Assembly: GCA_937872895.1 (NCBI GenBank)
Contig: CALMUP010000035.1
Coordinates: 1 to 64,000 of the forward strand
Length of the DNA stretch: 64,000 nt
Direction: 5' to 3'
Source of the DNA: an uncultured Verrucomicrobiota bacterium
GTDB taxonomy: Bacteria > Verrucomicrobiota > Kiritimatiellia > CAIVKH01
Shown here: one piece after another, positions 1-64,000 of the stretch
Layout of the letters: every line of letters starts with the position of its first letter
How positions within the stretch are numbered: position 1 is the first letter of the stretch
Notes under the pieces: model-generated
The model's database searches: none
What the model saw: the letters and a program-made list of their open reading frames with translations, nothing else
What the model was told of the DNA's origin: nothing
Program-made: the position numbers and the translations under genes

Positions 1-255
1 CCCTAACGGGGCGGGTGGTTATGGTGTGTTGGAGGGTCGAGCTCCCGCGAGACCGGTTCGGCGAAAGGCGTGCGGTTTGCCCTCGTGCCGGAGGGTGAAG
101 TGCGGGCGGTGGAGGCGGGGTGTGTTCCCGACGCGGTGAGGGCAACGCGGAGGTTGCCCCTCCCTAACGGGGCAGGTGGTTATGGTGTGTTGGAGGGTCG
201 AGCTCCTGCGAGACCGGTTCAGCGAAAGGCATTTGGTTTGCCCTCGTGCCGGGGG
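1..255. repeat. Two copies of a ~95-bp dispersed non-coding repeat
   Basis: Two near-identical blocks start at 1 and 162, each beginning CCCTAACGGGGC and running through GGAGGGTCGAGCTCC to GCCCTCGTGCCG. They differ at only a few positions over about 95 bases. The core GGAG-GGTCGAG-CTCC is a short inverted repeat. The stretch between them (106-161) is G+C-rich without a convincing gene. Repeats of this style, with a GAGCTCC palindromic core, are scattered through many Verrucomicrobiota-type genomes (family knowledge, not checked here). The copies lie just downstream of the stop of the minus-strand gene that ends at 268, so they may act as transcript-end structures. Confidence 0.7.
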
Positions 256-267
256 GTCGGCTGCCCG

Positions 268-2064
268 TTACTTCGCGCAGCGGAAGCCGATGAAGGGGAG
301 GTTGTCTTTGCCGGTGCCCTTCTTCGCGTTCGGATTGCGTTGGTCGTCGGCGAACCGGGCGAAGGTGGCGAGGTCGTCGTCGTTACTGAGGAACGAGCCG
401 CCGCGGAAGACGCGGCCGTTGCCGGTGTCGGGTCCGGCGGGTTGGCGGGCCGGCGCGCTGTAGTAGTACTTCGCGTCGTAGAAATCCTGCACCCACTCGG
501 CGGCATTGCCGGCCATGTGGAAGATCCCGAAGGGGCTGTAGGTCGGGAGGTCGGCAACGATCATCGACAGGGCGGCATCCTCGGGCAGCAGGGCGTTGAC
601 CGGCCAGGTGGCGCGGGGGAGCTGGAAGACCGGGGGCGGCGGGGCGTTCTTGGGGCGTTGATCGGGCGGGACCTGGCGGGCCTGGTTGATGCGGGCCGAG
701 AGGGCTGCGCGTCCGCTGTTGTTGTTGGCGAACACCTCGGCCGGGCGGGCATCGCCCCACGGATAGAGGTTGGTGGAGATACCGCGGGCGGCCTTTTCCC
801 ATTCGGCTTCGGTGGGCAGGCGTTTGCCCTTCCACTTGGCGTAGGCATAGGCGTCGAACCAATCCACGCCGACCACGGGTTGGTCGTCGCCGCTGAGTTC
901 GGAAAACTCCCAGCCGGCCGGGCGGTGGTTTTTCAGCGGGGGGGCATCGGGGTGTTCCATCGAGGAGTCGCCGGTGGATTCCACGTACTCGACGAATTTC
1001 CGGTACTCGGCGTTACTGACTTCGTAGCGGTCGATGGCGAAGGTGTCAACGAAGGTGAGCAGGGCGGGGAAGGTGTCGCTGCCGGGGGAGGCGCCGGGAT
1101 TGCCGCGGATGAAGAAGCCGCCGGGAATGGTGACCATCTCGCTGGTGTCTTCGGGGTCGAGGGTGAAGGGCGGCACGGTGGCGCGGTAGGCATCCATGAT
1201 CCGCTGTTGCATCCGGAAGAAGTACTGGACGTCCATTTCCTGGAAGAGGCGGGCGTCGGCGGGGCCGAGTTTGCGCGAGGAGGCTTCGGTGCCGACGACG
1301 CGGGTGAGGAAGAATTGCTGGAAGGCGTTGAGTTCGTCCACGGCTTCGTCGAACCGCTGCTCGCTGAGCAGGGACGGGGTGCGGTCGGCCATGACCTGGG
1401 GCAGGCTGCGGGCGGCGTCGCGCCGGGTGATGATCAGGCTGTCGTAAAAGGCCTTCGCGCGCGGGTTGGCGTTGAAGGAGGGCTGGTCGATGCCGCGGAA
1501 CTTTTCCTCCATCTCGCGGATCTTTGCATCCGTCTGGTCGAATCGAAGGATGGTGGCCTGAACGGGAGGTAGCCATTCCCCGTCGATCTTCTGGAGGCCG
1601 CGGCGGTACTGGTCGATCTGCTTGTTCGCATCGTTCAGCAGGTAGGTCACGGCGGCGGTGGCCTTGTGGCCGGGGGCCTTGTCGAGGAACTCCTGGAACA
1701 GCGCGGCCCAGGCGGTCAGCTCGGCTTCGGTGGGCGTGGCATCGAGTTTCTCCTTGAAGCCGACCAGCTTGATGGCGAGCAGATCCTCGACGTTTTTCTG
1801 CTGCACGCTCTTGACGTTGGCGGTCGGGAATTCCTTCTGGAAGGCGATGCCACCGCTGCGGACGATCTTCAGGGTGATCTTGTCGGCGGTGCGGGCGACG
1901 AGCTGGCCGGAGTGGGAGGAGCCGTCCTTCAGGACTACGGTCATCTCCTCGGTTTCGGGAAGGAGCGCACGGGCTTCGGGGGAAAAGTCGTTGGCGGTCA
2001 GGGCCAGGCCGCATGGAGCGGTGAAAGCGGCCAGCAGGAGGATCAGGACGAGCGTTGGTTTCAT
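268..2064 (-). CDS. Secreted SUMF1/formylglycine-generating-enzyme-fold protein with long N-terminal region
   Basis: The 598-residue protein opens with a signal peptide (MKPTLVLILLLAAFTAPCGLA). Residues of about 50-80 look like a small beta domain (KDGSSHSGQLVARTADKITL), followed by a helical region to about 300. The C-terminal 290 residues have the SUMF1/FGE signature: MVTIPGGFFIRGNPG, YRKFVEYVE, WFDAYAYAKWKGKRLPTEAEWEKAARG, YPWGDARP, MAGNAAEWVQDFY, RVFRGGSF and GFRCAK. Many bacterial members of this family are not sulfatase activators, so the enzymatic role is open. The catalytic cysteine pair of true FGE is not evident. I chose ATG at 2064 over GTG at 2073 because AAAAGGTG lies about 7 bases upstream. 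It is monocistronic and divergent from the 3D-domain gene. Confidence 0.85.
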   Translation of the reverse strand: MKPTLVLILLLAAFTAPCGLALTANDFSPEARALLPETEEMTVVLKDGSSHSGQLVARTADKITLKIVRSGGIAFQKEFPTANVKSVQQKNVEDLLAIKLVGFKEKLDATPTEAELTAWAALFQEFLDKAPGHKATAAVTYLLNDANKQIDQYRRGLQKIDGEWLPPVQATILRFDQTDAKIREMEEKFRGIDQPSFNANPRAKAFYDSLIITRRDAARSLPQVMADRTPSLLSEQRFDEAVDELNAFQQFFLTRVVGTEASSRKLGPADARLFQEMDVQYFFRMQQRIMDAYRATVPPFTLDPEDTSEMVTIPGGFFIRGNPGASPGSDTFPALLTFVDTFAIDRYEVSNAEYRKFVEYVESTGDSSMEHPDAPPLKNHRPAGWEFSELSGDDQPVVGVDWFDAYAYAKWKGKRLPTEAEWEKAARGISTNLYPWGDARPAEVFANNNSGRAALSARINQARQVPPDQRPKNAPPPPVFQLPRATWPVNALLPEDAALSMIVADLPTYSPFGIFHMAGNAAEWVQDFYDAKYYYSAPARQPAGPDTGNGRVFRGGSFLSNDDDLATFARFADDQRNPNAKKGTGKDNLPFIGFRCAK

Positions 2065-2168
2065 AAAGGGCACCTTTTCAGTGGGTATAACAAAGCGGGA
2101 TCAACCGGACAAGCACGCTTGCCCGGCGGGGGGACTTTTCCTATCCTGCCCGCCATGAGGCGGATGGC

Positions 2169-2648
2169 ATGAGGATGTGGATGTTCAAACTGGTCCTGGT
2201 GGTGGCACTGTTCACGGTGGCCGGCTGCTTTGTCCGCGACGTGCGGTGGTCGTCGATCAAGCCGCCCCCGAACAGCAAGCCCGCCGTGTACCGCGTGGTC
2301 ACCACCGCCTACTGCCCCTGCCGCCTCTGTTGCAGTTGGAAACGCAACTGGCTGGGCCAGGCCGTCATCGCCAGCGGTCCCAACAAGGGCAAGCCGAAGG
2401 CGGTGGGCATCACCGCGAGCGGAACCAAGGCCCGGTTCGGGACCATCGCCGCGGACACCTCGATCTTCCCGTTCGGCACGGTCATGTACGTGCCCGGCTA
2501 CGGGTACGGGGTTGTGGAGGACCGTGGCGGCGAGATCAAGGGATACCACATCGATCTCTACTACAGTTCGCACCAGACCGCCCTCGAATGGGGCCGCGAG
2601 ATCAAGGAGATCAAGGTCTGGTTCCCGTCCGGCTCGGCACGGCGGTGA
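2169..2648 (+). CDS. 3D-domain (Asp-Asp-Asp) lipoprotein
   Basis: The 159-residue protein begins with a hydrophobic signal and a lipobox (LFTVAGC, Cys near residue 20), so it is probably an outer- or inner-membrane lipoprotein. The body is a 3D domain: TAYCPC, then GITASGTKARFGTIAAD, FPFGTVMYVPGYG, VVEDRGGEIKG and HIDLY. These supply the aspartates expected of the MltA/YorM-like double-psi barrel found in lytic transglycosylases and related cell-wall proteins. There is no second catalytic domain. The CPCRLCC cysteine cluster near residue 50 recurs in many 3D proteins. A nearby in-frame ATG at 2175 is an alternative start. The likely role is in peptidoglycan or polysaccharide turnover, inferred from the family only. 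Confidence 0.85.
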   Translation: MRMWMFKLVLVVALFTVAGCFVRDVRWSSIKPPPNSKPAVYRVVTTAYCPCRLCCSWKRNWLGQAVIASGPNKGKPKAVGITASGTKARFGTIAADTSIFPFGTVMYVPGYGYGVVEDRGGEIKGYHIDLYYSSHQTALEWGREIKEIKVWFPSGSARR

Positions 2649-2654
2649 CAGGCC

Positions 2655-3105
2655 GGGGTGGAGGGACCGATGAATGCGCAGATGCCGCAGATGGGGAAGG
2701 GAGGCGGATCCGCCTTTGGCGGGTGAACTTCCAACTTTCAACGTTCAACATCCAACGTTCAAGGAAGAGGGGAACGGGGCGGGTAAGGGTATTTGGTGAA
2801 GGGGGCGGGTACGTGGACAAGCGGGGTGGAGGGATCGCTGAATGCGCTGATGGCGCGGATGAACGCGGATGGGAGGCGGGGGCGCCGTTGGCGGGTGTGA
2901 ACTTCCAACTTCCAACATCCAACTTCCAACGTTCAAGGAAGAGGGGGCAAGCGGGGCGGGTACGTGGAAAAGCGGGGTGGAGGAACCGCTGAGTTCGCTG
3001 ATGGCGCGGATGGGAGGCGGGGGTGCCGTTGGCGGGTGTGAACTTCCAACTTCCAACATCCAACTTCCAACGTTCAAGGAAGAGGGGAAGCGGGGCGGGT
3101 AGGGG
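2655..3105. repeat. Three tandem imperfect repeat units (~150-170 bp) with AACTTCCAAC core
   Basis: This ~500-base gene-free stretch (2649-3144) is filled by three units starting at 2655, 2823 and 2974. Each begins GGGGTGGAGG, continues through a GAATGCGCTGATGGCGCGGATG-like segment and GGCGGGTGTGAACTTCC, and ends in a run of short TTCCAAC/GTTCAAC repeats followed by GGAAGAGGGG. Periods are about 168 and 151 bases. Long open frames across it on both strands read as low-complexity translations of the repeat (for example SLNVGSWMLEVGSSHPP) and are not genes. Comparable repeats are common in intergenic regions of Verrucomicrobiota-like genomes (general knowledge). Confidence 0.85.
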
Positions 3106-3144
3106 TGTCCGGTTGACCGGATACACGCCTGGCCTCTCACGCTT

Positions 3145-3891
3145 TCATTCTTGTTCTTTCGATTCTGACGAATGATTTTCAGAAAATGAGCCGGTCTGCA
3201 GGAAGCGGATGGTGAGAGCGATGGCTTCACGGTTCTTCATGAGGAAGGGGTGGGAGGAGCGCAGGACGACGTGGTCCTTCATGCCGTCGAGTTTGGTGCG
3301 CTCGACCGATACCTTGCCGTCGTCGGGTCCGGGGATCATCAGGCTGTTGCCGCCGTTGATGGTCCAGCGTCCGGCGATGATCCCGGTTTCGAGGCGGGCG
3401 GGTCCGAGCGATGCAGGACCGGTGGGTCCGGTGCCGAGTTCCTGGCCGGCCGGTCCGTTGATCCAGCGGAACGGGGCCCAGTCGCCGATCTTGTCCACAA
3501 CCTCGCTGCCCTGGTTGGGCGGGCCGAGCATGACGTGACGGCCGAGCCGTGGCGGAATGCCCTGTGTCAGGCGCAGGCGCACGAGGATGCCGCCCATCGA
3601 GTGGGTTACCAGGTGGATGCGCGGGCAGGTGGCCAGCGCGGGGTCGTCCAGCGCCCGGTCGAGGTAGGCGGTGAGGTTCGAGATCGAGGTCGAGCGCGAG
3701 GGATATCCCTGGTTCACCACGATGAATCCGGCGGCGCGCAAGGCCTCGGCCATCGGTTCCATGCACCGGGTGGTGCGGGCCAGACCGTGCAGCAGGATCA
3801 CACCCTCCGGTGCCGACTCCACTGCCGGGATTTGGTTGGCCGCCAGCAGGAAAAGCAAACCGGCGACCCCGATATTCGCACTTTTTCGCAT
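3145..3891 (-). CDS. Secreted alpha/beta-hydrolase (lipase/esterase-like)
   Basis: The 248-residue protein begins MRKSANIGVAGLLFLLAANQ, a signal peptide, then VILLHGLART (oxyanion-loop HG motif). The nucleophile elbow THSMGG has Ser98, and a C-terminal DDGKVSVER segment plus RSSHPFLM supply probable acid and histidine. This matches small bacterial triacylglycerol-lipase/PGAP1-like hydrolases whose elbow is followed by GPPNQGSEVVD. The track ORF extends upstream to 4107, but the signal peptide fixes the start at 3891. It is divergent from the outer-membrane protein gene at 4092. The substrate is unknown. Confidence 0.85.
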   Translation of the reverse strand: MRKSANIGVAGLLFLLAANQIPAVESAPEGVILLHGLARTTRCMEPMAEALRAAGFIVVNQGYPSRSTSISNLTAYLDRALDDPALATCPRIHLVTHSMGGILVRLRLTQGIPPRLGRHVMLGPPNQGSEVVDKIGDWAPFRWINGPAGQELGTGPTGPASLGPARLETGIIAGRWTINGGNSLMIPGPDDGKVSVERTKLDGMKDHVVLRSSHPFLMKNREAIALTIRFLQTGSFSENHSSESKEQE

Positions 3892-4091
3892 GGGAGCATC
3901 GTGCGGGCGAAACTGCGACGCGGCAATGCGAAAGGCGATAACTGCTCGGGGAATCCCTGATGCGATGTGGCGTGAGCGACCCGATGGGCGGGTAGCGCGA
4001 GCCACATTATTGTCGTTCCCTGTATGACTGGATTGTCGTTCGCCGGGGTGGCGGCGGCAGGCGGTCGAAACAACAAACCAAAAGGACACGC

Positions 4092-4979
4092 ATGAAACGG
4101 CAAGCATGGATCGGGGTGGTGGGGATGATGGCGGCGGTGGCGATGGCTGGCGATGAGATCCGGCCGATCAGCAATCCGGTGTTGGTTGACTCGCCCGAGG
4201 TCGGTACCTCGGTGCATCCGATCTTCATCCACCAGGCGCATCCCGACAAACTCGATACCACGGCGGGCAAGGTACCGGCCGGCGGCGACTTCCAGGTCTA
4301 TGCCGTGCAGGTGGAGATCAAGCTGGCCGATGATCTTTCGTTGATCGCGGTGAAGGATGGCTACATCGATTTCAATCCCGATGAAACCCTGACCAAGACC
4401 GATGGCTGGGCCGACCTTGCCGCCGGTCTGAAATATGTGTTCCTGCGCGACCAGGGTCTCGTGGCGAGCTTCAAGACGGTGGTGGAGCTGCCGGTGGGCG
4501 ATGACGACGTGTGGCAGGGGAATGGCGATGGCGCGGTGGATCCCGCGGTGGCCTTCCTCTACCAGACCGGGAAGTGGCAGGTGAACGGAACCATCGGCGG
4601 CGTGATCGCCCTGAACGACGAACGCAGTTCGCTGGTGTACAACAGCTGGCACGTGAGCTGCGAGGCCGCCCCGGGCTTCTTCCCGTTGCTCGAGTTGAAC
4701 TACCTCCGCGTGGTCGATGAAGGCGACGGCGGCAAGCGCTTTGACGTGCAGGCCGATGGCGGCGTGCCGTCGATCGCGAAATTCGAAGCCGGCGACCTGA
4801 TCAACTTCGGTGCATCCAACTCGAAGGACAACGAGGAATTCGTCTCGCTGGCTGCGGGCGCCCGTTACCGCATCAGTCCGAACGTCGATGTCGGCGCGGC
4901 GTATGAAATCCCGCTGACCGACGAGGAAGCGAGCTTGATGGACTACCGCGTGACGCTGGATCTGGTCTGGCGCCTGTAA
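4092..4979 (+). CDS. Predicted outer-membrane beta-barrel protein
   Basis: The 295-residue protein has a signal peptide (MKRQAWIGVVGMMAAVAMAG) and then alternating beta-strand segments typical of a small porin-like barrel: FQVYAVQVEIKLADDLSLIAVKDGY, DLAAGLKYVFL, LVASFKTVVELPVG, WQVNGTIGGVIAL and AAGARYRISPNVDVGAAYEIPL. It ends YRVTLDLVWRL, a plausible last strand with an aromatic near the C-terminus. No enzymatic motif is seen. GGACACGC before the ATG is a weak ribosome site. It is followed by a strong terminator, so it is transcribed alone. The function is unrecognised; a transport or adhesion role would be guesswork. Confidence 0.75.
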   Translation: MKRQAWIGVVGMMAAVAMAGDEIRPISNPVLVDSPEVGTSVHPIFIHQAHPDKLDTTAGKVPAGGDFQVYAVQVEIKLADDLSLIAVKDGYIDFNPDETLTKTDGWADLAAGLKYVFLRDQGLVASFKTVVELPVGDDDVWQGNGDGAVDPAVAFLYQTGKWQVNGTIGGVIALNDERSSLVYNSWHVSCEAAPGFFPLLELNYLRVVDEGDGGKRFDVQADGGVPSIAKFEAGDLINFGASNSKDNEEFVSLAAGARYRISPNVDVGAAYEIPLTDEEASLMDYRVTLDLVWRL

Positions 4980-5006
4980 TCCGGCCGATCACCTGATGGT
5001 CGTGGC

Positions 5007-5039
5007 ACGCGCTCCGGAAAACCGGGGCGCGTTTTTTTT
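5007..5039 (+). terminator. Rho-independent terminator after the beta-barrel gene
   Basis: The stem ACGCGCTCCGG / CCGGGGCGCGT has 11 pairs with one G-T wobble and an AAAA loop (5018-5021), followed by eight T residues at 5032-5039. This is a textbook intrinsic terminator 27 bases after the stop codon at 4979. Confidence 0.92.
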
Positions 5040-5093
5040 GCCCGCTTGCCGGGTCGGATTGACTTTTCCCCGCGCCGGGGGGAACGTGGAGCC

Positions 5094-6227
5094 ATGCGAA
5101 CGTGCTTATTCGTCATGGCCGGTTTGACGTTTTCCGCCTGGGCCGGTCCGGTGGTGGTCAATGAAACCGTGCTCGATCGGGTCGACTCGGAGAAGGCCGT
5201 CTTCCGGGTGGTGAAGGTGGTCGCGGACCTGGAGCATCCGTGGGCGATGGAGTTCCTGCCGGACGGGCGGATGCTGGTGACCGAGCGACCGGGCCGGTTG
5301 TGGGTGCGCGAGGAGAACGCGATCCGTGAAGTGCGTGGCCTGCCGCCGATTCGGACCGGCGGGCAGGGCGGGTTGCTCGATGTGATCGCGCATCCGCGGT
5401 TCGCCGAAAACCAGTTCATCTACCTGAGTTATGCCGCGACCTACGGCGACGGGTTCGGCACGCGCATCGCCCGGGCGCGATTCGACGGCGAGGAGCTCGC
5501 GGACTTTACGGTGTTGCTCGAGATGGCTCCGCCCGGCTCGGGGGGTGTGCATTTCGGAAGCCGTTTCGCCTTCGACGCGCAGGGATATCTCTTCGCGACG
5601 TTCGGCGAGCGGGGCGACCGCGACAAGGCGCAACAACTGGATACGTTGCACGGCAAGATCGTGCGGCTGTTCGATGACGGGCGGGTGCCCGATGACAATC
5701 CGTTCACGGGGCGGGCGGGTGCGCGTCCGGAAATCTTCTCGTACGGTCACCGCAACCCGCAAGGACTGGTGTTCGATCCGGTGACCGGCATCCTGTGGTC
5801 GCACGAGCACGGGCCGCGCGGCGGGGATGCGCTGCACGTGGTTCGTCCGGGCCGCAACTACGGGTGGCCGCTGGCGACCTACGGACGCGAGTATTTCGGG
5901 CCGTCGATCGGTGATCCTCCGGACCGGGTAGAGGGGGTTGAGCAACCGGTGATTCACTGGACGCCGTCGATCGCGCCGTGCGGCTTGACCGTGTTGCGCG
6001 GCGGACCGTTCAGCGGTTGGCAGGGCAACTTGTTCGCCGGGGCGTTGGCTGGCCAGCACGTGCGGCGCATCGAACTGGACGGCGAGCGGGTCGTGCACCA
6101 GGAGGTTTTGCTGAAGGACGCCATCGGGCGGATCCGCGATGTGGTCGCCGCGCCCGATGGCACGCTGTGGCTGGCGGTGGATGAAGGCCGCGGGGGCGTG
6201 TACCGGATCGAGCCGGTGAGCGACTGA
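5094..6227 (+). CDS. PQQ-dependent sugar dehydrogenase (glucose/sorbosone dehydrogenase family)
   Basis: The 377-residue secreted protein has the signal peptide MRTCLFVMAGLTFSAWA and a six-bladed beta-propeller of the GSDH/YliI type. Signature segments are LEHPWAMEFLPDGRMLVTERPGRL, GGQGGLLDVIAHPRF, GGVHFGSRFAFD, TLHGKIVRL, SYGHRNPQGLVFDP, SHEHGPRGGDALHVV and GRNYGWP. These include the His/Arg residues that line the PQQ pocket in characterised soluble aldose dehydrogenases. It would oxidise sugars or aldoses in the periplasm and pass electrons to the respiratory chain. No PQQ-biosynthesis genes are in this window. ATG at 5094, with GGAGCC upstream, is preferred to TTG at 5046 because it starts the signal peptide. 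Confidence 0.88.
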   Translation: MRTCLFVMAGLTFSAWAGPVVVNETVLDRVDSEKAVFRVVKVVADLEHPWAMEFLPDGRMLVTERPGRLWVREENAIREVRGLPPIRTGGQGGLLDVIAHPRFAENQFIYLSYAATYGDGFGTRIARARFDGEELADFTVLLEMAPPGSGGVHFGSRFAFDAQGYLFATFGERGDRDKAQQLDTLHGKIVRLFDDGRVPDDNPFTGRAGARPEIFSYGHRNPQGLVFDPVTGILWSHEHGPRGGDALHVVRPGRNYGWPLATYGREYFGPSIGDPPDRVEGVEQPVIHWTPSIAPCGLTVLRGGPFSGWQGNLFAGALAGQHVRRIELDGERVVHQEVLLKDAIGRIRDVVAAPDGTLWLAVDEGRGGVYRIEPVSD

Positions 6228-6237
6228 GGTCGGGCGA

Positions 6238-7014
6238 TCAGTACGAATGGGCCAGCCGCGCGGCGCTGCTGACGCCCACGAGGTGTTGGCGGTAGCGCGC
6301 CGACGTGCCGGTCATGCCGGTGAGGGCAAAGGGTGAGGGTTGCACCGGGGTGGCGACACACAGGGGTGGAGCGACCGGCGTGGTCGGACAGACGGGGGTC
6401 GGGAACACGACGATCGGATGGGACACGTAGCGGACGCGGAGGGTGCGGGTGCGGTCGCGCTCGGCCTCGGCACGGGCCACCCGTTCCTCGAGGTCGCGGA
6501 TCCGGTCGGCCTGGGCGTTGGCGATGCGTTGTTGCTCCAGTTCGACGCGGGCTTCGATGGCTGCCGCTGTCACTTCCTCGTGCACCGGGATTTCCGGATA
6601 GGTGCGGGCGAAACGCTGCCAGTAGGCGAGGCGAATCGAGGCGGGTTGGGCGAGGAAGGCCGGGTCGCCGAGCCGGGCGAACTTGGTGGTCCACCCGGTG
6701 GCGATGCGTGTTTCCCGGCGTTCGGCCTCGGCGGCCGCGGCCTGGGCGCGCAGGGCGGCTTGTTCCTCGCGGCGGGCCTGGGCGACGGCCGGAGAAACCA
6801 GGTCGGCTTCGGTCACGCGATCCTCCACCAGTTTCACCGTGCCGCGGTCGTAGCTCAGCCAGGTATGTGCACCCATGCGGATCAATCCGGTGGGAGGTCC
6901 GAGGGTGGCGACGACGTCCTGCATCGATTGGCCCGGGGCGATATCGGCCGGTGCGGCATGGGCCGTGATCAACAACGAAGTTGCGAGGATCATCCTCCAG
7001 CGTGTCATGCTCAT
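6238..7014 (-). CDS. Secreted coiled-coil protein with SmpA/BamE-like N-terminal segment, function unknown
   Basis: The 258-residue protein starts MSMTRWRMILATSLLITAHAAPA (signal peptide). It then has a short GQSMQDVVATLGPPTGLIRMGAHTWLSYDRGTVKLVEDRV segment, which resembles the BamE/SmpA-type repeat (G-x-S/T...LG.P.......W.Y). A long charged, Ala/Glu/Arg-rich region follows (about 70-100 and 150-190), which should form coiled coil, and the C-terminus is Pro/Val-rich. The start is set by AGGGAG seven bases before ATG 7014. It converges with the sugar dehydrogenase gene, with only 10 bases between stops. The BamE-like reading is tentative. Confidence 0.65.
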   Translation of the reverse strand: MSMTRWRMILATSLLITAHAAPADIAPGQSMQDVVATLGPPTGLIRMGAHTWLSYDRGTVKLVEDRVTEADLVSPAVAQARREEQAALRAQAAAAEAERRETRIATGWTTKFARLGDPAFLAQPASIRLAYWQRFARTYPEIPVHEEVTAAAIEARVELEQQRIANAQADRIRDLEERVARAEAERDRTRTLRVRYVSHPIVVFPTPVCPTTPVAPPLCVATPVQPSPFALTGMTGTSARYRQHLVGVSSAARLAHSY

Positions 7015-7156
7015 GTGTTTGCTCCCTGCTGATACCATACCCGCTAACATGGTTTCTTGGACGTAAAAAACGCGACCGCATTCAGGTGGTGGCAACCGGA
7101 TGTTGCCAAGGCGGGGGGCATTTCCCATAGTCGGACGATCACAACACGAGGTTTGT

Positions 7157-9409
7157 ATGGCGTTTAGCGAGACCGACAATCTGGACGAACTGGCGATCGT
7201 GGTGCCGGCCGGCGAGGCGGCGCAGTATTTCTACGGCGACAACCTGGAAGGGTATTTCGAGGGCGTGACCCACCGCACGGCGGGCGGTTCGGGGTACTGG
7301 ATCAACGGCACGCCTGTCTTCCGCGATGCGGTGGCGACGGTGGGCGGCGAGGCGCTGGTGCCCGAGCAGGCACTCGGTGCGGACATCCTGCCGTATGCGG
7401 TGCGGCACCGGTTTGCGGCCGGCGAGGTCGGGGTGTCGATCCTGCACCGGCAGCGCGCGGTGGCGGTGACGGTGACGCCTCGGCAGGCCGGGGTGGTTTC
7501 GCTGGAGGTGCAGTTCGACCGGTGTGTGACCGCGGTGGCGGTGCAGCCGAACGGCGATGCGGCGGGGGTGAAGCTCACCGGCGCGGCCATCGCCGCCGGG
7601 GTGGCGGCGACACGTGCGGTCACCGTGCGCGGCATCGGTGCGAACCGGTTGCGGGTGCGGGTGGCGGGGCGCGGATCGGTCACGGTGTTCCTGGCCTTCG
7701 CCGCGACGGCGGCGCAGGCCCGGGCGCGGGCGGTGGCCCTGGTGCGTGCCGATGGAGTGGCCGCACACCGGCGGGCCATCGACGACGTGGTGGGGCGGAG
7801 CCGTTTCGTCACCGACCACGCCGACTACAACCGTGCGGTGGCGTGGGCCAAGTTGACCAGTTACTTCCTGGTCACCGAGGAATTCGGCAAGGGCATCTGG
7901 GCCGGCCTGCCGTGGTTCAAGAACAACTGGGGGCGCGACACCTTCATCGCCCTGCCCGGCACGCTGCTGGTCTCGGGCATGTTCGACGACGCCCGCGAGG
8001 TCATCCTGAATTTCCTGCGCTACCAGGACACGCAACCGGCTTCGCCCACCTACGGGCGGGTGCCCAACCGCGTGCAGAGCGCGACCGACATCATCTACAA
8101 CACGGCGGACGGAACGCCGTGGCTGATCCGCGAATTGTACGAATACCTCCAGTACACCGGCGACCTCGATCTCGCGCGGCAGGTGTATCCGGCGGTCAAG
8201 CTGGCCATCGAGGGGGCGATCGCGACGTTCGTGGACCGTGAGCAATTCCTGACCCACGACGATGCCGACACCTGGATGGATGCGCGCATCATGGGCGACC
8301 TCCCGTGGTCGGCACGCGGCAACCGGGCCAACGACATCCAGGCCTTGTGGCACAATGCCCTGTTGATCGGCGAGCGGTTGGCCGGGTATGCGGGCGATGC
8401 CCGGACCGGGCGGGCCTGGCGCAAGCGCGCGGATACGTTGCGCGCGAACTTCATCAAGCGGTTCTGGAATGCGCGGGCCCGTCGGCTGGCCGACCGCATC
8501 GAAGTCGATAACCGGCGCGACGAGAAGGTGCGGCCGAACCAGTTGATGGTCCTGTCGATCCCGATGATCGAGCCGTTGCTGGACGAACGGCAGGAAGCAG
8601 CGGTGGTCGCCAACGCGGTCGGCTCGCTGTTGTATCCCTACGGCATTGCCTCGCTCTCGCAGGACGACCCGTATTTTCATCCGCACCATCACCGCGATGA
8701 ATGGCACCATTTTGATGCGGCCTATCACAACGGCACGGTGTGGGGGTGGAATGCGGGCTTTACCGTCACCGCGCTGTGCCGGGTGGGCCAGACCGGGCTT
8801 GCGTGGAAGCTGGCGCAGAACCTCGCGTTTCAGGTGTTGCGCCTCGGCTGCCGCGGATCGATGAGCGAATTGATCGAGGCGGTGCCGCGCCGGAAGGGCG
8901 AGTTGGTGTTATCCGGGACCTGGGCGCAGGCGTGGAGCACCTCCGAGTTCGCGCGCAACGCCTACCAGGATTTCGGCGGCTTCCATCCTCGCCTGCTCGA
9001 CGGGTCGCTGCACCTGCATCCGCACCTGCCGCGGGAATGGACGGAACTCGAGGCGGTGTATCCGTTCGGGCGCGGGGCGCGGCTGCTGGTCAACCTCACG
9101 CGGTGGGGGCGAGGACTGGTGCTGCATGCGCGGATGGAGGGTGGCGAGCATCCGCTCACCCTTTGCGTGACGCTCGAGCACGCGGGGCGGCGGTTGCGTG
9201 TCGAGGAACCGCTGCTGCCGGGCCATCCGGTGGTCATCGAGCTGGAGGGCAAGCGGGCCCGGATCAACAACGGGGCTCCGGTGGACACCGAGGCGGTGGC
9301 ACCGGTCAAGCCGTTGCGGTTCCGCACGCCATCGCTCGCCGCGAAGCCGCGCGCCCTCCGCGAGAAGCATTTCCTGCAGACGATCATCGAGGCCGGTCGG
9401 TACCGGTAG
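7157..9409 (+). CDS. Glycogen debranching enzyme-type amylo-alpha-1,6-glucosidase
   Basis: The 750-residue protein has an N-terminal beta-rich GDE_N-like region (about 1-210) and a C-terminal (alpha/alpha)6-barrel of the GDE_C/GH133 type. Clear markers are LTSYFLVTEEFGKGIWAGLPWFKNNWGRDTFIALPG, DTQPASPTYGRVPNRV, NTADGTPWLIRELYEY, DDADTWMDARI, NRANDIQALWHNALL and a terminal SGTWAQAWSTSEFARNAYQDFGG. It would hydrolyse alpha-1,6 branch points in glycogen-like glucans in the cytoplasm. Because it has no signal peptide, an intracellular role is likely. ATG 7157 is preceded by CACGAGG; the frame opens earlier at 7100 but lacks a ribosome site. It is monocistronic. Confidence 0.88.
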   Translation: MAFSETDNLDELAIVVPAGEAAQYFYGDNLEGYFEGVTHRTAGGSGYWINGTPVFRDAVATVGGEALVPEQALGADILPYAVRHRFAAGEVGVSILHRQRAVAVTVTPRQAGVVSLEVQFDRCVTAVAVQPNGDAAGVKLTGAAIAAGVAATRAVTVRGIGANRLRVRVAGRGSVTVFLAFAATAAQARARAVALVRADGVAAHRRAIDDVVGRSRFVTDHADYNRAVAWAKLTSYFLVTEEFGKGIWAGLPWFKNNWGRDTFIALPGTLLVSGMFDDAREVILNFLRYQDTQPASPTYGRVPNRVQSATDIIYNTADGTPWLIRELYEYLQYTGDLDLARQVYPAVKLAIEGAIATFVDREQFLTHDDADTWMDARIMGDLPWSARGNRANDIQALWHNALLIGERLAGYAGDARTGRAWRKRADTLRANFIKRFWNARARRLADRIEVDNRRDEKVRPNQLMVLSIPMIEPLLDERQEAAVVANAVGSLLYPYGIASLSQDDPYFHPHHHRDEWHHFDAAYHNGTVWGWNAGFTVTALCRVGQTGLAWKLAQNLAFQVLRLGCRGSMSELIEAVPRRKGELVLSGTWAQAWSTSEFARNAYQDFGGFHPRLLDGSLHLHPHLPREWTELEAVYPFGRGARLLVNLTRWGRGLVLHARMEGGEHPLTLCVTLEHAGRRLRVEEPLLPGHPVVIELEGKRARINNGAPVDTEAVAPVKPLRFRTPSLAAKPRALREKHFLQTIIEAGRYR

Positions 9410-9418
9410 CGGGAAGCC

Positions 9419-9472
9419 GCGGTTGTCCAGGCATTGGACAACCGCGTGGGCCGGGTGTCCAGGGGCTGGACA
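9419..9472. repeat. Two adjacent TGTCCA/TGGACA hairpins between convergent genes
   Basis: GCGGTTGTCCA (9419-9429), loop GGCAT, then TGGACAACCGC (9435-9445) form a perfect 11-bp stem. A second, shorter palindrome TGTCCA-GGGGC-TGGACA follows at 9456-9472. The pair sits in the 81-base gap between the convergent debranching-enzyme and protease genes. There is no T tract, so these may be bidirectional processing or rho-assisted ends, or members of a small dispersed palindrome family. Confidence 0.75.
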
Positions 9473-9490
9473 ACGGCAGGCGCGTCGCGG

Positions 9491-11605
9491 TTAGAGGGCG
9501 CTGGCGGCCGGGGCCGGGGTGGTCGCTTCGCCGGCCACGGCCTTCTCCCGGTTGAGCAGGATCATGTCCTGCACGACGTTCAACGCCTCCAGCAGGATCA
9601 GGTCATCCTTCTTGCCGGTTTGCGGATTCACTTCGTCGATCTGCTTGCGCAATTCCTTTTCGCTCTCGACCAGATGCTGGCGCTCCTCGAGCTTCAGGGA
9701 GATCGATCGTTCCTGCTGGCGTTCCTTCGCGCGGACGAGCAGGTCGTTGAAGGATTGGAACCGCGGATCGGTCGAGCGGCGTTCCGAGGACTTGCGTTGC
9801 AGCAGTGTGATCAGGTCGCTGTTGTCGAGAAAGGGTTTGTATTCGGCCTCCGGTACGGTGCTGTAGGGGAGGGCGTTGGGCAGCAGGTCCTCGCCGACGT
9901 CGAGGGTTTCCATGAAAGAGGGCACGATGATGTCGGGGATGACGCCCCGTAACTGGGTTGAGCCGCCAGCGATGCGGTAGAAGCTGGCGGTGGTGACCTT
10001 CACCGAGCCGAGTTGTGGATTCGCGCTGCTCAATTCAGTCAGGGTCTGCACGGTGCCCTTGCCGTGGGTCTTCGAGTCGCCGACGATCACCGCGCGGCCG
10101 TAGTCCTGGAGGGCGCCGGCGAGAATTTCCGAGGCGGAGGCGCTCAGCCGGTTCACCAGCACGACGAGCGGGCCACCGTAGGCCACGGACGGGTCGCGGT
10201 CGTAGAGGGCGCGCACGCGGCGGCGGTCGCGCACCTGCACGACCGGGCCGCTCTCGATGAACAGGCCGGTCATCTCGATCGCCTCGGTCAGGGAGCCGCC
10301 GCCGTTGTTGCGCAGATCGAGGATGATGCCGGTCGCGCCCTGAGCCAGCAGGTCGTTCAGGATGTTCAGCACGTCGCGGGTGCAGCTGCGGGCTTCGCCG
10401 TTGTCGCCGCCCTTGAAGTCGGCATAGAAGTCGGGGAGGGTGATCACGCCGACGAGGTTGGTCTCCCCGGTGGCGGTGGTCACGGAGCGCAGTTCGCCCT
10501 TGGCGGCTTGTTCCTCGAGTTTCACCTCATCGCGCACGAGGTCGATCTTCGTGATGGTCGTGCCGCTCGGGTCGCTGTTCGGGATCACGGTCAGCACGAC
10601 CTTCGAGCCCTTGTCGCCGCGGATCAGGCGCACGGTCTTGTAGAGCGGCCAGTGCAGGACATCCACCGCCTCGGCGTCGCCCTGGGCCACGGCGATGATC
10701 TTGTCGCCGGGTTTGAGCCGGCCGTCGAGTTCAGCCGGGCCACCGGGGATCAGACGCTCCACCTTGGCCGCGCCGTCCTCGGTGCTGAGCATCGCGCCGA
10801 TCCCTTGCAGGGAGAGCTTCATGTTGATCTCGAAGTCCTCGCGGTTGTTGGGTGAGAGGAAATCGGTGTGGGGATCAAAGGCCTTGGCAAAGGCGCTGAG
10901 ATAACGTTCATAGACCCAGGTGTCGTCGTTGTCCTGGATGACGTTCTGGTAACGGCGGAGTGCCTTGCGGACGAACTCGACCGGGTCGAGGGTGGCATTG
11001 ACCGTTTCCGAGTGGGAACGTTTCTTGTCCTCCTCGGATTCAAGCGCTTCCTGTTCGGCGGAGAGTTCATCGGTGACGATCCGCGACAGGTACTGGTGCT
11101 TGATGCGTTGGCGCCAGAGGTCGTCCCATGCGGCTTCGTCGGCCGCCCAGGGTGCATCCTTGCGTTTCCACTCGTAGGTTTCATCGACCGAGGTGTCGAT
11201 GGGTTGATCCAACAAGGTCTCGGCATACGCGACGCGGTTCGAAACGCGGTCGCGGAAGATCGCGTAAACCTCGAGGGCGAACGCGAGGTCGCCGCGTTTC
11301 ACCTGGTCATCCAGCGAGGCGGCTTGCTGCTTGAACCGGTCGATGTCGGACGCGAGAAAGAACACGCGTTCGAAATCGAGGGACTCGATGAAGTGGTCGA
11401 GGGCGCGCGCGGCCAGTTCATCGTTCCATTCCACCTTGTTTAGGTGCATCAGGGGCAGGTTGTTGGCCAGCAGGCGGGCCATGCGCGCACTTTCGGGCGC
11501 CGGCGTGGGGGTGGTGGCCACGGAGGGCAATTCATTGCTGAACACCCAGCCGATGGTCAGGCCGAGCACCAGGGAGGAAAAAAGTAATTTCTGTTGGGAC
11601 TTCAT
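9491..11605 (-). CDS. prc: Carboxy-terminal (tail-specific) processing protease Prc/Tsp
   Basis: The 704-residue protein has a signal anchor (MKSQQKLLFSSLVLGLTIGWVF), a helical N-terminal Tsp domain (about 45-220, LDFERVFFLASDIDRF), and a PDZ domain (about 225-330, LQGIGAMLSTEDGAAKVERLIPG...LKPGDKIIAV). The S41A catalytic core is FYADFKGGD, GIILDLRNNGGGSL, NRLSASASEILAGALQDYGRAVIVG and KTHGKGTVQTL, with catalytic Ser in SASASEI and Lys in HGKGT. A basic C-terminal helical domain (ERQQERSISLKLEERQHLVESE) is typical of Gram-negative Prc. It degrades tagged or misfolded periplasmic proteins and processes envelope substrates. A GTG start at 11644 would add 13 hydrophilic residues without a ribosome site, so ATG 11605 is preferred. 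Confidence 0.93.
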   Translation of the reverse strand: MKSQQKLLFSSLVLGLTIGWVFSNELPSVATTPTPAPESARMARLLANNLPLMHLNKVEWNDELAARALDHFIESLDFERVFFLASDIDRFKQQAASLDDQVKRGDLAFALEVYAIFRDRVSNRVAYAETLLDQPIDTSVDETYEWKRKDAPWAADEAAWDDLWRQRIKHQYLSRIVTDELSAEQEALESEEDKKRSHSETVNATLDPVEFVRKALRRYQNVIQDNDDTWVYERYLSAFAKAFDPHTDFLSPNNREDFEINMKLSLQGIGAMLSTEDGAAKVERLIPGGPAELDGRLKPGDKIIAVAQGDAEAVDVLHWPLYKTVRLIRGDKGSKVVLTVIPNSDPSGTTITKIDLVRDEVKLEEQAAKGELRSVTTATGETNLVGVITLPDFYADFKGGDNGEARSCTRDVLNILNDLLAQGATGIILDLRNNGGGSLTEAIEMTGLFIESGPVVQVRDRRRVRALYDRDPSVAYGGPLVVLVNRLSASASEILAGALQDYGRAVIVGDSKTHGKGTVQTLTELSSANPQLGSVKVTTASFYRIAGGSTQLRGVIPDIIVPSFMETLDVGEDLLPNALPYSTVPEAEYKPFLDNSDLITLLQRKSSERRSTDPRFQSFNDLLVRAKERQQERSISLKLEERQHLVESEKELRKQIDEVNPQTGKKDDLILLEALNVVQDMILLNREKAVAGEATTPAPAASAL

Positions 11606-11707
11606 GCGTTCAATCCAGCCGGATGGTTGTTGTTCGGGTTGCACGGGGTGAAATGATTTGTTGATGCAGCATACGCCAAAGAGGGACAGCCGCCAGCGGG
11701 AATTTGT

Positions 11708-12130
11708 TCAGGATGGCGGGTTGCGGGGTGTGGGGATGGCCGGCGTGCCGTCCAACGGCTGCCGGGCAAAGGCGAATTCCTCGACGATGTGGCCGCCGAT
11801 GAGATGCTCCTGGATGACGCGTTCCAGGACCTCGGGCGAGGCCGAGTGGTACCAGACTCCGTCGGGATAGACGAGGGCGATCGGTCCGTGCGCACAGATC
11901 CGCAGGCAGTTCACCTTGGATCGGTACACCCCGCCCGCGCCGTCGAGGCCGAGTTGCTTCAGGCGTTTCTTCAGGTAATCCCAGGCGGCGAGTCCGGCTT
12001 CCCTGGAGCAGCATTCCGGCTCGCTTTGATCGCAGCAGAGAAGGATGTGGCGATGCAGGCCGGACTGGATCGAGAGGGTCCGTGCGATGGCAGCCAGTTC
12101 GTCGCGGACGGAGGGGGCGGTTTCGTTCAT
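11708..12130 (-). CDS. Thioredoxin-like [2Fe-2S] ferredoxin
   Basis: The 140-residue cytoplasmic protein has the thioredoxin-fold ferredoxin pattern: [16 protein letters not shown] (Cys32/33 and Cys40/41), a helix, then [23 protein letters not shown] with Cys75 and Cys79. The CLxxC-x-x-GP...YPDGVWY element is the standard signature of the ferredoxin-like (2Fe-2S) family (PF01257-like shape). Two extra adjacent cysteines (CC pairs) leave the exact ligand set uncertain. It lies between prc and the superoxide dismutase gene on the same strand, 77 bases after the latter. It may serve as an electron carrier; the partner is unknown. Confidence 0.85.
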
Positions 12131-12199
12131 GCCGCCATGCTAGAAGAGCCGCGACGCCCTGCCAATCCCCGAGTGGCGGGCGCCGCGGTCGGATTCCGG

Positions 12200-12928
12200 T
12201 CAGGCCGGCAGCCGCGCAGCCACGGCCTGCCAGTTCAGGTTGGCGAGTACCGCATCCACATACTCCACGCGACGGTTCTGGTAGCGCAGGTAGTACGCGT
12301 GCTCCCAGACATCGATACCGATCAGCGGCACCTGGCCACGCATCAGCGGGCTTTCCTGGTTTGGCGAACTGGTCACCGCCAGCGCACCGTTGTCGTAGAC
12401 CAGCCAGCCCCAGCCGCTGCCGAACACCGACATCGAGGCTTTCTTCAAGGCTTCGGTCACCGCCTCGACCGAGCCGAACGCATCCGCGATCAGTTCGGCC
12501 AAACGGCCTTCCGGCTGGTTCGGTGCCCCGGGATTCAGGATATCCCAGAACAGCAGGTGGTTGTGGTGACCGCCGCCGTGGTTGATGACGGCGGTGCGGA
12601 TCGCCGGGTCGAGTTCGTAGGCCCCGGCCAGCAAGGCTTCCAGGGTCAGGGCTTGCACATCGGGTGCGGCGGACTCCAGCGCCTTGTTCAGGTTCGTGAC
12701 ATAACCGGCATGGTGTTTGCCGTGGTGCAGGTTCATGGTCTCGGCATCGATGAAGGCGGCCACCGCGTCGGGTGCGTAGGGCAGGGGCGGCAGGGTGAAG
12801 GGATAGGTCATGCCGGCACCGGTCAGGGGTGCGGACACGCCTTCGGCGCGGGATATCCACGGGTAGGTGCCCAGGGCCGCGGCACCCACGGCGATGGTTG
12901 TGATGGCTTGGCGACGGTTCATTTGCAT
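12200..12928 (-). CDS. Tat-exported superoxide dismutase (Mn/Fe family)
   Basis: The 242-residue protein starts MQMNRRQAITTIAVGAAALG. The twin-arginine NRRQ and hydrophobic stretch predict Tat export, so it would act in the periplasm. The mature part is a complete Fe/Mn SOD: FTLPPLPYAPDAVAAFID, MNLHHGKHHAGYV (first His ligand), NHGGGHHNHLLFW (second), FGSGWGWLV, and GIDVWEHAYYLRYQNRR carrying the Asp and last His ligands. The GGHHNHLLFW and YQNRR wording leans toward the manganese branch, but metal use cannot be fixed from sequence. GGAGGG six bases before the ATG sets the start. Divergent from the HAD phosphatase gene. Confidence 0.92.
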   Translation of the reverse strand: MQMNRRQAITTIAVGAAALGTYPWISRAEGVSAPLTGAGMTYPFTLPPLPYAPDAVAAFIDAETMNLHHGKHHAGYVTNLNKALESAAPDVQALTLEALLAGAYELDPAIRTAVINHGGGHHNHLLFWDILNPGAPNQPEGRLAELIADAFGSVEAVTEALKKASMSVFGSGWGWLVYDNGALAVTSSPNQESPLMRGQVPLIGIDVWEHAYYLRYQNRRVEYVDAVLANLNWQAVAARLPA

Positions 12929-12992
12929 GGCGATCCCTCCGGTATTGGGTTATGGTCCCCGCCACTTTACTATGGAAGCGGGAGACTACAAG

Positions 12993-13658
12993 ATGCGTTC
13001 GACGTCAACCTGGTGCGCCCTGTTCGATTGGGACGGGGTGGTGATTGATTCCTCGGCCCTACATGCCGCGAGCTGGGACTGGATGGGGGCCACCTACGGG
13101 CTGCCGCTTCCCGAGGGTCATTTCCGGCGCGGCTTCGGCATGAAAAACGAACGCATTATCCCGGAAGTGCTCGGCTGGACGCGCGATCCGGCCGAAATCG
13201 CCCGCTGGGCCGCCATCAAGGAACGGCGTTACCGTGAACTCGTGGTGGAGCAGGGGATCGAACCGTTGCCCGGGGTAACCGAATGGATCCACCGGTTGCA
13301 CGAAGCCGGGGTTCCCTGCGCGATCGCCTCCTCCACCGAACGCGCCAACATCGAGTGCGTGCTCGACCGCATCGGGATACGGCCCTGTTTCCAGGCGATC
13401 GTGGCCGGTGACGAGGTCGAGCGTGGCAAGCCCGCCCCCGACATCTTCCTACGCGCAGCGGAGAAACTCGGGACGCTACCCTCCCTCGTCTTCGAGGATG
13501 CCCTGGTCGGCATCGAAGCCGCCCGCAGCGCCGGCATGGCCGTGGTCGCGGTGACCACGACCCATCCTGCCGCGGAACTCGTCCACGCCGACCGGGTGGT
13601 TGACCGGTTGGATTCCCTGACCCTCGACGCTGCGGCTGCCCTGGCGCTGCGCGTTTAA
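12993..13658 (+). CDS. HAD-superfamily phosphatase/phosphomutase (beta-PGM-like)
   Basis: The 221-residue cytoplasmic protein has all HAD motifs: FDWDGVVIDSS (nucleophile and acid Asp), AIASSTERANI (motif II Thr/Ser), GKPAPDIF (motif III Lys) and VFEDALVGIEAARSAGM (motif IV acidic pair). The helical cap between motifs I and II (HAASWDWMGATYGLPLPEGHFRRGFGMKNE) is of the beta-phosphoglucomutase/phosphoglycolate phosphatase type. The substrate is unknown; a sugar phosphate is most likely by family. ATG 12993 follows GCGGGAGACTACAAG. Upstream in-frame starts (12972, 12867) lack ribosome sites. Nothing in the neighbouring genes ties it to a pathway. Confidence 0.87.
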   Translation: MRSTSTWCALFDWDGVVIDSSALHAASWDWMGATYGLPLPEGHFRRGFGMKNERIIPEVLGWTRDPAEIARWAAIKERRYRELVVEQGIEPLPGVTEWIHRLHEAGVPCAIASSTERANIECVLDRIGIRPCFQAIVAGDEVERGKPAPDIFLRAAEKLGTLPSLVFEDALVGIEAARSAGMAVVAVTTTHPAAELVHADRVVDRLDSLTLDAAAALALRV

Positions 13659-13720
13659 GGTATCACATCGTTTTGTTTTGGTATTCAAACAATTACGACA
13701 ACGCTTTCCGCTTAATCGTG

Positions 13721-13749
13721 TTGACTGGATGCTTTTCTTGGCTTATCAA
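13721..13749 (+). promoter_or_regulatory. Candidate promoter of the respiratory operon
   Basis: In the 179-base gap before actA, TTGACT (13721-13726), a 17-base spacer and TATCAA (13744-13749) give a reasonable sigma-70-type promoter, leaving a leader of roughly 80 bases. The gap is visibly A+T-richer than its surroundings and contains no open frame of note. This is pattern matching only; no start site is known. Confidence 0.45.
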
Positions 13750-13837
13750 TCGTCAGTCTTTTTTCTACCTCGGAATCCGGGAAACGATGATGAATCGGAT
13801 CGGGGTTTAACGATCGGTAATTTTTTGGGGAACGGGA

Positions 13838-14497
13838 ATGGCGCAAGTATTTCACCCCGCGGCAAATATCATTGCTCGGTTAAGTATCGTGGTCGGATTG
13901 GGTGGCCTGGTGGGCACACTGGTCCTTTTTGATGCCTTGCAGAAATCCGATTATGTGACCGAGGTGAACATGCCCCGGGAGCAGATCGTCCCTTTCAGTC
14001 ACAAGCACCATGCGGCCCTCGGGCTTGACTGCCGTTATTGCCACACCTCGGTCGAGGACGGTGCGTTTGCGGGCATTCCCCCGACCAAGACCTGCATGAA
14101 CTGCCACTCCCTGATCTGGAACGAGGCCCCGATCCTCGAACCGGTCCGCGAAAGCTGGCGCACCGGAACCTCCCTCGAATGGAACCGGGTCCATGACCTT
14201 CCCGAGTTTGTCTACTTTGATCACAGCGTCCACCTGAATGCGGGTATCGGTTGCACCGATTGCCATGGCCGGGTCGACGAGATGCCCCTCGTCTGGAAGG
14301 AAAAGACCTTGTACATGACCTTCTGCCTCGAATGCCACCGGCAACCGGAGAAGTTTGTCCGCCCGCGCGACCAGGTGTTCAATATGGCCTACGAAAAACC
14401 CGCCAACCAGCTGGAAGTGGGCGCTGAACTGGTCCGCGTCCACAACATCAACACGTCCAACCACCGCCTTCTGGATTGCTACAAATGTCATCGCTAA
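13838..14497 (+). CDS. actA: Alternative complex III subunit A, pentahaem cytochrome c
   Basis: The 219-residue protein has one N-terminal membrane segment (IARLSIVVGLGGLVGTLVLFDAL) and five CxxCH haem sites: CRYCH, CMNCH, CTDCH, CLECH and CYKCH, the last two residues before the C-terminus. Five haems plus a single anchor is the ActA pattern. In alternative complex III it receives electrons from the quinol-oxidising core on the periplasmic face and passes them to cytochrome c or the oxidase. It starts an uninterrupted gene run in the canonical order actABCDEF, with actB overlapping its last 13 bases. Confidence 0.93.
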   Translation: MAQVFHPAANIIARLSIVVGLGGLVGTLVLFDALQKSDYVTEVNMPREQIVPFSHKHHAALGLDCRYCHTSVEDGAFAGIPPTKTCMNCHSLIWNEAPILEPVRESWRTGTSLEWNRVHDLPEFVYFDHSVHLNAGIGCTDCHGRVDEMPLVWKEKTLYMTFCLECHRQPEKFVRPRDQVFNMAYEKPANQLEVGAELVRVHNINTSNHRLLDCYKCHR

Positions 14498-17488
14498 CCC
14501 CCTCGACCCAGAACACCCCGGCCTCGGTGCGCGAACAGCTTTCCCTCGTCGAGGCCCGGCAGCAACTTGAAGGCCAAACCGGCCGCCGTTTCTGGCGCAG
14601 CCTGGATGAACTTTCCCGCAAGGAATCGTTCGGCGACCTGCTCCAGCAGGAATTCCCGCGCTTTTCCGCCGAGTGGGATCCCATGCACCGCCGCACCTTC
14701 CTGCGCCTGATGGGTGCCTCGCTGGCCCTGGGCGGTCTGACCGCGTGCACCCGCCAGCCCCGCGAGAAGATCATCCCCTACGTCAAGCAACCCGAGAACA
14801 TGATCCCGGGCAAGGCGCAGTTCTACGCAACCACCGCCACGATATGTGGTTACGGATTCGGCTTGTTGGCCACCAGCCACATGGGGCGTCCGACCAAGGT
14901 CGACGGCAACGAACTGCATCCGGCCAGCCTGGGTGGTACCGACGCCGCCCTGCAGGCGTCGATCCTGACCATGTACGACCCGGACCGCAGCCAGTCCCCC
15001 CGCCGCAAGGGCGGTGCGACCGCCGCGACCTGGGAAACCTTTGACGCCGAGCTTCAGGCCCAACTGGAGCAGCAGACCGCCGCCAAGGGCGCTGGTCTCC
15101 GCATCCTCTCCGGCCCGGTGTCCTCCCCGACCTTCCTCGCCCTGATGAAGGAGGTGACCACCCGGTTCCCTTCCGCGGTGTGGCACACCTATGAACCGGT
15201 CAGCCGGTCCGGCTGGTACGAGGCCACCGTCGCTGCATTTGGCCAGAAGCTGGACCCGGTGTACAACCTCGCTGACGCCGACGTCATCGTCTCGTTTGAT
15301 GCCGATTTCCTGAGCCTCGGCCCCGCCCATGTCCGGATGGCCCGCGATTTCGGATCGCGCCGCAGTGTCGAGGCCGGTTCGATGAACCGCCTGTACGTCG
15401 CGGAATCGCAGATGTCGACCACCGGTGCCGCGGCTGATCACCGACTGGCCCTGACCCCTGATGCGATCGAATCCGTGGCCCGCGCCGTGGCCCATGCGCT
15501 CGGGGTGGCCGTCACCGGGAGCCATGACACGCCGCACGCCGCCTGGGCCGAAGCCCTCGCCGCCGACCTGAAAGCCCACGCCGGCCGCTCGGTGGTCCTG
15601 GCCGGCGAACACCGCTCGCCCGCACTGCAAGCCCTCGCCCTGGCCATCAATGCCCAACTCGGCAACCTCGGCAAAACCGTCACATTGATTAAACCGGTCA
15701 CCGCCACCGGTGCCTCGCTGGCCGACCTTGCCCAGGCGATCGACGCCGGTTCGGTGCAGGCCCTGCTGATGTTCGATGTGAATCCGGCCTACGACGCCCC
15801 GGCCGACCTCGCCCTGGCCGAGCGCCTGGCCAAGGTCCCGTTTACCGTACAGCACGGCCTCTTCGACGACGAAACCGGCGCGCTCAGCACCTGGCATGTC
15901 CCGGCTTCCCACTACCTTGAATACTGGGGTGATGCCCGCGCTTTCGATGGCACGACGTCGCTCGTGCAGCCGCTGATCGAGCCGCTCTACAAGACCCGCA
16001 GCGAGCTGGAACTGCTGGCCGCCGTGGCCGGCCGCCCGGGCACGTCCGGGTACGACCTCGTCCGCGCCACCTGGCTGGACACGCTCGGTGGCGACCTCGC
16101 CTTCAAGCGGGCCTTGCACGACGGGCTGCTGGCCGACACCACCGAGGCCGCCGTCTCCGTGTCGTTGGCCTGGAAGGATGCCGGACCTGGCGAAACACCG
16201 ACTACGCCCGACCAACTTGACCTCGCCATCCTGCCCGACTACGCCGTGGCCGATGGCCGCCTGGCCAACAACGGGTGGATGCAGGAAATGCCCCGCCCCA
16301 TCACCACCCTGACCTGGGACAATGCCCTGCTGATCAGCGAGGATACGGCCGGACGGCTCGGTCTCGCGACCGGCGACCTTGTCGAACTCGATTCCGGAAA
16401 CGGGAAGGTCACCGCCCCGGTTCTCGTCGCCGTCGGCATTCCGGTCGGGGCCGGCGTGGTCCATATGGGCTATGGCCGTACCGCCGCCGGCCGCGTCGGC
16501 AACGGGGTTGGTTTCGCGGTCAGCCCGCTCCAGACCGCCGCCTCGCCGCACCGGGCCTCGGTCCGCGTGCGCAAGACCGGAGACGGGTTCGAATTCGCGC
16601 TGACCCAGGAGAGCCACACCATCGCCGGCCGCAACCACCTCCGTGTCGGCACCGTCTCCGACTTCAAGGCCGACAAGAAGTTCGTCATGAAGTTCGGCGA
16701 ATTCGGCGGCAAGGAAACCCCGTCGATCTTTCCGCCGCACGACTACTCCCAGGGCCCGCAGTGGGGCATGGTCATCGATTTGTCCGCCTGCATCGGCTGC
16801 AATGCCTGCATGATCGCCTGCCAGGCCGAGAACAACATCCCGGTTGTCGGGAAGGACCAGGTCCGTCGCGGCCGCGAAATGCACTGGATCCGCGTCGACC
16901 GCTACTACGAAGGCCGCGCTGCCGACGCCGCCGTGCATCACCAGCCGATGACCTGCGTGCAGTGCGAGAATGCGCCGTGCGAAGCGGTCTGCCCGGTCGC
17001 CGCCACCGTGCACAGCACCGACGGCATCAACCAGATGGTCTACAACCGGTGTGTCGGCACCCGCTACTGCTCGAACAACTGCCCGTACAAGGTCCGCCGG
17101 TTCAACTTCTACAAGTTCGCCGACCACGAGACCCCCAGCCTCAAGCTGCAGCGCAACCCGAACGTGACCGTGCGCGCCCGCGGCGTGATGGAGAAGTGCA
17201 CCTTCTGCATCCAGCGCATCAGCGAGGCCCGGATCAAGGCCCGTCGCGAAGACCGCGCCATCGCCGACGGCGAGGTCGTCACCGCCTGCCAGCAGGCCTG
17301 CCCGACCCGCGCCATCGTGTTCGGCGATATCCGCGACCCGATGAGCGAAGTCTCGAAACGCAAGGAAAGCCCGCTCAACTACGGGGTGCTGGCCGTGCTG
17401 AACACCCGCCCGCGCCTCACCTACCATGCGCGGATCCGCAACCCGAACACCTCGCTTGAAACGTCTTCTCCGATGGAGTCTTCGCACC

Positions 17489-17499
<11 letters not shown>
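14485..17499 (+). CDS. actB: Alternative complex III subunit B, iron-sulfur protein with molybdopterin-enzyme-like domain
   Basis: The 1004-residue protein has an internal twin-arginine signal (MHRRTFLRLMGASLALGG, near residue 68), a feature of ActB. A long molybdopterin-oxidoreductase-like region follows (about 100-740), which in characterised complexes does not bind cofactor. The C-terminal ferredoxin domain has four cysteine sets: CIGCNACMIACQ, CVQCENAPCEAVCP, CVGTRYCSNNCPYKVRRFN and CTFCIQRI...CQQACP, enough for several Fe-S clusters. It forms the periplasmic electron wire between the quinol site in ActC/ActF and the haem subunits. ATG 14485 overlaps actA; the upstream TTG at 14476 is less likely. 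Confidence 0.93.
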
Positions 17500-18877
<1,378 letters not shown>

Positions 18878-18885
18878 GTCGATCC

Positions 18886-19449
18886 ATGAAACAGCCAACA
18901 GCCAACTCCATGTACGGCATGGTTGCCGAGTTCCACGACACGGAAACACTGCTCAAGGCGGCCAACCTGGTCCGTGAGGCCGGTTATACCGCCACCGATG
19001 CCTTTTCACCCATACCCGTTCATGGTCTCGTCGAGGCGTTGGGTATTCGCCGCAGCCGCCTCGCCGGCATCGTGCTGTGCGGCGGTCTCGCCGGCGCCGC
19101 GACCGGTTTCGCCCTGCAGACCTACCTGTCGGTCTTCCAGTACCCGCACGTGGTCAGTGGTCGTCCGTTGTTCAGCTGGCCAAGTTTCGTGCCGATCATC
19201 TTCGAGTTGACCATCCTGTTCTCCGCCTTTGCCGCCGTTTTCGGAATGTTCGGGCTGAACGGCCTGCCGAAGCCTTACGATCCGGTGTTCAACACCCCGG
19301 GATTTAACCGCGCCTCGACCGACGGTTTTTTCCTCTGCATCCAATCCAACGACCCGAAGTACGACCCGGCCGCCACCCGCGCCCTGCTGGAGAAGGCCGG
19401 CGCGGTCCAGGTGACCGAGGTCGCGAAGCATCCAGATGATCCCGAATAA
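18886..19449 (+). CDS. actD: Alternative complex III subunit D (DUF3341)
   Basis: The 187-residue protein begins with MYGMVAEFHDTETLLKAANLVREAGYTATDAFSPIPVHGLVEALGI, the standard DUF3341/ActD opening. Two membrane helices follow (AGIVLCGGLAGAATGFALQTYL and FVPIIFELTILFSAFAAVFGMFGL). It is a small integral subunit of alternative complex III without cofactors. ATG 18886 is eight bases after the actC stop. It ends just before actE, with actE's first in-frame ATG inside its last codons. Confidence 0.92.
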   Translation: MKQPTANSMYGMVAEFHDTETLLKAANLVREAGYTATDAFSPIPVHGLVEALGIRRSRLAGIVLCGGLAGAATGFALQTYLSVFQYPHVVSGRPLFSWPSFVPIIFELTILFSAFAAVFGMFGLNGLPKPYDPVFNTPGFNRASTDGFFLCIQSNDPKYDPAATRALLEKAGAVQVTEVAKHPDDPE

Positions 19450-19462
19450 GGACTGCACCACG

Positions 19463-20059
19463 ATGGCCCACTTCACCAAACAGACCCTGGCCCTGGCCGC
19501 GATCGGCGCGACCGTGCTGCTCGCCGGCACCGGCTGCGAGCTGCGACAGGCCATGTACGACCAGCCGAAGCTCCGCCCGATGAAAGCCAGTGAATTTTTC
19601 GAGGACGGCAAGGCCTCCCGCCTGCCCGTCGAAGGCACCGTCGCCCGCGGCCACCTGCAGGACGACCCGCACCTGTTCGACGGACGCATCGACGGCCAGT
19701 TCGCCGACTCGTTCCCGTTCGAGATCACCGACGAGGTCATGAAACGCGGCCAGCAGCGCTACAACATCTTCTGCGCCCCCTGCCACGACGCCGCCGGCAC
19801 CGGCAACGGCATGATCGTGCGCCGCGGCTTCAAGCAGCCCACCTCCTTCCACGACCAGCGCCTCGTCGACTCCCCCGAAGGCTACTACTACAACGTCATC
19901 CGCAACGGCTTCGGTGTCATGATGGACTACTCGGCCCAGATCCCGGTCAAGGACCGCTGGGCGATTATCGCCTACATTCGCGCCCTCCAATACGGCCAGC
20001 GCGCCTCGCTGGCCGATGTGCCGGAACAGTTCCGGGCCGACCTGGAGGCCGTACGGTAA
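19463..20059 (+). CDS. actE: Alternative complex III subunit E, monohaem cytochrome c lipoprotein
   Basis: The 198-residue protein has a lipoprotein signal (LAAIGATVLLAGTGC), then the ActE-type MYDQPKLRPM sequence and a single haem site CAPCH in RYNIFCAPCHDAAGTGNGMI. A distal MMDYSAQIPVKDRW methionine is a probable axial ligand. It is the membrane-tethered terminal cytochrome of the complex. ATG 19463 follows AATAAGGACTG; an upstream in-frame ATG at 19436 lies inside actD and would spoil the signal peptide. Confidence 0.92.
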   Translation: MAHFTKQTLALAAIGATVLLAGTGCELRQAMYDQPKLRPMKASEFFEDGKASRLPVEGTVARGHLQDDPHLFDGRIDGQFADSFPFEITDEVMKRGQQRYNIFCAPCHDAAGTGNGMIVRRGFKQPTSFHDQRLVDSPEGYYYNVIRNGFGVMMDYSAQIPVKDRWAIIAYIRALQYGQRASLADVPEQFRADLEAVR

Positions 20060-20065
20060 AAGGTT

Positions 20066-21238
20066 ATGGAATCCCACGTTGATCTGAAAAAATTGAAAAG
20101 CATCGCGCTGCCTGTCGGCGTGATCGGACTCGCCGCCAGCGCGTACGGCTACACCCAGAACCACGACGCCTTCGCCGTCTCCTGGCTGATGGGCTGGACC
20201 TTCTGGTTCTTCCTGACCCTCGGCTCGCTCGGCTGGCTGATGATCTACCACCTGACCAGCGGCCGCTGGGGCTTCGTGCTGCAGCGCCCGTTCGAGGCCG
20301 CCGCCCGCCTGATGCCGGCCATGCTGCTGCTGTTCGTCCCGGTGCTGTTCTCGATGCACAGCCTGTACGAATGGACCCACGAACACGTCATTGCCCACGA
20401 TGAACTGGTGCAGCACAAGCTGCCCTACCTCAACCCGACCGGCTTCTACATCCGCTTCGGGGTCTACGCGGTGATCTGGACCGTTTTGGCCTTCGCCCTC
20501 AGCAACCTCTCCCGCCGCGCCGATGCGAACGGCAACCCGGAAACCGTGCGCAAGCTGCGCGTGATTTCCGCCCCCGGCATCCTGATCTACTCGCTCGCCG
20601 CCACCTTCGCCTCGTTCGACTGGTACATGTCGCTCGAGCCGCACTGGTTCTCGTCGATCTACGGCGCGATCTTCATGGTCTCCGGCGGCCTGCTCACCAT
20701 GCTGTTCATGGCCGTGCTCGCCCACCACCTCGCGCAGCGCGAACCGATGAAGGGTGTCATCACCACCCAGCAGTTCCACGACTTCGGCAACTGGTGCTTC
20801 GCCTTCACCATCCTGTGGACCTACATGAATTTCGTGCAGTTCCTGATCATCTGGTCGGGCAACCTCTACGAGGAAACCTTCTGGTACATGAAGCGCGCCA
20901 AGGGCGGCTGGATCGAGTTCTCGGCAGTCATGTCCATCATGCTGTTCTTCGTGCCGTTCTTCCTGTTCCTGTTCCGCAACAACAAGCGCAACTCGAAGGT
21001 CCTGGCCTCGATCGCGCTGGTCATCTTCGTCGCCCGCTACCTGGAAGTGCAGTGGATGATCGCCCCGACCTTCGCCTTCCGCGCCGACGTCGCATTCCAC
21101 TGGATGGACCTGGCCGCGGTGGCCGGTATCGGCGGCCTCTGGCTCTGGCTGTTCGCCAACGGCCTGAAGAAGGCTCCGCTGCTTTCCGGCGACGCCCGTT
21201 TCGTTGAATTTGCCAAGGGTGACAAGGCAGGACACTGA
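20066..21238 (+). CDS. actF: Alternative complex III subunit F, membrane protein
   Basis: The 390-residue polytopic protein has about ten helices (for example FAVSWLMGWTFWFFLTLGSLGWLMIYHLTSGRWGFVLQRPFEAAARLMPAMLLLF). It matches ActF, the second NrfD-related subunit: LYEWTHEHV, FASFDWYMSLEPHWFSSIYGAIFMVSG, and TILWTYMNFVQFLIIWSGN with EETFWY close behind. With ActC it forms the membrane core; proton transfer roles have been proposed for the family. AAAAGGTT precedes the ATG. The next gene starts two bases after its stop. Confidence 0.93.
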   Translation: MESHVDLKKLKSIALPVGVIGLAASAYGYTQNHDAFAVSWLMGWTFWFFLTLGSLGWLMIYHLTSGRWGFVLQRPFEAAARLMPAMLLLFVPVLFSMHSLYEWTHEHVIAHDELVQHKLPYLNPTGFYIRFGVYAVIWTVLAFALSNLSRRADANGNPETVRKLRVISAPGILIYSLAATFASFDWYMSLEPHWFSSIYGAIFMVSGGLLTMLFMAVLAHHLAQREPMKGVITTQQFHDFGNWCFAFTILWTYMNFVQFLIIWSGNLYEETFWYMKRAKGGWIEFSAVMSIMLFFVPFFLFLFRNNKRNSKVLASIALVIFVARYLEVQWMIAPTFAFRADVAFHWMDLAAVAGIGGLWLWLFANGLKKAPLLSGDARFVEFAKGDKAGH

Positions 21239-21240
21239 TC

Positions 21241-21930
21241 ATGAGCGAACACCATTCACAGGAAAACGACTACACCGACAGCGATATCCGGCTCCGGCCC
21301 CTGGTGATCTTCCTGGTCGCCACCCTCGTCGTCGCCGCGCTGACCATCGTGGGCGTGAAACTCCTGTTCAACCACTACCACGCCACCTCCGGGCAGATCA
21401 TCGCCGATGTGGAACGCCAGATGCTCGAGGCCCGTCCCACCAATGCCGTCGTCGAAGGGCTGGGGGAGGCCACCGAGGCGATGCGCCGGATGAAGCTTGA
21501 AGTCGCCGCCCGCCTCGACGGATACCGCAAGATCGAGGGCACCGACTTCGTCCAGATCCCGATCGATCTCGCCATGCAGAAGGTCGTCGCCCAGGGCCTT
21601 CCGGTCCGTGCCGCGGTCAAGGCCGCCGCCGAGGAAACCCCGGTCCAGGCCGGCCAGCGCCTGTTCGCCGAACTCGGCTGCATCGCCTGCCATGGTGCCG
21701 TCGCCGGCGCGCTCGGCCCCAGCCTGACCGGCGTCTATGGCCACGAGGTGGACCTGGCCGATGGCCGCAAGGTCCTCGCCGATGAAGCCTATGTCCGCGA
21801 GTCGATCCTCGAACCGATGGCCTCCGTCGTCGCCGGCTACGCCCCGGTCATGCCCGCCTTCAAGGGCATCGTCACCGATGACCAGCTCGACAAGCTGGTC
21901 GCCTACATCAAGAGCATCGGCACCCCGTAA
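21241..21930 (+). CDS. Membrane-anchored monohaem cytochrome c, partner of the oxidase operon
   Basis: The 229-residue protein has an N-terminal helix (LRPLVIFLVATLVVAALTIVGVKLLF), a charged linker with predicted helix (about 55-130), and a C-terminal cytochrome c domain with CIACH and a distal YAPVMPAFKG methionine. The last ~95 residues are strikingly like the cytochrome domain at the end of subunit II in this operon: both carry ETPVQAG.RLFAELGCIACH, GALGP.L.GV.GHEV and L..YIKS. It may shuttle electrons from alternative complex III to the caa3 oxidase. Position between actF and sco supports this. Confidence 0.85.
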   Translation: MSEHHSQENDYTDSDIRLRPLVIFLVATLVVAALTIVGVKLLFNHYHATSGQIIADVERQMLEARPTNAVVEGLGEATEAMRRMKLEVAARLDGYRKIEGTDFVQIPIDLAMQKVVAQGLPVRAAVKAAAEETPVQAGQRLFAELGCIACHGAVAGALGPSLTGVYGHEVDLADGRKVLADEAYVRESILEPMASVVAGYAPVMPAFKGIVTDDQLDKLVAYIKSIGTP

Positions 21931-21939
21931 CCCACGACC

Positions 21940-22794
21940 ATGTTCCGATCCCTATCCATCCTGGTGCTCCTGCTCCTCGCCACCCACGCGGCGTCGGCCA
22001 AACCCGGCTTTACCGAGAAGCCTGACTACTCCCGGACCATCCGCGACGTGCCCGACGCGATGAAGCGCGCCGGTTTCGAGCAGCGCCACAATGCCCAGCT
22101 CCCGCTCGACACCGTCCTGCGCAACGAGAAGGGCGAGTCGATCACCCTCGGTTCGTTGTTCGACGACCGCCCGGTATTGCTCAACTTCGTCTACTTCAAC
22201 TGCCCGATGCTGTGCAACGTGATCCTGAACAGCCTGTGCGACACGCTGAAGGATGTCCCGTTCACGCCAGGCGTCGACTACCAGATCATCACCGTCAGCT
22301 TCGACCACACCGAAGGCCACGAACTCGCCGCCGCCAAGAAGGCGAACTACCTCGAGTACCTGGGCAAACCCGAAGCCGCCGCCGGCTGGCATTTCCTTAC
22401 CGGCGATGAGGCCGCCATCCAGGCCCTGACCTCCGCCGCCGGCTTCACCTTCGCCTGGGACGAGCAACGCCAGGAATACGCCCACGCCAGCGGCATCATG
22501 CTCGCCACCCCGCAGGGCCGCCTGTCCCATTACTTCTTTGGCGTGATGTACGAACCGCGCGATGTCCGCCTCGGCCTGGTCGACGCCTCCGCCGGCAAGA
22601 TCGGCAGCCCGCTCGACCGCGTGCAACTGCTGTTTTGCTACCACTACAATCCGGCCATGGGCACCTACTCGTTCGCGGTGTTCCGCGTACTCAAGCTCGG
22701 CGGCATCCTGACCATCGCCGCCCTCGGCCTCTTCATGGGACTTTCATTGGCACAGGAAAAGAAGCAGCGGACGATGCAGGCGTCGCACGCCTGA
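21940..22794 (+). CDS. SCO1/SenC-family copper chaperone, membrane anchored at the C-terminus
   Basis: The 284-residue protein has a signal peptide (MFRSLSILVLLLLATHAASA) and a thioredoxin-like domain with the copper-binding CPMLC motif in NFVYFNCPMLCNVIL. A distal His lies in YAHASGIMLATPQG. A C-terminal membrane helix (VLKLGGILTIAALGLFMGLSLA) is unusual compared with classic N-anchored SCO1 but common in this family branch. It would deliver copper to the CuA site of the downstream subunit II. A second, soluble SCO protein is encoded at 34972 in the nitrite-reductase cluster. Confidence 0.9.
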   Translation: MFRSLSILVLLLLATHAASAKPGFTEKPDYSRTIRDVPDAMKRAGFEQRHNAQLPLDTVLRNEKGESITLGSLFDDRPVLLNFVYFNCPMLCNVILNSLCDTLKDVPFTPGVDYQIITVSFDHTEGHELAAAKKANYLEYLGKPEAAAGWHFLTGDEAAIQALTSAAGFTFAWDEQRQEYAHASGIMLATPQGRLSHYFFGVMYEPRDVRLGLVDASAGKIGSPLDRVQLLFCYHYNPAMGTYSFAVFRVLKLGGILTIAALGLFMGLSLAQEKKQRTMQASHA

Positions 22795-22825
22795 CCCCGG
22801 CCGCGGGCGACGGGAATTGGAATGT

Positions 22826-23758
22826 ATGAACTTGTTATTTGATCTATTGCCGGTACAGGCCACCGAATATGCGAAGCAGGTCGACGCCCTCTACCTGTTC
22901 ATCCTCGCCATCAGCGCCTTTTTCACCCTGCTGTTCGTCGGCCTGCTGGTCGGCTTCACCCTGAAGTACCGTCGCCGCACGAACGACGAACGCCCCGAGC
23001 CGCCGCACGAGCACTACACCCTCGAACTGGTCGGTGGCGCCGTGCTGCTCGCCCTGCTGATGGGCATGTTCTTCTGGGGCGCGAAGTTGTATTTCAAGGC
23101 CCAACGCCCTCCGGCCGATGCGATGGAGGTCCTGGTCAGCGGCAAGCAGTGGATGTGGAAACTCCAGCACCCCTCGGGCAAAAAGGAAATCAACACCCTT
23201 CATGTGCCCATCGGCAAGGCGGTCAAGCTGAGCATGACCTCCGAGGACGTGATCCACAGCTTTTTCATCCCGGCCTTCCGCGTGAAGAACGACGTGCTGC
23301 CCGGCCGTTACACCCAGGTCTGGTTCAAGCCCGAACAGGAGGGCACCTTCCACCTGTTCTGCGCGGAATACTGCGGCAACGAGCACAGCCGTATGATCGG
23401 TTACGTGCGCGTGCTCAGCCAGGACGCCTACGATCGCTGGACGCAGAACCTCGGCGATGCCGACGAAACCCCGGTGCAGGCCGGCGGCCGCCTCTTTGCC
23501 GAACTCGGCTGCATTGCCTGCCACCGCCCTGATGCCGGAGCCCTCGGCCCCGACCTGGCCGGCGTGTTCGGCCACGAGGTCGCCCTGTCCGACGGGACAA
23601 CCCTGATCGCCGACGAGGATTACCTCCGCGAATCGATCCTGGTCCCACAGGCCAAGCTGGTCGCCGGATACGCCCCGATCATGCCGACCTTCCAGGGCTC
23701 GGTGAACGAGGAGCAACTCGCCCAGCTGATCACCTACATCAAGAGCCTTTCCAACTAA
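22826..23758 (+). CDS. coxB: Cytochrome c oxidase subunit II with fused cytochrome c domain (caa3 type)
   Basis: The 310-residue protein has two N-terminal helices (ALYLFILAISAFFTLLFVGLLVGFTL and LVGGAVLLALLMGMFFWGAKLYF), then a cupredoxin domain with the binuclear CuA ligands in FCAEYCGNEHSRMIG plus His in DVIHSFFIPAFRVKND. A C-terminal cytochrome c domain has CIACH and a YAPIMPTFQG methionine. The fused haem makes this a caa3-type oxidase. ATG 22826 is chosen over an upstream TTG at 22817. It follows sco by 31 bases and precedes coxA by 18. Confidence 0.94.
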   Translation: MNLLFDLLPVQATEYAKQVDALYLFILAISAFFTLLFVGLLVGFTLKYRRRTNDERPEPPHEHYTLELVGGAVLLALLMGMFFWGAKLYFKAQRPPADAMEVLVSGKQWMWKLQHPSGKKEINTLHVPIGKAVKLSMTSEDVIHSFFIPAFRVKNDVLPGRYTQVWFKPEQEGTFHLFCAEYCGNEHSRMIGYVRVLSQDAYDRWTQNLGDADETPVQAGGRLFAELGCIACHRPDAGALGPDLAGVFGHEVALSDGTTLIADEDYLRESILVPQAKLVAGYAPIMPTFQGSVNEEQLAQLITYIKSLSN

Positions 23759-23776
23759 TCACCGGAACCACGAACC

Positions 23777-25430
<1,654 letters not shown>

Positions 25431-25438
<8 letters not shown>

Positions 25439-26096
25439 TTCCCGTCCATCGTACCTCGCGCACCACTTCGATCACCTCGAGCAGCAGAAGCAGTCCGCCA
25501 CCCTCGGCATCTGGCTGTTCCTGATCACCGAAGTGATGTTCTTCGGCGGCCTGTTCCTCGGCTACATCGTGTACCGCGGCCTGTTCCCGGAAGCCTGGCA
25601 CCTCGGCAGCAGCAAGCTCGACATCGCCCTCGGCGCAACCAATACCGTCGTGTTGATCTTCTCGAGCTTGACCATGGCCCTGGCCGTCCGCTCCGCCCAG
25701 GTCGGCAACCGGAAGGGCTGCGCGAACTTCCTGCTCGCCACCATCATCCTCGGCTCGATGTTCCTCGGCATCAAGGCGATCGAGTACGGCCACAAGTTCT
25801 TCCCCGGCCCGGACAGCCACTACTTCCTGGTTCCCGGCGCGAACTTCTCCCTGGCCAGCCCCTACGCCGACCAGGTCCAGATCTTCTTCTCGTTCTACTT
25901 CACCATGACCGGCATGCACGCGATCCACATGATCATCGGCATCGGCATCCTGATCTGGCTGTATGTCAAGGCCCTCAAGGGTTCGTACCACGAGCACTAC
26001 TACAACCCGGTTGAAGTGACCGGCCTGTACTGGCATTTCGTCGACATCGTCTGGATCTTCCTCTTTCCCTTGCTCTACCTCATCGGGAGACACTAA
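25431..26096 (+). CDS. coxC: Cytochrome c oxidase subunit III
   Basis: The 221-residue protein has about five to six helices. Subunit III wording is clear: [56 protein letters not shown], and [31 protein letters not shown] 25431 overlaps the coxA stop by 8 bases (upstream in-frame start codons lie inside coxA). The gene is followed directly, without a gap, by subunit IV at 26097. Confidence 0.93.
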
Positions 26097-26471
26097 ATGG
26101 ACCACCCCGTCGTCCCAGTTAAGACCTACCTGACCATCTTCGGCGCCCTGATGGTGCTGACCGCCCTGACCGTCTGGGTCGCCTTCATCGACTTCGGCCA
26201 CGGCCTGCTCAACGACACCGTGGCCATGTCCATCGCCGTGCTGAAGGCCCTGCTCGTGCTGGTGATCTTCATGCACCTGAAGTACTCGGCGAAGATCCTC
26301 TGGCTCATCGCCGGTTCGTCGGTGATCTGGATGATCATCATGATCGGCCTGACCCTGACCGACTACCGTTCCCGCGAATGGATCGAAAGCCAGGCCCACC
26401 GCGCCATCCCGTGGGCCTCGAACCCGCCGATCGAGCAGCCGGCCCCGGTCGCCGACGACGGCCACCACTGA
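26097..26471 (+). CDS. coxD: Cytochrome c oxidase subunit IV (small caa3 subunit)
   Basis: The 124-residue protein has three hydrophobic helices (LTIFGALMVLTALTVWVAFI, AMSIAVLKALLVLVIFMHL and ILWLIAGSSVIWMIIMIGLTL). The KALLVLVIFMHLKYS stretch is typical of the COX4_pro/prokaryotic subunit IV family, which stabilises the oxidase without carrying cofactors. The tail is long and Pro/His-rich. It directly abuts coxC and is 41 bases before haem O synthase. Confidence 0.9.
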   Translation: MDHPVVPVKTYLTIFGALMVLTALTVWVAFIDFGHGLLNDTVAMSIAVLKALLVLVIFMHLKYSAKILWLIAGSSVIWMIIMIGLTLTDYRSREWIESQAHRAIPWASNPPIEQPAPVADDGHH

Positions 26472-26512
26472 GCCGCGCTGGACTTCCGGCGCGGATGGGC
26501 GAGGGTAAGGGC

Positions 26513-27403
26513 ATGACGGACGAAGCACTTCAACCGGTCGCGATGAGCGAGGCCTTCCGCGAGCTGGTCAAGCCCCGCATCGTGACCATGGTCCTCGTCA
26601 CCACCGCGATCGGGTACTTCCTCGGCGGCGATGGATTCACCGGCCTGCTGACCCTGCTCCTGACCCTGATGGGCACCGGCCTCGCCGCCGGTGGTTCCGC
26701 CGCGCTGAACAATTACCTCGAACGCGACAGCGATGCCCACATGCCCCGCACCCGCAACCGTGTGCTTCCCTCCGGCCGCATCGAACCCGCCCACGCCCTC
26801 GCCTTCGGTATCCTGATGGTCCTGTCCGGTGTGTCCCTGCTCGCCTGGCTGGTGAACCTGCTCGCCGCCTTCCTCGTCCTGCTGACCGCGTTCCTCTACG
26901 TGCTCGTCTATACGCCGATGAAGAAGCATTCGTGGCTGAACACCCCGATCGGCGCGATTCCCGGCGCCCTGCCGACCATGGTGGGGTGGGCGGCCGCTGC
27001 CGGTGAGCTGTCCGCCGGCGCCTGGATGCTCTTCGCCATCCTGTTCATCTGGCAACACCCGCACTTCTACGCCATCGCCTGGATGTACCGGGAGGACTAC
27101 CGGCTGGCCGGCTTCAAGATGCTATCCGTGGTCGATCCCTCCGGCCGCCGCGTCTTCCGCCAGGCCATCGGCTTCTCCCTGCTGCTGATCCCCGTATCGA
27201 TGTCCCTGACCTGGCTGAAGATCACCGGGGATTTCTACCTGGTCGGGGCCATCCTCGCCGGGGCCGGCCTGCTCGCCGCTTCGGTCATGCTCTGGAACCT
27301 CCAGACCCGCGCCGCCGCCCGCCGTGTCCTGATGGCCTCGGTGCTCTACCTGCCCCTGCTGCTCGCCCTGATCGTCATCGACGCCGGCCTGCTCGGCCGC
27401 TGA
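26513..27403 (+). CDS. ctaB: Protohaem IX farnesyltransferase (haem O synthase)
   Basis: The 296-residue UbiA-family membrane prenyltransferase has the first Asp-rich motif in NNYLERDSDAHMPRTRNR and the second in MYREDYRLAGFKML. Helices include LLTLLLTLMGTGLAAGGSAAL and a VYTPMKKHSWLNTPIGAIPGALPTMVGW segment characteristic of CtaB. It farnesylates haem b to haem o, the precursor of haem a for the caa3 oxidase. No ctaA haem A synthase is seen in the window. GAGGGTAAGGGC lies before ATG 26513, and the longer frame from 26378 overlaps coxD. Confidence 0.94.
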   Translation: MTDEALQPVAMSEAFRELVKPRIVTMVLVTTAIGYFLGGDGFTGLLTLLLTLMGTGLAAGGSAALNNYLERDSDAHMPRTRNRVLPSGRIEPAHALAFGILMVLSGVSLLAWLVNLLAAFLVLLTAFLYVLVYTPMKKHSWLNTPIGAIPGALPTMVGWAAAAGELSAGAWMLFAILFIWQHPHFYAIAWMYREDYRLAGFKMLSVVDPSGRRVFRQAIGFSLLLIPVSMSLTWLKITGDFYLVGAILAGAGLLAASVMLWNLQTRAAARRVLMASVLYLPLLLALIVIDAGLLGR

Positions 27404-27459
27404 GCCGCTCCTCCGAACCCCGCCTTGTACCCGATCCGGGGTTGGACTATGATCAGCCT

Positions 27460-27675
27460 ATGAAGGTTGATTCCTCCATTCCCAAGACGACGCTGTGGCC
27501 CCGCCACCCGACCGTGGTGCGGTTGCCCCGCATCGCCAACCTTCCCCGCATACCCTCCCGCAAGTTCAGCTCCCACCAGGAATTCAACGCGTGGAAGCAA
27601 GCCCTGTGCCTCGACATCATCCGCAACGGTGGCTTCCAATGGGAGCGAAACCCGGATACTGGCCATTCCGCCTGA
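27460..27675 (+). CDS. Small conserved-looking hypothetical protein (71 aa)
   Basis: A short basic protein reads MKVDSSIPKTTLWPRHPTVVRLPRIANLP, ends in KFSSHQEFNAWKQALCLDIIRNGGFQWERN, and fits between ctaB and the DUF420 gene on the same strand. The HxEFNAWK...L...I.RNGG..W pattern is reminiscent of tiny proteins seen in Verrucomicrobiota-type genomes, but I cannot name a family. It has no signal or membrane segment. The ribosome site is weak. Coding is supported by position and protein-like composition only. Confidence 0.5.
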   Translation: MKVDSSIPKTTLWPRHPTVVRLPRIANLPRIPSRKFSSHQEFNAWKQALCLDIIRNGGFQWERNPDTGHSA

Positions 27676-27693
27676 GTGTGCTACACTACGCGC

Positions 27694-28236
27694 ATGAACC
27701 GTTTGAATTCCGGAACCGACCGCAAGGCCATCGTGGCCATCGGCATCGTCAGCCTGCTCGTCTTCGCCGCCGTCGTCGTCCTCTCGCTCCTGCCCAAGGC
27801 CGAATCGATTCCGGGCTGGGCCACCCGCCTGCCCTCGCTGAATGCGACCCTGAATTCGATCTGCACCGTGCTGCTGGTCGCCTCGTGGGTCGCGATCAAA
27901 CGCGGCCGCCCGGACCTCCATAAGAAACTGAACCTGACCACCTTCGCCCTGTCCTCGGCGTTCCTCGTCTCGTACGTGATCTTCCACGCCTTCGGCACCG
28001 AGACCCGGTACCCTGCCGACCACCCGTGGCGTCCGGTGTACCTGACCATCCTGATCTCGCACATCATCCTCGCCGCCGGTGTGCTGCCCCTGGTGCTGCT
28101 GTCGTTCTACTGGGCGCTGGTCGGCCAGTTCGAACGCCACCGCCGCGTGGTGCGTTTCAGCTTCCCGATCTGGCTCTACGTAACCACCACCGGCGTGATC
28201 GTCTACCTGATGATCTCGCCGTATTACCCCTTCTGA
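27694..28236 (+). CDS. DUF420 membrane protein (cytochrome oxidase-associated)
   Basis: The 180-residue polytopic protein has four to five helices and conserved His residues: WATRLPSLNATLNSICTVLLVASWVAIKRGRPDLHKKLNLTTFALS, YVIFHAFG, and LTILISHIILAAGVLPLVLLSFYWAL with ERHRRVVRFSFPIWLYVTTTGVIVYLM. This is the YozB/DUF420 family (CtaM-like), often found at the end of caa3/cytochrome oxidase operons and linked to oxidase maturation. An in-frame alternative start lies at 27676. Its 3' end overlaps by 13 bases the convergent zinc-ribbon gene. Confidence 0.87.
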   Translation: MNRLNSGTDRKAIVAIGIVSLLVFAAVVVLSLLPKAESIPGWATRLPSLNATLNSICTVLLVASWVAIKRGRPDLHKKLNLTTFALSSAFLVSYVIFHAFGTETRYPADHPWRPVYLTILISHIILAAGVLPLVLLSFYWALVGQFERHRRVVRFSFPIWLYVTTTGVIVYLMISPYYPF

Positions 28237-28418
28237 TCCGGCTCATCGCGCCGTCCCGCCTCCGGTTCATCGTCGACGCACGACAGGTCATCCGCCCCGA
28301 ACTCCTGGCAACACGACGAGCGGATGTCGTAGCAGGCGCGGCAGATCGCCACCCCGCCCAGTTGCTCACCCGTCCGCTCGCCGCAGCGGACACACGGTTT
28401 CTCCTCGACGGAACTCAC
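28224..28418 (-). CDS. Small zinc-ribbon protein translationally coupled to HxlR regulator
   Basis: The 64-residue protein has a GTG start and reads CVRCGERTGEQLGG, then ICRACYDIRSSCCQEF. Cys9, Cys12, Cys26 and Cys29 make a CxxC-x13-CxxC zinc ribbon, with further cysteines at 36-37. The GTG overlaps the TGA of the HxlR gene as GTGA, and GGGAG sits just upstream, so the two are translated together. The acidic tail (DDEPEAGRRDEPDQKG) is disordered-looking. It may be an accessory or metal sensor for the regulator. The upstream-extended frame to 28670 is a shadow of hxlR. Confidence 0.72.
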   Translation of the reverse strand: MSSVEEKPCVRCGERTGEQLGGVAICRACYDIRSSCCQEFGADDLSCVDDEPEAGRRDEPDQKG

Positions 28419-28744
28419 GGCTTCTCCCGTTCGTCGTTGAAGGATTTCAGCTGCACGAGGATCCCGGCCAGCTTGTGGCCGTCCCGGGTGAGGTCGTAGT
28501 CCACCCGCGCCGGGAGTCCGGGGTATTCGGTGCGCCGAATCATGCCGAATACCATCAGCTTGCGCAGCCGCTCGTTCAGCACTTTCGTGGAAATCCCGGG
28601 AATATACCGCTCCAGCTCGCCCGGACGTTTCACCCCTTCCGCGATGGCCGCAACCACCGCCGAACTCCACTTGCAGCCGATCACATCCTCGAGCCGGTGG
28701 TAGGAGGTGCGCTCGTTCAGCGGGATGAACTTCCGTTTGCCCAT
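28415..28744 (-). CDS. HxlR-family winged-helix transcriptional regulator
   Basis: The 109-residue protein shows the HxlR pattern: DVIGCKWSSAVVAAIAEGVKRPGELERYIPGISTKVLNERLRKLMVFGMIRRTEYPGLPARVDYDLTRDG. Cys near the start of the fold (GCKW) is the residue used by redox- or aldehyde-sensing HxlR members. Divergent transcription from a CPVC redox protein gene, with direct repeats between them, suggests it controls that gene and itself. ATG 28744 is chosen; the frame extending to 29095 would overlap the divergent gene. Confidence 0.88.
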   Translation of the reverse strand: MGKRKFIPLNERTSYHRLEDVIGCKWSSAVVAAIAEGVKRPGELERYIPGISTKVLNERLRKLMVFGMIRRTEYPGLPARVDYDLTRDGHKLAGILVQLKSFNDEREKP

Positions 28745-28781
28745 GTGCCCATCCTGCGCCTGAAGGCGCCTCCTGTCACCC

Positions 28782-28825
28782 GGTAACTTTTTGGTGCCCT
28801 CCCTCCCGTGAAGTGCCCTCTTACC
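28782..28825. promoter_or_regulatory. Candidate HxlR operator/divergent promoter region
   Basis: GGTAACTTTTTGGTGCCCTC at 28782-28801 and AGTGCCCTCTTACC at 28812-28825 contain the direct repeat GTGCCCTC and inverted ends GGTAA...TTACC. HxlR-type operators commonly have such spaced short repeats in divergent intergenic regions. It lies 38 bases upstream of the HxlR ATG and 70 upstream of the redox gene ATG. Pattern only. Confidence 0.5.
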
Positions 28826-28894
28826 GCCATCACGCCGTGGCGTAGGGTAGGGATGCCGGTCCATGGTGGGCCGGTGAAACCAGGAGAAGAAGCC

Positions 28895-29131
28895 ATGAAG
28901 CAGAAAGCCGTATTCTACCACGCCGGATGTCCGGTGTGCGTCGCCGCCGAACAACAACTCGCCACCGCCCTCGACCCGGTGCGCTACGCCGTCGAGATCG
29001 TCCATCTCGGCGAACAGAAATCCCGCGTCGCCGAAGCCGAGGCCGCCGGGGTGACCTCCGTGCCCGCCCTGGTGCTGGACGGCGCCCCGTTCCACATCAA
29101 CTTCGGCGCACCGTTGACTGCCCTGAAGTAG
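28895..29131 (+). CDS. Small glutaredoxin/thioredoxin-like protein (CPVC)
   Basis: The 78-residue protein begins MKQKAVFYHAGCPVCVAAEQQLATALDP, a glutaredoxin-like first strand and active-site CxxC. It later has VTSVPALVLDGAPFHINFGAPL, with a cis-proline loop (SVPALV) and a small strand. It is shorter than a standard thioredoxin (about 105 residues). GGAGAAG lies before the ATG. The divergent HxlR regulator is its likely controller. It could reduce disulfides or sense thiols; the substrate is unknown. Confidence 0.82.
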   Translation: MKQKAVFYHAGCPVCVAAEQQLATALDPVRYAVEIVHLGEQKSRVAEAEAAGVTSVPALVLDGAPFHINFGAPLTALK

Positions 29132-29141
29132 CTGCCAGCAG

Positions 29142-29172
29142 CCGCGGCTCCGCCCGGGGGGTGGAGCCGCGG
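29142..29172. terminator. Strong hairpin between convergent genes
   Basis: CCGCGGCTCC (29142-29151) pairs perfectly with GGAGCCGCGG (29163-29172) around an 11-base loop. Only a weak T-rich tail follows (TACCTCT), so intrinsic termination is uncertain. It sits 10 bases after the stop of the redox gene and before the convergent CopD-like gene. Confidence 0.55.
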
Positions 29173-29206
29173 TACCTCTCCCGTGACCACCCAGCGCAGA
29201 CCTCCG

Positions 29207-29716
29207 CTACCACGGTCGGCCGCGTACCAGCATGATCGCGAGGAATACGATCGCCAGGGAAACCACCAGCGTGATCCGGCCCATCCACGAGGCGATCCGC
29301 CGTTGCCGCTCCGCCGCCGCGGGATTGGTTTCGCGCAGCACCCTCAGCCGACTGCCGGACATCAGGTCATGGGCAAGGCTGAGTGCCACAACCGTGGCAA
29401 ACAGGATCAATTTCCACCCCAGGGTCTGGCCGAACGGTGACGACCAGAACGCCGCATCGAGCAGCAGCCCGTGCCCGATCCCGCGCAAGGATAACGCCAC
29501 ATAGCCGGTGACCAGGAGGATGCCGAGGCTGATCCACGCCGCGACCCGGTACCGTTTGCCTACCGTCTGGATCAACTGCGCCATCAACGGCGGATTCTTC
29601 AGCGACCGCAACGCCGGCACCAGCAGCAGCGACATGAACAACAAGCTGCCCGTCCACAGGATCGCGGCGAGGACGTGCAGTGTCGTGACCAGGATGTAGA
29701 GCGTGTGGTGATTCAT
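29207..29716 (-). CDS. CopD-like small membrane protein
   Basis: The 169-residue protein has four membrane segments with an early His/Trp pattern: MNHHTLYILVTTLHVLAAILWTGSLLFMSLLLVPAL, then VAAWISLGILLVTGYVAL, GWKLILFATVVALSLAHDLM and ITLVVSLAIVFLAIMLVRG. The HVLAAILWTGSLLF and GWKLILF stretches are CopD/DUF2269-like. The conserved histidines hint at metal or haem binding. It is the last gene of the P450-NnrS operon (75 bases after nnrS). In other genomes small CopD-like proteins are often near denitrification genes, but its role is not established. Confidence 0.78.
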   Translation of the reverse strand: MNHHTLYILVTTLHVLAAILWTGSLLFMSLLLVPALRSLKNPPLMAQLIQTVGKRYRVAAWISLGILLVTGYVALSLRGIGHGLLLDAAFWSSPFGQTLGWKLILFATVVALSLAHDLMSGSRLRVLRETNPAAAERQRRIASWMGRITLVVSLAIVFLAIMLVRGRPW

Positions 29717-29791
29717 GGCAAACCGCTTTCCTTTGAGTTGGAACGATGAGGTGAAACTTGGCGGAACAGGGGTTCGACTCCGCGCGTCGGA

Positions 29792-30991
29792 TTATCCCGG
29801 CCTTCCATCCGCCCGCGGCTTGAACAACATCGGTCCGTACTGCACCAGGTAGATCGAAAACGCGGCCATCCAGAGCACGGCGGAAATCTTCACGCCGGTG
29901 AGATAGGCTGACGGCGCGATCAGCGGCAAACCGACCCGGGTCAGCGCGGCCAGTGTGATGAGCACGAAGGCGGACACGGTGCCGTGCGGCAGCACGAAGG
30001 CGCGTCCGGTATGCCCGATGGTGACCCGGCACATCATGCCGAGGGTGATCGTGCCGATCGTGCCCACGGTGATCGCATGCCGCGCCAGCAGGGAGTTTCC
30101 GTGGCCCAGTGACCAGGCGGCATGCAGGGCCAGGCCCACGACCAGCCAGCCGTACGCAAGATGCAGCACCCAGGTCAGGGCATCGCTCCAGATCTCCCGG
30201 GTGTACCACCCGCACAAGCGAGCGGCGTGGAGCAAGGCCGCTGCTCCAAACAATCCGGCCCGCAAGCCGGCTGGAACCCCGGCGAGATCCGCCGCCAGCG
30301 CACCGATCAGCATGATCATCGCCGCCAGGTTGAGTGCGGGACGGTTGCGCGTGGACCCCTGCGGATAGCGACCGTGCGTGAAGCCCGGAATGACCCGGCC
30401 GCCCATGATGGCGATCACGACGACCACCAGGGCCAGCATCAGTTCCGTGCCGAGCGCCTGGCCCGCCGCTGTCCGGTACCCGCCGTAGGTCAGGGCATTG
30501 GCCGCGCCCATGCCCAGCAACAGCACCGGAAAGAACAGGTTGCGGACCAAGTGGAAACGCAGCAGGAGCTGGAACAGGTACAGGCCCAGCACCGGGAAGA
30601 AGGCTGCATCCAGCACCAGCATGACGGACGCCGGGACAAAGTTTGGCGCAAAGGTCACCAGCCGTCCGGCCAGCCAAAACAGGAAAAGTGCGGCCAGCTT
30701 CCCGCCTGACGGCATCGTCGCCCCCGTCCAGTTGCCCGGTGCGGTGAGCAGGAAACCGGCGATGACCGCCCCGGCAAAACCAAACAACATTTCCCGGCCA
30801 TGCCATGGCCCCGGCGCGAAATGATTGGTCCACGGCAGGCCATACGCATACAGCAGCAGCCAAACGCCGATCATCACCACCGCCCAGGTGGCCCCGGCAA
30901 AGAAGAAGATACGGAAGCCGAGGTTGAAGATGGCGGGATGGCGGGGGCCTGAGGCCGCGGGCGATGCGACGCGAACGGATGGTTGAATCAT
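29792..30991 (-). CDS. nnrS: NnrS-family haem-copper membrane protein (nitric oxide stress)
   Basis: The 399-residue protein has about twelve helices and the NnrS signature: FNLGFRIFFFAGATWAVVMIGVWLLL, HGREMLFGFAGAVIAGFLLTAPGNWTG, MGGRVIPGFTHGR, LHLAYGWLVVGLALHA, HAITVGTIGTITLGMMCRVTIGHTGR and a TRVGLPL segment. Conserved His in LLTAPGNWT, HAITVG and GHTGR probably bind haem/copper. NnrS helps cells cope with NO. Its ATG overlaps the P450 stop as ATGA and GGAG is just upstream, so the two are coupled. Confidence 0.92.
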   Translation of the reverse strand: MIQPSVRVASPAASGPRHPAIFNLGFRIFFFAGATWAVVMIGVWLLLYAYGLPWTNHFAPGPWHGREMLFGFAGAVIAGFLLTAPGNWTGATMPSGGKLAALFLFWLAGRLVTFAPNFVPASVMLVLDAAFFPVLGLYLFQLLLRFHLVRNLFFPVLLLGMGAANALTYGGYRTAAGQALGTELMLALVVVVIAIMGGRVIPGFTHGRYPQGSTRNRPALNLAAMIMLIGALAADLAGVPAGLRAGLFGAAALLHAARLCGWYTREIWSDALTWVLHLAYGWLVVGLALHAAWSLGHGNSLLARHAITVGTIGTITLGMMCRVTIGHTGRAFVLPHGTVSAFVLITLAALTRVGLPLIAPSAYLTGVKISAVLWMAAFSIYLVQYGPMLFKPRADGRPG

Positions 30992-32121
30992 CGTGGAGCT
31001 CCGTGCGTGGTGATCCATACCCGGGCATAGCCGCCCAGCGGGAAGTCGGCGGGGATGGGAGGTTGTTCGCGAACCGGTGCGAGGTGTTGTGAGCCGTCAA
31101 GCAGGGCTTCCACGAGCACGTGCAGCCCGTGCCGGGCGAGCGGGGCGCCGGGGCAGGCATGGATGCCGCTGCCGTAGAGCAGGCTATCGTTCAGGTTGCG
31201 GTCCCAGCGGAAGATAAGGGGGTCGTGGAAGATACGCGGATCCCGGTTGCCCGACGGCCAATGGATGGTGACGGGTTGGTTGGCCGGAATACAGGTTTCC
31301 CCGAATTGCACGGGGCAGGTGGTCTTGCGCCGGTTGGTAAGCAGCGGCCCCTGGATGCGCAGGATTTCCTCGATGGCGTAGGGGATGCGCACCGGTTCGT
31401 AGCGCAGGGTGGCTTGAAGGTCGGCATGGGTGGCGAGGAAATGGGCGAGGATACCGACCGAGGCGGAGATCGTGCCGACCTCACCGGCCGTCCAGTTACG
31501 CAGGATGCTGACGATCTCCTCGTCCCGCAAGCCGCGCCCGTGCACCCGTTCGTGCATCAGGCGAGTGGTGAGGTCGGTATCCGGTCCAGCTAATGTATCG
31601 CGCCGGACCTGCAACTGCCCTTTGATTAAGTCCTCGAACCGTCGGGCGTTCTCCGCCAGAGCGGCCCGGTCGAGGTCGCGGATGGCCCGCACGTTGACGG
31701 TCGCCCAGTGGTGCAGGGCTTGCTCCATGGATGCCGGCCAACCGAGGAAGCGACACTGAACCCGCGTGGCGAACGGAAAGCCGAGCGAGGCTTGCACCTC
31801 GATGGCGCTGTCCGTGGCAACCGCATCACGGACCAGGTCCGCAGCGATGGCGCGGCATACCGGCGCAAAGGCTGCCATCCGTTCCCGGTCAAAATAGGGC
31901 TCGATCATGTTCCGGTAGGGGGTGTGTTCCGGAGGATCCATCCCGTTCGGCACGGAACGGTGCACGGATACCTGGTTGCTGAAGGATGCATGATCCTGGC
32001 TGGCTCGCGTGATGTCGGCATGCCGGGTCACCCCCCAGCCCAACCGCCTGTCGCGGGTCAACGGACACCGCTCGCGGTTCCGGTCCCAGACCCGGTAGTG
32101 ATCCATAGGTGCGTCGTGCAT
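30988..32121 (-). CDS. Cytochrome P450, translationally coupled to nnrS
   Basis: The 377-residue soluble P450 has the I-helix region NWTAGEVGTISASVG (about 209-223), ExxR as E252-R255 in EEILRIQGP, and the haem loop YGSGIHACPGAPLAR with ligand Cys323. Length is slightly short of the usual 400, with the N-terminus compact and no membrane anchor. The stop overlaps the nnrS start (ATGA). Lying with NnrS opposite an Rrf2/NsrR-type regulator and NirK, it may act on NO or an NO-derived substrate, as fungal P450nor does, but ordinary hydroxylation cannot be excluded. No ferredoxin partner is adjacent. The start is uncertain: Met codons at 32121 and 32106. Confidence 0.88.
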   Translation of the reverse strand: MHDAPMDHYRVWDRNRERCPLTRDRRLGWGVTRHADITRASQDHASFSNQVSVHRSVPNGMDPPEHTPYRNMIEPYFDRERMAAFAPVCRAIAADLVRDAVATDSAIEVQASLGFPFATRVQCRFLGWPASMEQALHHWATVNVRAIRDLDRAALAENARRFEDLIKGQLQVRRDTLAGPDTDLTTRLMHERVHGRGLRDEEIVSILRNWTAGEVGTISASVGILAHFLATHADLQATLRYEPVRIPYAIEEILRIQGPLLTNRRKTTCPVQFGETCIPANQPVTIHWPSGNRDPRIFHDPLIFRWDRNLNDSLLYGSGIHACPGAPLARHGLHVLVEALLDGSQHLAPVREQPPIPADFPLGGYARVWITTHGAPR

Positions 32122-32235
32122 GAAAAAAACATAGACGGACGAGGGTGTGCGCGGCAAGAAATAAGACAAGAAAAGCTTAAATAGGGGCGAGGGTTCCCGT
32201 GCGGCTCGGGGTGCGTAAAATTTCAACGGAATAGG

Positions 32236-32264
32236 TTGACAGGCCGGATGTGTACGGGTTATTT
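32236..32264 (+). promoter_or_regulatory. Promoter of the Rrf2-family regulator gene
   Basis: TTGACA (32236-32241), a 17-base spacer and TTATTT (32259-32264) give a good sigma-70-type promoter ending 26 bases before the ATG. The spacer contains GATGTGTA (32247-32254), which resembles the left half of the palindrome upstream of nirK (GACGTGTA), so autoregulation by the Rrf2 protein is possible. Inference from similarity only. Confidence 0.55.
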
Positions 32265-32290
32265 AAGACAACAGACTCTTTATATCCGCC

Positions 32291-32725
32291 ATGTCCCTGA
32301 TCTCGAAAAGTTGTGAATACGGATTGCGTGCCACGTTGTATATCGCGGCCCGGCGAGGCGATGACTATGTGTCGATCCGCGATATTTCGCGGGACCTGGA
32401 CATCTCGTTCCACTTCCTGACCAAGATCCTCCAGAAGCTGACCCAACACGGCATCCTCAAATCCTACCGGGGTCCTTCCGGCGGGGTGGCCCTGGCGCGT
32501 CCGGTGAAATCCGTGTCCTTGCTGGATGTGGTTCAGGCGATCGAGGACCGGGAACTCTTTACATCCTGCGTGCTCGGCCTGAACGAGTGTGGTGAAAAGA
32601 CCCCCTGCCCGTTGCATGCCCAGTGGGCGCAGGAGCGGGCGAGGATCCAGCGCATGTTCCGCGGTACCACCCTCGACAAGCTGGCTAAACCGATTGCCGA
32701 GGGCACGTTGCGGCTGGCGAACTGA
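32291..32725 (+). CDS. Rrf2-family transcriptional regulator, NsrR-type (Fe-S)
   Basis: The 144-residue protein is a winged-helix Rrf2 member: SKSCEYGLRATLYIAARRG, VSIRDISRDLDISFHFLTKILQKLTQHGILKSYRGPSGGVALARPVKSVSLLDVVQAIE. Three cysteines C93-x6-C100-x5-C106 in SCVLGLNECGEKTPC match the Fe-S cluster ligands of NsrR/IscR. NsrR proteins sense NO through this cluster and repress NO-detoxification genes. The gene is flanked by a P450-NnrS operon on one side and nirK on the other, and a fitting palindrome lies before nirK, so NO sensing is the best guess. IscR-type roles are less likely because no isc genes are present. Confidence 0.9.
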   Translation: MSLISKSCEYGLRATLYIAARRGDDYVSIRDISRDLDISFHFLTKILQKLTQHGILKSYRGPSGGVALARPVKSVSLLDVVQAIEDRELFTSCVLGLNECGEKTPCPLHAQWAQERARIQRMFRGTTLDKLAKPIAEGTLRLAN

Positions 32726-32745
32726 TTTTTTTACCCCAATAGAAG

Positions 32746-32768
32746 ACGTGTAACTCTTAAATACACGT
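32746..32768 (+). promoter_or_regulatory. Palindromic operator upstream of nirK (NsrR-like)
   Basis: ACGTGTA-N9-TACACGT is a perfect 7+7 inverted repeat with an A+T-rich core (ACTCTTAAA). Its wording, TGTAA...TTAAATACA, resembles the known NsrR box (AAGATGY...). It ends 15 bases before the ATG of nirK and lies 20 bases after the regulator stop. Likely the operator through which the adjacent Rrf2 protein controls nirK. FNR/CRP-type sites (TTGAT-N4-ATCAA) do not match it. Confidence 0.65.
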
Positions 32769-32783
32769 GGATGGAGGTTCCGT

Positions 32784-34220
32784 ATGAAAAAGCAGGCAGG
32801 TTGGATGGTGATGGTTGCATTGGCGGGTGGACTGGTGGTGGCTGATGACATGACGGCGTGGCCGCGGGTAACCGCAGAGCTGGGGTTTGCCCCGAACGTA
32901 CCGCCACCGATCACCCGTCGCGAACCTGCGGTGGTGAAGGTGGATCTGGAGGTGCGCGAACTGGAAGGGCGTCTGGCCGACGGTGTGACCTACACCTTCT
33001 GGACCTTCGGCGGCACCGTGCCCGGACCGATGATCCGGGTGCGTGAAGGCGATGTGGTGGAATTCAGCCTGCACAATCACCCGTCCAGCAAGCTACCCCA
33101 TAACATCGACCTCCATGCGGTAACCGGTCCGGGGGGCGGGGCGGCAGCTTCATTCACTGCGCCCGGACACAGTTCGACCTTCTCGTTCAAGGCGATCAAC
33201 CGCGGCCTGTACGTTTATCATTGTGCCACCGCACCGGTCGGTATGCACATCGCCAACGGTATGTACGGTTGCATTCTGGTCGAGCCGGCCGACGGGCTTC
33301 CCCCGGTGGACCGCGAATACTATGTGGTGCAAAGCGAGTTCTACACCACTGGTCGCTACGGCGAGCAGGGACACCAGCCGTTCTCGATGGAAAAAGCGCT
33401 GGATGAAAAGCCGGATTACGTGGTATTCAACGGATCGGTCGGATCGATGGTCGGCGATCGTGCGATCAAGGCGAATGTCGGCGAAACCGTGCGCCTGTTT
33501 GTCGGGAACGGTGGACCAAACCTGATCTCCTCGTTTCATGTGATCGGCGAGATCTTCGACCAGGTCCATGTGGAGGGTGGCGACCTGCGCAACCAGAACG
33601 TGCAGACCACGCTGGTGCCGGCCGGGGGCTCGGCCATCGTCGAATTCAAGGTGGAAGTGCCCGGGACGCTGGTGCTGGTGGACCACTCGATTTTCCGCAC
33701 CTTCAACAAGGGATCGCTCGGCATGATGAAGGTCGAAGGACCCGAGGACCTGGTCATCTACTCCGGAAAACAGCGTGATGACATCTACCAGCCGGAAGGC
33801 CAGGCCACCGTGACCACGCCGGCGGCACCCGCCCCGGAACGCGAGCTGACCAAGGAGGAGCGGATCGAGGCGGGCAAGATCGTGTACAACCAGACCTGCT
33901 TCGCCTGCCACCAGGCGAATGGTCAGGGACTGCCCGGCGTGTTCCCGCCCCTGGCCAAGGCCGACTACCTGATGGCCGACGCCAAACGGGCGATCAACAT
34001 CGTCATCGGCGGGTTGCAGGGCGAGATCGAGGTAAACCATGTCACATACAACCAGGTCATGACGCCGCAGAGCCTGACCGATGATCAGGTCGCAAATGTA
34101 TTGACGTTTGTCATGAACTCGTGGGGCAATGAACACGAAGCCATCGCGCCGGCGGATGTCGCTGCGGTGCGTGCCGAGATCGAGGCCGGTGGTGGGGTTG
34201 GCGAAGTCGGAGGCCACTGA
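32784..34220 (+). CDS. nirK: Copper-containing nitrite reductase NirK fused to cytochrome c
   Basis: The 478-residue protein has a signal peptide ([20 protein letters not shown]) and two cupredoxin domains with all copper ligands visible. Type 1: His106, Cys147, His155, Met160 in LPHNIDLHA and [16 protein letters not shown]. Type 2: His111, His146 and His301 in LVDHSIFR. Catalytic Asp109 and His252 ([13 protein letters not shown]) are present. A linker rich in Pro/Ala and a C-terminal cytochrome c (CFACH, residues 372-376) follow. The fused haem supplies electrons to the type 1 copper. It reduces nitrite to NO in the periplasm. GGAGG precedes the ATG. Confidence 0.96.
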
Positions 34221-34222
34221 GC

Positions 34223-34975
34223 ATGCGGGAAAACCGGTCATGGTGGTTGATGGCGCTTGGATGCCTCGTCGTCGGAGGTGCATTCGCCGACGAGGCCGCC
34301 ATGGTCACCGTGCCGGCCGGGGTCTTTACCAATTTGTACCGCGACCAGGGCGTCGTGGAGGTGGCCGCGTTCGCGATGGATGAGCGTCCGGTCACGAATG
34401 CCGAATACCTGGAGTTTGTGACCGAACATCCGGCGTGGCAACGGTCCCGGATCAAGCGGTTGTTTGCCGACACGTCATACCTCGCACAGTGGCAGGATGA
34501 CCTCGAACTCGGCCCGGATGCGCCGCCGGACAGCCCGGTGGTCCGGGTGTCCTGGTTTGCCGCCCGTGCCTTTGCCGAAGCGCAGGGCAAACGGTTGCCG
34601 ACCCTTGCGGAGTGGGAACTGGCCGCCCAGCCCGACCAGTCCAACAACGTGACCCGGATCCTGGCCTGGTATGCCAAGCCGGTGCGTGGCGCCCTGCCGC
34701 CGGTGCGCAGCACATTCCGTAATACGCTCGGATTGTGGGACCTGCACGGCCTTGTCTGGGAGTGGGTCGATGATTTCAACACCGCGCTGGTGACCGGTGA
34801 GTCGCGGGCTGATGCCGGGTTGGAACGCGACTTGTTCTGCGGCAGTGGCGCGCTCGGTGCCTCGTCGTTCGAGGATTATGCCGCCTTCATGCGCTACGCG
34901 TTCCGCAGCAGCCTGCAAGCCCGCTATACCGTGCCCAACCTGGGTTTCCGCTGCGCAAGGAGTCTCGATCGATGA
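34223..34975 (+). CDS. nirV: NirV-like SUMF1-fold protein of the nirK cluster
   Basis: The 250-residue protein has a signal peptide (SWWLMALGCLVVGGAFA) and a SUMF1/FGE fold: MVTVPAGVF, MDERPVTNAEYLEFV, VRVSWFAARAFAEAQGKRLPTLAEWELAA, LGLWDLHGLVWEWVDDFN and NLGFRCARS. Genes for such proteins, called nirV, sit next to nirK in several denitrifiers (Rhodobacter), where the role is unresolved. Only two bases separate it from nirK, and its stop overlaps the next start as ATGA. The catalytic cysteines of true FGE are not obvious; the two near LFCGS and FRCAR are in non-canonical places. Confidence 0.85.
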   Translation: MRENRSWWLMALGCLVVGGAFADEAAMVTVPAGVFTNLYRDQGVVEVAAFAMDERPVTNAEYLEFVTEHPAWQRSRIKRLFADTSYLAQWQDDLELGPDAPPDSPVVRVSWFAARAFAEAQGKRLPTLAEWELAAQPDQSNNVTRILAWYAKPVRGALPPVRSTFRNTLGLWDLHGLVWEWVDDFNTALVTGESRADAGLERDLFCGSGALGASSFEDYAAFMRYAFRSSLQARYTVPNLGFRCARSLDR

Positions 34976-35586
34976 AAAAGCTGCTCTGTGTTTTCCTGAT
35001 GCTCCCGTTCCTGGTGCTGGCCGCCGACGAGGAGGAGATCTCCCTGTTTGATCTTGATGCCACCTGGCGGAACCAGCGTGACGAAGCGGTAACCTGGGCG
35101 GGCCTTGCCGGCCGCCCCATGATCTTATGCATGTTCTTTTCGCATTGCGGTTATGCTTGTCCGCGCATCACTGCCGATATGCAAGCCATCGCCGAACAGC
35201 TGGGCACCGAGACGGCCTGTCGCGTGCACTTCGTCATGGCTTCGTTCGATGCGGAGCGCGATACCCCGGCGATGCTGGCCACCTTTGCCGAATCGAAAGG
35301 CATCGATGCGGCCTGGCATCTGCTGCATGGCGATGAAGCCACGGTGCGCGAACTGGCCGCTGCGCTGGGCATCCGTTACCGCCGCGAACCGGACGGCAAC
35401 ATCGCCCATTCCAACCTGATCATCCTGCTGGATGCAGGCGGTCAGGTGGCGTACCGGCACGAGGGACTGGGTGGTGATCTTGATCCGCTGGTGGCCGCCG
35501 TCCATATCCTTTTTCCCGAAGTAACGCCTCCGCTCAACCAGGGTGGGGGAATCCCCGAGCCGGGAATCGGGTCGTCACGCGAATGA
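34972..35586 (+). CDS. SCO1/SenC-family protein of the nitrite-reductase cluster
   Basis: The 204-residue protein has a signal peptide (MKKLLCVFLMLPFLVLA) and a thioredoxin-like SCO fold: LAGRPMILCMFFSHCGYACPRITADM with the copper-binding CGYAC pair (Cys-x3-Cys), and a distal His in NIAHSNLIILLDAGGQV. It overlaps nirV by ATGA. It may insert copper into NirK, or act as a thiol reductase. It is distinct from the membrane-anchored SCO encoded at 21940. Confidence 0.9.
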   Translation: MKKLLCVFLMLPFLVLAADEEEISLFDLDATWRNQRDEAVTWAGLAGRPMILCMFFSHCGYACPRITADMQAIAEQLGTETACRVHFVMASFDAERDTPAMLATFAESKGIDAAWHLLHGDEATVRELAAALGIRYRREPDGNIAHSNLIILLDAGGQVAYRHEGLGGDLDPLVAAVHILFPEVTPPLNQGGGIPEPGIGSSRE

Positions 35587-35609
35587 ACGCAACCTAGGAT
35601 GGAACTGAC

Positions 35610-36686
35610 ATGAAACGCGACCTGGACTTTACCCAAGCCCCGCTGCTGCTGATCTGGGAAGTGACGCGCTCGTGCGAGCTGGCCTGCCGCCATTGCCGGG
35701 CTTCCGCGGAAAACCGCCGCGATCCGCGTGAGCTTTCCACGGCGGAAGGGTTCCGGTTGATTGATGACGTGGCGAAGATGGGCACGCCGTTGATCATCTT
35801 CACCGGCGGTGATCCGTTCCAGCGCGAGGACCTCGAGGACCTCGTCCGTTATGCCCGCGGTGCCGGTTTGCGGGTGGGTACGATCCCCGCGACGACCGAC
35901 CGGCTGACCCGCGAGCGGTTGGTGTCGATCAAGGAGGCGGGCATCCACCAGATCGCTATCAGCATCGACGGTGCCACCGCGGCCGAGCACGATGATTTTC
36001 GCCGCGTCGAAGGCTCGTTCGCCAAGGCGATGCAAGGCGCAGCCTGGGCGCGCGAACTGGGCATCCCGCTCCAGACCAACACGGTGTTCGGCGCCTGGAA
36101 CCTCGACCGGTTCGATGCCATCGCGAACCTCGTGGAAAGCCTCGGCATCGTCTTCTGGGAGGTTTTCCTGCTCGTCCCGACCGGCCGCGGCTCCGCGCTG
36201 GAAGGTTGCTCCGCCGACCAGATCGAGGAACTCTACGGCAGGATCCACGCCCTGTCCAAGCGGGTGAACTTCATCATCAAGATCACCGAAGGCCAGACCT
36301 ACCGCCGTTTCGTCGCCCGGCAGGAGGGTGACACGGACCAGGCCGCCATCGGCAAGTGTTTCTTCTCGAAGAAGGTGGTGCACGCCGGCAACGGATTCTG
36401 TTTCGTGGATCACCTCGGGAATGTCTGCCCCAGCGGATTCCTTCCGATGGAATGCGGCAATGTCCGCGATACCTCGGTGATCGATATCTACCGCGAACAC
36501 CCGGTCTTCCGGCAATTGAAAGACCCCTCGCGCCTGAAAGGCAAGTGCGCCTCCTGCGAGTTCCTCGCAGTGTGTGGCGGCGGATCGCGGGCCCGCGCCT
36601 TCGCGCTGACCGGCGACCTTGATGCCTCCGATCCGACCTGCGCCTATGTTCCGCGGGTGCTGGCAAGCCAATCCGTCCTCGTTTGA
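35610..36686 (+). CDS. Radical SAM/SPASM-domain protein (TIGR04053/AhbD-like)
   Basis: The 358-residue protein has the radical SAM CxxxCxxC set Cys22, Cys26, Cys29 in TRSCELACRHCRASAENRRDPRELSTAEG, the IIFTGGDPFQREDL segment, ISIDGATAAEHDDFRRV, and a C-terminal SPASM-type cluster: CPSGF, CGNVRD, KGKCASCEFLAVCGGGSRARAFA. This resembles the AhbD/NirJ haem-modifying group and the TIGR04053 family. Haem d1 is not needed because the nitrite reductase here is copper-based, so its substrate is open. Monocistronic start with TAGGATGGAAC upstream, 23 bases after the SCO gene. Confidence 0.85.
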   Translation: MKRDLDFTQAPLLLIWEVTRSCELACRHCRASAENRRDPRELSTAEGFRLIDDVAKMGTPLIIFTGGDPFQREDLEDLVRYARGAGLRVGTIPATTDRLTRERLVSIKEAGIHQIAISIDGATAAEHDDFRRVEGSFAKAMQGAAWARELGIPLQTNTVFGAWNLDRFDAIANLVESLGIVFWEVFLLVPTGRGSALEGCSADQIEELYGRIHALSKRVNFIIKITEGQTYRRFVARQEGDTDQAAIGKCFFSKKVVHAGNGFCFVDHLGNVCPSGFLPMECGNVRDTSVIDIYREHPVFRQLKDPSRLKGKCASCEFLAVCGGGSRARAFALTGDLDASDPTCAYVPRVLASQSVLV

Positions 36687-36736
36687 TTCCATCGTTCCGT
36701 TGCCGTGGTGTCCGCCTACCCTGAAGGAGTCATGAC

Positions 36737-38101
36737 ATGAACATCCCGTCCCCCCTGGTCCTCCGCCTCGCGGCCCTCGCCCTGCTCGGCCCGGTCGCAC
36801 AGTCCGCACCCCCGGCTATCCAGAATCTCCGCTACGAGGAAAATGCGGCGGCCTACAAGGATACGACCCCGGGCTTCAAGCACATCCCGCTCAACGACGA
36901 CGGGTCGATGTTCCTGAGCCTGGGCGGTCAGGGACGGGTGCGGTGGGAGTCGTGGGAATCGTTCAACTTCACGCCGGGGTTGGATGACGATTTCCTGTTG
37001 TTCCGCGTGCGCCTGCACGGCGATCTCCAGCTTGGTCCGTCGGTGCGTGTGTTCGTCGAGGGCAAGAGCGCCACCGCGACCGACCGCGACCTGCCGGGCG
37101 GACGCCGCACCCTCGATGTCGATGAGCTCGATCTGCAGAACGGGTTCGTGGACCTGCGGCAGGAGCTGGGCGCGTGGTCCGCCACCCTTCGGCTCGGGCG
37201 GCAGGAGTTGTCCTACGGCGCCCAGCGACTGGTCAGTCCGCTCGACTGGTCCAACACGCGCCGAACCTGGGACGGTGCGCGTATCATCACGAAAAACGAG
37301 GCGTGGCGGGTCGATGCCTTCGCCACCCGCCCGGTCGCCATCGAGAAGTACGATTTCAACGAGCCGGACGACGACCAGGCCTTCTACGGCGTGTACGCCG
37401 TCCATGCCGTGCCGGACTGGAAGCTTTCCTATGACCTGTACCTGCTCCGCCTCGACCGCGACGGCCTGGCCGACGGCGACGAGGAACGGACCACCGCCGG
37501 GGCACGGATCAACGGATCCTGTCCGCTAACCGGGGTGGAGTACGATGCCGAGGGCGGGTGGCAATTCGGCGATGCCGGGGAGCGCGACATCGAGGCCTGG
37601 TTCGCCGCCATCGAGGCCGGCTACACCCTGGTCGATGTCGCGATGAAGCCGCGCGTGTATCTCGGGTATGATTATGCCAGCGGCGATAGCGATCCGGACG
37701 ACGGCACCGTCGGGACCTTCCACCAGTTGTTCCCGCTCGGCCACGCCTACCTCGGCTACATCGACGTGCTCGGCCGCCAGAACGTCACCGATTTCAGCCA
37801 GGGCGTGTCCTTCTGGCCGGTGGAGAAGGTGCTGCAGCTGCGCCTCGATCACCACATCTTCCACCGCGCCGAGACCGGCGATGCCATCTACAACGTGGGC
37901 GGTGGCGTCCTGCGCAAGGCCGATGCCGGCACGTCGCGCGAGATTGGATCCGAGGTCGATGTCACGCTCACCTACAAGTTCGACCGTGCTACGACCGCGG
38001 CGGCGGGCTACAGCCGGTTCTTCGCCGGTGATTTCATCGAGGAGTCCGGTCCATCGGACGATATCAATTTCCTGTATGTTTCACTTCAGTACACCTTCTG
38101 A
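36737..38101 (+). CDS. Alginate-export-type outer-membrane porin
   Basis: The 454-residue protein has a signal peptide (MNIPSPLVLRLAALALLGPVAQSA) and repeated amphipathic strands with the sequence features of PF13372 barrels: YEENAAAYKD, GGQGRVRWESWESFNFTPG, FLLFRVRLHGDLQLGPSVRVFVEGKSA, LDLQNGFVDLRQELGAWSATLRLGRQELSYGAQRLV, NTRRTWDGARI. The C-terminus is LYVSLQYTF, with the terminal Phe of an outer-membrane barrel. AAGGAG precedes the ATG. It sits between the NirK and NrfHA groups, so nitrite or small-anion uptake is possible, but the family name does not prove an alginate substrate. Confidence 0.85.
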   Translation: MNIPSPLVLRLAALALLGPVAQSAPPAIQNLRYEENAAAYKDTTPGFKHIPLNDDGSMFLSLGGQGRVRWESWESFNFTPGLDDDFLLFRVRLHGDLQLGPSVRVFVEGKSATATDRDLPGGRRTLDVDELDLQNGFVDLRQELGAWSATLRLGRQELSYGAQRLVSPLDWSNTRRTWDGARIITKNEAWRVDAFATRPVAIEKYDFNEPDDDQAFYGVYAVHAVPDWKLSYDLYLLRLDRDGLADGDEERTTAGARINGSCPLTGVEYDAEGGWQFGDAGERDIEAWFAAIEAGYTLVDVAMKPRVYLGYDYASGDSDPDDGTVGTFHQLFPLGHAYLGYIDVLGRQNVTDFSQGVSFWPVEKVLQLRLDHHIFHRAETGDAIYNVGGGVLRKADAGTSREIGSEVDVTLTYKFDRATTAAAGYSRFFAGDFIEESGPSDDINFLYVSLQYTF

Positions 38102-38156
38102 CCAGACCGGGGATTTAAGGATTGTCGATGTTCAACGCCGGGACTAGTCTAAAGCC

Positions 38157-38684
38157 ATGACGACACCTGCACAGCGGCAGGGTGGGGTGGACCGTCGGGT
38201 TGCGATCCTCGTCGTGGCCTTCGGCGTCCTCGCCGGTGTAGGCGGATACACCTTCCGGTACGCGGAGGGCTTGTCGTACTTCAGCACCGATCCGGCGGCG
38301 TGCGCCAATTGCCACATCATGCAGCCGCAGTATGATTCGTGGCAGAAGTCCAGCCATCATGCGGTGGCGAAATGCGTCGACTGCCACCTGCCGCACGGTT
38401 TCATCGGCAAGTACATCGCCAAGGCGGAGAACGGCTACCACCACTCCAAGGGATTCACCTTCCAGGACTTTCATGAGCCGATCATGATCAAGCCCAAGAA
38501 CAGCCAGATCCTGCAGGACAACTGCCTCTCCTGCCATGGCGACTTCGTGCACGAGCAGGTGGCGGGATCCACCACCGATCCGGATTCGATCCGCTGCGTC
38601 CACTGCCACGCCACCGTCGGCCACGGTTCCCGGGCCGGTCTCGGTGGCCGCGAAACCCTCAAGGAAATGAAGGAGCCGTTATGA
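38157..38684 (+). CDS. nrfH: Cytochrome c nitrite reductase small subunit
   Basis: The 175-residue NapC/NirT-family quinol dehydrogenase has one N-terminal membrane helix ([19 protein letters not shown]) and four CxxCH haem sites: CANCH, CVDCH, CLSCH and CVHCH. The order and [22 protein letters not shown] wording are NrfH-like. It takes electrons from the quinol pool and passes them to NrfA. The stop overlaps the nrfA start as ATGA. The ribosome site is weak (CTAAAGCC). Confidence 0.95.
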
Positions 38685-40135
38685 AAAACCCATCCTCCCA
38701 GTCCGGCATGACCCGCGTGGTGGTCGGCCTCCTGCTGCTCGTCACCATCACGGCCACCGCGGTGGTCACCGGCCTGCTGGTCAACATCTTCGAACGCAAG
38801 AGCGAGGCGAAGAACCCGTACGTGCGGGTCCAGGAGGTCACCGAGGACACCACCGATCCCGCCCTGTGGGGACGGAACTGGCCCAAGCAGTACGACTCGT
38901 ATCTGCGCACCGCGATCTCGACCCGCACCCGGTTCGGCGGCCATGGCGGCAGCGAGGCGCTGCCCGACCAGAAGATCGAGCGCGACCCGTGGCTGAAGCG
39001 GATGTTCCTCGGGTATGCCTTCTCCATCGATTACCGCGACCGCCGCGGCCACGCCTACATGCTCGAGGACCAGGAGAACACCGAGCGCCTCAGCAAGCCG
39101 CAGTCCGGGTCGTGCCTGCACTGCCATGCCTCGATCATGCCGGTGTACCGGGAGTTGGGCGACGGCGATGCGATGAAGGGGTTCAAGGAGAGTTTCCGGT
39201 TTTCCTACAAGGACCTGAACGCCAAGCTGCACGAGATGGGCCATGCCCATCCGGTCTCATGTGTCGATTGCCACGATCCGGACACCATGCAGTTGCGGGT
39301 CACCCGGCCCGGCTTCATCGAGGGCATCCAGGCCCTCGCCAACTCCGGCGTGCCCACCCCGCACATTCCCTCCATCGAACAATGGCGGCAGGGCAGCAAG
39401 GAGGTCGCCTACGATCCCAACGCCGACGGCAGCCGTCAGGAGATGCGTTCGTTCGTGTGCGGACAGTGCCATGTCGAATACTACTGCGCGACCAAGATGC
39501 CGCTCGAGTTTCCATGGAGCAAGGGTCTGACCGCCGAGCAGACCGAGCAGCACTGGAACGAGACCACCTTCGAGGACGGCAAGCGCTTCTTCGACTATGT
39601 CCATGCCGAGACCGGTGCCGAGATCCTCAAGGCCCAGCATCCGGAGTATGAGTTGTGGAGCCAGGGCATCCACGCCCGCAGCGGGGTGTCGTGCGCCGAC
39701 TGCCACATGCCGTACATGCGCGAAGGTGCGACCAAGGTGTCCGATCACTGGGTGCGCAGCCCGCTGCTCAACGTCAACCGGGCCTGCCAGACCTGCCACC
39801 ACGTCCCGGAGCAGGAGATCCTCTCGCGGGTCGACCTGATCCAGGAACGCAACCACAACCTGCTCCAGCGGGGCGGGGTGGCGATCGTCGACCTGATCGA
39901 TGCCGTGGTCAAGGCCAAGGCCGAGGGAGCCACGCCCGAGCAACTGGCCGAGGCCCTGGAGTTCCAGCGCAAGGCCCAATGGCGGCTCGACTTTATCGCT
40001 GCGGAAAACTCGATGGGCTTCCACGCCCCGCAGGAAGCGGCGCGGGTGCTTGGCGAGGCCATCGACTACGCCCGCCAAGGCCAGCTCGCCGCACAGAACT
40101 GGAACACCGTCCGGGCCGCGGCCGTCACCGAGTAG
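38681..40135 (+). CDS. nrfA: Cytochrome c nitrite reductase catalytic subunit, CXXCH active-site haem variant
   Basis: The 484-residue protein has five haem sites: CLHCH (145-149), CVDCH (194-198), CGQCH (260-264), CADCH (338-342) and CQTCH (369-373). Active-site neighbours match Nrf[10 protein letters not shown] (Tyr), [10 protein letters not shown] (catalytic His320) and [16 protein letters not shown]. The first haem has CLHCH where classical NrfA has CxxCK, so the proximal ligand would be His instead of Lys. Such CXXCH NrfAs are known (Campylobacter). An N-terminal helix remains as signal or anchor. It reduces nitrite to ammonium in the periplasm. Confidence 0.95.
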
Positions 40136-40246
40136 GTCGGGTCGGTTGCCGGAACGGTTCCTGCGGGCAAACACCCCTCCGCGCGGCGCAGGGTGAGGGG
40201 CTCTTCCTTCGTCCCGCGCACAAAAATCCTTGATAATCCCGGGTTC

Positions 40247-40324
40247 ATGGCCGATTATTCGGCCCCTATCACGAAACAGGGTCCGGCGACCGGACTTGGA
40301 GACTGCGAAGACCAAATCGAATGA
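40247..40324 (+). other. Possible 25-codon leader ORF ending in thrS start
   Basis: ATG at 40247 opens a short frame, MADYSAPITKQGPATGLGDCEDQIE, whose TGA overlaps the thrS ATG (ATGA at 40321-40324). It has no run of Thr codons, so it is not a classical attenuator peptide, and no good ribosome site is seen. It could give translational coupling to thrS, which lacks its own strong ribosome site. Speculative. Confidence 0.3.
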
Positions 40325-42102
40325 AAGTTGATCCATCGAGCGACTTGTACAAAATGCGCCACAGTGCCGCGCATGTCCTGGCCACCGCTGTCTGCCGCCT
40401 GTATCCCGATGTTCAGTTGGACATTGGTCCCCCGACCGAGGATGGGTTCTACTACGACTTCGACCTGCCGCACCGGTTCACCCCCGAGGATTTCGCGGCG
40501 ATCGAGGCCGAGATGGCCAAGATCATCGCCGAGGATCAGCCCTTCGAGCGGATGGAGGTCTCCCGCGCCGAGGCCGAGCAGTTGATCAAGGCCAAGGGGC
40601 AGAAGTTCAAGATCGAGCGCCTGGCCGACATTCCCGAGGGGGAAGCCATCACCTTCTACCGGAACGGCGAATTCCTCGACCTCTGCCGCGGCCCGCACGT
40701 GGAATCCACCGGCAAGATCAAGGCCTTCAAGCTGCTCAACGTCGCCGGATCCTACTACCGCGGCAAGGAGACCAATCCGATGCTGCAGCGCCTGTATGGC
40801 ACCGCGCAGCTCAACGAGAAGCAGCTCAATGTCTACCTCAAGCAGCTCGAGGAGGCCAAGCTCCGCGACCACCGCAAGCTCGGCAAGGAGCTCGACCTGT
40901 TCAGCATCCAGGAGGAGGTCGGCCCGGGCCTGATCCACTGGCATCCCAAGGGTGCGCGCATCCGCTGCCTGATCGAGGATTACTGGCGCAAGGAGCATTT
41001 CCGCGGCGGTTACGACATGCTGTACACCCCGCATTGCGGCCGCTCCGCGTTGTGGGAGACCTCGGGGCATCTCGGCTTCTACAAGGAAAGCATGTACGCG
41101 CCGATGAAGATCGACGAGAACGAGTATTTCATCAAGCCGATGAACTGCCCGTTCCACATCGAGATCTACAAGGCGCAGAAGCGCTCCTACCGCGACCTCC
41201 CGCTGCGCTGGGCCGAACTCGGCACGGTGTACCGGTACGAGAAGGCGGGCGTGCTGCACGGCCTGCTGCGGGTGCGCGGTTTCACCCAGGACGATGCCCA
41301 CCTGTTCTGCACGGCCGAACAGATGGAGTCGGAGATCATCCGCGTCATCAAGTTCGCCATCAACATCTGGCGCACCTTCGGGTTCGAGGACATCACCGCC
41401 TACCTGGCCACCCGCCCGGCCAAATCGGTCGGCGAGGAGCAGCACTGGGCGGACGCCACCGCCTCGCTCGAGAAGGCCCTCCAGTTGGAAGGCATCCCGT
41501 ACGAGGTCGACGAGGGCGGCGGCGCGTTCTACGGGCCCAAGATCGACATGAAGGTGCGTGACGCCATCGGCCGCGAGTGGCAGATGACGACGATCCAGTT
41601 CGATTTCAACCTGCCCGAGCGGTTTGACCTGACCTATGTCGGCGACGACAACAAGGAACACCGCCCCTACATGATCCACCGGGCGTTGTTCGGCAGCATC
41701 GAACGTTTCTTCGGCATTCTCACCGAGCACTACATCGGCGCCTTCCCGGTCTGGCTGGCTGCCGAGCAGGTGCGGATCCTCACCCTGACGGAGAACCAGG
41801 AGGGCTATGCCCGGCAGCTCGCCGAGACGTTGCGGGCCGCCGACTTCCGGGTTACCGTCGACGACCGCAACGAGAAGATCGGGGCGAAGATCCGCAACGC
41901 CCAGTTGCAGAAGATCCCCTACATGCTGGTCGTCGGGGCGAAGGAGCAGGAGGCCGGCCAGGTCGCGGTGCGCGGCAAGGTGTCGGGCGATATCGGGGTC
42001 ATGTCGTTGGAGCAGTTCATGGCGCAGTTGCGAACCGAGGAATCCACCCGCGGGCAGACCGTGGTGGCCCGGGTCGCCGCGCCGGCAGGTACACAAGCGT
42101 AA
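40321..42102 (+). CDS. thrS: Threonyl-tRNA synthetase lacking the N-terminal TGS domain
   Basis: The 593-residue class II synthetase starts directly in the editing domain: YKMRHSAAHVLATAVCRLYPDVQLDIGPPTEDGFYYDFDL (HxxxH motif) and LCRGPHVESTGKIKAFKLLN. The catalytic core follows with motif 1 near CRSAL, motif 2 FRGGYDMLYTPHCGRSALWETSGH...MNCPFH, and RVRGFTQDDAHLFC. Motif 3 is IHRALFGSIERFFGILTEHY. The anticodon-binding domain (WLAAEQVRILTLTE) ends it. Typical ThrRS has an extra ~60-residue TGS domain that is absent here; no in-frame upstream start with such sequence is visible. First gene of the thrS-infC-rpmI-rplT cluster. Confidence 0.96.
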   Translation: MKVDPSSDLYKMRHSAAHVLATAVCRLYPDVQLDIGPPTEDGFYYDFDLPHRFTPEDFAAIEAEMAKIIAEDQPFERMEVSRAEAEQLIKAKGQKFKIERLADIPEGEAITFYRNGEFLDLCRGPHVESTGKIKAFKLLNVAGSYYRGKETNPMLQRLYGTAQLNEKQLNVYLKQLEEAKLRDHRKLGKELDLFSIQEEVGPGLIHWHPKGARIRCLIEDYWRKEHFRGGYDMLYTPHCGRSALWETSGHLGFYKESMYAPMKIDENEYFIKPMNCPFHIEIYKAQKRSYRDLPLRWAELGTVYRYEKAGVLHGLLRVRGFTQDDAHLFCTAEQMESEIIRVIKFAINIWRTFGFEDITAYLATRPAKSVGEEQHWADATASLEKALQLEGIPYEVDEGGGAFYGPKIDMKVRDAIGREWQMTTIQFDFNLPERFDLTYVGDDNKEHRPYMIHRALFGSIERFFGILTEHYIGAFPVWLAAEQVRILTLTENQEGYARQLAETLRAADFRVTVDDRNEKIGAKIRNAQLQKIPYMLVVGAKEQEAGQVAVRGKVSGDIGVMSLEQFMAQLRTEESTRGQTVVARVAAPAGTQA

Positions 42103-42116
42103 GGTCGGAGGTCGTT

Positions 42117-42644
42117 ATTCGTAATTTCACCAGAATCAATCACCAGATCCGCGTTCCCGAGGTCCGTTGTGTGGATGTCGATGGCTCGCAGGTCGGCGTC
42201 GTTCCCACCCGCGAGGCCCTGAACCTCGCCCAGCAGCGCGGTCTTGATCTCGTCGAGATCTCCCCGCAGGCCCAGCCCCCGGTGTGCCGGGTGATGGACT
42301 ACGGCAAGTTCAAGTTTGAACAGGCCAAGAAGGAAAAGCAGTCCAAGAAGAACCAGTCCAACACCAAGGTCAAGGAAGTCAAGTACCACACCAACGTGGA
42401 GGAGCATGACTACCAGACCAAGTTGCGGCACATCCGCGACTTCCTTGGGGAAGGGCACCGGGTCAAGGTCTCGCTGATGTTCCGTGGCCGTGAAAATGCC
42501 CACCAGGAGCTCGGCTACGAAGTGGTACGGCGGGTGGTGGCGGACGTGGCGGACATCGCCGTGGCCGACCGCGAACCCCAGAAACTCGGCCGCTTCCTGT
42601 CCGTCCTGATCAACCCCCGGCCGGCCACCGCCCGCGGCAAGTAG
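42117..42644 (+). CDS. infC: Translation initiation factor IF-3 with AUU start codon
   Basis: The 175-residue protein has the IF-3 N-domain (TRINHQIRVPEVRCVDVDGSQVGVVPTREALNLAQQRGLDLVEISPQAQPPVCRVMDYGKFKFEQAKKEK) and C-domain (VKEVKYHTNVEEHDYQTKLRHIRDFLGEGHRVKVSLMFRGRE). The canonical N-terminus is reached only by starting at ATT 42117, five bases after GGAGG. Start-codon searches that accept only ATG/GTG/TTG would give a truncated GTG start at 42171. The rare AUU start is the well-known autoregulatory feature of infC in bacteria. Separated by 14 bases from the thrS stop. Confidence 0.94.
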   Translation: MRNFTRINHQIRVPEVRCVDVDGSQVGVVPTREALNLAQQRGLDLVEISPQAQPPVCRVMDYGKFKFEQAKKEKQSKKNQSNTKVKEVKYHTNVEEHDYQTKLRHIRDFLGEGHRVKVSLMFRGRENAHQELGYEVVRRVVADVADIAVADREPQKLGRFLSVLINPRPATARGK

Positions 42645-42792
42645 GATCGGGATTCTTACGGGGACCGGGCGTCTGCAAAAAAAGCTGGACGTTTCCGGGG
42701 CAATCCCCTACATAGTAACGCCTTTTCTCCCCGCGGGCAGCGGGGCGGGATTAACTTGAAGGCCCGGCCAGGGTGCCGGGAAGGAATACATC

Positions 42793-42984
42793 ATGCCCAA
42801 GAAGAAAACGAAAAAGTCTGTCGCCAAACGGTTTAAGAAAACGGCTTCCGGCCGGGTCAAGCGCGGTAAAGTAGGCCGCCGTCACCTGCTGGGCAGCAAG
42901 TCGCGCAGCCGTAAACGCAACCTCCGCAAGGGCGCGATGGTTGCCCCGGAATTCGAAAAGCAGATCAGGGCCGTCCTGGCCTGA
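42793..42984 (+). CDS. rpmI: 50S ribosomal protein L35
   Basis: The 63-residue very basic protein is [26 protein letters not shown], then [22 protein letters not shown], the standard L35 sequence. It lies 148 bases after infC; the gap includes a G+C-rich stretch and GGGAAGGAATACATC before the ATG, and may hold the L20-binding leader known in other bacteria. L35 joins the 50S subunit early in assembly. Confidence 0.96.
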
Positions 42985-43005
42985 TCAGGATAGAGGAGAA
43001 ACACC

Positions 43006-43362
43006 ATGTCACGCGCAACCAATGCCCCGGCGAGCCGTCGCCGCCGTAAACGTCGTTTAGAGCAGGCCTCCGGTTTCTACGGTGGCCGCAGCCGCCTGTT
43101 CCGCACCGCCACCGAATCGGTGGATCGTGCGATGAAGATGAGCTTCGAGCACCGCCGCGCCAAGAAGCGCGACTACCGTGGAATGTGGATCCAGCGCCTG
43201 TCCGCGGCCTGCAAGCTCAACAACATCACCTACAGCCGTTTCATGGAAGGCGTCATCAAGGCTGGCGTCACCCTGAACCGCAAGATGCTTTCCGAGATCG
43301 CCATCCACGATCCGGAAGGCTTCACCAAGATCGTCGGCATCGCCCGCGCCAAGCTGGCGTAG
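43006..43362 (+). CDS. rplT: 50S ribosomal protein L20
   Basis: The 118-residue protein is L20: MSRATNAPASRRRRKRRLEQASGFYGGRSRLFRTATESVDRAMKMSFEHRRAKKRDYRGMWIQRLSAACKLN. The ITYSRFMEGVIKAGVTLNRKMLSEIAI stretch completes the RNA-binding globular part. It starts 21 bases after rpmI and is the last gene of the cluster, ending in a strong terminator. In other bacteria L20 represses its own operon by binding the leader RNA. Confidence 0.97.
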   Translation: MSRATNAPASRRRRKRRLEQASGFYGGRSRLFRTATESVDRAMKMSFEHRRAKKRDYRGMWIQRLSAACKLNNITYSRFMEGVIKAGVTLNRKMLSEIAIHDPEGFTKIVGIARAKLA

Positions 43363-43383
43363 GCCCCGACCGTTTCGTTGGCC

Positions 43384-43420
43384 ACAGGGCATGGTCCTCC
43401 GGGATCATGCCCTGTTTTGT
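43384..43420 (+). terminator. Rho-independent terminator after rplT
   Basis: ACAGGGCATGGTCC (43384-43397) pairs with GGATCATGCCCTGT (43402-43415) with one G-T wobble and a short loop, followed by TTTTGTTAT. It closes the thrS-infC-rpmI-rplT cluster and lies 59 bases before tRNA-Glu. Confidence 0.92.
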
Positions 43421-43474
43421 TATCTTCAACTTGCCAATATCCGGCAATTCTGCTTAATTACCGCTCCCTCTTGC

Positions 43475-43550
43475 GCCCCCATCGTCTAGAGGCCTAGGAC
43501 ACCAGGTTCTCATCCTGGTAACACCGGTTCGAATCCGGTTGGGGGTGCCA
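43475..43550 (+). tRNA. tRNA-Glu (CTC)
   Basis: A complete 76-base tRNA can be folded: acceptor GCCCCCA / TGGGGGT (first pair G-U), D arm GTCTAGAGGCCTAGGAC, anticodon stem CCAGG / CCTGG around loop TTCTCAT (anticodon CTC, reading GAG), T arm ACCGG-TTCGAAT-CCGGT, then G and encoded CCA. The sequence closely resembles bacterial tRNA-Glu. Its 3' half also forms the antisense of the last 13 codons of the recombinase ORF, which fits insertion of the island at this gene. Confidence 0.97.
43510..43550. other. Candidate attachment site (attL) in the 3' half of tRNA-Glu
   Basis: The serine-recombinase frame reads into the tRNA and ends there, and the tRNA stays intact. Mobile elements that target tRNA genes usually keep the 3' part as the att core. 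The host gene cluster with its terminator lies on one side and element genes on the other. The other end should carry a direct repeat of part of 43510-43550, beyond this window. Exact core unknown. Confidence 0.55.
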
Positions 43551-44931
43551 TACTGAAATACTGGCTATTCTTCACGCACAACTCCCCGAAAATAGAATCA
43601 CTTGCGACGGTTCGAACTTTTCCTTTGCTGATGGTGATGCCATTCGGGAATAAACTCAAAATCATCCGCGGACGGTCTTTTGGCTCACATTTGGCCCATA
43701 TCGTTGCGATATTCTTCATGCGTTCCTCGGCAAGTTCCAGTTGTCGATCGTTCATACGGATGGTGCTGTCAGCATCGGAAAGCTGATTACGCGCAGCGGC
43801 GAGCTGGCTATCCAACGACCGGCTCTTGCGATCAAAGATATCATTGGAAATGCGGTCGCTGAGCAATGCATCAACCAGTTTGTCTTTCTGTCTTTCCAAG
43901 TCAGTGATTTCCGCCGTGAGGCGGCCCTTGTCCGCCAGCGCTTGCGCAGAATCGCGATGGGCCTGATTGTCTACGAACCGCCGGAAAAACGGCATGTGCT
44001 CCAGCATGGCGTCGGAGACCTCGACGAGCAGCGCCTCGATGTCCGGCAGGATGTCTTCGGGCCGCACCCTGGACTTATGCCCAGTTACATCACAGTGATA
44101 ATAGTCGTAATGCTTACGGCGGCCTTTGGAGCGTGACGCTGTCATGGGCCTCTTGCAGGTTCCACAGACGAGCACGCCCTTGAGAGGAAACAAATCGAGC
44201 CGCTTGTTGGCGGGACGAACGTTGCCGAGAGCTTTCTGGACGCCGTTAAACAAGAGCGAGTCGAGCGTGGCGTAAATAGGATCCCTGAAGAGTCCATAGA
44301 ACGATGTCCGGCAGAGATCCGGCATCAGCAAGTCATACGCATCTTTCGGTTTTTCGCCTTTGATGACCATTTCAAAGGCGCGCCGGACAAGAGAACCGGT
44401 GATCTCGTCTTCTTCAAGCATGGGAATGCCGTCGGCACGACGGACAATCTTGAAGCCATAGGGAGCCTTGTGGCACCAACCGCCAGCGGCCTTAATGGCT
44501 TTCATGGCGGTCTTGGCTCGGGCAGCGCGCACGGAGTTGTCGAACTCTGCATAGGAGGCAAAAATATTTTCCATCAACGCCCCAGCGGCATCGTCGGAAA
44601 CCGGCTCGGAGACGGAAATGATCTGCACACCGGACTTGCGCAGTTTCGCCCGATATACCGCATAGTCGTACATGGATCGAGCAAAGCGATCCGTGCGATA
44701 CACGACAAGTCGGGTGATCAGATTCTTTTTGTTGGTACAGGTGTCAATCATCCGAAGAAATTCTGGCCGATCGGCGGTCTTCGCGGACTCGCCGCGTTCG
44801 ACAAACACTTCGAATACCTCGAAGCCATTACGGCTGCACCACTCGCGGCAATCCCGCTCCTGTGTGGAAAGGCTGGTGTTGTCCACCTGTTCGGTTGAAC
44901 TTACGCGACAATAAATTACGGCTTTTGACAT
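43510..44931 (-). CDS. Large serine recombinase (site-specific integrase)
   Basis: The 473-residue protein has the resolvase/invertase catalytic domain: KAVIYCRVSSTEQVDNTSLSTQERDC (nucleophile Ser in CRVSS), VYRTDRFARSMYDY (catalytic arginines), then a recombinase domain (GGWCHKAPYGFKIVRR), a zinc ribbon (CGTCKRPMTASRSKGRRKHYDYYHCDVTGHKS) and a C-terminal coiled coil (LTAEITDLERQKDKLVDAL). It would integrate and excise the element. ATG 44931 follows CAGGAGGATGGAGCC. The final 13 codons (MAPPTGFEPVLPG) are read from the tRNA antisense; the true element-encoded end may be near residue 460. Confidence 0.93.
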   Translation of the reverse strand: MSKAVIYCRVSSTEQVDNTSLSTQERDCREWCSRNGFEVFEVFVERGESAKTADRPEFLRMIDTCTNKKNLITRLVVYRTDRFARSMYDYAVYRAKLRKSGVQIISVSEPVSDDAAGALMENIFASYAEFDNSVRAARAKTAMKAIKAAGGWCHKAPYGFKIVRRADGIPMLEEDEITGSLVRRAFEMVIKGEKPKDAYDLLMPDLCRTSFYGLFRDPIYATLDSLLFNGVQKALGNVRPANKRLDLFPLKGVLVCGTCKRPMTASRSKGRRKHYDYYHCDVTGHKSRVRPEDILPDIEALLVEVSDAMLEHMPFFRRFVDNQAHRDSAQALADKGRLTAEITDLERQKDKLVDALLSDRISNDIFDRKSRSLDSQLAAARNQLSDADSTIRMNDRQLELAEERMKNIATIWAKCEPKDRPRMILSLFPNGITISKGKVRTVASDSIFGELCVKNSQYFSMAPPTGFEPVLPG

Positions 44932-45077
44932 GGCTCCATCCTCCTGCAAATGTCGAGAAGCACCTTGGCAAGCGTATAGAACTGAAGACGTTTGTCTTCG
45001 CACTCTTTGTCGGTAAGATGCATTCCGAACTTAGCACGAATCTCTTCGTTTGTAATCTCTTCAGGCAAAATTTTCAC
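44916..45077 (-). CDS. 53-residue protein between replicase and recombinase, doubly overlapped
   Basis: A GTG start overlaps the replicase stop (GTGTGA), giving VKILPEEITNEEIRAKFGMH, then LTDKECEDKRLQFYTLAKVL and LDICRRMEPCQKP. The stop lies 13 bases inside the recombinase gene, in another frame. The tight fit on both sides and the charged helical composition argue it is real and translated by coupling. A role as recombination directionality factor or integrase modulator is possible from position only; no family is recognised. Confidence 0.68.
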   Translation of the reverse strand: MKILPEEITNEEIRAKFGMHLTDKECEDKRLQFYTLAKVLLDICRRMEPCQKP

Positions 45078-48000
45078 ACTTTTGCCCCCCAGTTTTGCCC
45101 GATGGCGGCTTCGACTTCTACGGGGACGGTGGGGAAGAGCGCGGACATGGCCTCGATCATCGAGGCTACGAGGATCTGCTTGGCTTGCTCGGCTTTGTCT
45201 GCCGGTGCCAGGGCGATGAGTTCATCGTGGACGGTCGACACCAAACCACAGTCGGGCGGCAGTCGCTGGGCGATCAGGATGACGGCTTTTTTGATGCCGT
45301 CGGCAGAACCGCCCTGCACCGGAGTGTTGAGCGAAGACGCAAAGCGTTGCCAGCCATACTCACTTCCCGACAGCAGCAATCGCCGCCGTCCGGTTATCGT
45401 TCGGATCTCGGTGGCGTCGGCAGAGGCGTATTGGGTTTTATCCTGCCAGGCCTTGAGCATGGGATAGCCGGCGAAGAACCGTTCGCGGATTTCCCTGGAC
45501 CGGGCTTCCGACATTTCAACGCCATAAACCGACTTGGCATACTTGACCAAGCCGCGCGCGCTCTGGCCATAGAGCAGGCCGAAATTGACCGCCTTGGCCA
45601 ATTGGCGATCATCCTTGGTTACTGTCTCCGGCTGTTTCTCGAGTACCAAGGCGGCGGTCAGGCGATGCAGGTCAATGCCATTACGGTAAGCCTCGATCAT
45701 CTTGGGTTCCCCCGCGATGGCCGCCGCCACGCGCAGTTCGATTTGCGAGTAGTCGGCGACGACCAGGGAATATCCCTCCGGCGCGGCGAAGGCGGAGCGG
45801 ACCGGGCCACGCGGAACGTTCTGGAGATTCGGGTCCCTGCTGCTGAACCGGCCGGTTTCTGTGCCGGTCGGATCGAACCGGGAATGAATGCGGCCATCTG
45901 GCGCTACTGCCTCAAGCAGGGACTTGGTCTGCTGAGCCCGCTTGGAGGCTTCCCGGTAAGCAAGAATAGCCGGGATGTAGAGTTGATCTCCGGCCTCAAT
46001 GAGCGCCTCCTCCCCGGTACTGGCGACATCAATGAACTTATGAGCCAAGGCGGCCTTCAACTGCACAGGTGATGCCGGGTTCAGGTCGGGCCTTCCGAAA
46101 AGCTGACGTAGGCGGGCCTGTTCTTCATTTGCCGCCTTGATGGCTTCGGTATGGAAAGCCTCAAGGGTTTCCTTGTCCACCGGGAAACCGCGCGCCTCCA
46201 TGTCCACGATGGCCGGCAATAGTTCCATCTCCATCCGATACACCTCGGACAACCCGGCCTCGGCCAATGCCTTCTCAAGGGTGGCCTGCAAGTTGTGGAG
46301 ATGGATGACGTCAGCGGCGGCGTAGCGGATCTGGGCCGGGGCCAGATTCCCGCCCCAAGGAGCGGTCTGGGCGGTTTTATCCAGCTTGATCCCCAGGTGG
46401 CGCTCGACCACGGCCTCGAGGCTGTTGCGTTCACGGGTGCCCGCAGTAAGTAGCCGGCTGGCCGTCATGGTGTCCCAGAGGTTGGGCATGGCCAGCCCGC
46501 ACTTCAACTTGAGCCAGAGGGCGTCAAATTTCAGGTTATGGCCGACTACCACCCCGGAGGACATCACCGGACCCAGCGGGCCAAGGGCATAGCCGATGGC
46601 CTGCAGGTCGATCAGCCAGGGGGGCCCGCCGGGCAGGGAAAGGGTCAAAAGCCGGATATTTCCCCGCCAGGGATCGGTTTCGTATCCCTTTGGGCCGTAA
46701 GTTTCTAGATCCAGGGCGATGGGGGTGTTGGCGATGGCCAAACGCTCGGCGATTTCAACCAGCCCCGAGGGGTCTTTGACGTACACCATGGATACATTGG
46801 ACAGGTTCGCTACCTCTATATGATTACCTTCAATTTCCTTTATCTCTTCTCTCTCCAATACAGTGCTACCCTCATAATCGATAGGGTTGGCAACCTGTCC
46901 ATCCTGTCCGGAGTGTCCTCCGAAAATGGACTCAAGGATCAGCTTTCGGCGGTCAGGGGAATCACCATCGGTGACCTTCTGGAAGCGGTAAGTATGGCGG
47001 ATGGTGCGCACCGTGGTCTCGTTGGCCTGCAGGCGGATGCCACCCAGAACCCGCCCCACATACTTACGAAAATGGACGCCAAACTTCGTCTTGTCACCCG
47101 CTTTATCGAAGTCCATCCAGGCGAAAATATCCCCGTCGGACTCCTTGATCAGCTCGTAGATGGCGTCCTTCTTCACCCACTCCTGGTCGAACTTGGCGTG
47201 GCCGGCAATAAACAGAGCCTTCATGTCCGCGGTCAACCGGTCACCGTCGATAGAGGAATCCTCGGTGTGAGGAAGGCAAGGGTCGCCAAGCCCGGCCACA
47301 TGCATGATGCCACCGACCACGGAGGCCCATTTCGGAAAACTGGTGAAGACCCCCGGTCCGGCCGGACGACCTGCCGCGTCCCAGGCGTTCACCAGCGCGG
47401 CCAGCGCCGACACAAATTGATCACGGGTGTGGAGAATCCAACCATGCAGGTCCGGATTGGAAAACCGCCGTGCATTGGCATGCTCCTCCTCGTAATGCAG
47501 CATGATGATCCGGCTACGGTTGCCGAAGTCCGGGGTGTAGGTCAGGCCCACGTTTGCCGAGAGACTTATCTCCAGCTCGTTCGGGATGGTCACCTCGATG
47601 TTTTCGCCCAAGCGCCGGTCCGTCCACATCGGCGCGGTGACGATCATCTCAAACGCCGCGTTGTTAATATGCCCCCGGCAGTTGGCAAAGTGAATCCGGC
47701 GGCGCCCCGACAGCAGGGCGGCGGTGATTTTTTTCCGGGTCTCCGGTTCGTCGGAGTTGAGCGGTGCATCCTCGTTCGGGCGGCCTTCGTATAGCAGGGG
47801 ACAAAGGGCGGCGAGGAAGTCCTTGCCCGCCCGCTCGCGGTTGGCCTTGTATATCCACACCGGCGTACGCTCGTTCCACCGGCCAAACAATCCCTTGCAG
47901 AATGGGGTGATCAACGCGGCCAGGGCATGGACGAGCGCCTGTTCATGGGCAAAACAAAACTCACAAAAAAGCTGACGGAGAAGATCCACAGCCTGAGCTG

Positions 48001-49462
48001 GCGACATTCGACGGATACTCGGAGCGTTGGGATTCAGAAAGGTGCGGAATGAGGGATCATACCCGGCCTGCGGGTAACCGATAGATCCATCGGCCCGAAT
48101 GATGGGAACGGGGATGTCCAGAATGCGATCGACCTTGGCCAGATGAGTCCGGAATTGGGGTGACGCCAACAGGGCCTTGGCGGTGTTTTCCGTCATGGAC
48201 TTTGAGACGAAAACCCTCTGACCGTTACCGTCGGGCATGAGGGCACCGACCTCGGCAAACTTTTCCACGAAGGTAATAGCCCGCACCGGGCGTAGTGCGG
48301 TGAAGCCAAGGGTGGTGGCTTTCTTGCTGATCTGCTGCTGGGAAACCTCCACGATTTGATCATGCCGGACAAACAAGCCATCCTCAGCAGTGTGCGCACC
48401 GAGGATTTCGCCGGCGTCATTGGCGAAGTCCGACTGCGGACGTCCCGGCCCCGGCAAGAGTAACCGCGGTCGCCCGTCATGTGCCGCTTGGCCGGTCTGC
48501 CAAACCCGTTGCTGACGGCAATGCTTGTCCACAATGCCCGGCGTCCGATCCTCCAAATGATTCAGAAAGTCGGCCAGTGACTTTTCCCCGTGGGAGGTGT
48601 GCAGGCACTTGAAGCCTGGCCAATTCCCGTCCCTGCCTTCAAAGATCACTGTGCCGCTGTCATTTCGTGGATCGGGTTGGGTGGTGTGGGCGTCGGACCA
48701 AGGACACCGGATCGCATACTTTCCTTCATCCGCATCGAGTACACGCGGCTCAAGGCCGGCTTCTGTGACCAACGCCACCATATCCAGCGTAGCCAGGTCG
48801 CCCATAAAGCGGTTTTGCCAAAAAACCTTCTTCGAGTACTTGGTAGTGACTGGCGAGGCCGACTGATTCGATGGAATTTCGAGAATACGGGCAAGGTCCG
48901 CCCATGCAACCGAAGGCAGCGGACCGAATACCTCCCACCGGTAAGACGCACCGCTTTTATGGACCGAGGGCGCGAGTACCACGTTGCCCCCGAAAAACAC
49001 CTCGCAGTTCACCGTGTTGTTCAGGGCTAAGATCAGCTTCTGCTGTTTGCCCGCCGCTTGCAGAACCTCCGGCGGAATATCCTGGCAAAGCACATGCAGA
49101 TGCACCCCGCCGGTGGTGCGTTCACGAGGCCAGGTGTGAACGGCATTACTCGCGGCAACCCAAGACTCAACACTCGCCCCGGCATCCGCCTTGCTGTCCA
49201 AATCAATCACGATATGCGGAGGTTGCACCAGCAATCCCAGATTCCGCTGATGCCCATTACTGAAATACTTCAGAAAATATGCATCAGTGGAATCCTCTCG
49301 CTTGCGATTCTTCCAGCCTTTCTCCACCGGTTTTTTGCCGCGTTCACTCTCGGTCCCGTCGCCAGGACCATAGAGGGCGTGGACCGTCCAGGCCAGCTCG
49401 TCCCGGTAAAGACGGGCTGCATCGAGGACGCTCCGGTGATTGATGTCGGGCGGGATGATCAT
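45074..49462 (-). CDS. Four-part replicase: prim-pol primase, P-loop region, 3'-5' exonuclease, family A DNA polymerase
   Basis: The 1462-residue protein combines in one chain: (1) an archaeo-eukaryotic-type prim-pol domain, with VIDLDS (Asp87, Asp89), TTGGVHLHV (His121/123) and VNCEVFFGGN...APSVHKSGASYRW; (2) a Cys/His primase-like finger (about 253-290, CPWSDAH...CLHTSHGEKSL); (3) a P-loop-like region (about 536-660) whose Walker A is ANRERAGKD with Lys547; (4) a DnaQ-fold 3'-5' exonuclease with intact ALDLE (918/920), GHNLKFD (980) and YAAADVIHL (1051); (5) a PolA polymerase with ADYSQIELR (Asp1237), RQLAKAVNFGLLYG and TVHDE (Asp1413). ATGA/GTGA overlaps tie it to both neighbours. Confidence 0.93.
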   Translation of the reverse strand: MIIPPDINHRSVLDAARLYRDELAWTVHALYGPGDGTESERGKKPVEKGWKNRKREDSTDAYFLKYFSNGHQRNLGLLVQPPHIVIDLDSKADAGASVESWVAASNAVHTWPRERTTGGVHLHVLCQDIPPEVLQAAGKQQKLILALNNTVNCEVFFGGNVVLAPSVHKSGASYRWEVFGPLPSVAWADLARILEIPSNQSASPVTTKYSKKVFWQNRFMGDLATLDMVALVTEAGLEPRVLDADEGKYAIRCPWSDAHTTQPDPRNDSGTVIFEGRDGNWPGFKCLHTSHGEKSLADFLNHLEDRTPGIVDKHCRQQRVWQTGQAAHDGRPRLLLPGPGRPQSDFANDAGEILGAHTAEDGLFVRHDQIVEVSQQQISKKATTLGFTALRPVRAITFVEKFAEVGALMPDGNGQRVFVSKSMTENTAKALLASPQFRTHLAKVDRILDIPVPIIRADGSIGYPQAGYDPSFRTFLNPNAPSIRRMSPAQAVDLLRQLFCEFCFAHEQALVHALAALITPFCKGLFGRWNERTPVWIYKANRERAGKDFLAALCPLLYEGRPNEDAPLNSDEPETRKKITAALLSGRRRIHFANCRGHINNAAFEMIVTAPMWTDRRLGENIEVTIPNELEISLSANVGLTYTPDFGNRSRIIMLHYEEEHANARRFSNPDLHGWILHTRDQFVSALAALVNAWDAAGRPAGPGVFTSFPKWASVVGGIMHVAGLGDPCLPHTEDSSIDGDRLTADMKALFIAGHAKFDQEWVKKDAIYELIKESDGDIFAWMDFDKAGDKTKFGVHFRKYVGRVLGGIRLQANETTVRTIRHTYRFQKVTDGDSPDRRKLILESIFGGHSGQDGQVANPIDYEGSTVLEREEIKEIEGNHIEVANLSNVSMVYVKDPSGLVEIAERLAIANTPIALDLETYGPKGYETDPWRGNIRLLTLSLPGGPPWLIDLQAIGYALGPLGPVMSSGVVVGHNLKFDALWLKLKCGLAMPNLWDTMTASRLLTAGTRERNSLEAVVERHLGIKLDKTAQTAPWGGNLAPAQIRYAAADVIHLHNLQATLEKALAEAGLSEVYRMEMELLPAIVDMEARGFPVDKETLEAFHTEAIKAANEEQARLRQLFGRPDLNPASPVQLKAALAHKFIDVASTGEEALIEAGDQLYIPAILAYREASKRAQQTKSLLEAVAPDGRIHSRFDPTGTETGRFSSRDPNLQNVPRGPVRSAFAAPEGYSLVVADYSQIELRVAAAIAGEPKMIEAYRNGIDLHRLTAALVLEKQPETVTKDDRQLAKAVNFGLLYGQSARGLVKYAKSVYGVEMSEARSREIRERFFAGYPMLKAWQDKTQYASADATEIRTITGRRRLLLSGSEYGWQRFASSLNTPVQGGSADGIKKAVILIAQRLPPDCGLVSTVHDELIALAPADKAEQAKQILVASMIEAMSALFPTVPVEVEAAIGQNWGAKV

Positions 49463-49599
49463 AGAACTAACAGAACGAAAAGCAGGTGCGCAACGACGAA
49501 ACCCAGTAGGAACGAATGAAGCACTATCGTGCAGAAAAATAGGTTGTTGATCTCATAGCGATCACCAAGCCATGCGTTGAATTTACCGAGGAATTTCAT
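49459..49599 (-). CDS. 46-residue single-helix membrane protein in the replication operon
   Basis: ATG 49599 overlaps the nuclease stop (ATGA) and the stop overlaps the replicase ATG (ATGA). GAAAGGAGAATCCGT gives an excellent ribosome site. The peptide is MKFLGKFNAWLGDRYEINNL followed by FFCTIVLHSFLLGFVVAHLL and FVLLVL, a hydrophilic head and one membrane helix. It is below most gene-caller cutoffs. The double coupling suggests a deliberate stoichiometric partner of the replicase or nuclease, perhaps a membrane tether. Function unknown. Confidence 0.78.
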   Translation of the reverse strand: MKFLGKFNAWLGDRYEINNLFFCTIVLHSFLLGFVVAHLLFVLLVL

Positions 49600-50405
49600 A
49601 CGGATTCTCCTTTCTCGCGGGGGTCATAGCCTTTGATGTGACGCCAAATAGCGCACACATGAAGGAAGGTGTCGTACAGTTCGGGAAGATTCGGGTGCTT
49701 ATAAACCTCGAACCGGCCCGGTTCGGTTGTGCTAATGTAGACGTTCGCGGCCAGCACTCGAGGTAGCGCCTCAATGCCATAGAAGGCGGCGGAGTATGCG
49801 GCCAGCTGCATTCCTTGGCCATCATACGGCGTTACGATTTCACCGGGTTTTGTCTTGCGGGTTTTGTAATCCAGAATCCCGATGCCTTTTTTCCCAAACG
49901 TGAAGAGTGCATCGGTGCATCCGGCATAACCCTCTTTCAGATTCACCAGAACCTTTTCCCGTTCGGTGATGGTGATGCCGGTGGAGACTTTCCACTTTAG
50001 GACAGGTTCAATGTAAACCGCCAATGCAGGATCATAAGGCTCACCGGCGAAAACTAACTCCAGGGCAGCGTGGATCGAGGAACCAAGCTCTGCCGCGTCC
50101 TCCACCTGCTTGAATGCCTCGTCATTCACCCTACGGGCCCAGTAATAGATGGGTTCGTTGGGCAAACGAGGTGTACGTTCCGCGGCCTGGATGGCCTGCT
50201 CGATTTTCCATTTCGTCAGAGCTGGTTTGTCCACGACGGACAAGTAGGACGTCACTGACGGAATCAAATGCAAAGCTTCGGCATCCGTGATGCGGGTGGG
50301 CCGGGTGCCATCGCCCGACTTGGTGGGTTGCTGGTGGGCCGGCTTGCCGTCTGCTGTGTACCAGTGCGAAGCTTGGCCGAATCGGTCTTTCGTTAGAATT
50401 GCCAT
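49596..50405 (-). CDS. PD-(D/E)XK exonuclease (RecB/Cas4-like)
   Basis: The 269-residue protein has an early helical segment (YYWARRVNDEAFKQVEDAAELGSSIHAALELV, with the His of motif I), then GYAGCTDALFTFGKKGIGILDYKTRKTKPGEIV, the D...DYKTRK motif (D-x(n)-ExK-type with Asp/Lys), and GMQLAAYSAAF (motif QxxxY). This is the RecB/Cas4 nuclease pattern seen in phage and mobile-element recombination/replication genes. No Cas genes or CRISPR array are near, so a Cas4 adaptation role is unlikely. AGGA lies before ATG 50405; its stop overlaps the 46-residue gene. Confidence 0.85.
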   Translation of the reverse strand: MAILTKDRFGQASHWYTADGKPAHQQPTKSGDGTRPTRITDAEALHLIPSVTSYLSVVDKPALTKWKIEQAIQAAERTPRLPNEPIYYWARRVNDEAFKQVEDAAELGSSIHAALELVFAGEPYDPALAVYIEPVLKWKVSTGITITEREKVLVNLKEGYAGCTDALFTFGKKGIGILDYKTRKTKPGEIVTPYDGQGMQLAAYSAAFYGIEALPRVLAANVYISTTEPGRFEVYKHPNLPELYDTFLHVCAIWRHIKGYDPREKGESV

Positions 50406-50463
50406 AATCGTTTCCTAGGATAAGACAGCTCCCGGCGGGTGAGGCCGGGAGCCGTTGGGGTAA

Positions 50464-50979
50464 TCAGAACGGCAGTTCATCCTGTTCGGTATCGACCGGA
50501 TCCGGTTCGGGCGCCTTCGGGGGCGAGGGCGGCGTCGGCATCGTATCGAAGCCTTCAGGCACCGGTGCGATGCTGATGATCCGCGCATAAGAAACGCCTG
50601 GGCGCGTCCGTGAAGGTTCATGCGTGATCGTCAACAGCACCTTGCGGCCCTTAAGCGAAGTCAGATCCAGGTTGTAAGCGGGCGGCTCGCCCAGCCAACT
50701 GGTCAGAAACTGGTAGAGCGCTGACTTCGGATTGCCGGAAAGCCGCATGGACCGCGAAGCGATCTTGAACGGCTTGCCGGTCTTGTCGCGGAATCCGAAA
50801 AGGAAACCCGTAAGGTCAACCTTCTCGGTCTGCTCAGATTGGAATTTCTTGCGCTCGACGCCGTAGGCGTCCTTCGTATCGATGCAGGTCGCAACGAATG
50901 TACCCTTGGGCGGCGTATCGCCTTGCAGCTCGAATAGCGAGCCGGCGAGTGAGGGTGCGGATTCTGGTAGTAGTGCCAT
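50464..50979 (-). CDS. Probable single-stranded DNA-binding-type protein with DELPF tail
   Basis: The 171-residue protein has a beta-rich middle (KGTFVATCIDTKDAYGVERKKFQSEQTEKVDLTGFLFGF...GKPFKIASRSMRLSGNP, GRKVLLTITHEPS, YARIISIAPV) and a long Pro/Glu linker that ends in EQDELPF. The C-terminal acidic-hydrophobic DELPF closely parallels the DDDIPF tail of SSB, which recruits replication partners. It is expected to coat ssDNA for the adjacent replicase and exonuclease. I cannot assign a specific family. AAGGAG lies before ATG 50979. Confidence 0.72.
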   Translation of the reverse strand: MALLPESAPSLAGSLFELQGDTPPKGTFVATCIDTKDAYGVERKKFQSEQTEKVDLTGFLFGFRDKTGKPFKIASRSMRLSGNPKSALYQFLTSWLGEPPAYNLDLTSLKGRKVLLTITHEPSRTRPGVSYARIISIAPVPEGFDTMPTPPSPPKAPEPDPVDTEQDELPF

Positions 50980-50982
50980 GAC

Positions 50983-51168
50983 TTACTTCTCCTTCGTGTT
51001 GGGTTTGTTTGTTTCGGACATCTTCTTGGTAGGAATCTGGTCGCGCGGGTCACCGTCGCGGTTGAAATCGTATTCGTACTCGGTCCACAGATCGTGGACG
51101 GCGGCTTTGTCACCAGCCTTGGCGAGGTCGAGGAGCTGAATAAAACGCGGGTCAAGCGAAGGCATCAT
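50983..51168 (-). CDS. 61-residue hypothetical protein in the element operon
   Basis: The start ATG overlaps the preceding gene stop (ATGA). The sequence MMPSLDPRFIQLLDLAKAGDKAAVHDLWTEYEYDFN is helical, and the tail (PTKKMSETNKPNTKEK) is polar and disordered. Only three bases separate it from the SSB-like gene, whose ribosome site lies in its last codons. A small charged protein of unknown function; the compact gene packing supports that it is real. Confidence 0.68.
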   Translation of the reverse strand: MMPSLDPRFIQLLDLAKAGDKAAVHDLWTEYEYDFNRDGDPRDQIPTKKMSETNKPNTKEK

Positions 51169-51488
51169 TGTGCAGCCCTCCGGTGTTGGCGCAGTTGACG
51201 GGCGCGGTTACGAAAATCATCACTGGAAAGGTAGGCAAGGACCTCGGAAGCCTTGAAACGGGGACGTCCGGCGAGTTCGTGACAAGGGACCTGCCAACGC
51301 CAAAGTGTCGACGGGTGAAAATTAAGCTTTTCGGCAAGCTCGCGGAGGGTGAGGAAAGGCTCGGGTTCCGAAAGCAGGCTGGTGTCAGCTTGGTCGGAGT
51401 TTTCAAGAAAGGCAATGGCCTTTTCTTGTATATGGGCTGGAACTTTCTCCAGCGCGGCTATCAAACGAACTGCTCGGTCGGGCTTCAT
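51165..51488 (-). CDS. Helix-turn-helix (MerR/excisionase-like) DNA-binding protein
   Basis: The 107-residue protein has a helical N-terminus (AVRLIAALEKVPAHIQEKAIAFLEN) and a C-terminal FLTLRELAEKLNFHPSTLWRWQVPCHELAGRPRFKASEVLAYL, the winged-HTH pattern of excisionase and phage regulator DNA-binding domains. It may be the element's Xis or operon regulator. ATG 51488 follows CGAGGTGGAG; a TTG upstream at 51512 is less likely. It leads the lower half of the operon after a 90-base gap containing a small hairpin (GCTTCCCG/CGGGAAGC, 51531-51549). Confidence 0.82.
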   Translation of the reverse strand: MKPDRAVRLIAALEKVPAHIQEKAIAFLENSDQADTSLLSEPEPFLTLRELAEKLNFHPSTLWRWQVPCHELAGRPRFKASEVLAYLSSDDFRNRARQLRQHRRAAQ

Positions 51489-51578
51489 CTCCACCTCGGG
51501 TTGGTTACACAACCCTTGGTGGGTAGATCGGCTTCCCGGGCCGGGAAGCTACTATTCCCGGACTAGGTTAGGCTATCG

Positions 51579-52784
51579 TCATCGCCACGTAATGCCCTGT
51601 GGAGGAACGTATTGCAAGTTATGGCTAATGTTTAAGAATTCACGCGCATGAGACACAAAAGGTTCAGAATGACGATAATTCTTTTCCAGGCTTCGGTAAG
51701 CCGTATGAATGGCCTTGCTTATGGGCGACCGCGCTTTTTCCCCGTCATCCAGTGCTTTTTTCTGCAGTTGTTGAAGTTCTGACTCAATGGAGTCGATTTC
51801 AGACTGACACTCACTGGCGGCGACATTGTTTCCGGATTCCTGCTCATGGTCGCGCTCGTGCTCGAGTTTACGCTTCTTCATGACCAGTCTGCCTATGGCC
51901 GCCTTCTTACTGGGATCGGTAATAACACCACGCTGACGAAGGTCGGTTTTTTCGGGTGTTACAGCTGACTCTAACTCAATGGCATGAATCAGGTTGAATG
52001 GGTGGTGCAAGAGATGGTTCAAATAGCGCGCGCCCAGTGTGTTTCTTAAGAACATCTCCTTGGAATGATTGAAAACAATCCGCCACCCGGCCGGATGCGG
52101 CTCGAAAATATACGGATGTTCCTTTATTTTTTCGGGAGCAGGTTGTTCGCCAACTAAAACGCTCGGAGGCTGAAGGTTGACCCACGCAGGGCCCGGAATG
52201 ACTTTTATCAGGTCGGACAGGGTGAAATAACGGTGCCCAGTGCGAATCAAAGTGTTGAGGACCCTTGGGGGCGCGTTTATCGCCGTGGGTGTCAGCATGC
52301 AGAAAGCGCCACTGTACTCCTGTTTCAGGGCGGCAATGGCGTTATTAAACAACGCGGGGGAATGGGCTAGGGACAGGCAAACCGGCGTAGGTAGCCCGGA
52401 CCGGTTTATGGCCACGCCGATCATCCAGGTGAATGATGCGCCGACAACGGCCTCCGACTTGCCTGACAAGGCAAGTGTGCTTGCGATGAATAATAGCAGG
52501 GCGTCGGTGTCGAGCCGATACAGCGTTACATCCGTTTTTTTCAATCGGACAAAGTTGCAGGTGTCGTCTCTGGGTACAGCCAGATAGTCTCCGCCCGGAT
52601 CGGATCGCACTTGATGCGGATATGGGCAATCCGGGCATTTCCAGTACATGGAAAGACCGCACGGAAAGAGAAAGCGACGCGTGGCAGCATAATCCCCTCC
52701 CAAAAGACGCTGCCAGTCGGACATGAAGGCTGATTGTGGAAGTGGGTGCGATAAAGCGCCCCAGAGATCAGGCGGCTTTCTCAT
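51579..52784 (-). CDS. Unrecognised 401-residue protein with CxxC element and C-terminal helical domain
   Basis: Residues of about 45-55 read YWKCPDCPYPHQVRSD, a possible small zinc site. The middle (DTDALLLFIASTLALSGKSEAVVGASFTWMIGVAIN...) is mixed. The last ~170 residues (GARYLNHLLHHPFNLIHAIELESAVTPEKTDLRQRG..., PSKKAAIGRLVMKKRKLEHERDHEQES, SKAIHTAYRSLEKNYRHSEPFVSHAREFLNISHNLQYVPP) resemble a helical domain that occurs at the C-terminus of assorted bacterial ATPase/regulator proteins. It overlaps the upstream 399-residue gene by 17 bases. Function unknown; conceivably regulatory or structural for the element. Confidence 0.75.
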   Translation of the reverse strand: MRKPPDLWGALSHPLPQSAFMSDWQRLLGGDYAATRRFLFPCGLSMYWKCPDCPYPHQVRSDPGGDYLAVPRDDTCNFVRLKKTDVTLYRLDTDALLLFIASTLALSGKSEAVVGASFTWMIGVAINRSGLPTPVCLSLAHSPALFNNAIAALKQEYSGAFCMLTPTAINAPPRVLNTLIRTGHRYFTLSDLIKVIPGPAWVNLQPPSVLVGEQPAPEKIKEHPYIFEPHPAGWRIVFNHSKEMFLRNTLGARYLNHLLHHPFNLIHAIELESAVTPEKTDLRQRGVITDPSKKAAIGRLVMKKRKLEHERDHEQESGNNVAASECQSEIDSIESELQQLQKKALDDGEKARSPISKAIHTAYRSLEKNYRHSEPFVSHAREFLNISHNLQYVPPQGITWR

Positions 52785-53967
52785 CCGTCACATCCTCATT
52801 CTTGATGATCATTTCATGCTCGCGTAGCCAGTTCTCGACGTGGGCGCTATCCTCATCGCGGATATAGCGGGCACGGTTCGGGGGCTGGATTGTGACCGAC
52901 CGCTCCTTCTTGCTGTTCTTGAACCGGACCTTGAAGGTAGCGCCGGTAATCGGGTATTCCGCCGGAAAACCTTTGGCGGGATCGGCCTTGGCGTCCTGCT
53001 CAAACGAAGCGAACACGTCAGAGGAAGAACGGGACATGTAATCATTCCGGGTGACATCCACCTCAAAATCAATGCTGGTAAGTGTGATTGACGTTATGGC
53101 GTCGTCCGTGGCGTGGAGGATCGCCTTCTGCTTGCTGCGAATCGGTTCAAGGTGGTATCTCGGGTTTTCCTTGAAGCCGGCCTTGTCTTCGAACAGGTGG
53201 TGTTCGAATACGTCCCGATAAAGGTTTTTCTGCCACTTGGCGGTCACGTTGGTTCGAAGCTCGCCGTACTCCTGGTTGTACACCACGACATCAATTTTCT
53301 CGGGCCGATAGAAAACGCTGTCGGATCGGTCATCGACACGCCTGCCGTCTCGCTTGAAGGGCTCCCCATGGGCGACGACATACCACAACTCGCCCCCGCG
53401 AACATGACAGGAAATATGGGAGCCCCGACCGCGACTGCGCTTCAGAAAGACCTCGTCAAAGGCGGCCTCCATCGCGGCGCGCACAGATTCCAGAGGGACG
53501 GGCACCGGGCGCGCGGCCTTGGTTGGGGACATGTGGACATACGACTTGGTCTGATCAAGTCGGACATCGAGGTGAAGAGTTTTCAGCAGGTACGGATCGT
53601 GCAGCCACACGAGGATGGCGCAATCGGCTCGGGTCAAGGACTGCGTTAAGTCAATGGGCAGTCCTTCGGCCATGGCGGCTTCGATGATAAGGTTATGTCC
53701 AACTTCGCGGTCCATGTCCCTGATGGTTGCCAGGGCATCATGAAGCTCATCGGGCAGCCCTTCGGGCCGAAAGAACAGTTGCGCGACTTCCGCATAGAAG
53801 GTGTTGTCGGAAGCTTCCTGGTCGCCGTCGATGATCGGCGGGTCGGGGATCGTAATGCCGGCGGCGCTCAATTCCGGCTCATGTTTACGGAACAGAGCCG
53901 TCAGGTGCGCGCGCGACATGGATTTCAGATTGTTGAGGTCGGTGAACCATTTCGTTTGGTATGCCAC
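52768..53967 (-). CDS. Unrecognised 399-residue protein, first gene of the element operon
   Basis: The protein starts GTG after AAGGAGAAAAAGCT and reads MAYQTKWFTDLNNLKSMSRAHLTALFRKHEPEL, with a helical N-terminus, then a mixed alpha/beta body (FYAEVAQLFFRPEGLPDELHDALATIRDMDREVGHNLIIEAA, DVRLDQTKSYVHMSPTKAARPVPVPLESVRAAMEAAFDEVFLKRSRGRGSHISCHVRGGELWYVVAHGEPFKRDGRRV). No catalytic motif is recognised. It is paired with the following 401-residue gene by a 17-base overlap, so the two products probably work together. A novel two-gene module of unknown role. Confidence 0.75.
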   Translation of the reverse strand: MAYQTKWFTDLNNLKSMSRAHLTALFRKHEPELSAAGITIPDPPIIDGDQEASDNTFYAEVAQLFFRPEGLPDELHDALATIRDMDREVGHNLIIEAAMAEGLPIDLTQSLTRADCAILVWLHDPYLLKTLHLDVRLDQTKSYVHMSPTKAARPVPVPLESVRAAMEAAFDEVFLKRSRGRGSHISCHVRGGELWYVVAHGEPFKRDGRRVDDRSDSVFYRPEKIDVVVYNQEYGELRTNVTAKWQKNLYRDVFEHHLFEDKAGFKENPRYHLEPIRSKQKAILHATDDAITSITLTSIDFEVDVTRNDYMSRSSSDVFASFEQDAKADPAKGFPAEYPITGATFKVRFKNSKKERSVTIQPPNRARYIRDEDSAHVENWLREHEMIIKNEDVTDEKAA

Positions 53968-54101
53968 AGCTTTTTCTCCTTATTTGAGAGATATAGATGC
54001 GGTATACGCAATTCCATGTCAAGAAAAAGCAATTTTGTGCTTGTGTCGGCATTTGTATTGGCTATGTTGATCGATGGAATACATGATTCTGCGAGTATAA
54101 A
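53968..54101. promoter_or_regulatory. Divergent promoter region of the two island arms
   Basis: This 134-base A+T-rich gap separates the minus-strand replication arm from the plus-strand restriction arm. On the minus strand TTGACA (complement of 54017-54022) is a candidate -35 about 50 bases before the GTG start. On the plus strand TATAAA directly precedes the hsdS ATG. AAGCA-ATTTTG-TGCTT is a small inverted repeat that could be an operator. There is no ORF in it. Confidence 0.5.
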
Positions 54102-54710
54102 ATGATTAAGAACGTCAAGAAAATGAAAAAAAACGCCCGATTGGGGGACCTGGCGGAAATCAAGGGGGGGTATGCACCTCGGCGGGGCGTGGAGGATGAG
54201 AAGGCGGGTGAGGTGGCCTTTCTGCAGGTCGGTGATTTCAGCGAGGACCGACGGCGGATCGAGAAGGCCCCGACGCACATTAATCCGGAGGGTAGCAATC
54301 CGCGGATGCTTCAGGCGGGTGACGTGCTCTTCTTGGCCAAGGGGCGGAAGCCTTTTGGGTATGCGCTCAATAAGGTCGAGAAGCCGATGATTGCAGCCGG
54401 GTACTTTTTCATCGTGAGGCCATCGGATCGCGTGGTCCCTGAGTATCTGGCTTGGTTCCTCTCTCTGGAGAATACACGGCGTCATCTGTTGAAGGAGGCG
54501 GGGGGCGGCACGCATATGCCGGTGGTTCGCAGAGATGTTTTGGAGAGCATCGAGATTCCGCTTCCGTCCCTTGAGGTGCAGCGGGCTGTCGTCGAGCTGG
54601 CTGAACTTATGGAAGAGGAAGCGGACTTATTGGAGAAGATGAAACGGCTGCGGGCGCAGCTGGTGGGTGGGATGTTGAGGCAACTGATTGAAGAAGGAGA
54701 TGCGCAATGA
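54102..54710 (+). CDS. hsdS: Half-size type I restriction specificity subunit (HsdS-like)
   Basis: The 202-residue protein has one target-recognition domain (LGDLAEIKGGYAPRRGVEDEKAGEVAFLQVGDFSED, MLQAGDVLFLAKGRKPFGYALNKVEKPMIAAGYFFIVRPSDRVVPEYLAWFLS) and one conserved helix (PLPSLEVQRAVVELAELMEEEADLLEKMKRLRAQLVGGML). A full HsdS has two of each (about 400 residues), so this half-subunit may dimerise to read a palindromic target, as in some known systems. It overlaps hsdM by ATGA. A second, full-length HsdS is encoded at 60216. Confidence 0.85.
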   Translation: MIKNVKKMKKNARLGDLAEIKGGYAPRRGVEDEKAGEVAFLQVGDFSEDRRRIEKAPTHINPEGSNPRMLQAGDVLFLAKGRKPFGYALNKVEKPMIAAGYFFIVRPSDRVVPEYLAWFLSLENTRRHLLKEAGGGTHMPVVRRDVLESIEIPLPSLEVQRAVVELAELMEEEADLLEKMKRLRAQLVGGMLRQLIEEGDAQ

Positions 54711-56209
54711 ATGATAAGGCAATCAAGGATGAAATTTTCAACGTGGTGTGGGCGGCGTGTGACACCTTCCGGGGGGTCATCGATCCTTCCCAGTACAAGG
54801 ACTACGTTTTGACCATGCTTTTCGTGAAGTACCTGAGCGATATCCGCAAGTCGAAAGCAGCGGAGTATTCGGGAAAGTACCAGAACGACCCCGTGCGGGT
54901 GGAGCGTGCGCTGGCGCGAGAGAGGTTCATCCTCCCGGAGGACTGCACCTTTGATTACCTATACGCGCACCGAAACGACAACGAAATTGGACAGACCATC
55001 AACGCGGTCTTGGAGAAGATCGAGGATGGTAACAAGGCCAAGCTTCATAATGTGTTTCGGAACATCGATTTCAACAGCGAGGCGAACCTCGGAAAAGCTC
55101 GCCAGCGTAACCAGCGCCTCAAAACCCTGCTCGAGGATTTCAATGAGCTGGACCTGCGACCCGAGCGCGTCGGACACATGGACATCATTGGTGATGTCTA
55201 TGAGTACTTGATTGCTCGCTTTGCCGCGCAGGCAGGGAAAAAGGCTGGAGAATTTTACACGCCGGCCGAGGTGTCGGAAACGTTGGCCCGTTTGGTCGCG
55301 CCCGAGTCGGGCGACCGGATCTGTGACCCGACCTGCGGTTCCGGCTCTCTCCTGATCAAGGCCGCGAAACAGGTGGGGTCTCGCGATTTCTCTCTGGCGG
55401 GGCAGGAAATGAACGGCAGCACGTGGGCGCTCTGCAAGATGAATATGTTCCTGCACGACGTGGACGCCGCTCGCATCGAATGGGAAGACACAATCCGCCA
55501 TCCGCTTCTGATAGAAGGCGATGCGCTGATCAAGTACGACGTGGTTGTCGCCAACCCTCCCTTCAGTTTGGACAAGTGGGGCCAGGAGATCGCCGCCAAC
55601 GACAAGTACCAGCGGTTCACGCGTGGGGTGCCGCCGAAAAGCAAGGGCGACTGGGCCTTCATTCTTCACATGCTGTCCACTGCGGTGGAGGGGAAGGGCC
55701 GAGTGGGCGTCGTTGTACCGCATGGGGTGCTGTTCCGGGGCGGCCAGGAGGGCGCAATTCGAAAGGCCGTTATTCAGGAAAATATGCTCGCCGGTGTGGT
55801 GGGATTGCCTTCCAACCTGTTCTACGGGGCCGGAATTCCAGCAGCCTTGTTGATCTTTGACAAGAGTCGCAAGCATGCCGACAAGGATAAGGTGCTGTTC
55901 ATCGACGCATCACGTGAATACGAGCAAGGGACCAACCAGAACAAGCTGCGCCCGGAGGATATCAACAAGATCATCGATACCTTCCATACCCGAAAGGAAA
56001 TCGAGAAGTACTCGCACCTCGCCACCTATGCGGAGATCGAGGAGAACGAGTTCAATCTGAACATCCCCCGTTACGTCGATACCTTCGAGCCGGAGCCTGA
56101 GGTGGATATCGCTGCCGTGCAGAAGGAAATCGAAGACCTGGAGGCGAAGCTGACGGAGACCAGAGCGAAGATGGACGGCTATCTGAAAGAGCTGGGGTTC
56201 ATCAAGTAG
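54707..56209 (+). CDS. hsdM: Type I restriction system DNA adenine methyltransferase
   Basis: The 500-residue HsdM has an N-terminal helical domain (VWAACDTFRGVIDPSQYKDYVLTMLFVKYLSD), SAM motif I in ICDPTCGSGSLLIKAA (near residue 206) and catalytic motif IV VVANPPFSLDKWG (NPPF near 282). A C-terminal coiled coil (VQKEIEDLEAKLTETRAKMDGYLKELG) contacts HsdS. It makes N6-methyladenine within the target read by HsdS and protects host DNA. Overlaps the half hsdS by ATGA; nine bases before the PLD gene. Confidence 0.95.
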   Translation: MNDKAIKDEIFNVVWAACDTFRGVIDPSQYKDYVLTMLFVKYLSDIRKSKAAEYSGKYQNDPVRVERALARERFILPEDCTFDYLYAHRNDNEIGQTINAVLEKIEDGNKAKLHNVFRNIDFNSEANLGKARQRNQRLKTLLEDFNELDLRPERVGHMDIIGDVYEYLIARFAAQAGKKAGEFYTPAEVSETLARLVAPESGDRICDPTCGSGSLLIKAAKQVGSRDFSLAGQEMNGSTWALCKMNMFLHDVDAARIEWEDTIRHPLLIEGDALIKYDVVVANPPFSLDKWGQEIAANDKYQRFTRGVPPKSKGDWAFILHMLSTAVEGKGRVGVVVPHGVLFRGGQEGAIRKAVIQENMLAGVVGLPSNLFYGAGIPAALLIFDKSRKHADKDKVLFIDASREYEQGTNQNKLRPEDINKIIDTFHTRKEIEKYSHLATYAEIEENEFNLNIPRYVDTFEPEPEVDIAAVQKEIEDLEAKLTETRAKMDGYLKELGFIK

Positions 56210-56218
56210 AGATACGCC

Positions 56219-58588
56219 ATGCCGGTCGAATCCATAAAATTGTCAGACTTTTTCGGGAGCATCAAAAAACCGAGGTATGTTCTGGGCACGACGTACACGC
56301 TGAGCCTGGCGTTCTTCGAGTCGGTGGTGTTTCCGTATATCGACCGGTCCCGGTTGCGCTCGTGTTTTATTATTGCCGACAAGATTGGGTATCAGCGCGC
56401 GATTTCAGAGGCCGCCGCCCTGCAAAGCGCGGGGAATGGTTACATGGTCGCGCCAGCACCAAGGTCGGGCTGTTTTCATCCCAAGGTTTGGCTCGTGATC
56501 GGTGAGTCGGAAATGGCGATGCTCGTGGGTAGCGGCAATCTGACGCAATCGGGCTTTATGGTGAATGCCGAGTACTTTGACTCGGTCTTCATCAGCAAAG
56601 AGGAGCCTGCCGATGAGCGCCTCGTGCGCGACATAGAATCGTTTGTGGCCGGGCTGGCCGGTATGTGGGGCGAGGGCAATTCTGCGGGGTCGCTGTATGT
56701 GGAGACTCTCGATCAGATTCGGCGCGCTATAACTGTGTTTCGCGGCGGCCAAGCCGAAGAAGCGGTCCCCCGGCTGATCCACTCTTTTTCCGGAAAGCTG
56801 ATCGACGGACTGCCGGAAGTGCCAGACTGCACGGAGCTGTATGCGGCAGCCCCATTCTTTGGCGGGAAGGACGACGGTCTCCGCTTGCTGGCAAGCCGGT
56901 ATCCCAAAGCAAAGTTGCACGTGTTTCCGGCCGTTCACGGCGCGGAAGCTACAGACTTGCCTATTACCAAGGTGAAGGAGGAATTTAAGCCGAAGACGCT
57001 GGCAACGCTGCGCGTTCCCGGAAAGGCGCGTCCGCTCGCGCATCTGAAGCTGTACGGCATCAAAGGCTCATCCGCATCCTGGATGTACTGCACCAGTGCC
57101 AACTGCACGGCAGCAGCGTGGTCGGGACCGAACGTCGAGGCCGGGCTGCTCCGCCCGGTCGGTGGGACCGTGCTGAAAGAGTACTTTCGCGCTGATAAGA
57201 CGAAACTCCCGTCCGGTGAGCTTGAGTACAGCGGCGAATCGGACTCCGTGAATAACTTCTCTCTGACAGCATCGGAATCTGGGCTCGGGTTGGAACTTGT
57301 CGCGGCCGGGTCCGAACGTGATCGCCTGCCGATTACCGATGTCCGCCTGACGGTGCGGGTTGGAAGCCACTCGGCGGTTTTTGCCGCGAAGACGCTGTTC
57401 GCGGGTCACGGTACGGAGCATGTGTCGTGGGACAGCTTCGTTGGGTGGCACAGGACCCGGAACATGGCGGTCTGCCTAGAGCTCATCGCGAAGGACAAGG
57501 CCGGCAAGCCAGTCTCGGCAGCGTGTTTTGTCGAAAACCGCATGCTGTTGACCGCCGACCCAATCCACCGGAGTGCCTGGCGTGGTGCTCTGGCTTTGCT
57601 CGACAGTGAGTCAATGCCTGACCTCTCCGATATTGCCGCCATATTTACCCTTGTGGGTAACATTTTCGATGGCCGCATCATCACCAGATCGGTGTCGGTA
57701 CGGGATAGTGACAGCGACGATATCGAGCCCGATGAAGAGGAGGAATCGAGTGTCCATGTGGCTATCTGGCCGCCGCAGCCGGTACATCATGACCTTCAGC
57801 GACAACTAGGGACGACGGGCATCGGTCAACTCCAGTGGTGTCAGAGAATCCTGCAGACATTCCTGAAGCCGGAGTCGGCGCAAGAGGGAAGGCCCAAGGT
57901 CGAGGTGCACGAAACGGCGGATGATGCAGATGACGAGGAATCGGCCGAGATAGAAGCGGCCAGGGAGGCCGAGCGCGAGCAGCTTCAGCGATTGGCCGAC
58001 CGCATCTGGAGCAAGGCGGAGAAAGATTATGGGAGGCTGACGAACCGACTACTGACACTCGAGCCGGATGAAAAGGTCGCGGAGAATCTTTGGCCGGCGG
58101 CCGTCTTTGTGTTTCTGGCGACGATGGCCGTTCGGCGGGCCGCTAGCCGTATGGCCAATAATGTCGGTGACATACCGGCCGCCGCAGCGTTGGCGAATGA
58201 GTTCCTGTATCTGATGGTCAATCCGCGGGAGCAGCATGAAAACTTCTGCTGCTCCCGGGACATGCGGTACCGGCATACGACGTTTCCGCCGCTATCCAAG
58301 GACCTCCGCGATGAGTTCAACATCACAATTCACCCGGACCTGTCTACCGTCATGCTGGCTGTGGTGGCCCAGAAGAAGATGCGGGAGGCGCCGAATGGCG
58401 AGTACCCGCTCCTCTGGCCCCGCCTCCTCGGCGAGGTGGTCGGAGAGGGCTTTAATTGGGACGAGGGTGCCGTTGAAACCTGTCGCCATGTGTGGCGTCA
58501 GTACCTACGCGAAGACACGTCAAAGGAAACGGACGAAGAGTTCATGGATACCCTGCTTTGGCTGAAAACGACAAGGAATCCGTTGTGA
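56219..58588 (+). CDS. Phospholipase D-fold protein with two HKD motifs, part of the R-M island
   Basis: The 789-residue protein has two PLD half-sites: HPKVWLVIGE...LVGSGNLTQSGF (His87, Lys89, GSGNLT 104-109) and HLKLYGIKGSS...CTSANCTAAAWSG (His275, Lys277, 292-297). Both active halves look intact apart from variant Asp positions, as in many PLD nucleases. The rest (about 310-789) has a beta-rich part, a Glu/Asp-rich linker (near 505-595), and a helical C-terminus. Its stop overlaps the next gene (GTGA). In DISARM and other defence systems PLD proteins are thought to be nucleases; here a nuclease role is inferred. Confidence 0.82.
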   Translation: MPVESIKLSDFFGSIKKPRYVLGTTYTLSLAFFESVVFPYIDRSRLRSCFIIADKIGYQRAISEAAALQSAGNGYMVAPAPRSGCFHPKVWLVIGESEMAMLVGSGNLTQSGFMVNAEYFDSVFISKEEPADERLVRDIESFVAGLAGMWGEGNSAGSLYVETLDQIRRAITVFRGGQAEEAVPRLIHSFSGKLIDGLPEVPDCTELYAAAPFFGGKDDGLRLLASRYPKAKLHVFPAVHGAEATDLPITKVKEEFKPKTLATLRVPGKARPLAHLKLYGIKGSSASWMYCTSANCTAAAWSGPNVEAGLLRPVGGTVLKEYFRADKTKLPSGELEYSGESDSVNNFSLTASESGLGLELVAAGSERDRLPITDVRLTVRVGSHSAVFAAKTLFAGHGTEHVSWDSFVGWHRTRNMAVCLELIAKDKAGKPVSAACFVENRMLLTADPIHRSAWRGALALLDSESMPDLSDIAAIFTLVGNIFDGRIITRSVSVRDSDSDDIEPDEEEESSVHVAIWPPQPVHHDLQRQLGTTGIGQLQWCQRILQTFLKPESAQEGRPKVEVHETADDADDEESAEIEAAREAEREQLQRLADRIWSKAEKDYGRLTNRLLTLEPDEKVAENLWPAAVFVFLATMAVRRAASRMANNVGDIPAAAALANEFLYLMVNPREQHENFCCSRDMRYRHTTFPPLSKDLRDEFNITIHPDLSTVMLAVVAQKKMREAPNGEYPLLWPRLLGEVVGEGFNWDEGAVETCRHVWRQYLREDTSKETDEEFMDTLLWLKTTRNPL

Positions 58589-60213
58589 GTAACATGCCCA
58601 AATATCCTTTCCTGACGATGGACTTCTCGCCGCGCGGTGGCGGTATCGATTTCCTCGGGCTGCGCTATGTGAACCTTCACATGGTCGGCAATTACCTGAT
58701 TCCTGAGCTGAACAACGTTACCCGTGATATGGGCATATTCTTCCTCGGTGCCTGGGTTCCGTGGAAGTTCCGCCAACTTAGCGGTGAAGACAACTTCACA
58801 CCGAAGCAATACCGAGCTTTTCGAGAGAAGGCCGAGGTGGCCATCTCTCTGAATATGCGCGATGAAGCCCCCGCCGCTCAGAAATTCGGCAATACCCGCA
58901 ACCGCGTCGGCGTGACCCAGAATTGCCGGTTGCCGGGGCCTTTGACTTTCAAGGCGGCATCGCGCAGACCTCAGAACAGCTTCTATGCGGCAGCCATTTA
59001 TGGACCGGCGCTCGTGGCCTTGCACTGCGTGGACTCCTACGATGTCCGGGCCAGGGATGGTGTGTACCTGAATATCGCCACCGCATCCCCCGATCCCGAT
59101 ACGCGAACGATTGTGGAGACGGTGGACGCGGCGCTCCGCGAATCGGATGCTTACGATAAGCTGGCGTCGCTGGAGGACGAGGCATTCACGGAAGAGGAGG
59201 TGGACGAACTCGGCCGCAACGGACTAGCGCCACCCTGTTACCGGCACCAGCGCTTCAATGCGCTCAAGCCACTTTTCCAGAAGAAGCTGCTGCCGGCAGA
59301 CGCCAATGCCCGCGGCTATGCACGTACGCGGACAACCCGTCTTCTTCTGGCGACTCTGGAACAGCACGATGGCCAAACGAGCGATGAAATCCGCAATGCC
59401 TGGTACACCGGGCACTTTGGTGATGGTTCTGTTCTGCGGTTGGCCGATGAGGATCTCGAAGACATGCGGCAGTACTGGTCACACTTCATGGCGCGCCAGT
59501 ACCAGCGGTATGCCATTGAATTGATGCTGTGGTGTTTTGAAACCGCGCTTGTGAACGGTTGCCGCTCGATTGAGGAGGCTGTGGATTACTGGGTCACGCG
59601 AAGTCACGACGCAGGCCAGGCGCTGCCCGTCACCTTCCGACAGATGATCGATGATGTCGCCGGCAAGCTTAAGAAGGATGACGACCAAGCCACCTCGAGG
59701 GCATGGAACGACTCAGTTCACGGCGAACATGAGCGGTTCGAATTCGTGTATGAAGCGCATGGTGATGAGGGGTGCGTACATGCGCTTCGTATGTGTGCCG
59801 GGTGGTACTGGCGGATGCTTCGTTGGGATAATTCCGGGCCGTACAAACACCTGATGACCCTGGGAGATTCGGACCGCATGAGCATGAGTTGGTTTATCGA
59901 GTGGCTTCAGAAGCGGCAGGAACTGCCGATCCGGGACTTCCTCAAGGATGTCTTTTCGGACTTGGTGTTTTCCCAGCATATGCGGATCGCATTGTCGCGA
60001 TTCGACGGGCGGGCGCAGCGGTTGCGATTTGTCCTCGGTGACAACGGTATCGAGGCGACGGTCAGTGCGCGCGGCGACCTCGGCAATCTCCGGCTCCCGT
60101 GGATGCCGGACCGGCTGGATACGTTGATTGAACTTCTATGTGATGTCGATGTGTTGAAGCTGGATGAGAATGGAGTGGTGAGTCTAGGGCGTAGAGCAAG
60201 CGGGGTGAAGTAA
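58585..60213 (+). CDS. Unrecognised 542-residue protein coupled to the PLD protein
   Basis: GTG 58585 overlaps the PLD stop (GTGA) with AAGGA upstream; the sequence starts MSNMPKYPFLTMDFSPRGGGIDFLGLRYVNLHMVGNYLIPELNNVTRDMGIFFLGAWVPWKFRQ. Further segments are mostly helical (NALKPLFQKKLLPADANARGYARTRTTRLLLATLEQHDGQTSDEIRNAWYTGHF, FMARQYQRYAIELMLWCFETALVNGCRSIEEAVDYWV). No known catalytic or membrane motif was found. The tight coupling suggests it forms a complex with the PLD protein. Only three bases precede full hsdS. Confidence 0.78.
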   Translation: MSNMPKYPFLTMDFSPRGGGIDFLGLRYVNLHMVGNYLIPELNNVTRDMGIFFLGAWVPWKFRQLSGEDNFTPKQYRAFREKAEVAISLNMRDEAPAAQKFGNTRNRVGVTQNCRLPGPLTFKAASRRPQNSFYAAAIYGPALVALHCVDSYDVRARDGVYLNIATASPDPDTRTIVETVDAALRESDAYDKLASLEDEAFTEEEVDELGRNGLAPPCYRHQRFNALKPLFQKKLLPADANARGYARTRTTRLLLATLEQHDGQTSDEIRNAWYTGHFGDGSVLRLADEDLEDMRQYWSHFMARQYQRYAIELMLWCFETALVNGCRSIEEAVDYWVTRSHDAGQALPVTFRQMIDDVAGKLKKDDDQATSRAWNDSVHGEHERFEFVYEAHGDEGCVHALRMCAGWYWRMLRWDNSGPYKHLMTLGDSDRMSMSWFIEWLQKRQELPIRDFLKDVFSDLVFSQHMRIALSRFDGRAQRLRFVLGDNGIEATVSARGDLGNLRLPWMPDRLDTLIELLCDVDVLKLDENGVVSLGRRASGVK

Positions 60214-60215
60214 TC

Positions 60216-61469
60216 ATGAATGATCCGAACGAAAATAGGCCAGGGTATAGGAAGACGAAGGTGGGGTGGATTCCGGAAGAGTGGGAGTGCACGACATTAG
60301 GTATAATGGCCGCGCCTTTTCGCGCCGGCGTTAGCGTGAATGCGGATGACAGGCCTGCCCGTGACGGCGAGTGCGGCGTGCTCAAGACAAGCTGCGTATA
60401 CAGCGGAGTCTTCAATCCTCAAGAAAACAAGGTTGTGAAAACCGAAGAGATCGATCGTGTGCGTGTTCCAGTCCAAAGAGGCTGCGTGATAATGAGTCGT
60501 ATGAATACGCCGACTCTAGTGGGCGCTAATGCATACGTGGACCAAGACTGGCCTACGATGTTTTTGCCCGATCGACTCTGGCTTATAAAACCAGAGAATG
60601 ATAGTCGAGATGATCCGATATGGTTCGGCTATTTGATGAATGCAACCATCGTACGGAATGCTGTCGCTGCTCGTGCAACCGGAACAAGCGGAAGCATGAA
60701 GAATGTCACACAAGAAGATGTGCGACGTATCCATGTGCCTAGACCACAAAAGGAGGAGCAGATAGCGATGTCGTTATTGCTCTTGTTGTGGGGGCAATCT
60801 ATAGCATGCGTTGAAGAAATGCTGAAAGCCAAAAAGCTGCGCAAGAAGGGGCTTATGCAGCAGCTCCTTACTGGCAAGAGCCGCCTGCCGGGTTTCGCGG
60901 GAGAGTGGAAGGAAAGGCGTCTTGGCGACCTGTTTACAGAACGCAGAGAAACAGGCCGATGCGATCTGCCCCTATTGGCAATAACCGGAAGCAAGGGCAT
61001 TGTTCCAGCCGTTGATCTCGACCGAAAGGATGCATCAAATCAGGATAAATCCAAATATTTGAGAATCTGCCCAGGAGATATCGGATATAACACTATGCGC
61101 ATGTGGCAAGGCGTCAACGCCGTTTCGTCTCTGGAAGGTATTGTGAGTCCTGCCTATACGATTTGTACTCCCAAGGATTATACGCATGTTGGTTTCATGG
61201 GCCACTTTTTCAAGTATCAGTTCGTGGTACATCAATTCTGGCGACACTCACAAGGGCTTGTCGATGATACGCTCAGTCTAAAGTACCACAATTTTGCCTG
61301 CATAAAGCTCTATGTGCCGGAGAAGGAAGAGCAGGAAGCCATTGCACTTATCCTAGACGCCGCAGACGAAGAGATCGCCGCCGAAGAGCGACGTCTACTC
61401 GCCCTGCAGGATCAGAAACGCGGCCTGATGCAGAAACTCTTAACTGGGGAAGTGAGGGTGAAGGTATGA
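60216..61469 (+). CDS. hsdS: Full-length type I restriction specificity subunit
   Basis: The 417-residue HsdS has two TRDs, the first with YRKTKVGWIPEEWECTTLG at its start and the second with LPGFAGEWKERRLGDLFTERRETG, each followed by a conserved helix: PRPQKEEQIAMSLLLLLWGQSIACVEEMLKAKKLRKKGLMQQLLTGK and VPEKEEQEAIALILDAADEEIAAEERRLLALQDQKRGLMQKLLTGE. It gives bipartite sequence recognition. Its stop overlaps the coiled-coil gene by ATGA. It coexists with the half-size HsdS at 54102, so the locus may have two specificities. Confidence 0.93.
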   Translation: MNDPNENRPGYRKTKVGWIPEEWECTTLGIMAAPFRAGVSVNADDRPARDGECGVLKTSCVYSGVFNPQENKVVKTEEIDRVRVPVQRGCVIMSRMNTPTLVGANAYVDQDWPTMFLPDRLWLIKPENDSRDDPIWFGYLMNATIVRNAVAARATGTSGSMKNVTQEDVRRIHVPRPQKEEQIAMSLLLLLWGQSIACVEEMLKAKKLRKKGLMQQLLTGKSRLPGFAGEWKERRLGDLFTERRETGRCDLPLLAITGSKGIVPAVDLDRKDASNQDKSKYLRICPGDIGYNTMRMWQGVNAVSSLEGIVSPAYTICTPKDYTHVGFMGHFFKYQFVVHQFWRHSQGLVDDTLSLKYHNFACIKLYVPEKEEQEAIALILDAADEEIAAEERRLLALQDQKRGLMQKLLTGEVRVKV

Positions 61470-63286
61470 GTATGGCTGGAAACGATGTTCGACCGCGCAG
61501 GATGTCGCGCCTGGTGCGCCTGGAGCGTCCGCGTGTATGGACGACTTATCAGCTCCAAGCTGAGGTGGGTCACAAGCTGAAAAGCGAAGCAGATTTATTT
61601 GCTGCTGCTCGTCAAGAGATCACCGATTGGCTCTCCAAAAAAGCGCCTGTAGAGCTGCCTGCATCGGCTGCGAAGGGTGAATCCTTTGTTGTCGATGAAC
61701 ACGGCCAGCGTATTGAGTGCGTGAGTATTCCCGACCACGGTGTGTGGACCTGCCGATTGTCGCATCCCGATATGGGAATGGGCGATATTGAGGCGGTTCC
61801 GGGACGGCATTGGACGACGGACCTATGCCTCAGGAGGATCGATGGCAAAGTCATGTTCGGAGTAAACGTGGCCTGCGCGATGCTGCAGACGGATCATAGT
61901 ATGCTGACCTACGCGCGGCCAGCTATCGTGCGAAATCTTGCAATAAGCACAGGACTGATTCAGGTTCGTCCGCTGATGCACGAACCGTCGGTGCTGTCAT
62001 CACCGGAACGCATCGACGATCTGGAAAAGTTACTGTTGTCTACGGATCGATCGCTTCCGGTTATTATCTTCAGCATGCCGGACCGTAAGCGGTGGCATTT
62101 GACCCAATCGCCACCTCCACCTTATTTGGTCGATGCCCTGTACGTGGCGAAGGAGCTGCAGGGGTACGCTCATGTTATCCAGTTAACATATCCGATGGGA
62201 TATGAGTGGACGAAGAGAGTTGGTGCACCTTGGGCCGTCTTTGACGGGGCGATTCGGATTTACCAGCCTGGACTAAATTTCGATGAAGATGACCTTCGAG
62301 CGCATCCCCTCTATCGGAAGGATATGATCTGGTACCACAAGTACCACGATCACAGCGGGCCCAAGGCATTCACGGATCAACTCCTGGATGTCATACGCGC
62401 GCAGAATGCCCGCGGCCGATGGACCATTCCGGAGCTGGTGACCGTCGCGCAGGCACGCTTACTGGCCTCCGAGCTCAACGCGGCCCAGATTCGCGCCTTT
62501 ACACAGGAGAAAGAAGAGGCCTTTCAAAAGGCGCTTGAGAAGCTAGCCGACGCCGAGAAAGGGATGAGCGTGGCAAGCGATGCCGCTTCGCAGATGCGGG
62601 AATTGGTGAAGGCGAAAGACGACGCAGCCAAAGCGCTCCACAATCAGGTTGAGGAATTGACGGCGGCGCTCAAGGAGACCCAGGTGGAGGCTGAGCAGTG
62701 GTCTGACCTGGCGAAGCAGGCGGATCAGGACCGGGAATACTTCGAGAAGCTTAACTATAATCTGCGCAACCAGATCAATGTCCTGCGTGCAAATCTTGAA
62801 GCGAAAACGGGCGAACAACTGGATGTCAGCATCCCGATTCCGGAATCATACGAAGATATGGAAGAATGGGCCGGTCAGTACTTGGCGGACCGTTTGGAGC
62901 TTCACCCCCGTACAAGACGCTCTCTGAAGCGTGCAAACTATGAGGACGTGCCGCTTGTCTACAAGGCGCTGTTGGTGCTTGCGAACGAGTATCGCAACAT
63001 GAAGCTGGGCCACGGTGACAACACCATGTTTGAGGAAGCGCTCGGAAAGCTGGGATTGAAGTGTTCGGGGTCGATCGACGAAGCGCGGGCCGGTTCGGAG
63101 GGCGATGCCTATTATGTCGAGTATCCGCCGGGTAGCCGAAAGCGTGAATTTCTGGCTCTCCATCTCCGTAAAGGAAAGGTCAAGGACGATCGCCATTGTC
63201 TGGCTATCTATTTCTTCTGGCATGACGCGACACAACAAGTGGTGGTCGGTTGGCTGCCCTCACACCTGGACAACCAACTAAGCTGA
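61466..63286 (+). CDS. Coiled-coil protein inserted between HsdS and HsdR
   Basis: The 606-residue protein has a mixed alpha/beta N-domain (1-325; GRHWTTDLCLRRIDGKVMFGVNVACAMLQ, LPVIIFSMPDRKRWHL, GAPWAVFDGAIRIYQPGLNFDEDDLRAHPLYR), a long coiled coil (about 331-450; QARLLASELNAAQIRAFTQEKEEAFQKALEKLADAEK...), and a small C-domain (about 480-606; RRSLKRANYEDVPLVYKALLVLANEYRNM, LALHLRKGKVKDDRHCLAIYFFWHDATQQVVVGWLPSHL). I do not know its function. The C-domain wording (HLRKG..DDRHCL.IYFFW...VVVGWLPSHL) is reminiscent of a domain seen in defence-associated proteins. Confidence 0.78.
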   Translation: MSMAGNDVRPRRMSRLVRLERPRVWTTYQLQAEVGHKLKSEADLFAAARQEITDWLSKKAPVELPASAAKGESFVVDEHGQRIECVSIPDHGVWTCRLSHPDMGMGDIEAVPGRHWTTDLCLRRIDGKVMFGVNVACAMLQTDHSMLTYARPAIVRNLAISTGLIQVRPLMHEPSVLSSPERIDDLEKLLLSTDRSLPVIIFSMPDRKRWHLTQSPPPPYLVDALYVAKELQGYAHVIQLTYPMGYEWTKRVGAPWAVFDGAIRIYQPGLNFDEDDLRAHPLYRKDMIWYHKYHDHSGPKAFTDQLLDVIRAQNARGRWTIPELVTVAQARLLASELNAAQIRAFTQEKEEAFQKALEKLADAEKGMSVASDAASQMRELVKAKDDAAKALHNQVEELTAALKETQVEAEQWSDLAKQADQDREYFEKLNYNLRNQINVLRANLEAKTGEQLDVSIPIPESYEDMEEWAGQYLADRLELHPRTRRSLKRANYEDVPLVYKALLVLANEYRNMKLGHGDNTMFEEALGKLGLKCSGSIDEARAGSEGDAYYVEYPPGSRKREFLALHLRKGKVKDDRHCLAIYFFWHDATQQVVVGWLPSHLDNQLS

Positions 63287-63290
63287 TAAA

Positions 63291-64000
63291 ATGAATAACG
63301 ACAATCCATATCCAGAGCTCCCCAGTTATTTAGAAAAAGTGCAGTCTCAGCTTCCTGCGCTTCAGCTGCTCGTTCAAATGGGATGGCAGTATCTGACCCC
63401 TGAAGAATGTGTTGAGTACCGAAACGGCCGCATGGGTACGGCTATACTCGAGCCGATTCTGACGGACCACATCCGTAATCATGCTCGCTACGAATTCAAG
63501 GGTAGCGAGAGGGCTTTCACGGAAAACGCGATCCAGAATGCGGTCCAGGCCTTGAAGGGATTCAGGGCCACGGGCGCAAGTCACGAAGACGAGCAGGCCT
63601 ACGACCTCCTGTGTCTTGGAACCAGTGTGCCACAGACGATCGAGGGGGACACGAAGAGTTTCACCATCGACTATATCGACTGGAAGCATCCGGACAACAA
63701 CACCTATCACTGCACGGCCGAGTACAAAGTGGAGCGCGTCGGGTACCAGAAGCACTACATCCCGGACATTGTACTCTTTGTGAATGGGATTCCGTTGGTG
63801 GTTATTGAGTGCAAGCGCAGCGCCTACACGGATATGAGAAAGGAGCCGATCGACCTGGCGATTGAGGACCTGAAAGACTACCAGGCAAAGGATGGCATCC
63901 CTCAGTTGTTCCTCTATTCCCAGCTCGTTCTGGCGTTGGCACGGGACAAAGCTGAATACGCAACCACGGGCACGCCACGGAAGTTCTGGAGCGTGTGGAA
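63291..64000 (+). CDS. hsdR: Type I restriction endonuclease subunit R (5' part, cut by window end)
   Basis: The open frame from ATG 63291 runs to the window end without a stop (236 codons shown). It starts MNNDNPYPELPSYLEKVQSQLPALQLLVQMGW and has the N-terminal nuclease domain of HsdR: EDEQAYDLLCLGTSVPQTIEG, then YIPDIVLFVNGIPLVVIECKRSAYTDM, in which Asp and Glu-x-Lys form the PD-(D/E)XK catalytic triad, and the QFLYSQLVLAL-like stretch. The helicase motor would lie beyond 64000. It is 4 bases after the coiled-coil gene stop. Confidence 0.93.
   Translation, partial: MNNDNPYPELPSYLEKVQSQLPALQLLVQMGWQYLTPEECVEYRNGRMGTAILEPILTDHIRNHARYEFKGSERAFTENAIQNAVQALKGFRATGASHEDEQAYDLLCLGTSVPQTIEGDTKSFTIDYIDWKHPDNNTYHCTAEYKVERVGYQKHYIPDIVLFVNGIPLVVIECKRSAYTDMRKEPIDLAIEDLKDYQAKDGIPQLFLYSQLVLALARDKAEYATTGTPRKFWSVW

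Follow-up and report, generated by a model that had tools for sequence, protein, structure and literature searches.

Replicases that unite several steps of DNA synthesis in a single polypeptide are already known as such, the examples being PREX, the Pyrovirus 3173 polyprotein, GP55 and, as read here, Pas55. The Pyrovirus 3173 PolA polyprotein (TOSV/TGBSV) comprises 1606 amino acids (aa) with a DUF927/P-loop region, an exonuclease and PolA, and is found fused or unfused in sister viruses (PMC7689252). PREX carries primase, helicase and polymerase on one chain that is cleaved later (PMC9631997). In GP55 of lactococcal phage 1706, helicase, AEP primase, exonuclease and family-B polymerase activities have been shown biochemically in one protein (PMC12205980). 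Pas55 of the Actinoplanes phage phiAsp2 (AAT36803.1; L161:4984-9231), annotated as a 'putative DNA polymerase', is a 1415-aa fusion of DUF3854, helicase and PolA with a GKN/DE nucleotide site. ORF904 of pRN1 and NrS-1 each join an AEP and a helicase in a single chain. Finally, a further report notes fusions of D5 helicases with Primpols and with PolA-exo and describes these helicases as 'invariably active' (PMC10853773).

Here we describe a gene from an uncultured bacterium of the Verrucomicrobiota (class Kiritimatiellia) whose product joins an AEP, an SF3-type AAA+ domain, an exonuclease and a family-A polymerase in one chain; this combination, together with a conserved non-standard P-loop, is what is new. 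Throughout the text "the window" means the whole stretch of DNA analyzed, that is, positions 1 to 64,000 of contig CALMUP010000035.1, and residues are numbered from the initiator methionine. The gene lies on the minus strand (45074..49462) and is defined by its open reading frame, its domain matches and a full-length homologue of 52% identity; the frame starts with ATG and runs from 49462 to 45074 without interruption over 1462 codons, encoding 1462 aa. From the N-terminus, and all on the minus strand, the protein consists of a Prim-Pol (AEP) domain (residues 24-177; 48932..49393; Pfam PF09250, 1.5e-10), a Cys/His cluster (residues 253-291; 48590..48706), an SF3/D5-type AAA+ domain with its lid (residues ~331-830; 46973..48472; PHROG matches, alignment and Foldseek), a DnaQ-like 3'-5' exonuclease (residues 893-1066; 46265..46786; PF01612, DNA_pol_A_exo1, 4e-21) and a family-A polymerase (residues 1098-1459; 45086..46171; PF00476, DNA_pol_A, 2.4e-80). 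A preliminary description, made from the letters and a list of open reading frames, had proposed that a single frame holds an AEP, a P-loop segment, an exonuclease and PolA; the 1462-aa reading frame and its Pfam matches bear this out, and every motif named there (IDLDSK with D87 and D89, GGVHLHV, ANRERAGKD, ALDLE, GHNLKFD, YAAADV, DYSQIELR and VHDE) was located. The linker of the replicase contains possible, weak internal translation starts.

The homologue, 1493 aa long and identical in domain order, is encoded on contig JAKLGK010000010.1 (G029) of Verrucomicrobia bacterium RA.bin38, a metagenome-assembled genome that shares the class but belongs to a different family. The 52% identity extends from end to end and is distributed as 41% in the AEP, 42% in the linker with the Cys/His cluster, 59% in the SF3 core, 54% in the exonuclease and 57% in the polymerase. 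This is the full-length relative of the same domain order that the preliminary description had proposed to look for, and a third genome of the phylum (G426) supplies the join between helicase, exonuclease and polymerase: its contig opens within the helicase C-terminus and reads on in the same frame across exonuclease and polymerase for 797 aa.

Set against the described systems, the window protein resembles each in part. It shares with the Pyrovirus 3173 polyprotein a helicase-like N-terminal half, a 3'-5' exonuclease and PolA in a single chain adjoining a Cas4/RecB-like nuclease; unlike the window protein, and comparing by published description, that polyprotein is reported with consensus Walker A and B motifs, and an AEP is not reported for it (PMC7689252). 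Pas55 likewise places the same helicase family and PolA in one phage protein, but it has a TOPRIM-like DUF3854 N-terminus, a helicase of another clade (GKN/DE) and a very divergent polymerase. PREX also unites primase, helicase and exo/PolA in one polypeptide, and its polymerase falls within the same group at 99% support, whereas it is a Plasmodium nuclear gene that serves an organelle and its product is cleaved into parts. The primase of PREX is of the TOPRIM type and its helicase is Twinkle-like. GP55 differs in its family-B polymerase and in supporting its primase with an alpha-helical helper domain (aHD); the window protein shows neither. ORF904 shares AEP motifs I and II and the NrS-1 CTR matches structurally, but both proteins are without exonuclease and family-A polymerase. 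The D5 fusions have the same kinds of partners; the passage that notes them does not state that all occur in one chain, and the non-standard motifs of the window protein run against 'invariably active' (PMC10853773). Subscription papers aside, we found no description in the literature of an AEP, an SF3 helicase, an exonuclease and a family-A polymerase in a single chain. The earlier suggestion that this set is new is only partly supported: as one-gene replicases, PREX, Pas55, the Pyrovirus polyprotein and GP55 precede it, and D5 fusions to the same kinds of partners are already listed (PMC10853773).

The N-terminal AEP domain scores 42.2 bits against PF09250 (cut-off 22.8) and its RA.bin38 counterpart 54.8 bits. 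With a two-row profile ORF904 aligns to the window AEP at E 6.5e-4, its motif I aligning with IDLDSK (residues 86-91, with D87 and D89) and its motif II with GGVHLHV (residues 118-124, with H121). The third acid of the AEP is likely E154, judging from alignment to one other Prim-Pol (L038); the residue is absent from the TPWB-08 row. An AlphaFold2 model of the domain alone, from an alignment of only two rows, has a mean pLDDT of 40.6 and is too poor to use. The RA.bin38 homologue has lost the motif-II His, so that priming by that protein is doubtful and may be dispensable or altered. Between the AEP and AAA+ parts stands the Cys/His cluster (CPWSDAH...CLHTSH), which is mostly kept in RA.bin38 (CPWRTEH...CLHAHC) and is likely to bind zinc. 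In a further genome (G452; L147, about 9442-9600) a stretch of 53 aa resembles the N-terminus of the replicase and is probably what remains of a decayed copy.

The middle of the protein had been described as a P-loop-like segment and proves to be part of a genuine AAA+ domain of about 500 aa, as PHROG and Foldseek indicate. Residues 450-806 have no Pfam match and match PHROGs 10537, 29234 and 19930, some of which are annotated 'DNA polymerase/primase'. An AlphaFold2 model from an alignment of six rows is usefully confident only over residues of about 330-700, and Foldseek matched the AAA+ model to ASFV PrimPol/D5 (2.0e-4), the NrS-1 CTR (2.4e-4) and SCCmec Cch (3.5e-4) with probabilities of 0.97-0.99, as well as to AAV Rep40 and many phage primase-helicases. 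The model is assigned to the SF3/NrS-1 type of AAA+ fold on these probabilities and on its sequence family, with low global TM-scores; PDB sequences searched with the helicase-family profile yielded zero matches.

The nucleotide site of this domain departs from the family consensus. Across the family alignments (A3 and A7) the Walker-A Gly-Lys, the sensor-1 Asn and the Arg of the Arg finger do not vary, and all are present in the window protein, but the consensus GKS/T and the Walker-B Asp are not: Walker A (ANRERAGKD, residues 540-548; 47819..47845, minus strand) retains Gly-Lys and has Asp548 in place of Ser/Thr, and the Walker B position (IHFANC, residues 590-595; 47678..47695, minus strand) has Ala593 in place of the usual Asp. 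In all seven members with GKD, namely the window protein, RA.bin38, one phage (L042) and four from elsewhere in the phylum, the position of the Walker-B acid is occupied by Ala or Ser; in non-GKD relatives with both motifs readable it is Asp, Glu or, once, Gln. The combination of GKD and a lost Walker-B Asp can be read in the window (47678-47695 and 47819-47845) and in L041, L042, L128, L129, L131 and L133. In a helicase tree computed without the two Walker columns in question, the GKD members all fall into a single clade that requires each of the two changes only once, and on this tree the swap reads as a single coordinated event, the coupling of the two positions amounting to one change on one branch. 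In two phage members of the helicase family (L162:4522-7302 and L163:2670-6434) we noted GTGAT for GTGKT, i.e., a Walker A motif with no Lys.

What this site does is weighed between two readings. The AAA+ part may be dead as an ATPase and serve as a platform for holding DNA or for oligomerization, with the fork opened by a host helicase or by strand displacement of the polymerase. We give this explanation slightly worse than even odds: the GKD Walker A with AN at Walker B is common to the window, RA.bin38 and phage L042, and inactive D5-type SF3 domains are on record (PMC10853773), but the Gly-Lys, the sensor-1 Asn and the Arg finger are the residues that the family keeps invariant, and the pairing of GKD with A/S-N persists in 7/7 members of a clade in which pairwise identity, as sampled, drops to as little as 25%, so that the site looks altered but maintained rather than decaying. 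The most ambitious reading is a self-sufficient one-chain AEP-SF3-exo-PolA replicase with a rearranged motor site, in which the metal-binding Asp would lie in Walker A (GK-Asp) and not in Walker B, and which would form a conserved clade spanning phages and integrated elements; we put it forward tentatively and consider it rather unlikely. ATP-driven unwinding is the least certain step of the proposed replicase function and is unproven because the P-loop is non-standard, with GKD and without the Walker-B acid.

In the C-terminal part, exonuclease motifs I-III (ALDLE 916, GHNLKFD 974 and YAAADV 1047) are intact, as are polymerase motifs A, B and C (DYSQIELR 1237, RQLAKAVNFGLLYG and VHDE 1411). 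The best NCBIfam match of this part is the bifunctional exonuclease/polymerase PRK14975, and a PDB search ranks 8jrb (5.6e-81) and PREX, the plastid replication-repair enzyme of Plasmodium (2.5e-62), above Klenow and Taq. In an exo-pol tree from a quick search with SH-aLRT support only, whose rows do not include the 3173 polymerase, the window protein, RA.bin38, G426 and a standalone phage polymerase (L046) group together at 100%. A 12-row group at 99% SH-aLRT contains this clade, 8jrb, PREX, cyanobacterial plasmid polymerases and some phage polymerases. The tree thereby assigns the window polymerase to the PREX/cyanobacterial-plasmid branch and not to host PolA. Capture of the polymerase half from a host PolA is rejected by this placement, the chromosomal PolAs of related genomes forming their own 100% group apart from the window clade.

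The gene's surroundings are those of a mobile element, as had been proposed. Downstream of the replicase and on the same strand is a serine recombinase (43510..45003; PF00239, 3.5e-33; Zn_ribbon_recom; phrog_95 integrase, 1.8e-71) whose 3' end runs into a tRNA-Glu(ctc) predicted by ARAGORN (43475..43550, plus strand), which is the probable integration site. At the recombinase the GC content drops from 0.63 to 0.55, rising again only near 106 kb of the contig, and the low-GC stretch starts at the 3' end of the tRNA. A second copy (long direct repeat) of the tRNA-Glu end was not found, and the right end of the element is undefined. Upstream on the minus strand follow a RecB/Cas4-like PD-(D/E)XK nuclease (49596..50405; phrog_298, 2.5e-24), a 171-aa NGO0469-like protein with an SSB-like acidic tail (50464..50979) and an HTH protein resembling an excisionase or regulator (51165..51512; phrog_66, 8.9e-7). 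The expected SSB-like helper is matched by the 171-aa protein, which ends in DELPF and hits NF046043 at 8.9e-16 and 57.9 bits, below the family cut-off of 75; its gene has a relative adjoining the RA.bin38 replicase (2.2e-38). No relative of the RecB/Cas4-like nuclease was seen beside the RA.bin38 replicase, which lies near a tyrosine integrase and a tRNA-Phe. The replicase gene thus probably belongs to a mobile element of the serine-recombinase type, integrated in the tRNA-Glu, which would be either a prophage or a phage-like island.

Further along the low-GC stretch of this contig (C35) we observed a type I restriction-modification locus with two specificity genes, a methylase and an endonuclease (window 54102-63286, extending to about 66.5 kb; L152); a ZacB/PDC-M27B-like gene and a HEC-07-type gene lie in between its genes. 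At about 69.2-74.4 kb (L152:6224-11355) lies a ubiquitin-like/E1/JAB operon with a UBL-like protein of 89 aa, an E1-like and a JAB-like gene, and a later 277-aa gene that looks E2-like by eye and is without a PADLOC match. A phage head module on the minus strand at about 80.6-93.9 kb (L152, L154) contains terminase, portal, maturation protease and major head genes, with no tail genes recognized alongside, and RadC and RusA-type resolvase genes lie at 99-102 kb. The restriction, UBL/E1/JAB and head genes may belong to a single provirus with the replicase.

We favor the reading, at a probability of roughly 70%, that the gene encodes the replicase of the integrated element, copying excised element DNA through the joint action of the AEP, the D5-type ring and the exo-pol unit. 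Once the element has excised, its single-stranded DNA would be primed by the AEP domain with the aid of the Cys/His cluster, and the D5/SF3-type ring in the middle of the protein would act at the fork or origin, either opening it or holding it. Elongation of the primers, with proofreading, would fall to the exo-pol unit at the C-terminus. The SSB-like protein encoded nearby would cover single strands, and DNA ends would be processed by the RecB-like nuclease. That the protein primes, that its ring assembles, that the steps follow this order and that its role is element replication as against defense or repair is what we infer, and the earlier suggestion that one gene plus an SSB suffices to copy the element is unproven. 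The replicase reading is favored because the domains and their catalytic motifs are intact in the protein, because a full-length homologue and the G426 protein exist, because the gene sits on an island and because the exo-pol clade stands apart from host PolA. It is favored also by the replication neighborhoods in which unfused helicase and exo-pol relatives lie (L042, L046 and a cyanobacterial plasmid) and by a parallel TOPRIM-helicase-exo-PolA protein adjoining an integrase and a tRNA-Pro. Against it count the non-standard P-loop, the poor model of the AEP domain, the motif-II His lost in RA.bin38 and the missing long direct repeat of the tRNA end.

A role in host defense or repair instead of element replication is suggested by the Thermus ICETh2 Ppol-Hel pair, loss of Ppol having reportedly left replication of that element unaffected (PMC7693054), and by the type I restriction system and UBL/E1/JAB operon on the same island. 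We consider it improbable, since the single chain unites a proofreading exo-pol with an AEP-helicase, integrase genes lie near the replicase in three elements, the SSB-like partner is conserved in two elements and the phage versions sit in replication modules. That the frame is a misassembly or a chance join of adjacent primase-helicase and polymerase genes is scarcely credible: the genomes of both window and homologue are drafts in many contigs and the helicase and exo-pol parts do exist as standalone proteins, but misassembly or frameshift is ruled out by the full-length homologue in RA.bin38, the in-frame member in G426 and a GC3 that is even across the gene (0.62-0.80, without a step at any domain join), and the one-chain frame is not an assembly artefact.

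Relatives of the N-terminal 880 residues occur in 23 of the 388 sampled genomes of the phylum, where only the window and RA.bin38 proteins are full-length and one fused member (G426) is truncated. None of 72,556 plasmid records and none among the best 5,000 of 50,697 phage records contains the greater part of the protein in one record, the matches being to the exo-pol or helicase part only. An initial scan of genome contigs found no homologue and an alignment-based scan RA.bin38 only; scanning viral sequences for the AEP domain gave no match, and further helicase scans returned L042 again and nothing else.

The separate parts recur in other arrangements. The helicase of phage L042 is unfused (702 aa, CHC2-like N-terminus, 39% identical) and adjoins a B-type polymerase, and the helicase is found with CHC2-TOPRIM primases in many elements. 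In phage L046 an unfused exo-pol adjoins a PriCT-RecA primase-helicase gene; this polymerase and the fused one of G426 are sisters at 99%, so that joining or splitting occurred within the clade. On a 12-kb cyanobacterial plasmid (L159:1821-6662), an AEP-DnaB gene is followed directly by an exo-pol gene, a two-gene version of the set. By eye only, terminase-like and DEAD-helicase genes (L042:2612-5179 and L046:2866-5298) are seemingly split by intein-like insertions. A parallel one-chain replicase is encoded in G012 (L014:6118-10806), a 1562-aa CHC2-TOPRIM-helicase-exo-PolA protein adjoining a tyrosine integrase and a tRNA-Pro. The helicases of G012 and Pas55 fall in separate supported clades of the helicase tree and their polymerases on separate long branches of the exo-pol tree, where placement is unsure; the fusions of this helicase type to PolA therefore look independent, the simplest reading being at least three such events.

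Proofreading single-chain primase-polymerases are of practical value for isothermal DNA amplification. The altered site makes it possible to ask, on a natural example, whether a P-loop motor can run when its acid has been shifted out of Walker B into Walker A. One-protein replisomes, still few in number, gain a version with an AEP and a family-A polymerase, and if SF3 helicases and PolA have been joined at least three times, as the trees suggest, the question of why they fuse becomes testable.

Follow-up and report, generated by a model that had tools for sequence, protein, structure and literature searches.

A candidate two-gene PLD nuclease module related to Azaca within a verrucomicrobial type I restriction operon

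The window, the whole 64,000-nucleotide stretch of a contig from an uncultured Verrucomicrobiota bacterium analysed here, closes with a single tight operon on the plus strand that encodes a half-size HsdS, HsdM, a PLD protein, its partner, a full-size HsdS, a HEC-07-like protein and HsdR (Table 1). The half-size HsdS lies upstream of hsdM, although the same operon also encodes the full HsdS. Further to the left, the GC content falls from ~0.63 to 0.53–0.59 past a tRNA-Glu (43475-43550), and the end of a 497-aa serine recombinase reading frame on the opposite strand overlaps this tRNA (region 43475-45003). The drop in GC and the recombinase at the tRNA are consistent with an acquired island; a search to the right for a second copy of the tRNA-Glu end (att) as island border found none. 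A 1462-aa protein encoded on the minus strand (45074-49462) combines prim-pol, 3′–5′ exonuclease and family A DNA polymerase domains and adjoins a PD-(D/E)XK-like protein (49596-50405). The arrangement resembles a replication module carried by an integrated element.

Table 1 The PLD–partner pair and its host operon in the window.
Feature	Coordinates	Strand	Remarks
Half-size HsdS, one specificity domain	54102..54710	+	Host operon, outside the pair; profile matches
HsdM, N6-adenine methyltransferase	54707..56209	+	Host operon; profile matches
PLD (HKN-type) phosphodiesterase, ZacB-like, 789 aa	56219..58588	+	
Partner, ZacA-superfamily protein (predicted), 542 aa	58585..60213	+	
Full-size HsdS	60216..61469	+	Host operon
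HEC-07-like protein (PADLOC candidate, E 7e-106)	61466..63286	+	Separate passenger of host operon
HsdR, 5′ part	63291..63998	+	Whole gene 1069 aa, past window end, L006:292-3501

The PLD protein carries the two HxK...N half-sites that define the PLD superfamily, formed by H87/K89/S105/N107 and H275/K277/S293/N295. In each half, an asparagine follows 20 residues after the histidine of the HxK motif, N107 within GSGN and N295 within TSAN. In an alignment of 20 relatives, invariance is confined to D54, H87, K89, S105, N107, T109, G112, N116, E118, H275, K277, S293, N295 and E307, that is, both half-sites and a few neighbours. Both half-sites are present in 21 of the 22 PLD sequences scanned, the exception being L044 (606 aa as annotated). 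By these motifs, the product belongs to the bilobal PLD phosphodiesterases, has two TDP1/Nuc-type half-sites, and is predicted to be a nuclease rather than a lipase. Pfam returns weak PLDc_2 and Tyr-DNA_phospho matches and nothing else, and PADLOC returns weak matches to ZacB, PDC-M27B, PbeA and DrmC. A zinc-ribbon-like cysteine segment is found at the C terminus of the PLD proteins of L005, L008 and L009, and is absent from those of the window and L007.

The partner family has no conserved catalytic motif. Its N terminus bears the signature GGGIDFLGLR...LIPELNNVT, and its C-terminal segment, read from the alignment alone, appears winged-helix-like. The window partner has zero matches to Pfam, NCBIfam or PADLOC models, and a PDB fold search with the partner model gives no match at E <= 0.001. 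Structure predictions of the PLD protein and the partner (3-4 sequences each) reach a pLDDT of ~51, too poor for a fold, and a search against the sequences of solved structures returns nothing convincing for the PLD protein, the partner, ZacA or ZacB.

These results bear on an earlier note on this DNA, which had described two complete HxK/GSGN halves, a large extra C-terminal region of the PLD protein, and a translationally coupled partner of unknown family. Both HxK/SxN halves are intact, and His87 and His275, the residues it had singled out, each open one of the two HxK motifs, but the second half reads TSAN rather than a literal GSGN. The extra region is borne out as ~400 aa past the PLD fold that are specific to the family, and so is the coupling, as the GTG start of the partner overlaps the PLD stop (GTGA). 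The description of the partner holds insofar as the window protein matches no library model, but its family appears distantly ZacA-like.

Full-length homologues of both genes adjoin likewise elsewhere, so the pair is not a chance arrangement. Over 20 loci hold the adjacent pair; they belong to Verrucomicrobiota, Proteobacteria, Actinomycetota, Bacteroidota and a single haloarchaeon. Close copies are found in other Verrucomicrobiota, with identities to the window partner and PLD protein of 57% and 45% (L007), 39% and 31% (L008), and 35% and 30% (L005); L009, from the same phylum, shows 35% identity. In all four, the PLD gene is immediately upstream of the partner gene. This order is shared by the Verrucomicrobiota and a Novosphingobium/Rhizobium group, while all others place the partner first. 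In the loci opened, PLD proteins span ~780-890 aa (L044 apart) and their coupled partners 495-602 aa, and a 4-base overlap between the two genes is usual. The pairing has two exceptions: in L047 a partner was not identified, and in L045 an annotated 187-aa gene lies between the PLD and partner genes.

The distribution of the pair is patchy. Within its own phylum it is rare (2 of 388 genomes), and many copies are plasmid-borne. With the PLD protein as query, tblastn leads to plasmids of Sphingomonadales, Rhizobium, Burkholderiales, Streptomyces, Miltoncostaea and a Halobaculum, and searches started from two partners of the loci opened independently led back to many of these records. Plasmids and phages yielded nothing by tblastn with the window partner, nor did phages with the Undibacterium partner, and an IMG/VR scan was likewise empty. 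Weak partner matches in G087 and at a second site of G255 lie in or against the reading frames of other genes and were dropped. Over 19 loci, PLD and partner distances are strongly correlated (Mantel r 0.935, 0 of 5000 permutations), to which shared host history may contribute. The recurrence of the adjacent genes and their matched divergence support a mobile two-gene module.

The closest catalogued system is Azaca, which was reportedly validated against phages by Millman in 2022. Azaca comprises a PLD domain and the helicase ZacC (PMC10952713, PMC12278908), and in 2023 its mechanism was given as unknown (PMC10482375). The phylum of the window also has genuine Azaca operons (ZacA-ZacB-ZacC), whose ZacA is Pfam DUF6361. 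When scanned singly, each of the 20 PLD relatives hits the ZacB model of PADLOC (best 5.7e-18). The window PLD protein matches it at 1.1e-7, and profile-profile comparison with ZacB gives 96.4%. A true ZacB scores 5.6e-169 against this model, far above the window protein; because of this gap, we place the likeness at the level of the superfamily.

The partner is linked to ZacA more distantly. Of 22 partner relatives, 10 match the ZacA model (best 1.5e-5), and apart from one stray weak match the partners hit essentially no other family; the window partner itself matches neither ZacA nor DUF6361. Stepwise profile-profile comparison connects the window-type partners to alphaproteobacterial (99.7%) and proteobacterial/Bacteroidota partners (99.2%), and those groups to actinobacterial partners (98.2%). 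The merged two-gene partners then match ZacA together with an intermediate from L036 at 94.7% (E 5.6e-8), mainly over the N-terminal ~115 columns. Controls lie at or below ~1% (reversed profiles, 0.8%; unrelated PLD profiles, <1%). Compared directly with ZacA, the verrucomicrobial partners score 0.3%, and the C-terminal third of the partners gives no signal. Because of these two results, we claim a superfamily relation through intermediates, as indicated by the profiles, and not membership of ZacA. The L036 intermediate belongs to an Azaca/PDC-M27-like operon (L036:2734-9700, minus strand), whose A protein is unrecognised by PADLOC models and connects the two-gene partners to ZacA in sequence.

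No ZacC-like gene is present in the window operon, where the pair is followed by HsdS, the HEC-07-like protein and HsdR, and the pair thereby lacks one defining feature of Azaca. HsdR, though a helicase, belongs to the type I RM system.

Relatives of the pair stand beside diverse defence loci, called here from annotation and profile matches as plain adjacency. In L007 the pair adjoins Pycsar (PycC 5e-98, PycTIR 2e-105) as well as an HmaA-like helicase, in L038 Zorya, in L046 a Mokosh-like MkoB and in L039 a gene of the AbiEii toxin family. Qat (QatC 5e-112) neighbours a PLD gene of this family in L047. Other copies keep company with restriction genes: L008 has HsdR along with an E1-E2 gene, L005 has PDC-S39 and hsdM/S, and L040 and the Prevotella locus L042 have type I RM. 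In Myroides (L043), the pair lies inside a type I operon between the S and R genes, independently of the window case. Three neighbourhoods deserve separate mention. The Pycsar system of L007, the closest relative of the window pair, is complete (TIR-cNMP effector and cyclase; L007:5919-7562) and directly upstream of the pair. On a Rhizobium plasmid (L016:603-13014), DpdE-like (7e-181) and DruE-like (1e-84) helicases diverge from the PLD–partner pair, with which they possibly form a composite system. In Sphingobium (L041:2946-11934), SNF2 and a 587-aa protein without a PADLOC family lie on the same strand, directly upstream of partner and PLD.

The pair is not an obligate component of type I RM. 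Within the ~15-21 kb stretch available per locus, 17 of 22 related loci are devoid of an HsdM/S/R homologue, and HEC-07 stands beside type I RM without the PLD pair in other Verrucomicrobiota (L067, L071). Judged by this distribution, the pair is a separable unit that enters restriction operons repeatedly. The suggestion made in the earlier note, of a stand-alone pair within a restriction island, is largely supported, as the pair recurs as a unit (Mantel r 0.94), mostly without hsdMSR. That note had set beforehand, as grounds for giving up the idea, that the pair never occurs without hsdMSR; it does, for example at Pycsar in L007 and at Zorya in L038.

We weighed several functions for the pair against one another. 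The two proteins could be accessory subunits of HsdMSR, or of another resident helicase, that process DNA translocated by HsdR, and the copies in or beside hsd genes in the window, L043, L042, L008, L005 and L040 suit this role. We regard it as quite unlikely, because most copies occur without hsdMSR; the remaining neighbours are also highly varied, and RM operons of the HEC-07 type do exist without the pair. The same distribution lowers a known non-defence function such as DNA maintenance or a plasmid role, for instance TDP1-type repair of protein–DNA adducts. The TDP1-like HKN motifs, the weak Tyr-DNA_phospho match and the many plasmid copies would agree with it, but the rarity of the pair in its phylum and its repeated position beside defence systems make it very improbable.

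A helicase might instead act in trans, with the pair working as an Azaca-type system that loads onto an SF2 helicase provided by the host or a neighbouring gene. In favour, ZacC is part of Azaca proper (PMC12278908; L031-L034), several pairs adjoin SNF2/DEAD helicases (Hma-like, ZorD, DpdE/DruE-like, SNF2), and DISARM offers a precedent in the DrmC-like PLD nucleases proposed to work with DrmAB (PMC9142583). We find this unlikely: among the loci of the relatives, no helicase recurs or is consistently placed, and nothing like six helicase queries is found in L012, L013, L014, L015, L017, L018, L019, L037, L039 or L044-L047, among which L046 holds a Mokosh-like AAA-domain protein by annotation. 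A toxin–antitoxin-like mode of abortive infection, in which the partner restrains a cell-killing PLD nuclease until infection, is compatible with the coupled genes, strict pairing, conserved nuclease site, and mobile, patchy distribution. It is nevertheless an improbable reading, since a partner of ~500-600 aa and a large extra PLD region are atypical of such systems, and the partner resembles ZacA and no known antitoxin. We favour another explanation and consider it rather likely: the two genes form a self-contained module against mobile genetic elements, a helicase-less relative of Azaca.

PLD phosphodiesterases need neither metal nor ATP for cleavage, which proceeds via a covalent phospho-histidine intermediate. 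In the self-contained module, the two half-sites, each contributing H, K and N, would form one active site using this phospho-histidine chemistry. The PLD protein and the partner probably form a complex, in which the partner may recognise a feature of the invader, most likely nucleic acid, through its N-terminal signature and winged-helix-like C terminus. As a putative sensor or scaffold, the partner would hold, gate or recruit the nuclease, which would then degrade DNA. Because the module includes no helicase, it would work without translocation, although helicases near the pair in some loci (L007, L016, L038, L041) may still act in trans. The hsd operon probably serves the pair as a landing site and promoter, and the pair may back up type I restriction with a second layer that does not depend on methylation. 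The outcome would be either clearance of the foreign DNA or suicide of the cell.

A wider reading, on which we are evenly divided, is that the pair represents an uncatalogued, widespread two-gene immune system, in which a ZacA-superfamily sensor controls a large HKN-type PLD nuclease on its own, and neither ATPase nor helicase takes part. On this view, a larger PLD/ZacA superfamily would include Azaca and PDC-M27 as the branches that carry a helicase, and type I RM operons would be one of the sites where it repeatedly docks. A helicase-less two-gene relative would isolate the ZacA/ZacB core and make the role of each protein testable alone. It would also extend the superfamily over five phyla, one of them archaeal, and serve as a clear example of type I restriction operons that house independent modules. 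The 2023 models of PADLOC miss the window partner, and we found no description of the pair in the literature on Zac, DUF6361 and Azaca-like systems (mainly open-access, preprints in part).

Among known systems, Azaca is the nearest in architecture: the PLD protein matches ZacB, part of the partner family matches ZacA, and the genes are adjacent and coupled. The A-then-B order is common to ZacA-ZacB and many non-verrucomicrobial copies of the pair, whereas the window pair has the reversed order and lacks ZacC. Its proteins are also longer (542 and 789 aa, compared with ~390-430 and 596-615 aa in Azaca), and direct similarity is too low for a PADLOC call of the window partner. The PLD protein of the PADLOC candidate PDC-M27, M27B, is matched by 18 of 20 PLD relatives, but PDC-M27 and L036 have an M27C-like helicase and the window pair does not. 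DrmC of DISARM, DpdK of Dpd, and PbeA share a PLD nuclease domain in a defence context and give weak matches. Unlike the pair, DISARM and Dpd encode DUF1998/YprA helicases and further genes, and we know of no ZacA-like partner in the DISARM, Dpd or PbeA systems. Type I RM operons with passengers such as HEC-07 and YgjP-like proteins offer the closest parallel in setting, the window pair lying between hsdM and hsdS and the Myroides pair between hsdS and hsdR; the pair itself is no HsdMSR subunit and occurs without HsdMSR.
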